From contig RFZL01000028.1 of assembly GCA_009920665.1 (NCBI GenBank), positions 1 through 32,175 of the forward strand: a stretch of 32,175 bases of DNA, in the 5' to 3' direction. The translations under genes were made by a program, and so were the position numbers. The first letter of the stretch is position 1. Each line of letters starts with the position of its first letter. Under the pieces are notes generated by a model. It was not told the DNA's origin, did no database searches, and saw only the letters and a list, made by a program, of their open reading frames with translations. This stretch comes from Alphaproteobacteria bacterium (GTDB lineage: Bacteria > Pseudomonadota > Alphaproteobacteria > Puniceispirillales > Puniceispirillaceae). Shown here piece by piece: positions 1 to 32,175 of the stretch.

Positions 1-117
1 GCCACAAAATCACGCCTGCGTCTGCCCCGCATTGAGCCGGTACCGCCGGACATGCCCGAACTCTCGGCCGAGACCATCGAGCGCATGATGCGGGGCGAGA
101 TGGATTTTCCAGCCTGA
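1..117 (+). CDS. 3' end of an unidentified gene (partial)
   Basis: An open frame enters from the left edge in frame 1 and ends at TGA 115-117, giving the last 38 residues of a protein. The visible tail is proline- and arginine-rich at first (LRLPRIEPVPPDMPEL), followed by a short helix-like stretch (SAETIERMMRGEMDF). Codon choice and GC are like the neighbouring genes, so it is probably real coding sequence. I do not recognise the family from so short a piece and assign no function. It is transcribed towards the convergent aldolase operon, with hairpins in the gap between them. Confidence 0.5.
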   Translation, partial: ATKSRLRLPRIEPVPPDMPELSAETIERMMRGEMDFPA

Positions 118-141
118 TCCGGCATCACGCCAACACAAGCC

Positions 142-163
142 CCGCCATCTGGACGGATAGCGG
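142..163 (+). repeat. Imperfect hairpin, first copy of a 25-bp element repeated at 19532
   Basis: Bases 142-166 (CCGCCATCTGGACGGATAGCG and GTGT) match bases 19532-19556 at 22 of 25 positions. Here the stem is CCGC/GCGG plus ATC/GAT around a C·A mismatch with a 6-base loop. It lies 25 bases after the stop of the partial first gene. Both copies sit just downstream of a plus-strand gene, so a role as a 3'-end or terminator-like element is plausible. This copy is the weaker hairpin. Confidence 0.4.
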
Positions 164-239
164 TGTGGTGTGATGGCAAAGCCGAAACCTCTTTGGCTAT
201 GGGGCGCATTGTGAATTTGCGGCCTTCAGATCATAATCT

Positions 240-278
240 GACTTTGCCGGGTAGACGGCTGCAGCACCGGCAAAAGTC
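240..278 (-). terminator. Hairpin downstream of the aldolase operon
   Basis: GACTTTGCCGG (240-250) pairs with CCGGCAAAAGTC (267-278), an 11-bp stem with one bulged A around a 16-base loop. It starts 21 bases past the aldolase stop codon. A smaller inverted repeat, CAGAT-cata-ATCTG (227-240), adjoins it. Neither side has a long T run, so intrinsic termination is uncertain. It could act on either convergent transcript or protect a 3' end. The rest of 118-298 shows no gene. Confidence 0.4.
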
Positions 279-298
279 ACCGACAGATCGCTGCAGGA

Positions 299-1324
299 TC
301 ACATGGCATCATAGCCCTGTCGAAACGTTTCATCGGCAGGGTGAAAGGCCGCGCCACCGTCAGCATAGCAGGGGTGGCGATACCATGGATGGGCGCTGCG
401 ATCAGCCATGCCGGCGATGTCCTGAAGATAGGCAAGCCCGTCCCCGGCAAGCCCTTCAACAATTCGGTCCCAGTCCGGATAGGATGTAAATGCATCCTGC
501 CAAATCGCCCGACCGGCAAGAAACCCTGATGCACCGGCCTTGAAGGCGTGCTCAAGAATATCACGAAATGCCTCTTTGCCGGCCCCGGCAGACAACATCA
601 CCCACGGCCGTCCGGCAAGCCGCCCCATTTCATCAAACAAAGCCTGCACATTGGCTGACCCATCGATGGCATCCGCATTCACCGGACTTTCCAGTTTGAA
701 AACATCGACACCATAATCAGGTCTGGCAAATTCCTCGACGGAGGCCAGCACCTGGTCACTCGCCTTTGCCTGCATTTCGACATAACCGCGTGATGCGGCT
801 GTCTCGTTGGCAAGCGGATATAGCAGCAGCTCGAGAAGAAACGGAATGTCATAGCGGGCACATTCATCACCAATCCGTTTCACATAGTCCTGTTGGAAGG
901 CAATATTTGCCGGCGCGGCGTCCGGGCGGTACCAGGCAAGAACCTTGACCGCGTCGCCACCAAGCCTTTTGATCTTGCTGACTGACCACTCATCGATGCT
1001 GGCCGAAAACCGCCCCTCGCCGGTTTCGGTAAAGATCGAGTCTTCAAGTGTTACGACCAGGCCCTTGTCCCGTGCCAGCGCATCGAACGCCACCGGAATG
1101 CCATAATGGGGGTCCAGAAGAACAGCAGAGCCCGGTCCCTGAAGCTGGCGCACGATTTCCAGTTTGAGTCTGGCAACTTCAGCCCATGGCGCCTCGGGGC
1201 GATTCAGGTGCCTGGCAATCGGGTTCTTGATTGGTGGACGCTGATCGGCTGCCACCATTTTGAACAATCCGGTCTCATCTGCCATGCGGCGCATCCCCAA
1301 AAGCTTTCCGGGAGTTAATTGCAT
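299..1324 (-). CDS. Class I aldolase of the LacD/YihT family
   Basis: A 341-residue (beta/alpha)8 aldolase of the tagatose-1,6-bisphosphate / sulfofructose-1-phosphate aldolase family. Landmarks: AADQR (25-29), VKVLAWY around Lys127, Glu165 in LLELLLYP, and the expected Schiff-base Lys210 in DVFKLESP. Near the end come LSAG and GASGFLAGRAIW, whose Arg binds phosphate in relatives. It should cleave a ketose-1-phosphate-type product made by the kinase encoded immediately upstream. Its ATG at 1324 lies one base after the kinase stop and has an excellent Shine-Dalgarno (GGAGGAA, 7 bases upstream), which sets the start over a longer upstream frame. It appears to be the last gene of the minus-strand operon. 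Family is secure; the true substrate (tagatose-type, sulfofructose-type or other) is not. Confidence 0.85.
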   Translation of the reverse strand: MQLTPGKLLGMRRMADETGLFKMVAADQRPPIKNPIARHLNRPEAPWAEVARLKLEIVRQLQGPGSAVLLDPHYGIPVAFDALARDKGLVVTLEDSIFTETGEGRFSASIDEWSVSKIKRLGGDAVKVLAWYRPDAAPANIAFQQDYVKRIGDECARYDIPFLLELLLYPLANETAASRGYVEMQAKASDQVLASVEEFARPDYGVDVFKLESPVNADAIDGSANVQALFDEMGRLAGRPWVMLSAGAGKEAFRDILEHAFKAGASGFLAGRAIWQDAFTSYPDWDRIVEGLAGDGLAYLQDIAGMADRSAHPWYRHPCYADGGAAFHPADETFRQGYDAM

Positions 1325-1325
1325 C

Positions 1326-2216
1326 TCAGTATTCCTCCATAAAGGCCGTGCAGCTTTGTCGGTCCGGCGACGCGCTGATACCGCCAAATTGTAGACATTT
1401 CATCGCGGCGGCGGCGTTTGCCGTCGTGATTGCCGAGGTTTCATCCATTCCCTCGCCAAGACAAAGGGCGAAAATGCCATGCCAGACATCACCGGCGCCG
1501 ATGGTGTCGACGGCCTCGACGGCGAACGCCGGAACATTGATCAACTCGCTGTCATGAAGGTGCCAGACACCCTTTTCACCGTCTGTCACACATACCCAGC
1601 AACCAGTGGCTTCACGCGCGCGCAACAATCCGTCTTCGATGCTGCCATCGGGCGCAAATGAATCCAGCCCCTGTTTTGAAAAGGCCAGATGCGTGGCACC
1701 ACGTGCATGATCTGCCGAAAAGGGCGCTTCGGCATCAATTATGATTGGAACATGTTGCTCACTGCCAAGTTCAATGGCCCAGCCCGTCAATTCAGGATGA
1801 CGGTTATCTGCCAGAACGGCACAGGGTATCGAGGCCGGTCTGGTCGATGTGGCCATCCTTGAAAATCCCTGACCCGCATAATTGAATGTTTGGCGTTCTC
1901 CCTGATGATTGACGAAGGCGGCCGAAACGGATGATCGTGCCTGCGGGGTAAGCGGGCTCATCGACATATCCACCAACTCTTCGCTCAGCGCCTGGTGGAT
2001 AAAGCGTCCCATCATATCGTCACCAAGATAGGTCGCAAGCATCGGCCGACCACCAAATCTGGCTATGGCAATGCTTGCATTCGCCCCGGGGCCACCAACA
2101 ATGAAGCGCGAATCATGGGCGCGCATTTTTTCACCCCGCGCCGAGAACCGATCGATATCCATGATCAGGTCTACAGTGGCGCGGCCTGCCACGATTATTG
2201 TGGCGGCGCTATCCAT
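1326..2216 (-). CDS. PfkB-family sugar kinase, YihV-like
   Basis: A 296-residue ribokinase/PfkB kinase, the same length class as E. coli YihV (sulfofructose kinase). GGPGANA (41-47) forms the sugar-side glycine motif, and DTIGAGD (237-243) carries the catalytic Asp243 and anion hole. Compared from memory with YihV, shared blocks include VLADxR, AFSxxGL, VDTxGAGDVxHG and the KC..GG..xxPD tail. Lys30, Asn112 and Arg139 align with YihV Lys27, Asn109 and Arg138, which I recall as contacts of the sugar sulfonate. The ATG at 2216 overlaps the upstream ThDP gene by eight bases (ATGGATAG); no clear ribosome site is seen, so coupled translation is likely. Together with the adjacent aldolase it forms a kinase/aldolase pair. 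The exact substrate is inferred only. Confidence 0.85.
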   Translation of the reverse strand: MDSAATIIVAGRATVDLIMDIDRFSARGEKMRAHDSRFIVGGPGANASIAIARFGGRPMLATYLGDDMMGRFIHQALSEELVDMSMSPLTPQARSSVSAAFVNHQGERQTFNYAGQGFSRMATSTRPASIPCAVLADNRHPELTGWAIELGSEQHVPIIIDAEAPFSADHARGATHLAFSKQGLDSFAPDGSIEDGLLRAREATGCWVCVTDGEKGVWHLHDSELINVPAFAVEAVDTIGAGDVWHGIFALCLGEGMDETSAITTANAAAAMKCLQFGGISASPDRQSCTAFMEEY

Positions 2217-3819
2217 TGGCAAAGGTCGGGGCGGCCAGCCCATGGATCCTGACATTGATACATGCCGGCCTGCCACTGGCGAGTGCGCGTGCGAATGCCG
2301 GCGCGAGCTCGGCAAGGCTGGTGACATATTCACCATGTCCACCAAGCGCCGATGCCACCTCGTCATATCGGGCGTCACTCAATCCACAGGCAAAAACACG
2401 GTCCGGACCAAAGTCCCGCTCCTGGATCCTGACCTCCGCATTCCACTGCAAATCATTGCCAATGACCACCACCACCGGCATGTTTTCGCGCACTGCCGTC
2501 TCAAATTCGGCCAGATGGAAGCCGACGGTTCCATCACCCATGAATGCCAGCACATGCGTGTCAGGCAGGGCCTGTTTTATCGCCATGGCATAGCTCAAAC
2601 TGCCGCCAATTGCCCCCGACACGCCATTTATCATCACCAGATGACGTGTCAGCATAGACTGCACCCATTGGCCAATCTCACCGCCATCGGACACCGCGAC
2701 GATATTTTCGTGTGAGGCCAGAATGTCACTGACAGCACTGACAAAGGACAAGGAGTTCAGTTCCTGCCTGTCCTCTGCATCATCAGCCGCTGCAACGTCA
2801 CGGCGCGCGATTTCGTCCTGTAGCGATTCATGCCAGTTCGCGGTGACATTGCCGGCGGGCGCCAGTTGCTCCAGCATCGCGATGGCCTCTGCGGGAGAGA
2901 GGTCGACCATCTCCTGCAATCGATCACCAAGATTGCCGCGCGCCTGCGCCAGAATCCGCTCGTCACCAATATAGGCAAACCATTTGGCCTCGGCACTGAA
3001 CGGCCCAACCGCCCCATAAGCAAGTGAGAAATCCACCGGCTTGCCGACAAGGATGATGACATCGGCACGGCGCGCCATGGATTTGAAGTTGCCAAGCCGC
3101 GGATCATTCAGGCCTCGCGGACTGTCCATCAGCACGACAGGCACCTGCAACCGCCGCTCGAGCGATCGCAACGTCGCGGCATGATGCGGCATGCCAAGAG
3201 ATGGCCCCGCGATAATCAATGGTGTTTTCGCCGCCGCCAGCATGGCTGCGAGCCGGTCCGAAGGAGAGGTCGGTTCAGCCGTTATCGCAGGATCCCGCTG
3301 TTCGGCCGGGGGCATGTCATCCAGATCACTGGTCAGAACATCCGCCGCAAGTGCCAGATGCGCCGGACCCGGCATCCCCGTTCGTGCCGCCGCAATGGCG
3401 GCAAATGTATATTCTGCAAGGTCGCTAGTCCGGCATACCCGCTGCGAATATTTGGTCACCGCGCTGGTAATCCGCACCTGGTCCATTTCCTGGAAGCTGC
3501 CTTTATTGTCAAGGCTGGCCTCGGAATCCCCACTTAGCAGCAGCACCGGTGTTTGCGACTGACTGGCGGTAAATAACGGGGCAATGGCATTACACAAGCC
3601 GGCCCCCGCCGTCACCATGGCGACACCAAGGCCGCCGGTAATGCGGGCATGGGCCTCTGCCATATAGAGCGCGGCTGCTTCATGGCGTACATGAACAATC
3701 CGGATATTCTCATCAAGACAGGCATCGAAGAGCGGCATGATCTGATTGCCCGAGAGCGCGAAGATTGTTCTCACACCCGCGCCCTTCAATATTCTGATCA
3801 ATGCAGCCGACGCCTTCAT
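2209..3819 (-). CDS. ThDP-dependent enzyme, acetolactate synthase-like
   Basis: A 536-residue three-domain thiamine diphosphate enzyme of the IlvB/oxalyl-CoA decarboxylase/benzaldehyde lyase group. The N-terminal Pyr domain has the cofactor-activating Glu47 in HVRHEAAALYMAEAHAR. The C-terminal PP domain has the metal/diphosphate motif GDG (428-430) through Asn455. Retention of the Glu argues against glyoxylate carboligase, which lacks it. It may decarboxylate or carboligate a 2-keto acid from the pathway, or cleave an acyloin; the substrate is unknown. ATG 3819 is chosen because GGAAGG lies 7 bases before it; the ATG at 3843 would place that site inside the gene. It follows an SDR after 63 bases and overlaps the kinase gene by 8 bases. 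Confidence 0.8.
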   Translation of the reverse strand: MKASAALIRILKGAGVRTIFALSGNQIMPLFDACLDENIRIVHVRHEAAALYMAEAHARITGGLGVAMVTAGAGLCNAIAPLFTASQSQTPVLLLSGDSEASLDNKGSFQEMDQVRITSAVTKYSQRVCRTSDLAEYTFAAIAAARTGMPGPAHLALAADVLTSDLDDMPPAEQRDPAITAEPTSPSDRLAAMLAAAKTPLIIAGPSLGMPHHAATLRSLERRLQVPVVLMDSPRGLNDPRLGNFKSMARRADVIILVGKPVDFSLAYGAVGPFSAEAKWFAYIGDERILAQARGNLGDRLQEMVDLSPAEAIAMLEQLAPAGNVTANWHESLQDEIARRDVAAADDAEDRQELNSLSFVSAVSDILASHENIVAVSDGGEIGQWVQSMLTRHLVMINGVSGAIGGSLSYAMAIKQALPDTHVLAFMGDGTVGFHLAEFETAVRENMPVVVVIGNDLQWNAEVRIQERDFGPDRVFACGLSDARYDEVASALGGHGEYVTSLAELAPAFARALASGRPACINVRIHGLAAPTFANG

Positions 3820-3882
3820 GATCCAGCCTTCCCATGCTGGCAAACCGCCCTTCCATCTGCACGAACAGGAAATTGCGGCGCG

Positions 3883-4596
3883 CTAGCCAATTGAATATCC
3901 CCCATCAACAACAAGTGTTTGCCCGGTTACGAACTCCGCCTGCTCACTGGCCAGAAACAACGCCGGACCGGCGATGTCGTCAGGCTGTCCCCAGCGCCCG
4001 AATGGTGTGCGGGAAATGACCGCATCATAATGCACGGTATCGGCGCGGCCCCGCTTGGTCTGTTCGGTTACGACAAAGCCGGGGGCAATGGCATTGACCC
4101 TGACACCATGTGGCGCATATTTCAGCGCCAATGATTTGGTTAGCTGATGGATTGCCGCCTTGCTTGCCCCATAGGCGGGCACTTTTGGACTGCCAAAAAA
4201 ACTGTACATGGAGGCAATATTGATCACCACACCCCTGGCCGCGATCAAAGCAGCTTCGAAATGTCTTACAACATCAAAATTGCCAATCAGATTGACGTCG
4301 ATAACCTGACGAAACACATCAAGATCATCTTCCAAGTCACGGCGCGATATCGCGGCGCAATTGACCAATACATCCAGACGCGAAAACTGGCTGGCCAGCG
4401 CGGAAATCGCGCCGGTGTCACATACATCAAGCTGATGATAAACCGCCACCCCCTCCGGCATCGACAACGGTTCAGCCTCAACACCGGTGATGACCACCCG
4501 GTCACCTTGCGCCGCGGCTGCCCTCGCAATGGCAGCGCCAATGCCATCAAGGCTTGCGCCAACCACAAGCCAAACGCGCTGGTCTGTCTCACTCAT
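3883..4596 (-). CDS. Short-chain dehydrogenase/reductase
   Basis: A 237-residue classical SDR oxidoreductase. It has a dinucleotide loop variant GASLDGIG near residue 12, the NCAAIS counterpart of NNAG, INIASM with the catalytic Ser, and the active-site YGASK. The C-terminal FVTGQTLVVDGGYSIG ending is typical of FabG/gluconate-5-dehydrogenase-type members. Start at ATG 4596 fits the family N-terminus and falls 16 bases after the upstream SDR stop; a longer frame would add residues overlapping that gene. It probably interconverts an alcohol and ketone of the sugar acid using NAD(P). It is one of three SDRs in the operon. Specific substrate cannot be read from sequence. Confidence 0.85.
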   Translation of the reverse strand: MSETDQRVWLVVGASLDGIGAAIARAAAAQGDRVVITGVEAEPLSMPEGVAVYHQLDVCDTGAISALASQFSRLDVLVNCAAISRRDLEDDLDVFRQVIDVNLIGNFDVVRHFEAALIAARGVVINIASMYSFFGSPKVPAYGASKAAIHQLTKSLALKYAPHGVRVNAIAPGFVVTEQTKRGRADTVHYDAVISRTPFGRWGQPDDIAGPALFLASEQAEFVTGQTLVVDGGYSIG

Positions 4597-4612
4597 CACG
4601 CACTCTCGCCCC

Positions 4613-5362
4613 TCATGTGATAAACCCGCCGCCGCCAAGGTTAAGCATGGATCCGCTTGCATAGTTGAATTTTCCGGAAATCAGGTCGATCACCGGCATT
4701 GCGATATCCACCGGGTCCGCCACCGCGCCACAGGCGATTGTGGACTCGATGGCCGCCCTCGTTTTCGGGTCGGCAAGCATGGTGCTGGTCATGTCGGTGC
4801 GGGTCACCCCCGGACGCACCGAAAACACGGAAATGCCATGTGGCGCAAATTCCTTTGCGGCGCCGATGGTAAATACATCAACAGCCCCTTTACTGGCTGC
4901 ATAGACGCTCTTCTGGGCCCGCCCGCCAATGGTGGCTGCCATTGAGGACATATTGACGATCACCCCGGCATCGCCTTTCGCCATGGCGCGTGCAGCAAAG
5001 TCCCGACAACACAGGATCAGGCCAACGACATTGACCGCGAATGTCGAATGTACAAAATCATGATCAACATCAGTGATGGAACGCGGTCCATTGTCGATGC
5101 CGGCAGCGGTCACCAGCGCCTGCGCCGGCCCCATCGACATTTCAATTTCCTCAAAAAAATGCGCAACACTCCTGGGAGCAGTTACATCCAGCGCGAATGC
5201 CTCTATCCGGCCATCCGACGCCGCGACCATATCATCCGCCGCTTTCCGGTTGCTGCCATAGCTTATGGCCACACGCCAGCCAGCATCCGCAGCCGACAAG
5301 GCAATTTGCCTGCCGATTCCCCGGTTGCCCCCGGTAACGATTAACAGCCTGTTTTCGCTCAT
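4613..5362 (-). CDS. Short-chain dehydrogenase/reductase
   Basis: A 249-residue classical SDR. It shows TGGNRGIG (cofactor loop), a TAAGI counterpart of NNAG, VNMSSMAAT with the catalytic Ser, and YAASK (Tyr and Lys of the active site), and ends LNLGGGGFIT. Its ATG overlaps the TGA of the large UxaA subunit (ATGA, 5359-5362), so the two are translationally coupled. That suggests it works on the substrate or product of the dehydratase. SDRs of this type act on 3-keto or sugar-alcohol positions; no closer assignment is justified. Confidence 0.85.
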   Translation of the reverse strand: MSENRLLIVTGGNRGIGRQIALSAADAGWRVAISYGSNRKAADDMVAASDGRIEAFALDVTAPRSVAHFFEEIEMSMGPAQALVTAAGIDNGPRSITDVDHDFVHSTFAVNVVGLILCCRDFAARAMAKGDAGVIVNMSSMAATIGGRAQKSVYAASKGAVDVFTIGAAKEFAPHGISVFSVRPGVTRTDMTSTMLADPKTRAAIESTIACGAVADPVDIAMPVIDLISGKFNYASGSMLNLGGGGFIT

Positions 5363-6570
5363 AGCGCATCCTTCAATCTAGGTAACATGAACTGGCCCTC
5401 GCCGAATGTTTCTGACGCCGTTTCTGCTCCATTGAACACCGCATTCATCCTCGCCAGCACTGTCTGTTGCGCGCCGCCACGGTCAAGCTCGCCCGTAAAA
5501 TAGCCATCCAGCTCAACGTCGATATCCTCACGCCAGTGCCGCAATGTCTGTGGATTGCCACAGATTTTTATGATCGGACATAGAGGGTTGCCGGAAGGAT
5601 TGAAAACACCCATCGCAAACAGCCCGAGGTTGCATCCCGCCATCATCATGCCGGTAAGCGAAACCGGACTGAAAAAAGGCGTGTCCATGAAATGCAGGCC
5701 CGGCGCGCCCGGAGGCATTCCAAATTCCAGGGCAGAGACAAAATCGGTTGTACCTGTCTTGCTTACCGCCCCCATTGATTTCTCAATCAACGTGGTCAGC
5801 CCCCCGTCAATATTCTCCCGGGTGGGGTTGGTGCCGCGATAATCCTTGCCACTGTCCTGGTCCATCAATCTGGCGCGGTAGCTGATGAAATCCAGCACCA
5901 TCTGTCTTGTCACCGGATCGGGGCACCGGTCCTCAAACACGGCTTCCGCGCCGATGAATTCCGCTGTTTCCGAGACCACAGCCGACCCGCCTGCCGCTAT
6001 GGTGAGATCGCAGATATCACCGATTACCGGATTGCTGCAGATGCTGCTGGAGACATCACTGCCGCCACATTCAAGCGCCAGCGCAACAGCGTCCTGCCCA
6101 ACCATGCTCCGGCGCTGCTCAAGCTTGTTTTGCCGGCTGGCGAGCATCTGCAATTTCTCGGTGCCTTCGGCCACGGCCTGGGCCCGCCCGCCGCATTGCA
6201 TGAAAGCGAGATATTCAATCGGGATGGCTGCGTCAGTTTCCCCGGCGAGCCGCTCTGCCGACACCCGGTCATGTGTCAATACCAGCGCCGCGCCTACATT
6301 CGGATGGGTCAGCACGCTCCGGATAAAGCGCTCGACCATCACCTCATCACTTTTTTGCAACCCGCGAGACAACGCCCCGATGATGCACAGCGAGTCTGGA
6401 TCGGTGGCCGCAATGGCGGCGGCCAGGCGATCGGTCAGCGCCACGGTGGACAGCACGATCCGATGATTTCGGATGCCCACCCGGCCATCAGATCGGCGAT
6501 ACCCATGCCATTCGAGACTGCTAGCAAAGTCAAAAAGGTCAGTGCTACTCACAGTTATGGACATGTACAT
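5359..6570 (-). CDS. UxaA-family sugar-acid dehydratase, large subunit
   Basis: A 403-residue homologue of the catalytic part of altronate/galactarate dehydratase. Landmarks are GYRRSDGRVGIRNH near residue 23, ECGGSD, a SETAEFIGAE block, NPT..NIDGGLTTLIEKSMGAVSKTGTT, FMDTPFFSPVSLTG and KICGNP. CGGSD and the SETxEFxGAE pattern favour UxaA over the related sulfolactate sulfo-lyase large subunit SuyB, which I recall as CGESD, but SuyB is the main alternative. The N-terminal SAF domain, fused in E. coli UxaA, is here a separate upstream gene. Start is ATG 6570 (GGTGA upstream), overlapping the small-subunit gene by 26 bases; ATG 6564 and GTG 6552 are possible. It likely dehydrates a hexonate or similar acid to a 2-keto-3-deoxy acid. 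Confidence 0.82.
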   Translation of the reverse strand: MYMSITVSSTDLFDFASSLEWHGYRRSDGRVGIRNHRIVLSTVALTDRLAAAIAATDPDSLCIIGALSRGLQKSDEVMVERFIRSVLTHPNVGAALVLTHDRVSAERLAGETDAAIPIEYLAFMQCGGRAQAVAEGTEKLQMLASRQNKLEQRRSMVGQDAVALALECGGSDVSSSICSNPVIGDICDLTIAAGGSAVVSETAEFIGAEAVFEDRCPDPVTRQMVLDFISYRARLMDQDSGKDYRGTNPTRENIDGGLTTLIEKSMGAVSKTGTTDFVSALEFGMPPGAPGLHFMDTPFFSPVSLTGMMMAGCNLGLFAMGVFNPSGNPLCPIIKICGNPQTLRHWREDIDVELDGYFTGELDRGGAQQTVLARMNAVFNGAETASETFGEGQFMLPRLKDAL

Positions 6571-6805
6571 GCTCACCCTGTTCGATGGGATGCGTTGCCA
6601 CGCCGATCTTGATGCCGTATTTGACAACCGCCTCGCCGATGGCGATGGCCCGCAAACTCACCTTGTGCCCGAACGGCACCTTGTCTGCGATGGTCATGCC
6701 GTCGCTCAGGTGGGCGATCCCGGCATCCTCATCCAACAAGGTTGCCACATTGTCAGCCGGGCTCAAGACCAGAAACCGCCTGCCACGCTGCGTTCCTAGT
6801 TGCAT
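6545..6805 (-). CDS. UxaA-type dehydratase small (SAF-domain) subunit
   Basis: An 86-residue protein made of a single SAF domain as in the N-terminus of altronate dehydratase: FLVLSPADNVATLLDEDAG, then VPFGHKVSLRAIAIGEAVVKYG, ending IGVATHPIEQGEHVHVHN. It should pair with the large subunit encoded next, with its His-rich tail near the metal site. The same two-gene layout is seen in SuyAB sulfolactate sulfo-lyase (about 8 and 42 kDa subunits). Its ATG overlaps the upstream SDR stop by 10 bases and its 3' end overlaps the large-subunit start. Confidence 0.8.
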   Translation of the reverse strand: MQLGTQRGRRFLVLSPADNVATLLDEDAGIAHLSDGMTIADKVPFGHKVSLRAIAIGEAVVKYGIKIGVATHPIEQGEHVHVHNCE

Positions 6806-7524
6806 ACGATGCCCCCGTCCACATTGATCACCTGACCGGTGATATATGCGGAGTCAGGACCAAGAAGGAACTGGATCACGCTCGCCACCTCGTCCGCTGT
6901 GCCGAGGCGCTTCATCGGAACCTCGCCCACCACATTATCAATACCGCGATTGGCAATGATCTGCTGCGGCATGGTGGTGTCGATAAATCCGGGAGCCACA
7001 ACATTCACCAGAACGTGTGGCGCTTCCTTTCTAGCGAGGGATCGCGCCATCCCGACCAAGGCTCCCTTGGCTGCGCTATACGCCGTATGCCCCGGCGCTC
7101 CTCGCCTGAAAGCCAAGGAACTGACCAGCACGACACGCGCACCGGATTCATTCAACAAGGCCTGACGAGCGGTCGCATACAGCGCATAGACATTGCGAAT
7201 ATTTGCCGCCATGACCGGATCATAGACCGCCTCGACATCACCTGAAGCCATGTCATCGGGCACGAAGATACCGGCCAGATGAACCAGCCCATACAGATGG
7301 TCTTCCTTGCCCAGAATTGCGCGGCATGCCGCCTCATCCTCCAGCCCGGAGCAGTGATAGACAAGACGGCTGGCGTCCGATATCGCGGCTTCCAGAATCC
7401 CCGCGCCCCGGGGATTGACATCGATGGCGATAACCCGCGCGCCCAGATCAATCAGGCGATTGACCAGAGGGACCCCAATCCCGCCCGAGGCGCCTGTAAC
7501 AATTATTGTTTTTCCATCGAACAT
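6796..7524 (-). CDS. Short-chain dehydrogenase/reductase
   Basis: A 242-residue classical SDR: TGASGGIG cofactor loop, LAGIF at the NNAG position, VLVSSLAF with the catalytic Ser, YSAAK active site, and the YITGQVINVDGG ending. ATG 7524 is chosen because MFDGKTIIVTGASGGIG is the family-typical N-terminus. A longer reading would run into the intrinsic terminator behind dctP. The upstream ribosome site is weak. It is the first gene after the TRAP binding protein and overlaps the small dehydratase subunit gene, so it heads the enzyme part of the operon. A FabG-like oxidoreductase; substrate unknown. Confidence 0.85.
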   Translation of the reverse strand: MFDGKTIIVTGASGGIGVPLVNRLIDLGARVIAIDVNPRGAGILEAAISDASRLVYHCSGLEDEAACRAILGKEDHLYGLVHLAGIFVPDDMASGDVEAVYDPVMAANIRNVYALYATARQALLNESGARVVLVSSLAFRRGAPGHTAYSAAKGALVGMARSLARKEAPHVLVNVVAPGFIDTTMPQQIIANRGIDNVVGEVPMKRLGTADEVASVIQFLLGPDSAYITGQVINVDGGIVCN

Positions 7525-7575
7525 AGAGAACCACCAACAAGCAGATTGCGACGTAGGGGAATCCAGAAAATAAAA

Positions 7576-7603
7576 GGCGGGCCCATGGTTCCACAGGCCC
7601 GCC
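7576..7603 (-). terminator. Intrinsic terminator behind dctP
   Basis: GGCGGGCC (7576-7583) and GGCCCGCC (7596-7603) form a perfect 8-bp GC-only stem with a 12-base loop. On the minus strand the stem is followed by TTTTATTTT. It sits between dctP and the next SDR. It should limit read-through, keep the binding-protein message abundant and separate it from the downstream enzyme genes. Confidence 0.75.
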
Positions 7604-7635
7604 AACAATCCATGATTATGATTGTCCTGGGAGGG

Positions 7636-8682
7636 TTAGCGGCCTATGACGCGGTTGTTCCTGTCGGCAAGGTCGGCTTCCGCTTCAGCAACGGCCTTTT
7701 CGAATTTCTTCAGCCATTTGTCGCCATATTTATCGGCGAACCAGACCTTCATCTTGTCACGCGCCGCTACAAAGGTTGCCTTTTCTTCGGCTGACGGCAC
7801 ATAGATCTCACCGCCAAAACCAACAAACTCTTTCAAGGCGCGCGCGTCATATTCCTTGTTCCAGTCAGACTGGATCATCGACGCCTGCTGAACACCATCG
7901 ATCACCAGATCCTGGAGGTCGGCAGGCAAGCTCTGCAGCCACGCATCCGACATCCACCAGAAAGCAAAGAGATATGCATGCTCGTCAAGCGTGACATATT
8001 TCACGGCTTCATACATCTTCGTCGGGACGATATCGGTTGCTGCGTTCTTCGTGCCTTCGACAACGCCTGTTTGAAGCGAGGTGTACAGTTCACCCCAGGC
8101 AACCGGTGTCGGATTGCCGCCAAGAGACTTGATGAATTCGATCTGCAATGGCGAGTTGATGGTTCTCATCTTCACGCCCTTCATGTCGGCAGCCGACTTG
8201 ATCAGCTTGTTGGTGGTGAAGAAATTCCGCCACCGACCGGTGTTGCCAACAGCCACAAGACGCACATTTCCAGTCGCCGCCAAGATCTCGTCGCGAACCT
8301 CATCAAAGAATGAGCTTTGCGCGATACGCTCGGCGATCGAGTCACCATTCATCATGTAGGGGATGTCTGTGACCTGCAACTCGGGCCAGAAGCTGGCAAT
8401 ACCGCCAACTGTTGTATGGGTCAGCTCCAGCGTGTTCAGCTGCACCTGCTCGATCTGATCGCGGAAATTGCCAAGCTGGGCACCGGGATAGATCTCCACC
8501 GTGATACGTCCGTTCGAACGGCTCTCAAGGAATGATTTGAGGAATTCACCAGGCACCTGATCGTCTGATGTCACCGGACCAACATGACCATATTTCAGCG
8601 TGAACTCGGCTGCGAACGAGGCCGCCGGCAGACACACAGCCAAAAGGCCGGCCATAATGGTTTTGCTAATGATAGACTTCAT
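7636..8682 (-). CDS. dctP: TRAP transporter solute-binding protein DctP
   Basis: A 348-residue periplasmic binding protein of the DctP family. A Sec signal peptide (MKSIISKTIMAGLLAVC, cleavage likely after ASFA near residue 24-25) is followed by FTLKYGHVGP. Typical DctP blocks are PGAQLGN, LELTHTT and MKGVKMRTI, whose Arg usually binds the ligand carboxylate, then WGELYTSLQTGVVEGTKN. The ligand is therefore probably an organic or sugar acid. The start is preceded by GGAGGA 6-8 bases upstream. It lies downstream of dctM but has its own promoter with a LacI-type operator in the spacer, and an intrinsic terminator behind it. This allows expression above that of the permeases. Confidence 0.93.
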   Translation of the reverse strand: MKSIISKTIMAGLLAVCLPAASFAAEFTLKYGHVGPVTSDDQVPGEFLKSFLESRSNGRITVEIYPGAQLGNFRDQIEQVQLNTLELTHTTVGGIASFWPELQVTDIPYMMNGDSIAERIAQSSFFDEVRDEILAATGNVRLVAVGNTGRWRNFFTTNKLIKSAADMKGVKMRTINSPLQIEFIKSLGGNPTPVAWGELYTSLQTGVVEGTKNAATDIVPTKMYEAVKYVTLDEHAYLFAFWWMSDAWLQSLPADLQDLVIDGVQQASMIQSDWNKEYDARALKEFVGFGGEIYVPSAEEKATFVAARDKMKVWFADKYGDKWLKKFEKAVAEAEADLADRNNRVIGR

Positions 8683-8712
8683 GATTTTCCTCCGACTTTT
8701 TAGGTTATCAAA

Positions 8713-8741
8713 ATAATGACATCGGTATCATTGGATGTAAA
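8713..8741 (-). promoter_or_regulatory. Sigma70-type promoter of dctP
   Basis: On the minus strand TTTACA (8741-8736) and CATTAT (8718-8713) are separated by exactly 17 bases. The start codon follows 30 bases after the -10 box. The 18-bp palindrome fills most of the spacer and part of the -10, the classic geometry for repression. Confidence 0.6.
8715..8732. promoter_or_regulatory. LacI-family operator O1 (dctP)
   Basis: AATGACATCGGTATCATT is a near-perfect palindrome with a central CG, as LacI-family sites have. The 20 bases 8713-8732 are identical to 11941-11960, and the reverse complement of the site at 15004-15021 differs by one base. The arms resemble the E. coli GntR operator (ATGTTACCGGTAACAT, recalled). 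The GntR-like LacI protein encoded at 13808 is the obvious ligand. Confidence 0.8.
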
Positions 8742-8765
8742 CGGATTTTAGAACCTACCGGGTCA

Positions 8766-10052
8766 CTATCCAAATCCGAGCAGCCTCGGCACCGTCATCG
8801 AGATCGCAGGCACGTAGGTGACAAGCACGATAATCGCAATATGGACGATGTAAAAAGGCAACATTTCCGACACCACCGATTCGATCCTCTCGCGGCTCAC
8901 CGCCGAGGCAACGAACAGGATCAGCCCCATTGGTGGCGTCGCCAGGCCAATCGTCAGATTAACGCACATGATGATGGCAAAGTGTAACGGGTCCACACCA
9001 ACAGCCATCGCGGTCGGGGTCAGAATCGGCCCGAGGATCAGGATCGCCGGGCCGGCATCGAGAAACATGCCGACAACCACAAGCAGCAGGTTGATCAGCA
9101 GCAGCACGACATATTTGTTGTCGGTATATTCAAACAGAAAGGCCGTCAGAAGTTTCGGCACACCGGACAGGGTGGCGATCCAGGCAAAGACGCTGGCCAT
9201 TCCAACAGCCAGCAATATCACACTGGATGAGACCGCTGTACGGAACAGCATGTTCTTCACCCGTGTCAGTGGCAGGCTCTTCATAAAGACGCACAATATT
9301 ATGGCATAGACCACAGCGGCACCGGCCGCCTCGGTCGGGGTGAACACCCCGGACAGGATGCCACCCATAATGATAATTGGAGTGAGAAGCGGCCAGAAGG
9401 CATCAAGCCCGGCGCGCGCTGCCACGCGCATGCCCGGAAAACGGTCGGCAACCGGATATTTGCGGCGACGCGCGATGATCGAAACCACTGCCATGAGTCC
9501 GACACCGGTAAGCAGGCCCGGAACAACGCCCGCAAGGAACAGCGCGGCAACGGATATCTCCATGATGTAGGCATAGACCACCATGATGATGCTTGGTGGG
9601 ATGATCGGGCCGATCACCGATGACGCCGCCGTTACCGCGGCGGAAAATTTCCGGGAGTAACCCTGTTTTTCCATTGCCGGTATCAGCATTGAGCCAAGTG
9701 CCGATGTGTCGGCAACGGCCGATCCGCTCAGGCCTGCAAAGAAAATCGACGAGATGATGTTCACATGTGCAAGTCCGCCCCGCAGATGCCCGACAAGTAC
9801 CCGTGCGAAATATACAAGCCGTTCGGTGATACCGCCAACATTCATGATTTCCCCGGCAAGGATGAACATCGGTATGGCAAGCAGGGGAAACTGGTTGATC
9901 CCGATATAGAGTTTCTGGGCGATGATCGCCAGAAAGACCTCTTTGTCAGCCAGGACCAGGCCAAGCATGGGCGCCGCACCAAGGGCGAACACAATCGGCA
10001 TGCCAACACTGATCAAGCCCAGCAAGATCCAGATAAATGTCACGGGTATCAT
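8766..10052 (-). CDS. dctM: TRAP transporter large permease DctM
   Basis: A 428-residue, very hydrophobic DctM protein with about 12 membrane segments, the usual length for the family. GLSGSAVADTSALGSMLIPAM and the GPIIPPSIIMVVYA block are family signatures. It forms the sodium-coupled channel of the TRAP importer with DctQ. ATG 10052 is chosen because MIPVTFIWILLGLISVGMP is the usual start and a G-rich ribosome site (GGGGG, about 6 bases) precedes it; upstream ATGs would add an unlikely soluble segment. It follows dctQ after 49 bases. Confidence 0.92.
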   Translation of the reverse strand: MIPVTFIWILLGLISVGMPIVFALGAAPMLGLVLADKEVFLAIIAQKLYIGINQFPLLAIPMFILAGEIMNVGGITERLVYFARVLVGHLRGGLAHVNIISSIFFAGLSGSAVADTSALGSMLIPAMEKQGYSRKFSAAVTAASSVIGPIIPPSIIMVVYAYIMEISVAALFLAGVVPGLLTGVGLMAVVSIIARRRKYPVADRFPGMRVAARAGLDAFWPLLTPIIIMGGILSGVFTPTEAAGAAVVYAIILCVFMKSLPLTRVKNMLFRTAVSSSVILLAVGMASVFAWIATLSGVPKLLTAFLFEYTDNKYVVLLLINLLLVVVGMFLDAGPAILILGPILTPTAMAVGVDPLHFAIIMCVNLTIGLATPPMGLILFVASAVSRERIESVVSEMLPFYIVHIAIIVLVTYVPAISMTVPRLLGFG

Positions 10053-10101
10053 CTCACGCCCCCACAAAAATCCCCAAAATGACCCCTGGAATGACCAACC
10101 A

Positions 10102-10656
10102 TCAAAACTCGTCCAGAACCGGGCGATGCTTGGCAACGAACGCATCCTGCTGTGCTGGCTTGCCGGCGATCAGAAAGGATATGTCTTCCAAAAATTGCTG
10201 CAATGACACGAGAGCCATGCTGGCCATACCAAGGGGAATCGAAACAAAAAACCAGTACATCGAAACGTCGCCCACCGAAATGGCCACCTGTGTTCTGCCA
10301 TTCCAGGCGAAGTCATGGCTCTTCATGGCCAGGAAACTGCAAAAGACGCATACGGCCAGATGCATCAGCGCAAGAATGACCCGCGTCACCCGCGATGGAA
10401 ATCTGGAAATGACAATTTCGATATTGGGGTGGACGCCAAGGCGAAGAGCAATCGGCGCACCCAGAAACACCAGCCAAAGCATCGCATATTTGGCCAGTTC
10501 CTCCGACCAGGACAGGCTGTCATTGAGGACATAGCGGAAGAACACGCCAGCCGAAACAATCGCCGCAACCGCCAGCACAAGGAACATCGCGCCCCATCGG
10601 AATGCGCCCAGCTGCACCACATTAATGGCTGACAGACATCTGATTGCCAAATTCAT
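10102..10656 (-). CDS. dctQ: TRAP transporter small permease DctQ
   Basis: A 184-residue membrane protein with four predicted helices. FFRYVLNDSLSWSEELAKYAMLWLVFLG is split over helices 1 and 2 and carries the family RY..N.SL.W.EE motif. It couples DctP to DctM in the inner membrane. It starts 27 bases after the dehydratase gene with an AGGTG ribosome site, so dehydratase, dctQ and dctM look like one transcript. Confidence 0.9.
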   Translation of the reverse strand: MNLAIRCLSAINVVQLGAFRWGAMFLVLAVAAIVSAGVFFRYVLNDSLSWSEELAKYAMLWLVFLGAPIALRLGVHPNIEIVISRFPSRVTRVILALMHLAVCVFCSFLAMKSHDFAWNGRTQVAISVGDVSMYWFFVSIPLGMASMALVSLQQFLEDISFLIAGKPAQQDAFVAKHRPVLDEF

Positions 10657-10683
10657 GACCGCACCTACCCCCCTGGTCTGGCA

Positions 10684-11931
10684 TTATCCCGGCATTATCG
10701 TGACATGCACACCACGCTCTTTCATCGCTGACAAATCCGGGATGATGCCAATGCCATCATCCTCGGGCAATTCTATGCGGCCACCTTTCGAGGGCCGCAA
10801 ATCCCAATCCGCCAGACTTTCCCTGATCGGGTTATCATTTACATCGACCTCTAGCAAACCAGTGTCGCCAATAACAGTCAACAGATGTGCCGATGCGGCA
10901 AGGCCAACCATCCCGCCAAGCCAGTGCGGACAATAGACAGATTTTGACGGCGGCTGCACGGCATCGCGGCCACCAAAAATGCGAAGCAGCCCTGTAAACC
11001 CGCCTATTTTCCCGATATCCGGTTGCACAAAGGCGAATAATGCCTGTGCCTGATAGGCGTCGACGGCATCCAATGTCGGCAGGTTTTCACCACCCGCGAG
11101 CGGCACGCTGATCATCTTGTTCAATTCTTGCCACTGCGTTGGTGCCGCACTGGCCCGCAGCGGCTCCTCAATCCACTTCAGATCAAACCGGCTCAGCGCG
11201 TTGACATTGTCGGCGGCCTGCCGCGGCGACATCCATGCCTGATTGGCATCAATCATCAGCTGATGATCTTCATCGATCAATTCACGGGCGACGGCAAGAC
11301 CAGCCCGGTCAACCTCTTCACCAAACCCCACCTTGACCTTGAACGCTGTAAATCCGCATTCCCGTGCGAGCTGCACGCGTTCTCTCGCCTCTTTGGGATG
11401 AATGCCACTGGCATAGGCCCTTACCGCATCACCCGGCGCACCAAACAGGGCGCAAAGCCTCATCCCCTGCCGACGCGCGACCATATCCCACAAGGCCTGA
11501 TCCACACCGGCAATCACCTGCAACAAGGTGCCGGGGTCGGCAGTCTGCAAGCCAAGCACCGCAAAGGCGGCGGTCAGCCCATCAAAAACCTCCGCTGGAG
11601 AAGTGAAACGACGCCCCTTGAGCCAATACGCGAATTCATTGACCAGCAGGCTGGCTTTATATTCAGCGCCACGCGACGGAAAATTGCACCATATCTCGCC
11701 ATGCCCGACGCACCCCTCGGCGTCGGTAATCCGGACAAGCAATGCGGGGCGATCATACATCGTGCCAAATGACGTCTGCACCGGCACATCGATCCCGGCG
11801 CGGAGAAGAATTGCCTCAACATGCCTGATCTCATGTGTCTGACCAGCAAGCCGCCGCGCCACATCGTCGAGCATTCCAACTTGACCAGCATTCCTCATAT
11901 TTATCTTCGCTTTGATATCTTGGCGGGTCAT
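10684..11931 (-). CDS. Enolase-superfamily acid-sugar dehydratase (MR/MLE type)
   Basis: A 415-residue mandelate racemase/muconate lactonizing family member. In the barrel domain: KVK (198-200) with the catalytic base, metal ligands Asp228 (MIDANQAW), Glu255 (WIEEPL) and Glu282 (LAGGEN). Asp305 (VQPDIGKIGG) and His336 (YCPHWLGG) follow, suggesting the His-Asp dyad of the mandelate racemase subgroup. Such enzymes usually dehydrate hexonates or aldarates to 2-keto-3-deoxy acids. The N-terminus is uncertain: ATG 11931 follows the promoter by about 20 bases without a ribosome site; ATG 11898 or 11874 would better fit the family. It heads the minus-strand operon and shares a LacI-type operator with the divergent GMC gene. 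Confidence 0.85.
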   Translation of the reverse strand: MTRQDIKAKINMRNAGQVGMLDDVARRLAGQTHEIRHVEAILLRAGIDVPVQTSFGTMYDRPALLVRITDAEGCVGHGEIWCNFPSRGAEYKASLLVNEFAYWLKGRRFTSPAEVFDGLTAAFAVLGLQTADPGTLLQVIAGVDQALWDMVARRQGMRLCALFGAPGDAVRAYASGIHPKEARERVQLARECGFTAFKVKVGFGEEVDRAGLAVARELIDEDHQLMIDANQAWMSPRQAADNVNALSRFDLKWIEEPLRASAAPTQWQELNKMISVPLAGGENLPTLDAVDAYQAQALFAFVQPDIGKIGGFTGLLRIFGGRDAVQPPSKSVYCPHWLGGMVGLAASAHLLTVIGDTGLLEVDVNDNPIRESLADWDLRPSKGGRIELPEDDGIGIIPDLSAMKERGVHVTIMPG

Positions 11932-11942
11932 TCGAGAAACAT

Positions 11943-11960
11943 AATGACATCGGTATCATT
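11943..11960. promoter_or_regulatory. LacI-family operator O2 (divergent promoter region)
   Basis: AATGACATCGGTATCATT, identical to O1 (20 bases identical including the preceding AT). It lies in the 85-base gap between the dehydratase and GMC genes, so one site may repress both directions. It covers a candidate -10 on each strand. Confidence 0.8.
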
Positions 11961-11983
11961 CCAACGTATTTTTGAAAAGTCAA
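11955..11983 (-). promoter_or_regulatory. Candidate promoter of the dehydratase-dctQM operon
   Basis: Minus-strand TTGACT (11983-11978) and AATGAT (11960-11955) are 17 bases apart. The operator overlaps the -10 and presumed start site. On the plus strand, TTCGAG (11931-11936) and TATCAT (11954-11959), also 17 apart, could serve the GMC gene; that one is weaker. Confidence 0.45.
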
Positions 11984-12016
11984 CGTTATCCGTTGGTGGG
12001 ACCGAAGTTGGACGAC

Positions 12017-13618
12017 ATGAAGAAAAAATACGATTTTATAATTATCGGTGCGGGTTCTGCGGGGTGCCTTCTCGCCAACAGATTATCCGCTGACCCCGCC
12101 CATAACGTTCTTCTGGTTGAGGCTGGAGGCTCCGATCGCCGCTTTTGGTCACGGCTGCCGATTGGCTATTATAAAACCATATACAATCAGGCATTTTCGC
12201 GCGTTTTCCAGACGGAACCATGCGAAGGCAGCGGCGGCCGTGCGATAAAATGGCCGCGCGGGCGGATCATTGGCGGTTCGAGCAGCATAAATGGCCTGAT
12301 CTTTATCCGCGGTCAAAAGGAAGATTTTGACGATTGGCAGTCACTTGGCGCCCGCGGATGGGATTACCGGACGGTTTTACCCTTTTTCAGAAAACTGGAG
12401 GGCTATAAGGGCGGCGAAAGCCAATTCCGTGGCAGCCTCGGGGAACTGAAGGTAGATGACCTTCGTTTACGCCATCCCGCCTGCGAGGCGTGGCTGAAGG
12501 CGGCGAGTGAATGGGGCCTGCCTCCGATTGACGATTTCAATGGCAATGACTCCTTTGGTGCGAGCAGATACCAGCTCACCCTCGACGGGAGATGGCGATC
12601 AAGCTCTGCGCGCGCATTCCTGCACCCCATCACTCACCGGCAAAATCTGACCGTCATTTCCAGCACCCTTGTCGAAAAAATACTTTTCTCGGACAAGCAG
12701 GCATCCGGCATAATCGCCCGCCGCAACGGCGTCCGGGAAACCTATGAAGCGGACAAGATCATACTGAGTGCCGGCGCCCTTCAATCACCGCAGATATTGC
12801 AATTATCCGGCATCGGCCCGACGGCGCTGCTGCGGAAGCACGGCATTCCAGTTGTTCATAAGGCCAGCCAGGTGGGACAAAATCTTCAGGACCACTACCA
12901 GATGCGAACAATTGTGCAGATGCGTAATGGCCTGTCCCTGAACAAGGACAGCCGCAACCCGCTGAAAATGGCCCTTCATGGCCTCAAATGGCTGAAGGAC
13001 GGGTCCGGAGTTTTTTCGGTTGGCGCTGGCCAGGCGGGTGCTGGCGCGTGCACGAAATATGCTGAAGATGGTCGGCCCGACATACAGCTTCTTGTTATGC
13101 CATTGTCTGTTGATAAACCGGGTGAGCCCCTGCACGATTATCCCGGCTTCACCGCAACCGTCTGGCAATGTCATCCGAAATCCCGTGGATTCGTTGAAAT
13201 ACGATCTGCCGATCCCACCGAGGACCCAAGGATACAGCCAAACTACATCTCTGAAGAACATGACCAGAAAGTCATGATTGAAGGCGTTAAAATGATGCGT
13301 GAAATCTATCACATGGCTTCCTTCAGGGATTTGTGGGACACCGAAATTGTTCCCGGGCCCGATGTCGACAATGATGAGAAGATCCTCGATTGCATCCGCA
13401 ATAATGGGGGCACCGTTTTCCATCCGGTGGGAACCTGCCGGATGGGTGATGATGCGGACGCGGTTGTCGATTCTGAATTGAGGGTGAATGGCGTTGAGGG
13501 GCTGTATGTTGCTGATGCCTCGGTAATGCCGAAGATCACATCCGCCAACACCAATGCACCATCGCTGATGATTGGTGAAAAGGCGGCCCATCATATTCTG
13601 CAACATCATTCCGGGTAG
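12017..13618 (+). CDS. GMC-family FAD-dependent oxidoreductase
   Basis: A 533-residue glucose-methanol-choline oxidoreductase. The N-terminal FAD fold has GAGSAGCLLANRLS (11-24) and GGSSSINGL; GALQSPQILQLSGIGP is GMC signature 2. The catalytic His469 sits in HPVGTCRMG, and NTNAP (511-515) supplies the partner Asn, the His/Asn pairing of choline dehydrogenase-like members. It likely oxidises a hydroxyl of the pathway substrate and passes electrons to the respiratory chain or oxygen. ATG 12017 is chosen because MKKKYDFIIIGAGSAG is the standard start; TTG 11972 is in frame but inside promoter sequence. The gene is divergent from the dehydratase and shares operator O2. Confidence 0.9.
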   Translation: MKKKYDFIIIGAGSAGCLLANRLSADPAHNVLLVEAGGSDRRFWSRLPIGYYKTIYNQAFSRVFQTEPCEGSGGRAIKWPRGRIIGGSSSINGLIFIRGQKEDFDDWQSLGARGWDYRTVLPFFRKLEGYKGGESQFRGSLGELKVDDLRLRHPACEAWLKAASEWGLPPIDDFNGNDSFGASRYQLTLDGRWRSSSARAFLHPITHRQNLTVISSTLVEKILFSDKQASGIIARRNGVRETYEADKIILSAGALQSPQILQLSGIGPTALLRKHGIPVVHKASQVGQNLQDHYQMRTIVQMRNGLSLNKDSRNPLKMALHGLKWLKDGSGVFSVGAGQAGAGACTKYAEDGRPDIQLLVMPLSVDKPGEPLHDYPGFTATVWQCHPKSRGFVEIRSADPTEDPRIQPNYISEEHDQKVMIEGVKMMREIYHMASFRDLWDTEIVPGPDVDNDEKILDCIRNNGGTVFHPVGTCRMGDDADAVVDSELRVNGVEGLYVADASVMPKITSANTNAPSLMIGEKAAHHILQHHSG

Positions 13619-13762
13619 CGCTTTTGCAGTGATCGCGGGGCCACCCGCCCGCGCCCCTGCAACAAGTCTTCACATCATCACCAGCCATGTTATCCTTGTT
13701 GCGGCCATTCACCCGTCCAAGCAAGAGGCACCTGCGATGCCGGCTGGCGGTCAGGCGTCAGA

Positions 13763-13790
13763 CCCGGTGTGGGTTGAACCCGGTGTGGGC
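13763..13790 (+). repeat. 12-bp direct repeat ahead of the LacI gene
   Basis: ACCCGGTGTGGG occurs at 13763-13774 and again at 13779-13790, a 16-base period, ending 17 bases before the regulator start. Each copy can fold ACCC/GGGT-like arms. It could be a control element of the regulator gene or simple duplication. The rest of 13619-13807 shows nothing recognisable. Confidence 0.4.
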
Positions 13791-13807
13791 CATGGGCCTG
13801 AAGGCGA

Positions 13808-14842
13808 ATGAAGAGCGAGGCCATCGTGACATCACAATCGGACCACAAGCTGGTTACCATACGCGACGTTGCCAGGCTTGCCGGCGTCTCGCCGATTACC
13901 GCCTCGCGCGCGCTGAACAAATCGCATCTGGTAAAGCCGGAAACACGACAGAAGGTCGAGGCTGCGGCAGCCGAATTGAAATTCATCGGCAACAGTGCGG
14001 CAGGCAGCCTGTCAAACAAGCGCAGCAACATGGTGGGCATTATCGTGCCGACCCTGTCCAATTCGATCTTTGCAGACACGATCCAGTCAATCACCAGTCG
14101 TCTGATGCCCGAGGGCTTTCAGGCGTTGATTGGCAGCAATGAATATTGCTTGCAACGCGAAGAGGATATCATTCGGACATTTATCTCGCATCGTGCTGAT
14201 GCGCTGATACTCACCGGCCATACCCATACCAAGGTGGCCGAGGAATTGATCGGGCAATATCGCATACCTACGGTTGAAATCTGGAACATTTCGGAACAGA
14301 GCAACCATATCTGTGTGGGCATGTCGAATTTTCAGGCCGCATTTGAAATGACTTCATTCCTGATTAGCTGCGGTTACAAGAAAATTGGCTATATCGGCGG
14401 CATTCTGAAGAATAACGACAGATCACAAGACCGCATGCGCGGTTACAGGGAGGCTCTTGAAAAGCATGGTGTGCCTTTTGATCCTGCATTAACACGCGAG
14501 TCCGTTTATGAATTCGCCAGTGGCGCCACCGCGATGCAAAGTCTTCTGACCAAGAGCCAAGGCATTGATTGTGTCTTTGCATCGTCGGACATCATCGCCT
14601 TCGGGGCGCTGATGGAATGCCACCGCAACGATATCAAGATACCGCAAGACATCGCCCTTGCCGGCTTCGACAACACCACCATCGGCGCCCTCTACAAGCC
14701 GGCCCTGACAACAATATCAGTCCCGCGACAGCGCATCGGCCTGAAAGCCGCTGAGATCACATTGCAGTTGATCAAGGGCGAAAACGACATTCAGAAGGTC
14801 AATGATCTGGGGTTTGATCTGAAGGTTCGCGGCACTACCTGA
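13808..14842 (+). CDS. LacI-family regulator, GntR/IdnR-like
   Basis: A 344-residue transcription factor. The helix-turn-helix is at 16-36 (VTIRDVARLAGVSPITASRAL), followed by the hinge and a periplasmic-binding-type effector domain. Recalled E. coli GntR shares several blocks: LILT.HTHT, VG.SNFQAA.EMT, and the DLGF.L..RGT tail. The effector may therefore be gluconate-like or another sugar acid. Three near-identical palindromes upstream of its neighbours are its likely operators. Start: ATG 13808 is taken; GTG 13826 has a better-spaced GAGG site and is a real alternative. The gene follows the GMC gene after 189 bases. No clear operator of this type precedes it, so autoregulation is not evident. 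Confidence 0.92.
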   Translation: MKSEAIVTSQSDHKLVTIRDVARLAGVSPITASRALNKSHLVKPETRQKVEAAAAELKFIGNSAAGSLSNKRSNMVGIIVPTLSNSIFADTIQSITSRLMPEGFQALIGSNEYCLQREEDIIRTFISHRADALILTGHTHTKVAEELIGQYRIPTVEIWNISEQSNHICVGMSNFQAAFEMTSFLISCGYKKIGYIGGILKNNDRSQDRMRGYREALEKHGVPFDPALTRESVYEFASGATAMQSLLTKSQGIDCVFASSDIIAFGALMECHRNDIKIPQDIALAGFDNTTIGALYKPALTTISVPRQRIGLKAAEITLQLIKGENDIQKVNDLGFDLKVRGTT

Positions 14843-14875
14843 CCGGCGGCCAATCGTTGATCTGGTGATTGCCGG
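14843..14875 (+). terminator. Weak hairpin after the LacI gene
   Basis: CCGGC (14843-14847) pairs with GCCGG (14871-14875), and AATC (14852-14855) pairs with GATT (14867-14870), leaving a 4-base bulge. It starts directly after the stop codon. There is no T run, so it is only a possible 3'-end structure. Confidence 0.25.
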
Positions 14876-14992
14876 CGGGGTGAACGGCTTGTCACCATAG
14901 GCAATCCTCGCCCGCTACCACGTCCCATGTCTGCCGCTCATTCAACATATCTGACGACCCTGTCTCGGCATGAGGTCACCTGGAAAATGGAC

Positions 14993-15020
14993 TTGCATTG
15001 ATTAATGATACCGATATCAT
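14993..15020 (+). promoter_or_regulatory. Candidate promoter of the transketolase operon
   Basis: TTGCAT (14993-14998) and TATCAT (15015-15020) are 16 bases apart. The operator palindrome covers the -10. The transketolase start follows at 15113, leaving a leader of roughly 85 bases. Apart from this and operator O3, the 270-base gap 14843-15112 shows only the weak hairpin after the regulator. Confidence 0.45.
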
Positions 15021-15021
15021 T
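15004..15021. promoter_or_regulatory. LacI-family operator O3 (transketolase operon)
   Basis: AATGATACCGATATCATT has perfect 7-base arms around CCGA. Its reverse complement matches O1 and O2 at 17 of 18 bases. Its position on the transketolase promoter ties the plus-strand operon to the TRAP/dehydratase genes under one regulator. Confidence 0.8.
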
Positions 15022-15112
15022 CAGGTGTCCTGTGGTGAGGCAAACACGAACAAAGCAGGCTCCCGCGTCACATTTCGGCGCATGTGGCTCAGATGCAAAA
15101 GGGCAATCTCGA

Positions 15113-15949
15113 ATGCAGACCGGTAACCGAAGAAGCCTGAAAGAGCTCAGAGACACAGCCACAACGATCCGCAAGGATGTGATCCGCATGGTTGCCCGCC
15201 ATGGCCAGGGCTATGTCCAGCAAGGCCTCGGGGCGGCCGATCTTTTCACCTATCTATACTTCCAGGAACTGCGATTTGACACGGCGAACCTCAACTGGGC
15301 CGACCGTGACAGATTCATTCTGTCAACGGCGCATAACACAGCTGTCTATTACGCCACCCTTGCCAGAGCAGGATTGCTGGATCCAGCAACACTTACCGAA
15401 TATTGCCTTGACGGCTCACCATTGGAGATCAATGCCTCCGAACGGCTGGGGCCGCTGGTCGAATGCACCTGCGGCTCGCTCGGTCAGGGCCTGTCGGTTG
15501 CCGCCGGGCTGGCCATGGGAAGCCAGCGCCAACAGCGGGATGCAAATATCTATCTGATGCTCGGTGACGGTGAACTCGAGGAAGGACAGGTGTGGGAAGC
15601 TGCGATGTTCGCGGCCACGCACAAGCTGTCAAACCTCACCATGATCATCGATCTCAACTATATGCAGGTTGAAGGAGACGCGCGTGAGGTTGCCGCCATC
15701 GATCCGGTTGATGCAAAACTGGAGAATTTCGGCTGGCAGACCATAATGATCGACGGACATGATTTCGATGCGATGTTTGCCAGCTTTGCGGCGGCAAGGG
15801 CCGATACCGATCGACCATCCTGCATCATTGCCAACACAATCCCCGGCAAGGGCGTGTCCTTCCTTGAAGGACAGAAGAGCCACAACATGGTTCTGCCGGA
15901 AAACACTGCCGATGATGCTCTGCAATGGCTGGAGGCGGATCATGGCTGA
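15113..15949 (+). CDS. Transketolase, N-terminal subunit
   Basis: A 278-residue ThDP-binding half of a two-gene transketolase. GDGELEEGQVWEA (151-163) and Asn182 form the diphosphate/metal motif; GSLGQGLSVAAGLA (121-134) is the family block preceding it. The usual GHxGGSLS segment near the N-terminus reads GYVQQGLG here (33-40), with Tyr for His, hinting at a non-standard donor or acceptor. Its partner is encoded in the next, overlapping gene. Split transketolases occur in catabolic clusters, for example for apulose-4-phosphate and in the sulfoglycolytic transketolase route. ATG 15113 is the first in-frame ATG giving a family-like start (GNRRSLKELRDTATTIRKDV); the ribosome site (AAGGG) is somewhat distant. 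Confidence 0.88.
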   Translation: MQTGNRRSLKELRDTATTIRKDVIRMVARHGQGYVQQGLGAADLFTYLYFQELRFDTANLNWADRDRFILSTAHNTAVYYATLARAGLLDPATLTEYCLDGSPLEINASERLGPLVECTCGSLGQGLSVAAGLAMGSQRQQRDANIYLMLGDGELEEGQVWEAAMFAATHKLSNLTMIIDLNYMQVEGDAREVAAIDPVDAKLENFGWQTIMIDGHDFDAMFASFAAARADTDRPSCIIANTIPGKGVSFLEGQKSHNMVLPENTADDALQWLEADHG

Positions 15950-16949
15950 AACCGATGACAGGCCACTCAAATCTGACACCCTTCATCTTGATGATTTCTC
16001 GGTCAAGCAACAGCCCAATCATCAGACAGTGCCGAAATATTATGGCGAGGCGCTTCTTGCCGCCGCCCGTGTTGACACATCGATTCTGGCACTCACCGCT
16101 GATTTGACGGCACCAACGGAAACCGACCTTGTGCGTGACCATTTGCCTGACCAGTTTGTCATGGCCGGCATTGCCGAGGCGAATATGGTTGGCGTGGGTG
16201 CCGGCCTTGCCCGAGCCGGCTTCATCCCCTTTGTCCACTCCTTTTCGGTGTTCCTGTCGCGGCGCAGTTTTGACCAGATCGCGATGCAGATTGCCTATCC
16301 AAAGACCAATGTAAAGCTGGTTGGTTTCATGCCTGGAATCGACTCATTGCTTGGCGTTTCACACCAGGCGATCGACGATATCGCCCTAATGCGCGCGTTG
16401 CCAAACATGACAATATTGGAGCCGGCCAGCCCGGCAGATTACGAGGATGCCGTGGCAGCGGCGTTGGCGCATGAGGGGCCGGTATATCTGCGCCTGTATC
16501 GGGCAACAGCGCCAGCGACGCCTCTGAATGACGTGCCCCCGCTACAAGCTGGCAGGATCAGGTGCCTGCATCACGGCAATGACGCGGCAATCTTTGCCAC
16601 CGGCCTGATGGTGGAACAGGCGTTGCTCGCCGCCGAAGATCTGAAGACACAATCTATCAATGCATCGGTTATCGATTGTGCCAGCATCAAACCGCTTGAT
16701 GTCGAGGGCATTCTCGACGTCATCAGCCAAAGCAAAATCATTGTCACCGCAGAAAACCACACAGTCATCGGCGGTCTTGGGTCAGCAATCGCAGAAATCA
16801 TGGCTGGCAACAATATCGCACGGCCATTTTTTCGTATCGGCGTTCAGGATTGTTTCGCCGAGGGCGGCAGCCGATCATTCTTGTTTGGCAAATATGGCCT
16901 GTCGGCAAAGGATATCGCTGCCGCCATCAAACAGGGGCTGGCATCGTGA
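15942..16949 (+). CDS. Transketolase, C-terminal subunit
   Basis: A 335-residue protein carrying the Pyr domain and C-terminal domain of transketolase. The cofactor-activating Glu79 lies in AGIAEANMVGVGAGLA. SFSVFLSRRSFDQI and VGFMPGIDSLLGVSHQAIDDIALMRALPN follow family order, and TAENHTVIGGLGSAIAE marks the C-terminal domain. It completes the active site with the preceding subunit. The ATG overlaps the N-subunit stop by eight bases and has a perfect GGAGG site 6 bases upstream. It should move two-carbon ketol units between a pathway ketose and an aldose phosphate. Confidence 0.9.
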   Translation: MAETDDRPLKSDTLHLDDFSVKQQPNHQTVPKYYGEALLAAARVDTSILALTADLTAPTETDLVRDHLPDQFVMAGIAEANMVGVGAGLARAGFIPFVHSFSVFLSRRSFDQIAMQIAYPKTNVKLVGFMPGIDSLLGVSHQAIDDIALMRALPNMTILEPASPADYEDAVAAALAHEGPVYLRLYRATAPATPLNDVPPLQAGRIRCLHHGNDAAIFATGLMVEQALLAAEDLKTQSINASVIDCASIKPLDVEGILDVISQSKIIVTAENHTVIGGLGSAIAEIMAGNNIARPFFRIGVQDCFAEGGSRSFLFGKYGLSAKDIAAAIKQGLAS

Positions 16950-17869
16950 GGGACCGCCATGAACAGGTCGGCTTCGTCGGGCTTGGCACCATGGGCACGG
17001 CGATGGCCACACATCTTCTGGACGGGGGATGGAACCTGGTTCTGTTCGACATTGACGAGACAAAACTCGCCCCGTTCCAAGGTTACGCCAATTGCGTGAT
17101 AGCCGGCTCGCCAGCCGAAACGATGCGCCTGTGCAACCGGCTGGTTACCATGTTGCCAACCAGCGATCATGTCGAACAGGTTCTGTTTGGCGCAGCGGGC
17201 GCCATTGCCGAGATCAGGACCGGCGATCTGGTGATCGAGATGTCAACAGGCCAGCTCGACATGCTGGAGCAACAGGCCCACCGGCTTGAAACGGCGGGTG
17301 CGGCCCTGGTCGATGCGCCTGTATGCCTCTCCCCGGCCGAGGCGGCATCTGGTGATTTGATCGCCCTTGCTGGTGGAAGAACAGAAGATATCGCCGGTGC
17401 TGCCGACCTCCTTGAAGCCCTGTCACAACGCATCATTCATGCCGGACCGACCGGCTATGGGCTGCGATTGAAGTTGGTCAACAATTACATGAGCATGATA
17501 AATCACGTTCTGACTGGCGAGGTGCTGGCACTGGCAAGCGCCGCAGGACTGGATCGCCAGCTAACCATAGATCTGCTGCAGAACACGGCGGCAGGGCGCG
17601 GCCAGTTGCTGACCAACTATCCAAAAAAGGTCCTGCGCGGCGACACCTCCGCCGATTTTCCGATCACTATGGGAATCAAGGATCTGTCCATGGCTATCAA
17701 CATGTTCGAGACAATGCGCGCTGACGCCAGCTTCGGCACATTGGCAAGGCAGTTGTTCGATGATGCCGCCAGCGCGGGGCATGGCGCCCGGGATTGCACG
17801 GCAATGCTTGAGTATTTTGACAATAAACTGGCCGGACAACCGCGGCAGAATGGGATTCATGTCCGTTAA
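16946..17869 (+). CDS. Beta-hydroxyacid dehydrogenase, YihU-like
   Basis: A 307-residue NAD(P)-dependent reductase of the 3-hydroxyisobutyrate dehydrogenase family. GLGTMG (12-17) is the Rossmann loop, and Lys176 in LKLVNNYMS is the catalytic Lys. Blocks TMLP..D.V..VLFG, VNNYMS, NTAAGRGQ and YPKKVLRGD resemble recalled E. coli YihU (sulfolactaldehyde reductase) more than tartronate-semialdehyde reductase. However, the substrate loop that in YihU reads VGRTSAN is VCLSPAE here (126-132). The Arg I recall as sulfonate-binding is Leu, so a different small hydroxyacid or semialdehyde is likely. The GTG start forms GTGA with the preceding stop and has AGGGG 8 bases upstream. It would reduce or oxidise a C3-C4 cleavage product. 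Confidence 0.85.
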   Translation: MRDRHEQVGFVGLGTMGTAMATHLLDGGWNLVLFDIDETKLAPFQGYANCVIAGSPAETMRLCNRLVTMLPTSDHVEQVLFGAAGAIAEIRTGDLVIEMSTGQLDMLEQQAHRLETAGAALVDAPVCLSPAEAASGDLIALAGGRTEDIAGAADLLEALSQRIIHAGPTGYGLRLKLVNNYMSMINHVLTGEVLALASAAGLDRQLTIDLLQNTAAGRGQLLTNYPKKVLRGDTSADFPITMGIKDLSMAINMFETMRADASFGTLARQLFDDAASAGHGARDCTAMLEYFDNKLAGQPRQNGIHVR

Positions 17870-17947
17870 AAACCCGCCAAGGGTCTTAAATCAGTCAGGC
17901 ATGTATCCAGATGACCCTTACGGCCCGACACTCATAGGAACGGTTAA

Positions 17948-18865
17948 ATGAAACAGGGAACCGGCAGCAATTTCATGAAGCGTGTTTTTTTTACCGGCGG
18001 CAGTGGCAAGGCTGGCCGCCATGTCGTGCGCTATCTCGCCGACAGGGGGCACAAGGTTCTCAACGCCGACATTGTCAACATGCCGCAGGATGGCGTCGAT
18101 TTCCTGCGGGTCGATGTCACCGAACCCGGACAGGTGTTTTCTGCGATGTCGAGCCATATGAACCGGGATGAGCTGCGCCAGCAACAATGGCCCCTTGGCT
18201 ATGATGCAGTGGTTCATTTCGCCGCCATTCCCCGCATATTGCAGGCGTCCGATATCGAGACCTATCAGACGAATGTGATGGGCACATATAATGTGCTGGA
18301 GGCGGCGGCGAAGCTGAACATCGGAAAGGTGATCTTCGCCTCGTCAGAAACGGTCTATGGGCTGTGCTTTTCACATGACAGGCCAAAGCCGCTGAGCCTT
18401 CCCGTTGAGGAGGATGACCAGACACGTCCGATGGACAGCTACGCCATGGCAAAAGTGGTAAATGAAGAGACAGCCAAGGCATTCCAGCGCCGCACCAATC
18501 ACGATATTTACGGCTTGCGGATCGGCAATGTCATTGAACCCGATGAATATGGGCTGTTTGAAGGCTTTTGCGCAACGCCCGAGGTCCGTCTTCCAAATGC
18601 GTTCAATTACATCGATGCGCGCGATCTCGGCCAGGCGGTCGATCTGTGCCTGCAGCATGACGGTCTTGGTTACGAAGTTTTCAACGTATCGAATGACCGG
18701 AATTCAGTTGATCTGGACAATGCGGAAATCATTTCAAAATTCTATCAGGACGTACCTCTCAAGCGCGGCATTGATCCGACGGAGTGCCTGTTCTCAAACC
18801 GGAAGATGAAAAGCATGCTCGGTTTCAAGCCGGCATATGACTGGCGCAACGACGCAAAACGTTAA
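17948..18865 (+). CDS. NAD-dependent epimerase/dehydratase (extended SDR)
   Basis: A 305-residue extended SDR. TGGSGKAG (cofactor loop) begins near residue 15, and HFAAIP, NVMGTYNVLEAA, ASSETVYG and YAMAK (active-site Tyr and Lys) follow in normal order. Members include UDP-sugar epimerases and uronate dehydrogenases; the short substrate domain would also fit the latter. ATG 17948 is preceded by AGGA 9 bases upstream; ATG 17975 gives the more usual MKRVFFTGGSG start but has a poor site. It is fourth in the transketolase operon, 78 bases after the hydroxyacid dehydrogenase, so it probably acts on a sugar or sugar-acid intermediate. Confidence 0.82.
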   Translation: MKQGTGSNFMKRVFFTGGSGKAGRHVVRYLADRGHKVLNADIVNMPQDGVDFLRVDVTEPGQVFSAMSSHMNRDELRQQQWPLGYDAVVHFAAIPRILQASDIETYQTNVMGTYNVLEAAAKLNIGKVIFASSETVYGLCFSHDRPKPLSLPVEEDDQTRPMDSYAMAKVVNEETAKAFQRRTNHDIYGLRIGNVIEPDEYGLFEGFCATPEVRLPNAFNYIDARDLGQAVDLCLQHDGLGYEVFNVSNDRNSVDLDNAEIISKFYQDVPLKRGIDPTECLFSNRKMKSMLGFKPAYDWRNDAKR

Positions 18866-18905
18866 GCAAGACAGGCAAGGCGGGTAACGCCGCCGGGGGT
18901 AAAAT

Positions 18906-19517
18906 ATGCTGTCCTACACGCTCGGGGTTTTGGTCCTTATGGCAATTCCCGGGCCGGCTCTTCTTACCATCTTCGGGATAGGCGCCTCCTTTGGCTACCA
19001 TGCGGGGATAAGATATGTCACTGGCGTCTATGTCGGCGCGAATGTGACAACACTGTTTATATTCAGCGGGTTAAGCACGCTTCTGCTGGAATTTCCCGGG
19101 CTGCGTTCCGCGCTTTTCCTGCTGTCATTGACCTATTTCGTCTATCTCGCGGTGCGCATTGGACTGGCTGGGTCGAGGCTGGGCATTGTAAAGCAGGCAC
19201 CGCCCGGATTCCGCGCCGGTGTCATGCTGCAGCTTGTCAATCCAAAGACTTACATGACGATATCGGCACTCTATTTTGGCTTCCCAATCCTGGCCGATGC
19301 GCCGGTGAATGAAGCCATAATCAAGATCATCATCGCCAATATCATCTGGATACCGGGACATTTTCTCTGGCTTTATGCCGGCGTAAAGGTCAACCGCCTC
19401 GACTTGTCGCCCCGCTCCACCCGTATTCTCAACATCACACTGGCGACAAGCATGCTGATCATCGTGTTCACGTCGGCAATTTTCTCGATATCGGGGGGAT
19501 CGGTGAGCTTGCGGTGA
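18906..19517 (+). CDS. LysE/RhtB-family exporter
   Basis: A 203-residue membrane protein with about six hydrophobic segments. The N-terminal helix ending in PGPALLTI is the LysE/RhtB signature, and LVNPKTYM is the conserved intracellular NPK motif. The family exports amino acids and related small acids. In this operon it may release a pathway end product or guard against an intermediate. The ATG has GGGGGT 7 bases upstream. It is the last gene before the hairpin at 19529. Confidence 0.85.
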   Translation: MLSYTLGVLVLMAIPGPALLTIFGIGASFGYHAGIRYVTGVYVGANVTTLFIFSGLSTLLLEFPGLRSALFLLSLTYFVYLAVRIGLAGSRLGIVKQAPPGFRAGVMLQLVNPKTYMTISALYFGFPILADAPVNEAIIKIIIANIIWIPGHFLWLYAGVKVNRLDLSPRSTRILNITLATSMLIIVFTSAIFSISGGSVSLR

Positions 19518-19528
19518 CCGGGCAGCAA

Positions 19529-19558
19529 AACACCGCCATCCGGGAGGATAGCGGTGTT
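19529..19558 (+). terminator. Strong hairpin ending the transketolase operon
   Basis: AACACCGC (19529-19536) pairs with GCGGTGTT (19551-19558). Inside, ATCC pairs with GGAT across one C·A mismatch, closed by a GGGA (GNRA-type) tetraloop. It begins 12 bases after the exporter stop. No T run follows, so it may terminate weakly or stabilise the 3' end. The core repeats at 142-166. The gap to 19655 also has GATCTGAA/TTCAGATC arms (19627-19634, 19655-19662) overlapping the ATPase stop. Confidence 0.55.
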
Positions 19559-19655
19559 CTGATAGAATGGGTTGCTGGTTGCGGGGGCAGGATGTGCTCA
19601 GGACCCCACGCTGTAAATCAGGATTTGATCTGAACCTCATGCAACCTTCTTGCCT

Positions 19656-20741
19656 TCAGATCCTCAGGCCGGTTTTCAGGTCAAAATAATGCAATCGATC
19701 CGCGCGAATGTGGAATTTGACCGTCTCGCCGGGCTGAAAGCGCCTTTCGCCCTCATACTTGCCGACAATTTCGCCAAAGCCGGCATCGCAGGTGAGGACG
19801 GTTTCATGCCCCATCGGTTCCACCACCGTGATCGAGCCAGCTATCGAAACATGCCCCCTTGCGGGTTTTGCCGTATCCGCCAGTTCCATATGTTCGGGCC
19901 GGAATCCGAGCTGCACCATGGTCCCTTCCGCAACACCGCAACCGGCAAGATCAAGGCTGGTGCCGCTGTCGGTCCTGAGGCTCATTGTCTTGCCGCTGGC
20001 CTCGATACGCCCGGTCGCGAAATTCATCGCCGGCGAACCGATAAAACTCGCGACGAACTGGCTTGCCGGGTGTTTGTAGACCTCGTCGGGCGTGCCTACC
20101 TGCTCGATATGGCCTTCATTCATGATGACGATCCGGTCCGCCAGCGTCATCGCCTCCACCTGGTCATGGGTCACATAGACGGTGGTTGTCTGCACCCGCT
20201 GATGCAAAATTTTCATTTCGGCACGCATCTTGTGGCGTAGCTTGGCATCAAGATTCGACAGCGGCTCGTCAAACAGGAACACCTTGGGTTTGCGGACGAT
20301 CGCCCGCCCCATGGCAACGCGCTGTTTCTGACCTCCCGACAATTCGCCGGGACGTCTTTTCAGCAAGTCGCCAAGCCCCAGTATCTCGGCGGCTTCATTC
20401 GTTCGTTTGGCGATTTCGTCCTTTGGCAGACGCTTGGCGCGAAGACCAAAGGAGATGTTGTCAAACACGTTCAAATGCGGATAGAGCGCATAGTTCTGAA
20501 AGACCATCGCGATATCGCGGTCCTTCGGATGGACATTGTTGACAGCCCGGCCATCGATCGAGATCGATCCCGAGGTTACATCCTCCAGACCGGCAAGCAT
20601 GCGCAGCGTTGTCGACTTGCCACACCCCGACGGGCCGACAAACACGACAAACTCGCTGCTGCCGATTGACAGGTTGAAATCCTCAACCGCGACCACGGAT
20701 CCGAACAGCTTGTGCACCCCCTCAAGCCTGACCTCTGCCAT
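19656..20741 (-). CDS. Sugar ABC transporter ATPase, MalK/UgpC type
   Basis: A 361-residue nucleotide-binding subunit. Walker A GPSGCGKST (36-44), Q-loop FQNYALYPH, signature LSGGQ (134-138), Walker B VFLFDEP (154-160) and the switch His in VTHDQ are all intact. The C-terminal ~120 residues form the MalK-type regulatory OB domain (GFRPEHM, RADRLHYFD). It powers the importer whose permeases and binding protein are encoded upstream. It starts 3 bases after the lyase stop, so the lyase is firmly within this operon. Confidence 0.92.
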   Translation of the reverse strand: MAEVRLEGVHKLFGSVVAVEDFNLSIGSSEFVVFVGPSGCGKSTTLRMLAGLEDVTSGSISIDGRAVNNVHPKDRDIAMVFQNYALYPHLNVFDNISFGLRAKRLPKDEIAKRTNEAAEILGLGDLLKRRPGELSGGQKQRVAMGRAIVRKPKVFLFDEPLSNLDAKLRHKMRAEMKILHQRVQTTTVYVTHDQVEAMTLADRIVIMNEGHIEQVGTPDEVYKHPASQFVASFIGSPAMNFATGRIEASGKTMSLRTDSGTSLDLAGCGVAEGTMVQLGFRPEHMELADTAKPARGHVSIAGSITVVEPMGHETVLTCDAGFGEIVGKYEGERRFQPGETVKFHIRADRLHYFDLKTGLRI

Positions 20742-20744
20742 CTT

Positions 20745-22244
20745 TCAACCCTCCCCCGCGATCAATTCCGCCACCCGTCGGGCGCGCTGTTCATCAGCCT
20801 GTGAAATCCGCCTGCGTATCTCGCCGACTTCTGTTTTCAGAACTGCCAGCCGTTCGGCATAACCGGCCAGAGACTGTTGCAACGCCGCCGGCCCCGGTCC
20901 GCCCGGCAGCTCGCGGACCGCGACAAAATTCCGCGGGCTTGTCGCCAGCGTCAGCAGGTCTGCGTCCATCCCGGGCTTTCGCCCGGTGACCTCCTCAAAG
21001 GTGCGGGCGAACAGGTCCCACGGCAATTCATCGAATGCCATGTCGCTGGACAGGGCCTCGCGGGCCAGCTTGCTGGCAACATGATGCGCTTCCCTGAAGC
21101 CTATCTTTTCAACCCTGACGATGGTGTCTGCCAGCTCCGTAATGGTGGCCATTGATTTCTGGATCCGCCGGTTGATCGAGGGCTGGTTGGTCTTCATCGC
21201 CTCCACAAAACCACCCAACAGAGGAAGGGCTTGGTCAAGTCGGTCAAATACATTGAACCCGGTCGCCTGCGTTTCGCGCTCCGAATCATTCATATCGGCA
21301 AAAGGTGTGTTGTGCATGGTCTGCACGATCTGGTCCGCGCCGCCGCCGGCAAGTGACAGTTTCAGGCGCAGATGCTCCAGCGGCACCGGGTTGCGCTTCT
21401 GCGGCATGATCGAGGAAATCTGGACAAACCCGTCAGCCACATCAATCTGTGACACCTCAAACCCGGTCCAGGTCACCAGATCCTGCACCAGACGGCCAAG
21501 ATGGATGCATCCAAGCCGGATCGTCGCATAGCTCGCGGTGATATAATCGACATTGGCGATGGCCCCGTAGGAATTCTCGACAATTCCCGGGAAGCCAAGC
21601 AGTTCGGCGACGCGATGCCGGTCGAGATCAAAGCCGGAGGTGGTGATCGCCGCAGCGCCCATCGGGCAGAGATTGACCTCTTCCAGCGCCGCGTGAAGCC
21701 TGGTCATGTCCCGCAGGATGAATTCGATCGCCGCGCCAAGATAATGCCCGAGAACCGAGACCTGGGCCGGCTGCCCGTGGGTATAGAGCAACACCGTTTC
21801 GTCAATGCCGCTCTCGGCGCGGGCCAGAAACTGGTCCGCCATCACCGCATAACGCTCAAGCAGACCGAGAAGCCGGTCGCGAAGCTGCATCCGGAACATG
21901 GTGTGCTCCATGTCATTTCGCGAGCGCCCCATATGCAGCCTGCCGGCCATATCCTCTCCCGCCTGCCGGCCAAGCTCCTGCTCGATCAGAAAGAAGAGAT
22001 CCTCGAAACTGCCGTCAAACGGCCGGTCTGCCCATGGGCGTGTCTGATCGATATTGATCAGGGCCTCGAGAATGGCGGATGCATCGCCACCCGCAAGCAA
22101 TCCCCTTTCGGCCAGCATCACACCATGCGACAGATTGATGGCGTGAAGCGGTGCCGAAAAATACTGCCTGTAGATATCGAGATCCGGCGCAAGCACGCTT
22201 TGCGCGTAGACCTGGGCGGGGAAGGTATCATAGTCGGAACCCAT
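20745..22244 (-). CDS. Argininosuccinate lyase-like enzyme in the ABC operon
   Basis: A 499-residue member of the fumarase/aspartase superfamily, closest in pattern to argininosuccinate lyase. Visible are GRSRND (106-111), YTHGQPAQ (154-161; the lyase norm is YTHLQ.AQP) and the flexible signature loop SSIMPQKRNP (277-286) with the catalytic Ser. The C-terminal ~50 residues look like a coiled coil. The family eliminates fumarate or an analogue from C-N bonded adducts; EDDS lyase is a catabolic relative. It sits between permease and ATPase genes, 6 and 3 bases from its neighbours. It therefore probably cleaves the imported compound rather than making arginine. I do not call it argH for that reason. 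Confidence 0.82.
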   Translation of the reverse strand: MGSDYDTFPAQVYAQSVLAPDLDIYRQYFSAPLHAINLSHGVMLAERGLLAGGDASAILEALINIDQTRPWADRPFDGSFEDLFFLIEQELGRQAGEDMAGRLHMGRSRNDMEHTMFRMQLRDRLLGLLERYAVMADQFLARAESGIDETVLLYTHGQPAQVSVLGHYLGAAIEFILRDMTRLHAALEEVNLCPMGAAAITTSGFDLDRHRVAELLGFPGIVENSYGAIANVDYITASYATIRLGCIHLGRLVQDLVTWTGFEVSQIDVADGFVQISSIMPQKRNPVPLEHLRLKLSLAGGGADQIVQTMHNTPFADMNDSERETQATGFNVFDRLDQALPLLGGFVEAMKTNQPSINRRIQKSMATITELADTIVRVEKIGFREAHHVASKLAREALSSDMAFDELPWDLFARTFEEVTGRKPGMDADLLTLATSPRNFVAVRELPGGPGPAALQQSLAGYAERLAVLKTEVGEIRRRISQADEQRARRVAELIAGEG

Positions 22245-22250
22245 CTCAAC

Positions 22251-23099
22251 TCATCCCTTCAAGCCAGCGAGCATGATCCCGCGAATAATGAATTTCTGCA
22301 GCAGCAGGAACACCAGCAGCGTCGGCAGGGTGGCGAGACAGGACGCTGTCATGACAATTTCCCAGTCCATCTGGAATTCACCGTTGAATGAGGCGATCCC
22401 GACGGGAATCGTATAGATATCGGGGTCGTTGGTGACGATCAGCGGCCAGATGAATGCTGTCCAGTTGCCCAGAAAATGGAAGATCGCGAGAGCCGACAAC
22501 GCCGGAATGACAAGCGGCATCGCAATCCGCCACCAGATGGCGAATTCAGACCAGCCATCGATGCGCGCCGCCTCGATAAGCTCATCGGGAAGACTCATGA
22601 AGAACTGCCGCATCAGGAATGTGCCGAAGCCGGTCATCAACCCGGGGAAGGCAATGCCCCAATAGGTATCGATCCAGCCAAAGCTTCGCGACATCATATA
22701 CCAGGGAATGATCAGCATTTCGGTCGGAATCATCAAGGTGCTGAGGATAGCGATGAAGACGATCTGGCGGCCGCGAAAATCGAACTTCGCCAGCGTGTAG
22801 CCGACCAGCGAGTCGAAAAAAAGCACCGAGGCCGTGCTGAAGGTGGCCACCCACAACGAATTCAGCATCCACCGCATGAATTTAGATTCCTGCAGGATAA
22901 ATACATAGTTTTCCAGCGTCGGCCGGTCAGGAATCACACTGAGCTCGAAAACTTCCTGGCCCGTCTTGAACGAGGTGGACGCCATGAACACGATCGGGGT
23001 AATCATCACCACCCCGCCGAGGAACAGCAGGGTCCAGAGGATGACCTTGCCGGGTCGCGCGCGTTCGAGGCGCGCCATCGTCGCGTTGAGATCGCTCAT
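22251..23099 (-). CDS. Sugar ABC transporter permease (MalG type)
   Basis: A 282-residue inner-membrane permease with six predicted helices. The EAA loop EAARIDGWSEFAIWWRIAMP contacts the ATPase. The N-terminal SFKTGQEVF periplasmic region and the C-terminal FIIRGIMLAGLKG tail are typical of MalG-type CUT1 permeases. Its ATG overlaps the previous permease stop by four bases (ATGA). Confidence 0.92.
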   Translation of the reverse strand: MSDLNATMARLERARPGKVILWTLLFLGGVVMITPIVFMASTSFKTGQEVFELSVIPDRPTLENYVFILQESKFMRWMLNSLWVATFSTASVLFFDSLVGYTLAKFDFRGRQIVFIAILSTLMIPTEMLIIPWYMMSRSFGWIDTYWGIAFPGLMTGFGTFLMRQFFMSLPDELIEAARIDGWSEFAIWWRIAMPLVIPALSALAIFHFLGNWTAFIWPLIVTNDPDIYTIPVGIASFNGEFQMDWEIVMTASCLATLPTLLVFLLLQKFIIRGIMLAGLKG

Positions 23100-23995
23100 T
23101 TGTGTTTCCGCATGAGCCAGAGTTGAACAAGGCTGACAACAAGCAGGATCATGAACAGAATCACGGTCAGTGCGGAGGCCCGCCCAAGCTTGAACTCATC
23201 GAAGGCGAATTCATAGATCATCAGCACCAGCGGCTTGGTGGAATTGAGCGGCCCGCCTGCGCTGTCGGCGCTCATCGTATAGACCTGGTCGAAGATCCGA
23301 AGAAAGCCGATGGTCGATACCACGGTCAGAAAGATCATCGTCGGCTTCAGCGCCGGCAGGGTGATTTCACGCAGGATCTGCCAGCGGCCGGCGCCATCGA
23401 TCTCCGCGGCCTCGAAATAGCTTCTGGGTATCGCCCTGATGCCGGCAATGAAAATGACGATCTGGAAACCGAGTCCGGCCCATACAGCGGGTGCCATGAT
23501 GGCATAGAGCGCCTGGGTGACCGATTTCAGAAAGGGTTGCTGAGGAATGCCCATCCAGGACAGCATGATGTTGAAATATCCGATAGGAAGCGGTTGATAG
23601 AACCATCGCCATACCCAGGCCATCGCCACCGCGGTGGTCAGGAACGGGATGAAATACATGGCCCGGATCATGTCATGTCCGAAATGAATTTCATTCAGCC
23701 AATAGGCGATGACGAAGGCGATCAGCATGCTGACAGGCACCCCGACAAGCGCGTATTTGATGGTGTTCCAGAGAACCAGCCAGAAATCCTCATCCGCGAA
23801 GATCTTGATATAGTTCTTGAAACCGATGGCCTTTTTCGCCCCCAGCAGGTTCCATTTCAGGGTTGATACGTAAAATGCCTCAAAAGTCGGATAGAAGCGG
23901 ATCGTGATATAGAAGACCAGAGGGATCGCCAGAAAAAGCCAGGCTGTGATGGCCAGTTTCTGCCCGATGGTCAGTCTATTCCAGAAATCGGTCAT
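23096..23995 (-). CDS. Sugar ABC transporter permease (MalF type)
   Basis: A 299-residue inner-membrane permease. It has a long periplasmic loop after the first helix (FYPTFEAFYVSTLKWN) and the EAA motif FEAAEIDGAGRWQILREITLP. It pairs with the MalG-type permease encoded next. The 82-base gap from the binding-protein gene contains a 10-bp hairpin, which probably lowers its expression relative to the binding protein. Confidence 0.92.
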   Translation of the reverse strand: MTDFWNRLTIGQKLAITAWLFLAIPLVFYITIRFYPTFEAFYVSTLKWNLLGAKKAIGFKNYIKIFADEDFWLVLWNTIKYALVGVPVSMLIAFVIAYWLNEIHFGHDMIRAMYFIPFLTTAVAMAWVWRWFYQPLPIGYFNIMLSWMGIPQQPFLKSVTQALYAIMAPAVWAGLGFQIVIFIAGIRAIPRSYFEAAEIDGAGRWQILREITLPALKPTMIFLTVVSTIGFLRIFDQVYTMSADSAGGPLNSTKPLVLMIYEFAFDEFKLGRASALTVILFMILLVVSLVQLWLMRKHK

Positions 23996-24027
23996 GAATT
24001 CGATTTCGCCTCACCGCAGGAAAATCG

Positions 24028-24056
24028 GCAGATGGCAACGGAATGCTGCCATCTGC
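24028..24056 (-). terminator. Attenuator-like hairpin between binding protein and permease genes
   Basis: GCAGATGGCA (24028-24037) and TGCCATCTGC (24047-24056) form a perfect 10-bp stem with a 9-base loop. On the minus strand GATTTTCC follows, giving a short T run. Such hairpins behind binding-protein genes stop part of the transcription or protect the upstream message. Confidence 0.6.
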
Positions 24057-24077
24057 GCGGGGTTCGGGTGATCATCC

Positions 24078-25331
24078 TCAGTTGTCGAAGAACTCGTCAA
24101 AGACCTCCTGCTCGGCCTTTGCGACTTTTTTCAGCGCGGCCGCAGGATCGGCACCTTGCAGAACAACCATGTCATAGGCGTCGATCAGCGACTGCCGCTG
24201 CGGCTTCTCGGATACGAAAGCCGTCGCATTGGCATAGCTGAGGCCGCGGATGAACGGTCCGTAGAGCGGGTGTGTCTTGTTGGCATCGACGAGCGCCACC
24301 GCAGGCTTGGCCGGCAATTCGCCAACCGTATCGAGCCACAGCTGCATTGCCTCGTCCGAAGTCAGATATTGCAGGAACTTTTCTGCCGCGGCCTTTTTCT
24401 CGCCCTCTGCTTTCGAGCTGATGCCGTTCACCCAGTAGGAAGAGAAATTATAGCGGTTGCCATTATGTCCCGGCAGTTCCGAAATGGCGAAGTTCAGGCC
24501 CTCCTGCTTGACGAATTTCGAAATCCTGAAGGAGCCGTCAAGAACCATGCCGGCCTTGCCGGCGGCAAAGGCATCCTGGCCCCGGTTCATGAAGCCGTTG
24601 GCGCCGACCTTGTGAACCGCCTCGAAATCGGTGACGAACTTCAGCGCCTTGGCGCCAGCGTCGGATGTGTAGGCGACCGTCTTGCCGTCATCGGAATATG
24701 GCTGGCCACCATAGAGCCTGATGAGAACCTCGCGCCACCAATGGTGGTCCTGACCATCCGTATCCACGGCGAAACCGACACTCAGATAGTTGCCATCGGC
24801 ATCCTTCTTGGTCAGCTTCCTGGCGTAATCAACCATCTCGTCCAGCGTTTCGGGCGGACCCGACAATCCTGCTTCGGCAAACATGTCCTTGTTCCAGAAC
24901 AGCGCCAGCGAGCGCACCGCCGTCGGAAGGCCCCAATATTCGCCATCAACCTTCATGGTGCCGACCATCGGGAAGAAATCCTTTTCGATGGTAGCATGAG
25001 GAAAGGCCGAACTGGACAGTGGCTGGATTAGGCCACCTTCGCGATAGTCATTCAGCCAGCCGTAATAAAGCTGCACGACATCGGGCCCATCACCCGCAGA
25101 CACCGCAATGGCGACCTTCTTGCGATAGTCGGCATATGGGAAGTGCGTGTGCTTCACGGTGACGCCGGGATTGGCTGCCTCAAAATTCTGGATAAGCTTG
25201 TCAATCGCCTCCACCCGGCTTGCATAGGTATATTGCCAGTACTCGATCTCGACGGCCTGAACCATCCCGCTCCACAAGAGCGATGTTCCACCGATGGCCA
25301 AGGCGAAAGCTGATTTCAACCACTTCTTCAT
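24078..25331 (-). CDS. Sugar ABC transporter substrate-binding protein
   Basis: A 417-residue MalE/UgpB-type (family 1) binding protein. The signal peptide is MKKWLKSAFALAIGG onward, with cleavage likely after VQA (residue 26). YWQYTYASRVEAIDKLIQNFEAANPGV opens the mature protein; AGDGPDVVQLYY and VDGEYWGLPTAVRSLALFWNKD are family blocks. ATG 25331 is preferred over 25343 because GGAGGGA lies just before it. The promoter side carries two palindromes likely bound by the divergent GntR regulator. The ligand is probably a carbohydrate or amino-sugar conjugate. Confidence 0.92.
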   Translation of the reverse strand: MKKWLKSAFALAIGGTSLLWSGMVQAVEIEYWQYTYASRVEAIDKLIQNFEAANPGVTVKHTHFPYADYRKKVAIAVSAGDGPDVVQLYYGWLNDYREGGLIQPLSSSAFPHATIEKDFFPMVGTMKVDGEYWGLPTAVRSLALFWNKDMFAEAGLSGPPETLDEMVDYARKLTKKDADGNYLSVGFAVDTDGQDHHWWREVLIRLYGGQPYSDDGKTVAYTSDAGAKALKFVTDFEAVHKVGANGFMNRGQDAFAAGKAGMVLDGSFRISKFVKQEGLNFAISELPGHNGNRYNFSSYWVNGISSKAEGEKKAAAEKFLQYLTSDEAMQLWLDTVGELPAKPAVALVDANKTHPLYGPFIRGLSYANATAFVSEKPQRQSLIDAYDMVVLQGADPAAALKKVAKAEQEVFDEFFDN

Positions 25332-25359
25332 GCGTCCCTCCATTGCGATGTCATTGATG

Positions 25360-25375
25360 AAAGGTATTTACCTTT
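25360..25375. promoter_or_regulatory. Candidate GntR/HutC-type operator 1
   Basis: AAAGGTATTTACCTTT is a perfect 7-2-7 inverted repeat, 29 bases upstream of the binding-protein start. The GGT....ACC core fits operators of HutC-subfamily GntR proteins. The regulator gene lies divergently downstream. Confidence 0.65.
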
Positions 25376-25379
25376 TCTA

Positions 25380-25391
25380 AGGTAAAAACCT
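25380..25391. promoter_or_regulatory. Candidate GntR/HutC-type operator 2
   Basis: AGGTAAAAACCT has the same GGTA..ACC core as operator 1, with centres 18 bases apart. On the minus strand it follows a perfect TTGACA box (25416-25411), placing it at or just after the start of transcription of the ABC operon. No good -10 box is visible. Confidence 0.5.
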
Positions 25392-25462
25392 ATGATAACA
25401 ATTTCAGGGTTGTCAAAGGAAAAGCGGAAGGGCGCCACCACAACCGGCGTCGGGCGATCGCC

Positions 25463-25560
25463 CCGGACATGAAACGCCGGACATGAAACGCCGGACATGA
25501 AACGCCGGACATGAAACGCCGGACATGAAACGCGGGACATGAAACGCGGGGCACAAAACG
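25463..25560 (+). repeat. 14-bp tandem repeat, seven copies
   Basis: CCGGACATGAAACG is repeated head to tail: five perfect copies (25463-25532), one with a single change (25533-25546) and one degenerate copy (25547-25560). It fills the middle of the 319-base gap between the binding-protein and regulator genes. The period is not a multiple of three and no plausible gene uses it. It may be a binding array, a replication-slippage product or a mobile minisatellite. Confidence 0.9.
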
Positions 25561-25650
25561 TGACGGGATCATTTTTGGCAGAATTGTCGCTGGCAAAATC
25601 AATGCTGCAAGGATCACCGGCCGCAAGGATCACTGATTGGGTTATCGAAC

Positions 25651-26385
25651 TTGGAAACACGCTACGCCACGCTTTCGAACCAGTTGACCAAGAGAATTGG
25701 AACAGGCGAATACCCGGTTGGCGACTATCTGCCGAGCGAGAAACAGCTGGCCAGCGAATTCGGAGTCAGCCGGCCTACCGTGCGCCGTGCGCTGGAATAT
25801 GTCGAGGCGTTGGGGCTCATCTCCAGGCGCCGTGGCGATGGCACCAAGGTACTGGCACGCAAGCCTTTCACTGATTATCGCTATACCACCCGTCCCGTTG
25901 ACGATCTGTTATATGGTCGGGGGGCCGAGCGCATTGTCACCGGCATCAATGAAGTTGTATGCGATGAATTGCTTGCCGACCGGCTCAAATCCGCGCCGGG
26001 GAAAAGCTGGGTCCACATTTCACAGCATCGCAATGACCTCGCAACAGGTGACATGCTGGTCTGGGGCGATGTCTATATCGACAGCAAGTTCGGCAGTATT
26101 GCCCCGCGCCTGGCCGATTATCCCGGATTCATCTGCGACCTGATCGAGGAAGAATACGGCATCGCGGTCAGCGAAATTCATCAGGAGATCAGACCGGTTG
26201 CGATCACAGCCGCAATCTGTCAGGCGATGAAACTGCCACAGGGTTCTCTTGGTCTCGAGATGACGCGCCGGTATCTGAACAATCAGAAGCAGCCCGTGGA
26301 AGTGTCCATCAACATCTTTCCCGAGGCGCGGTCTGTCTACAGCATCACTTTGAACCGTACACAGGAGCGGGGTAGCACTCGATGA
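25651..26385 (+). CDS. GntR-family regulator, HutC/UTRA type
   Basis: A 244-residue regulator. The winged helix covers residues 5-67 (YPVGDYLPSEKQLASEFGVS, then RPTVRRALEYVEALGLISRRRGDGT). The C-terminal UTRA ligand domain covers about 85-240, with YIDSKFGSI and the LEMTRRYLNNQKQPVEVSIN block. HutC-type members sense sugars or amino-sugar phosphates and related molecules. The start is TTG 25651: the frame is open back to a stop at 25561 but has no ATG, and the family normally begins about here. It is the first gene of an operon with the deacetylase (ATGA overlap) and likely controls both divergent transcripts. Confidence 0.85.
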   Translation: METRYATLSNQLTKRIGTGEYPVGDYLPSEKQLASEFGVSRPTVRRALEYVEALGLISRRRGDGTKVLARKPFTDYRYTTRPVDDLLYGRGAERIVTGINEVVCDELLADRLKSAPGKSWVHISQHRNDLATGDMLVWGDVYIDSKFGSIAPRLADYPGFICDLIEEEYGIAVSEIHQEIRPVAITAAICQAMKLPQGSLGLEMTRRYLNNQKQPVEVSINIFPEARSVYSITLNRTQERGSTR

Positions 26386-28808
26386 AAAAGGACTTCATCA
26401 TCAGGCAGGAACAGCGCCAGCCACTCCAGCAGCTCTATATGTGGCTGAAATCCCTGCAGTCCACGGTGATCTTCATGCAAACCGGCGCCCATCCCGATGA
26501 TGAAACATCGCGGATGCTGGCCCGCCTGTCACTTGGTGACGGCATGCATGTTGTCTATGTGAACGCGGTACGGGGGCAGGGTGGACAGAACGCGCTGGGA
26601 CCCGAACGGGGCAATGCGCTGGGATATCTGCGGACCGAGGAGCTGTTTGAGGCGATGCGGGTGATCAGGGCCGATATCGGATGGCTTGCCGAAACGCCGG
26701 ACGACCCCATTCGCGACTTTGGATTCTCGAAGTCGGCTGAACAGACCTTCGACCATTGGGGGCGCGACCACACGCTGCGGCAGATGGTCAAAATGGTCCG
26801 TCTGTTCAGGCCGGACATTCTGATCCCCACCTTTCTGGATGTTCCCGGGCAACATGGCCATCACCGGGCCGTCACGCAGGCAACCATCGCCGCCTTTGAC
26901 GAAGCGGCCAATGAGACGGCGTATAGCGATCTCGGGCTTGCCGGCTGGCAGGCCAATGCGCTGTATCTGCCAGCCTGGGGTGGCGGTGGCGGATCCTATG
27001 ATGACGAGGTTCCTCCACCGAATGCGACGCATGAAATCCTGACCGGTGCGTATGATGCCGTTCTGGGGGGAACCTACGCCCAAATCGGCGAATGGTCGCG
27101 CGCCTGTCACGCCACCCAGGGCATGGGAAGATATGTTGATGAGGAGGAACGTCCGGTTCCCCTTCACCAGCTGCGCACGGCAAATGGCGAGGCCGTTCTG
27201 CCCGAACTGACCGAGGGCGTTCCCCGCAACCTTGCCGACCTTGCCGGCCAGTGCCGGGACAGCAGCAGTCACGAGGCCGCCATACTGGCGCAGCAGGCTG
27301 CCGATGATGCCCTTGCCGCCTTCCCCGATGGCAAGGCTGTGCTGTCGGCGCTGTGCCGTTTGCAGGCTGCTCTGCTGAAACTCGAGACAGGCATCGGGGC
27401 AGCACATCTTCACCGCGTCCATCTGAAAAAGCGCCAGGCGGCGATGGCCGCCAGCCAGGCGGCCGCCCTCCAACTCCACCTTGAAATCACACCATCAGTG
27501 CCGGTGGTCGGACAGACAGCCGAGGCGCGGCTGAGCTGGCATGTTGCCGATCCTGCCGACACCCCGACAATCTCGGCACAGCTGGTTGGTCCGGAACAGC
27601 TTGGCTGCGGGGATCTGACCGACACGGGGAACGGTGAGCGCCGTCGGTCAATGACCGCCGATCTGACCATTTCGGGCCCGCCACTTGATGCCATGATGGG
27701 CTGGCATGGCGTGATGATCAGCCCACCCACCCTTCATGCCGAGGTCAGCCTGAAAATTGCTGACACCGAATTTGTTCTGCCGGTGAGCCCGGACACTGTC
27801 TTTTCAACGATGCCGGGCCAGACGGGACGGATCACGCCTGCCAGGACGTTGCTACGCCGCGGAAAGGACACAAGCCTCGACATGCAGCTGCAGCTGGATG
27901 CGCCCGCGAATCCGGGCCAGGCATCCCGGCTGGCTCTGCCACCAGAGTGGGAGTTCGATGCCGGGGCGGACGAAACATCGGGAACCAAGATGTCAGGGCG
28001 GCTGAAGGTTCCCCCTTCGGCACGGCAGGGTCATTACCGGATCAGGGCAAGCGTCGGTGAAGACGAGGTGTTCACAACGCAGAGCCTTGCCTATGCGCAT
28101 ATACGGCCGCAAACGCGCTGCTCGACAGCGATATCCGATATCGCGCTGGTGGACACGGCAGGGCTGGAGGGGCTGTCCATTGGCTGGATCGATGGCGGTG
28201 TCGACGAGGCGCATCACTGGGCTGGCCAGCTTGGCGCCCATATCGTCCAGCTTGATGACAATCGTCTGCTTTCCGGCAGTTTCGAGGATCTTGATGTCAT
28301 TGTCGCCGGGGTGTTCGCCGGCGGAACAAGGCCACTGAACCGGTCGATGCGCCATATCAGGCCCTGGATCGAGGCCGGCGGGCATTATGTCAGCCAGTAT
28401 CACCGCCCGATCGACAACTGGGACAGGACACAGAGCGCACCACTGCCGCTGCAACCGGGAAGCCCGTCAATCCGCTGGCGCGTCACCGATGCCACCGCCA
28501 CCGTGCGCATGCTGCAACCGGCGCATCCGCTGCTTGCCGGCCCCAACGAGATCACCGGCGCGGATTTTGACGGCTGGGTCAAGGAACGCGGGCTGTATTT
28601 TGCCTCGGAATGGGATCCTGCCTATGTCCCGCTACTGGCAATGGCGGATGGCGACGAGACACCGCTTGAAGGCAGTCTTCTTGTCGCTCGGATCGGGTCC
28701 GGATCCCATATCCATTGTGCCCTGAACCTTTTCTATCAGATGGATCATATGGTGATCGGTGCGTTTCGCCTGTTTGCCAACCTTCTGACACCCGTCGACC
28801 GGAAATGA
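26382..28808 (+). CDS. PIG-L/LmbE-family deacetylase, long multidomain form
   Basis: An 808-residue protein. Residues 1 to ~290 are a PIG-L deacetylase domain: the zinc-binding AHPDDE (36-41) and HGHH (158-161) are intact. The middle region (about 360-590) looks beta-rich and immunoglobulin-like (LEITPSVPVVGQTAEARLSW). The last ~200 residues (GGHYVSQYHRPIDNWD, then GWVKERGLYFASEWD) resemble the glutamine-amidotransferase-like tail of other long PIG-L proteins. The family removes N-acyl groups from amino sugars. No signal peptide is seen, so it should act in the cytoplasm on imported material. It overlaps the regulator and exporter genes by four bases each. Confidence 0.85.
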   Translation: MKKDFIIRQEQRQPLQQLYMWLKSLQSTVIFMQTGAHPDDETSRMLARLSLGDGMHVVYVNAVRGQGGQNALGPERGNALGYLRTEELFEAMRVIRADIGWLAETPDDPIRDFGFSKSAEQTFDHWGRDHTLRQMVKMVRLFRPDILIPTFLDVPGQHGHHRAVTQATIAAFDEAANETAYSDLGLAGWQANALYLPAWGGGGGSYDDEVPPPNATHEILTGAYDAVLGGTYAQIGEWSRACHATQGMGRYVDEEERPVPLHQLRTANGEAVLPELTEGVPRNLADLAGQCRDSSSHEAAILAQQAADDALAAFPDGKAVLSALCRLQAALLKLETGIGAAHLHRVHLKKRQAAMAASQAAALQLHLEITPSVPVVGQTAEARLSWHVADPADTPTISAQLVGPEQLGCGDLTDTGNGERRRSMTADLTISGPPLDAMMGWHGVMISPPTLHAEVSLKIADTEFVLPVSPDTVFSTMPGQTGRITPARTLLRRGKDTSLDMQLQLDAPANPGQASRLALPPEWEFDAGADETSGTKMSGRLKVPPSARQGHYRIRASVGEDEVFTTQSLAYAHIRPQTRCSTAISDIALVDTAGLEGLSIGWIDGGVDEAHHWAGQLGAHIVQLDDNRLLSGSFEDLDVIVAGVFAGGTRPLNRSMRHIRPWIEAGGHYVSQYHRPIDNWDRTQSAPLPLQPGSPSIRWRVTDATATVRMLQPAHPLLAGPNEITGADFDGWVKERGLYFASEWDPAYVPLLAMADGDETPLEGSLLVARIGSGSHIHCALNLFYQMDHMVIGAFRLFANLLTPVDRK

Positions 28809-29686
28809 GCGCTTCATCATCCGACAATCTGGGTGGTCTTCGCTTTCTGGTACTGAATGAGGTTTTCACCCTCAGTCATCTTGTCCTGGTCAAGATGCTC
28901 GGCATTGAATTCTCGTCTGTTCAGATTGTCTTCATACGCTGTCTGAGCAGCGCCATGCTGCTGGTGCCGTTGCTGGTCTGGAAAGGGGCGTTTGCGGATG
29001 TCAGGACACAGCTTGGCCTGAACGGCCTTCGTGTCCTGCTCTCATCGGTGGCGATCACTGTCAATTTCTTTACGATCTCGCAGATCCAGCTGGCGCAGAT
29101 GAGCACCATCGGATATCTGCGGCCTGCCGTGACCTCGCTGATTGCCTATTTCTTCCTGAAGGAAAGCCAGACCTGGCATCGATGGCTGGTTATCGTGATC
29201 GGCTTTTCCGCCGTGCTGTTTATCTTCTCGCCTGAGGAAAGCCACCTTCAGATTGTCGCGTTGCTGGCCCTTTGCGGCATGTGTTGCGGCAGCTCGGCAA
29301 CCATCCTGCAGAAATATCTGTCACGGGACATGTCCGACCTGCCGCTGATGGTCTGGTATTCCGTCGGCGTCGCCATCGTCACCGCCCCGTTCGCCATCTG
29401 GTTCTGGGCGACGCCGGCCCCGCAGGAACTGCTCATGATGGTGATGACCGGCCTTCTGGCGACAATGGCGCAGTTCTTCTTCATCCGGGCGTTTCGCAAA
29501 GCAGACGCCAGTTTCCTCGCGCCCATGTTCTATTTCCACATCGTGCCGACCACACTGATCGGTTTCTTTGTGTTTTCCGAGGTGCCTTCACTCAACACCA
29601 TCCTGGGCGCATTGATCATTCTTGCCAGCCTTATCGGCATGACCCTCCTCGAACGCAGGAGGTCGCCTAACAATGCCTCCATGTAG
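28805..29686 (+). CDS. EamA/DMT-family transporter
   Basis: A 293-residue membrane protein with ten predicted helices in two EamA repeats, the second starting near residue 150. FIRCLSSAMLLVPL, STIGYLRPAVTSLIAYFFLKE and FIRAFRKADASFLAPMFYFHIV are typical. The family moves amino acids, nucleosides and other metabolites. ATG 28805 overlaps the deacetylase stop (ATGA). It may export a by-product or import the substrate of the PIG-L pathway. Confidence 0.87.
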   Translation: MSASSSDNLGGLRFLVLNEVFTLSHLVLVKMLGIEFSSVQIVFIRCLSSAMLLVPLLVWKGAFADVRTQLGLNGLRVLLSSVAITVNFFTISQIQLAQMSTIGYLRPAVTSLIAYFFLKESQTWHRWLVIVIGFSAVLFIFSPEESHLQIVALLALCGMCCGSSATILQKYLSRDMSDLPLMVWYSVGVAIVTAPFAIWFWATPAPQELLMMVMTGLLATMAQFFFIRAFRKADASFLAPMFYFHIVPTTLIGFFVFSEVPSLNTILGALIILASLIGMTLLERRRSPNNASM

Positions 29687-29688
29687 TA

Positions 29689-29703
29689 TCCTGAATTTCA
29701 GGA
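29689..29703. promoter_or_regulatory. 15-bp palindrome behind the EamA gene
   Basis: TCCTGAATTTCAGGA has perfect 7-base arms around a single T, two bases after the EamA stop and 92 bases before gloA. The lack of a loop speaks for a protein-binding site rather than a hairpin. An 11-base direct repeat, GTGGCCGGGTC (29731-29741 and 29742-29752), follows. Function unknown. Confidence 0.35.
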
Positions 29704-29794
29704 CGCCCGGGCTGGCGGACGCCACGACTTGTGGCCGGGTCGTGGCCGGGTCATGGCCGCCATATTTTTTCCGAGTACAGAATGGGAGCTTTTC

Positions 29795-30235
29795 ATGCGC
29801 TATCTTCACACAATGGTCCGTATTTCCGACGTCGACGCCTCGCTGCATTTCTATTGCGATCTGCTGGGCCTTGAACTCATCAGGACGATAGAGAACGAAA
29901 AGGGGCGCTTCACCATTTATTTCCTGTGCACCCCGCATGACAGGGCAAGCTATGAGGAGACACGTTCACCCGCACTTGAACTGACCTATAACTGGGACCC
30001 TGAAGACTATGCCGGTGGCCGGAATTTCGGCCATCTCGCCTATCGCGTTGATGATATCTACGGCTTGTGTGAAAAGCTGATGGATGCCGGGGTGACCATC
30101 AACAGGCCGCCCCGCGACGGCAACATGGCCTTTGTCCGGTCGCCGGACGGCATATCCATCGAACTGCTACAGGAGGGCGAACCGCTGGCCCCGGCCGAGC
30201 CCTGGCAATCTATGGGCAATACAGGAAGCTGGTAA
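29795..30235 (+). CDS. gloA: Lactoylglutathione lyase (glyoxalase I)
   Basis: A 146-residue VOC-superfamily protein matching glyoxalase I. The four metal ligands are in place: His5 (LHTMVRI), Glu62 (LELTYNW), His80 (FGHLAYRVDD) and Glu123 (GISIELLQ). NEKGRFTIYFL and the LTYNWDPEDYAGGRNFGHLA block are diagnostic. It isomerises the methylglyoxal-glutathione hemithioacetal to S-lactoylglutathione in the cytoplasm. GGGAG lies 6 bases before the chosen ATG, which rules out the longer upstream frame. Confidence 0.93.
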   Translation: MRYLHTMVRISDVDASLHFYCDLLGLELIRTIENEKGRFTIYFLCTPHDRASYEETRSPALELTYNWDPEDYAGGRNFGHLAYRVDDIYGLCEKLMDAGVTINRPPRDGNMAFVRSPDGISIELLQEGEPLAPAEPWQSMGNTGSW

Positions 30236-30243
30236 TATCGCTC

Positions 30244-30263
30244 CCGCAGCGTCCCCGTTGCGG
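30244..30263. terminator. Hairpin between convergent gloA and glk
   Basis: CCGCAGCG (30244-30251) pairs with CGTTGCGG (30256-30263), including one G·T pair, around a TCCC loop. It starts 9 bases after the gloA stop and could serve as a terminator for gloA. There is no T run, so efficiency is uncertain. Confidence 0.35.
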
Positions 30264-30302
30264 CTGAAGGACAGCAACCAGGACCGGGCGGGGCGGAAAA
30301 GT

Positions 30303-31280
30303 CTATCTCAGCAACATGCGATGGGCCAGATGCGGATTGGCAAATGCCGCCCGCGCGCCCTTCAGCCCCGCATCCGGATCCGTTGCCATCCACACCGGAA
30401 CTCTGGCCAAAACAGATGTCATCTCGCCAGCGGAGCGGAAGCGCTGCTCAAAAGGGCTGCTGGCGATCAGGGGTGTCAGACGAGGCATGATGCCACCTGC
30501 AATCACTGCCCCGCCCCAGCAGCCCATGGTAAGCACATGATCCGCCATTACCGCGCCCAGAATGCCTATCATCATATTTACCGCATCTCGACAGATGCCT
30601 TCCTCACGCAGGGCGGAAGCGGCGATAATTTCGGCGGATAGTGACGATTCAGCACCCGCCGCATCAGCCAGAAAGCTATAGATGTTTTCCAGCCCCGGGC
30701 CGCTGACAAAATGCTCAACCACCACATGGTCGGCCTGTCGTTCCATATATGCGCAAAGATCTCGTTCAGGATCGGTCTGTGGCGCAAAACGAATATTGCC
30801 GCCCTCACCCTCGATCGGCAACGCTCCCTGGCCGAGCGGAAACAGAGCTGACACGCCAAGCCCCGTCCCAGGCCCGATGACAAGAAGCGGCGCGCTGGCA
30901 TCCGCAATGCCGTCAAGAAGCCGCACCCGACCCTCCTTGTTGATATCGTGCTGGGCCAGCGCCTGGGCGGTGAAGTCATTGATCACGAGCAGTCCATCCA
31001 GCCGCAACCGATCCAGAAGCTGCTCCTTTCCAAACTGCCAGGGGTTGTTGGAAACCTTGACGATCCGGTCATTCACCGGACCGGCCACAGCCAGGCTCAA
31101 CTTATGATTGTCATTTCGCTCATCAACGGGCAGCCGGGCCATAAAGCCTTCAAAAGCATCTTGGAAACTTTCGAAATCCGCACATCGCAGATAGGTAACG
31201 TGGCGCAGCGACGGATCACCCTGACTTGACAACGCAAATCTGGCATTCGTACCGCCAACATCGGCCAGGATGATACCCAT
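30303..31280 (-). CDS. glk: Glucokinase, Glk family
   Basis: A 325-residue hexokinase-fold sugar kinase of the proteobacterial Glk family (E. coli 321). ADVGGTNARFALS (6-18) is the ATP phosphate-1 motif, Asp102 in INDFTAQAL the catalytic base, GPGTGLGVS the phosphate-2 motif, and EGEGGNIRFAP binds sugar. It phosphorylates glucose to glucose-6-phosphate in the cytoplasm. The start at 31280 matches the family N-terminus; an AAGG about 12 bases upstream is a poor ribosome site. It is convergent with gloA and appears monocistronic. Confidence 0.92.
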   Translation of the reverse strand: MGIILADVGGTNARFALSSQGDPSLRHVTYLRCADFESFQDAFEGFMARLPVDERNDNHKLSLAVAGPVNDRIVKVSNNPWQFGKEQLLDRLRLDGLLVINDFTAQALAQHDINKEGRVRLLDGIADASAPLLVIGPGTGLGVSALFPLGQGALPIEGEGGNIRFAPQTDPERDLCAYMERQADHVVVEHFVSGPGLENIYSFLADAAGAESSLSAEIIAASALREEGICRDAVNMMIGILGAVMADHVLTMGCWGGAVIAGGIMPRLTPLIASSPFEQRFRSAGEMTSVLARVPVWMATDPDAGLKGARAAFANPHLAHRMLLR

Positions 31281-31364
31281 GACATAGAAACCTTACATCT
31301 TCTTCGCACGGGCCAGTCGCGACAAACGCTCTGGCCGGCCCATGCATCAGTGGACCGGTATCAT

Positions 31365-32175
31365 AGCCCTGTTTGAAAGGCTTCATGAATTACCAGTTAC
31401 GTCACAAGCTTACCAACAGCAGAAACCACATGTCATCACCACGCAAAACACTAAACTTTGAACTAGGACATATGACTGCTATTATAAGTCGTGTGTTTGG
31501 GTTTCAAGGTCCTAGTCTAATGGTACACACTGCTTGTTCAACAGGACTTACTGCTATGGACTACGCACAACGTATGCTTGAAACAGATCCAGAGTTAGAT
31601 GCTGTGGTCATAGGTGGTGGTGACTTGCCTTTAGAAGCAACCAGTGCTATGTACTTTAGTAATCTACAAGCACTGTCAGATACAGAATGTCGACCATTTG
31701 ATGTTGCTCGTTCAGGCTTTGCACTAGGTGAGGGTGCTGGTGCTATGGTCTTAGAAAGAAAGAATGGTAAAAAGAGTTATGCAGACATACTAGCAGTAGC
31801 AGGAGTAACAGTAGGTGAACACGAAACATCACCAGATCACGCAGGCCAGGCCGCACAACAGGCCGCACTCAAAGCAATCAAAGAAGCAGGTATTACTCCG
31901 GGACAAATTGATTATATTAATGCACACGCAACAGGAACAGTTGTAGGTGATATAATAGAATATAACGCTATGCTTAACATATTACCTGGACGTACTATGA
32001 CTGCTAACAAAGGACAAATTGGACATACTATTTGTTCTAGCGGTATTATTGAAACTGCTTACACTGCTATGGCATTAAAAGATCAGGTGACTCCTCCGGT
32101 TGCAAACTTGTCTGAAGCATGTAGTCAAGGCATGCATCTTCCACAATGTGCTGAAAATCTAAACAATCCAATATA
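31365..32175. other. Compositional break: AT-richer foreign segment
   Basis: From roughly 31.37-31.43 kb to the right edge the base composition drops. For example, bases 31981-32040 have 22 G+C of 60, against 37 of 60 in 28201-28260. Codons shift to TTA/CTA/CTT Leu, CGT/AGA Arg, ACT/ACA Thr and GGT/GGA Gly. The change falls about 90-150 bases upstream of glk and coincides with a ketosynthase frame lacking its N-terminus. A recombination or assembly junction explains both. Confidence 0.75.
31385..32175 (+). CDS. Beta-ketoacyl synthase, N-terminus missing, open at right edge
   Basis: A frame without stop from 31367 to the window end, with ATGs at 31385, 31430 and 31472, encodes a condensing-enzyme (FabF/KS) domain. 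The nucleophile is in HTACSTGLTAMDYA, Cys51 counted from 31385. The two active-site histidines are in NAHATGTVVGD and KGQIGHTICSSG, and FALGEGAGAMVLE is a family block. FabF places the Cys near residue 163, so about 110 N-terminal residues are absent. Upstream of the frame is a stop (31364) and host-like sequence. It could be a viral or other foreign gene joined here, or a 5'-truncated copy. Codon use is unlike every other gene in the window. Function in situ is doubtful. Confidence 0.75.
   Translation, partial: MNYQLRHKLTNSRNHMSSPRKTLNFELGHMTAIISRVFGFQGPSLMVHTACSTGLTAMDYAQRMLETDPELDAVVIGGGDLPLEATSAMYFSNLQALSDTECRPFDVARSGFALGEGAGAMVLERKNGKKSYADILAVAGVTVGEHETSPDHAGQAAQQAALKAIKEAGITPGQIDYINAHATGTVVGDIIEYNAMLNILPGRTMTANKGQIGHTICSSGIIETAYTAMALKDQVTPPVANLSEACSQGMHLPQCAENLNNPI

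Follow-up and report, generated by a model that had tools for sequence, protein, structure and literature searches.

A cassette of Alphaproteobacteria and Deinococcus that looks like an import and breakdown kit for a small glucosamine-based molecule, possibly bacillithiol

Within the argininosuccinate lyase (ASL) superfamily, ArgH and EDDS lyase cleave C-N bonds, and XcbC, which eliminates phosphate, cuts a C-O bond; to our knowledge, no member of this superfamily eliminates a glycoside. Mca, Bca and BshB hydrolyse the amide on the 2-amine of glucosamine, and together with MshB they share the PIG-L/LmbE fold and an N-acyl-glucosamine chemistry; GalB has the PIG-L fold as well but is a hydratase whose substrate is not an amino sugar. 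Bacillithiol is Cys-GlcN-O-L-malate and, as far as we know, the natural product that joins an N-acyl glucosamine with a succinyl skeleton; it is reportedly, as one study suggests, perhaps the most widespread bacterial thiol. Published work describes bacillithiol derivatives as widespread, with the marine Polaribacter MED152 among the producers (PMC6282198), and states that the LmbE-like enzymes known by 2014 all act on an N-acyl-glucosamine core (a review, PMC4101496); a third paper contains a general remark on thiol degradation (PMC12719100). Our literature searches for a breakdown pathway of the kind proposed below found none among the papers listed.

The window, i.e., the whole stretch of 32,175 nucleotides that was analysed, contains the following features:

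19656..20741, minus strand: UgpC/MalK-type ABC ATPase (NCBIfam PRK11650, 482.4 bits, cut-off 432; PF00005, OB_MalK, TOBE_2)
20745..22244, minus strand: argininosuccinate-lyase-superfamily lyase, 499 aa (PF00206, PF14698)
21267..21314, minus strand: clade motif HNxPFxDxND, lyase residues 311-326, HNTPFADMNDSERETQ (alignment of 45 clade and 6 outgroup rows)
22251..23099, minus strand: CUT1 permease, MalG/UgpE type (PF00528; PRK10973, 140 bits, under its cut-off)
23096..23995, minus strand: CUT1 permease, MalF/UgpA type (PF00528; PRK10561, 99.5 bits, under its cut-off)
24078..25343, minus strand: sugar-type extracellular solute-binding protein, SBP (PF13416, PF01547)
25360..25375, strand not applicable: inverted repeat AAAGGTATTTACCTTT, candidate operator (read from the sequence; motif match in the window and five relatives)
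25651..26385, plus strand: GntR-UTRA (HutC-type) regulator (PF00392, PF07702)
26382..28808, plus strand: PIG-L protein, 808 aa (PF02585, 59.3 bits, cut-off 28.2)
28805..29686, plus strand, probable start 28805: EamA/DMT-type exporter (PF00892)
29729-30235: GloA-like (VOC) gene (GloA model, under its cut-off)
30303..31280, minus strand: glucokinase-family hexokinase, candidate sugar kinase of the locus (PF02685, 293 bits)

The sugar ABC operon (19656-25343, minus strand) encodes a CUT1-type importer, recognised by its SBP_bac_1/8 domains, two BPD_transp_1 permeases and a MalK/UgpC-type ATPase. The lyase gene lies inside it, 6 bases from the permease gene and 3 bases from the ATPase gene, and the genes of the GntR regulator, the 808-aa PIG-L protein and the EamA exporter run divergently on the plus strand. 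Both the place of the lyase and the divergence of the PIG-L operon had been described in an earlier sequence-only reading of this DNA, and the gene positions and strands bear them out; the EamA, GloA-like and glucokinase-family genes were absent from its list. The GntR-UTRA gene overlaps the PIG-L gene by 4 bases, and the ATG taken as the start of the EamA gene (28805) shares bases with the stop codon of the PIG-L gene; its longest open reading frame begins at 28715. The inverted repeat is likely the operator, as a match to AAGGT-N(3-5)-ACC is found in each of six intergenic regions, one from the window and five from relatives. A domain search of ten window proteins found no glycoside hydrolase, and scanning the window for Rfam families (gathering cut-offs) and tRNA genes gave no hits.

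Against the ArgH model TIGR00838, the window lyase scores 268.2 bits (268.1 in the genome-wide search), under the cut-off of 279.5, whereas a true ArgH encoded elsewhere in the same genome reaches 590.1 bits. The best PDB match of the window lyase, by sequence (7.8e-52) and by fold (7.3e-23), is EDDS lyase (PDB 6g3d-6g3i, 6rx8), of the same superfamily, length and fold and with 27% identity in the fold alignment. Considering the separate, clear ArgH, the score below the cut-off and EDDS lyase as the nearest solved relative, we conclude that the window lyase is not ArgH. Its best-scoring NCBIfam model is PRK06705, with 298.5 bits, far below the cut-off of 883, and XcbC gives 194.5 bits, far below 575. 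The catalytic signature of the superfamily (Thr-His and the SSxMPxK loop with Lys and Asn) is present, and the succinyl-side catalytic residues are shared with ArgH; T155 is found in 44 of the 45 clade rows and H156, S277, S278, K283 and N285 in all of them (ten duplicate or near-duplicate rows had been removed from the alignment). Unlike in ArgH, however, residues 311-326 replace a segment that we take to bind the arginine part through Tyr, Gln and Lys: the Y, Q and K of the genome's own ArgH align with D317 (45/45 rows), E322 (38/45, with Gly in the other 7) and Q326 (41/45). The lyases of Alphaproteobacteria and of Deinococcus group in a single clade with support of 99/95, in a tree with long outgroup branches, flagged by the program, that does not include EDDS lyase. 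This clade differs from EDDS lyase in its HNxPFxDxND motif and in its setting in a sugar-importer operon with a PIG-L protein and a kinase. We predict that the window lyase eliminates fumarate from a glucosaminyl-malate or from an N-dicarboxyethyl amino sugar.

The 808-aa protein has an N-terminal PIG-L/LmbE domain (ca. 27-271), an Ig-like region (365-591) and a C-terminal domain (ca. 597-808) that we label GATase/ThuA-like. The first of these bears AHPDDE and HxxH, the metal motif of PIG-L/LmbE metalloenzymes, which it shares with Bca, Mca, BshB and MshB. Among the 31 aligned long PIG-L rows, HPDDE is found in 30 (HPDDD in L060) and HxxH in all; two further proteins outside these rows (L065, L066) have HPDDD. 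The window protein falls far short of the cut-offs for Mca (36.8 of 277 bits), MshB (24.5 of 224) and BshB, and its size, extra domains, location in an uptake operon and genome lacking BshC also set it apart from the characterised enzymes. A fold search retrieved GalB (Z 13.8), MshB (13.9) and BshB (14.5), and since GalB is among them, the substrate cannot be read from the fold by itself; with phmmer, the whole protein had no match among PDB sequences at E 0.1. Structure models, for which 13 rows of the lyase and 10 of PIG-L were used, show regions of low confidence at the active sites. The long PIG-L proteins of Deinococcus contain NEW3 and CBM9 domains and have signal-peptide-like starts in three of three cases (two as annotated, L065 from an upstream start), and the short ones of this genus score 145-161 bits against MshB, under its cut-off of 224 (in D. 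deserti MshB 145, Mca 106 and BshB2 81 bits).

The sequence-only reading had asked for conserved cooccurrence of the lyase and the long PIG-L protein, and this was found. In a set of 385 genomes from the window's class, the lyase was detected in 12 (E <= 1e-80) and the long PIG-L in 10 (E <= 1e-40), all ten being lyase genomes; in nine of them the two genes are close neighbours on the same contig, and in the tenth (G095) they are on two contigs. Their association is beyond chance (hypergeometric 3.8e-18, kinship ignored). The cluster is accessory, the lyase being present in 6 of the 61 genomes of the window's own family, all six in its genus. Among 27 plasmid records with a close lyase (at least 43% identity), 21 also have the long PIG-L, and they are identical with the 21 best records of the PIG-L search; we opened 24 plasmid records, two of them (L065, L066) brought in by the PIG-L search, while three other searches found 279 each.

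We then compared 45 loci, Deinococcus included, that were hand-picked and are not independent. Neighbours were assigned from BLAST matches (1e-10) to a set of seed proteins, within a limit of 10 kb chosen by us. CUT1 genes accompany the lyase in 42 of them, a conserved association that supports, by context, the proposed tie of this enzyme to import; in the other three (L075, L080, L081) the lyase nonetheless adjoins PIG-L. PIG-L genes were detected in 34/45 (in 33 of these within the 10-kb limit and in one on a separate contig, L083), EamA in 16/45, a sugar kinase (Glk, ROK or PfkB) in 25/45 and a NagB or NagB-II deaminase in 10/45, the last two counts each including one case through that separate contig. 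PIG-L was not found in 11 of the 45 (L018, at a contig end, L025, L029, L055-L057, L062, L068, L071, L076 and L077), the L062 genome having a match on another plasmid, and neither kinase nor NagB in 17. The set contains near relatives (L016/L017; L020-L023), loci cut by contig ends (L012, L014, L018, L073) and one genome in two contigs, counted once (L082 and L083). Outside it are short loci of genomes already included, L010/L005 (from G054, where the 3.9-kb contig holds no more than the lyase and ATPase genes), the paralogues L061, L063, L064, L069 and L070, and L101-L104.

The neighbours point to glucosamine. A ROK kinase follows the ATPase gene in Paroceanicella, together with nagB (242 bits, cut-off 237), and in Roseomonas, together with NagB-II; in Loktanella, nagB lies beyond PIG-L. 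NagB-family proteins are also encoded between EamA and GloA in L011, L013 and L015 and after the ATPase in L016 and L017 (L011, L013 and L016 score 100-120 bits, under the TIGR00502 cut-off of 236.9), while NagB of the window's genome (G000) is unlinked to the cassette. Glk-family matches recur in L011, L013, L015, L020-L023, L083 and L084, and ROK regulators replace GntR-UTRA in many other lineages. In D. deserti the locus consists of a ROK regulator, lyase, SBP, two permeases, one short PIG-L and a kinase. The regulators, kinases and deaminases are those of glucosamine/GlcNAc catabolism; the cassette would differ from that pathway in the removal of the amide by PIG-L on an unphosphorylated compound and in the additional lyase step. 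No gene annotated as NagA was seen in the 24 regions opened, and the one linked "cysteine dioxygenase", that of L024, matched no NCBIfam model. The glucosamine end of the pathway is thus well supported by context, with free glucosamine as the product to which the linked kinases and NagB/NagB-II point. The sequence-only proposal of a glycan with an N-succinyl or N-carboxyalkyl sugar and C-N cleavage has been revised, while its idea of import, N-deacylation and a fumarate-type lyase acting on one substrate is supported by context.

Altogether, the cassette looks like an undescribed import and breakdown kit for a small glucosamine-based molecule, yielding glucosamine, fumarate and an amino acid as food. 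That an imported N-acyl amino sugar is processed by a fumarate-type lyase to give glucosamine seems to us quite probable. As to its identity, family and context make an N-acylated glucosaminyl-malate, most simply bacillithiol, its N-methyl form, a conjugate or a disulfide, the best candidate, at somewhat below even chances. Bacillithiol or a derivative released by producer bacteria would enter through the SBP, the two permeases and the UgpC-type ATPase, whose families fit this role. The PIG-L protein would hydrolyse the amide on the glucosamine 2-amine to leave cysteine or its conjugate and glucosaminyl-malate, and the lyase, with the machinery of its superfamily, may take the malyl C3 proton and expel the sugar from C2, so that fumarate is formed and glucosamine set free; it would thus do the work of a glycosidase by cutting the C-O bond of a malyl glycoside. 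The sugar would then be phosphorylated to glucosamine-6-phosphate by a hexokinase, of the Glk family in the window and of the ROK or PfkB type in other lineages, and deaminated by NagB or NagB-II, linked in some relatives. EamA, a member of a very broad family, may export the cysteine or conjugate, and control would be exerted by GntR-UTRA in the window and by ROK proteins in many other lineages. Tentatively, then, bacillithiol would be a nutrient and the cassette its dedicated uptake and breakdown route, in which an ASL-superfamily enzyme expels a glycoside's aglycone as fumarate.

A role in bacillithiol biosynthesis is rejected, as there is no BshC: it was found in none of 17 lyase-bearing genomes, some of them incomplete (3 of 14 controls matched), and in none of 21 in a separate search of relatives. 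We counted this absence in favour of bacillithiol as substrate, together with the cooccurrence of lyase and PIG-L, the kinase and NagB neighbours, the D. deserti locus, the common lyase clade, the published spread of bacillithiol derivatives and substrate core of LmbE-like enzymes, the XcbC score of the lyase (XcbC making a C-O cut) and the lack of a glycoside hydrolase among the ten window proteins searched. Counted against it were the low Mca, MshB and BshB scores, the fold shared with GalB, the 11 loci in which PIG-L was not found, the 17 with neither kinase nor NagB, the lack of any superfamily member known to us to eliminate a glycoside, the breadth of the EamA family and the failure of the L024 "cysteine dioxygenase" to match a model. 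The VOC gene at 29729-30235 was considered as a FosB-like bacillithiol transferase and rejected (GloA-like, 118.1 bits, cut-off 120; Fos models, 20-22 bits), and hence lends this reading no support.

The signal-peptide-like starts, NEW3 and CBM9 of the Deinococcus long PIG-L proteins, which a cytosolic small-thiol amidase would not need, and a TonB receptor beside PIG-L in L074 also count against bacillithiol and would suit a different glycoside or oligosaccharide of N-acyl-glucosamine, from which PIG-L would remove the acyl group and the lyase a dicarboxylic ether or similar group. The two further domains of the 808-aa protein (Ig-like and C-terminal), without a place in the bacillithiol scheme, argue in the same direction, but no glycoside hydrolase was detected among the ten window proteins searched and D. 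deserti has only a short PIG-L, and we regard such a substrate as rather unlikely. Unlikely, too, and a little more so, is an amino sugar with an N-1,2-dicarboxyethyl (aspartate-derived) group, such as an aspartate Heyns or Amadori product or conjugate, cut at C-N to fumarate and glucosamine and deacylated by PIG-L, which comes closest to the sequence-only idea. It is favoured by the C-N cleavage that the nearest solved relatives, EDDS lyase and ArgH, carry out, the glucosamine product fits equally well, and two PfkB kinases resemble fructoselysine 6-kinase (64.7 and 58.2 bits, below the cut-off of 247); however, a simple Heyns product has no amide, which would leave the conserved PIG-L without a role, and none of the abundant natural products known to us is of this type.

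The similarity to EDDS lyase in sequence and fold could also point to a lyase that breaks down a chelator or metallophore built on aspartate (such as EDDS or iminodisuccinate), in which case PIG-L and kinase would have another purpose, and a Cereibacter paralogue (L063, 33%) does sit with asparaginase, amino-acid ABC and MmgE/PrpD genes. Yet this paralogue and that of Cupriavidus (L064) fall outside the window lyase clade, in the tree lacking EDDS lyase, and CUT1 transport, ROK regulators, sugar kinases and NagB are a misfit, so that we give a chelator very little credence. Many records annotate the lyase as argH, but a second argininosuccinate lyase for arginine synthesis is hardly credible beside a clear ArgH (590 bits against 268, cut-off 279.5), a different segment 311-326 and the transporter and amidase context; the sequence-only reading was to be refuted by a lyase that restores arginine prototrophy in a genome without another argH, or by a lack of conserved association with the transporter, and as the genome has a second, clear argH and the transporter association is conserved, neither refutation holds and arginine biosynthesis is rejected as the role of the lyase.

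With a cassette common to Alphaproteobacteria and Deinococcus, an enzyme often annotated under arginine biosynthesis would move to the catabolism of amino-sugar conjugates. If the substrate is bacillithiol, this would be a recycling route for a very common thiol that links carbon, nitrogen and sulfur scavenging, and would add glycoside elimination to the fumarase/ASL superfamily, a sugar linkage being split without a glycosidase. The prediction is sharp: glucosaminyl-malate in, fumarate and glucosamine out. The motif itself extends in part to the Natribaculum paralogue (L061), a neighbour of the clade in the tree, with H311, N312, F315, D317, D320 and E322.

The window genome (2.69 Mb in 214 contigs) codes for a lyase of the argininosuccinate lyase/fumarase superfamily that lies inside a sugar importer operon, separated from the neighboring permease and ATPase genes by gaps of 6 and 3 bases, with an 808-aa PIG-L protein (long PIG-L) encoded divergently, an arrangement already described in the sequence-only reading and found here to be real. 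The cassette and its promoter region comprise:

25343-19656, minus strand: importer operon (sugar-type solute-binding protein, two CUT1 permeases, lyase, UgpC-type ATPase)
25360-25375: inverted repeat AAAGGTATTTACCTTT, upstream of the binding-protein gene
25651-28808, divergent from the operon: GntR-UTRA regulator and 808-aa PIG-L, with ORFs overlapping by 4 bases
28805 (ATG), downstream of PIG-L: EamA exporter
After EamA: GloA-like protein
Beyond the GloA-like gene, converging: glucokinase-family protein

The motif AAGGT-N(3-5)-ACC recurs in all six of the matching intergenic regions examined, one from the window and five from relatives, which fits a candidate operator common to them. The divergent promoter region of the window also contains a 14-bp tandem repeat, CCGGACATGAAACG, in six copies (25463-25547), and this stretch is extra sequence absent from the five relatives.

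The association of the lyase with the long PIG-L and with the transporter turned out to be conserved. Of 385 genomes surveyed from the class, 12 had the lyase and 10 the long PIG-L, the 10 being a subset of the 12; of the remaining two, one (G284, 70% complete) had no PIG-L match in its genome and the other (G289) had two short PIG-L genes on other contigs and no long one. Across 398 genomes from the phylum, all six with the lyase at E <= 1e-70 belong to the class of the window. Lyases of at least 43% identity occurred in 27 plasmid records; 21 of these also contained the long PIG-L and were the best 21 of the PIG-L search; the six without it came from Roseomonas, Terrarubrum, Bosea, Paroceanicella, and Shinella (two). 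The lyase surroundings in these genera and in three Deinococcus yielded no PIG-L, although a different plasmid of D. psychrotolerans gave a PIG-L match (search record H71). Among the records examined, gene order was kept in Roseinatronobacter, Aminobacter, Qingshengfaniella, Thalassospira, Rhizobium, Loktanella, and Parasedimentitalea and differed in the Deinococcus loci. In a hand-picked set of 45 loci, we counted the CUT1 set in 42, PIG-L in 34 (one on another contig), EamA in 16, a sugar kinase in 25, NagB or NagB-II in 10, and either kinase or NagB in 28. The three loci without CUT1 (L075, L080, and L081) still have adjacent lyase and PIG-L genes, flanked by SBP_bac_5 genes in both of the loci scanned for these (L075 and L080). 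All three loci come from f57 genomes, and the only other f57 locus (L072) has CUT1 genes.

The named records nearest by lyase were labeled Rhodobiaceae, SAR116 cluster, Rhodobacteraceae, Paracoccaceae, and Alphaproteobacteria, plus one Deltaproteobacteria; on this basis we treat the genome as alphaproteobacterial. The lyase is not ArgH: it scored 268 bits, below the ArgH cut-off of 279.5, and the one ArgH of the genome scored 590. Lack of a second argH, part of what would have undone the original proposal, therefore does not hold. Its best NCBIfam model was PRK06705 (298.5 bits versus a cut-off of 883). EDDS lyase was the best solved relative by both sequence and fold, the same PDB entries being labeled argininosuccinate lyase in the sequence search and EDDS lyase in the fold search; the structure model had a mean pLDDT of 78.9, with active-site loops below 50. 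The superfamily machinery is kept across 45 aligned clade lyases (T155 in 44; H156, S277, S278, K283, and N285 in all). The segment aligned to the Tyr, Gln, Lys stretch of ArgH, residues which we take to serve the arginine part of the substrate, is occupied by HNxPFxDxND (D317 45/45; N319 44/45; D320 44/45, with one X), whose acidic residues would be well matched to a cationic amino sugar. When 51 rows were placed in a maximum-likelihood tree, the 38 proteobacterial lyases and the 7 from Deinococcus formed a single clade (99/95) adjoined by a Natribaculum copy, while ArgH and the copies from Cereibacter, Cupriavidus, Geminicoccaceae, and A. vitis fell elsewhere; the branching order outside the clade is unsure because long branches meet, as the tree program warned. 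Paralogues of the lyase (~33%) lie near an asparaginase gene in L063 (Cereibacter, 1-8528) and L064 (Cupriavidus, 2266-8427), the Cereibacter locus also having amino-acid ABC, MmgE/PrpD, and SIS genes; these loci are candidates for aspartate-derived compounds.

The window PIG-L is the only PIG-L match in its genome. AHPDDE and HxxH are both retained in its N-terminal domain, which scores above the Pfam cut-off and is followed by an Ig-like region and a C-terminal domain. The predicted fold (mean pLDDT 74.1, with parts of the PIG-L domain below 50) matched LnmX (Z 15.3), BC1534 (14.6), B. subtilis BshB (14.5), diacetylchitobiose deacetylases (~14), MshB (13.9), and the hydratase GalB (13.8). 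According to a review (PMC4101496), the LmbE-like enzymes identified by 2014, among them Bca, which acts on bacillithiol conjugates, all have substrates built on an N-acetyl- or N-acyl-glucosamine core. In the Deinococcus long PIG-L proteins (L060 9479-11707, L065 9863-12118, and L066 9854-12118), NEW3 and CBM9 domains are present and the N termini resemble signal peptides (3/3); each locus has a second, short PIG-L. A TonB-dependent receptor gene lies immediately 3' of PIG-L in L074 (14736-16883). The PIG-L of genome G095 (L083 1-10529) is on a different contig from its lyase, in an amino-sugar region that also encodes Glk, a NagB-II-like protein, and an etherase of the MurQ type (352 bits).

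The kinase is Glk in SAR116-type loci and PfkB or ROK in some others. The gene after the ROK kinase encodes NagB in Paroceanicella (242 bits versus a cut-off of 237) and NagB-II in Roseomonas (313 versus 430); NagB lies beyond PIG-L in Loktanella, and NagB-II adjoins the binding protein in L076. NagB-family proteins are also encoded between EamA and GloA (L011, L013, and L015) or after the ATPase (L016 and L017), and in the window genome and G056 (L084) NagB is absent from the cluster and present elsewhere. Since 17 genomes had at most two TIGR00502 matches each, this linkage is unlikely to be due to chance. The kinase and NagB neighbors therefore make free glucosamine the most likely product of the lyase and PIG-L.

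Elimination of an L-malyl ether has the same stereochemistry as the substrates of fumarase and ArgH. A substrate whose breakdown calls for an amidase acting on N-acyl-glucosamine, a lyase releasing fumarate, and finally a glucosamine kinase, but no glycosidase, is tentatively read as an acyl-NH-glucosamine-malate; bacillithiol is such a molecule, and we favor it at somewhat less than even odds. Import would be followed by amide cleavage, fumarate elimination, phosphorylation, and deamination. The earlier scheme of import, N-deacylation, and fumarate release stands in outline; the present analysis contributes how far the cassette extends, its occurrence in Deinococcus, and glucosamine as the likely product, with bacillithiol as proposed substrate. 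In bacillithiol synthesis, BshA forms GlcNAc-malate, BshB deacetylates it, and BshC adds cysteine (PMC6282198). No BshC match was found in any of the 17 lyase-bearing genomes searched, so these would be consumers; a marine producer, Polaribacter MED152, makes N-methyl-bacillithiol (PMC6282198). EamA and a linked gene annotated as cysteine dioxygenase in one record, which had no NCBIfam match, fit weakly with a cysteine by-product. We found no report of such a cluster or of bacillithiol breakdown in the one limited literature collection searched.

Several observations count against bacillithiol. No PIG-L was found at 11 of the 45 loci, and 17 lack both kinase and NagB. As GalB illustrates, enzymes with the PIG-L fold need not act on amino sugars. 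The large extra domains of the long PIG-L, and the NEW3/CBM9 domains and signal-peptide-like starts in Deinococcus, would suit a larger substrate outside the cell. Bacillithiol is also disfavored by the TonB receptor beside PIG-L in L074. Cleavage by the lyase of the C-N bond of a dicarboxyethyl amino sugar would account equally well for lyase, kinase, and NagB, yet PIG-L would then have no obvious function, and we consider this reading improbable.

Elsewhere in the window, a separate catabolic region (299-11931) codes for a LacD/DeoC-type aldolase, a PfkB kinase, and a TPP enzyme (a trio we label iolJ/iolC/iolD-like), three SDRs, an altronate/galactarate dehydratase-like protein, a TRAP transporter, and an MR/MLE enzyme; its substrate may be a cyclitol or a sugar acid. 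A transketolase in two halves (N-terminal; pyrimidine plus C-terminal) at 15005-16949 adjoins a 3-hydroxyisobutyrate-type dehydrogenase.
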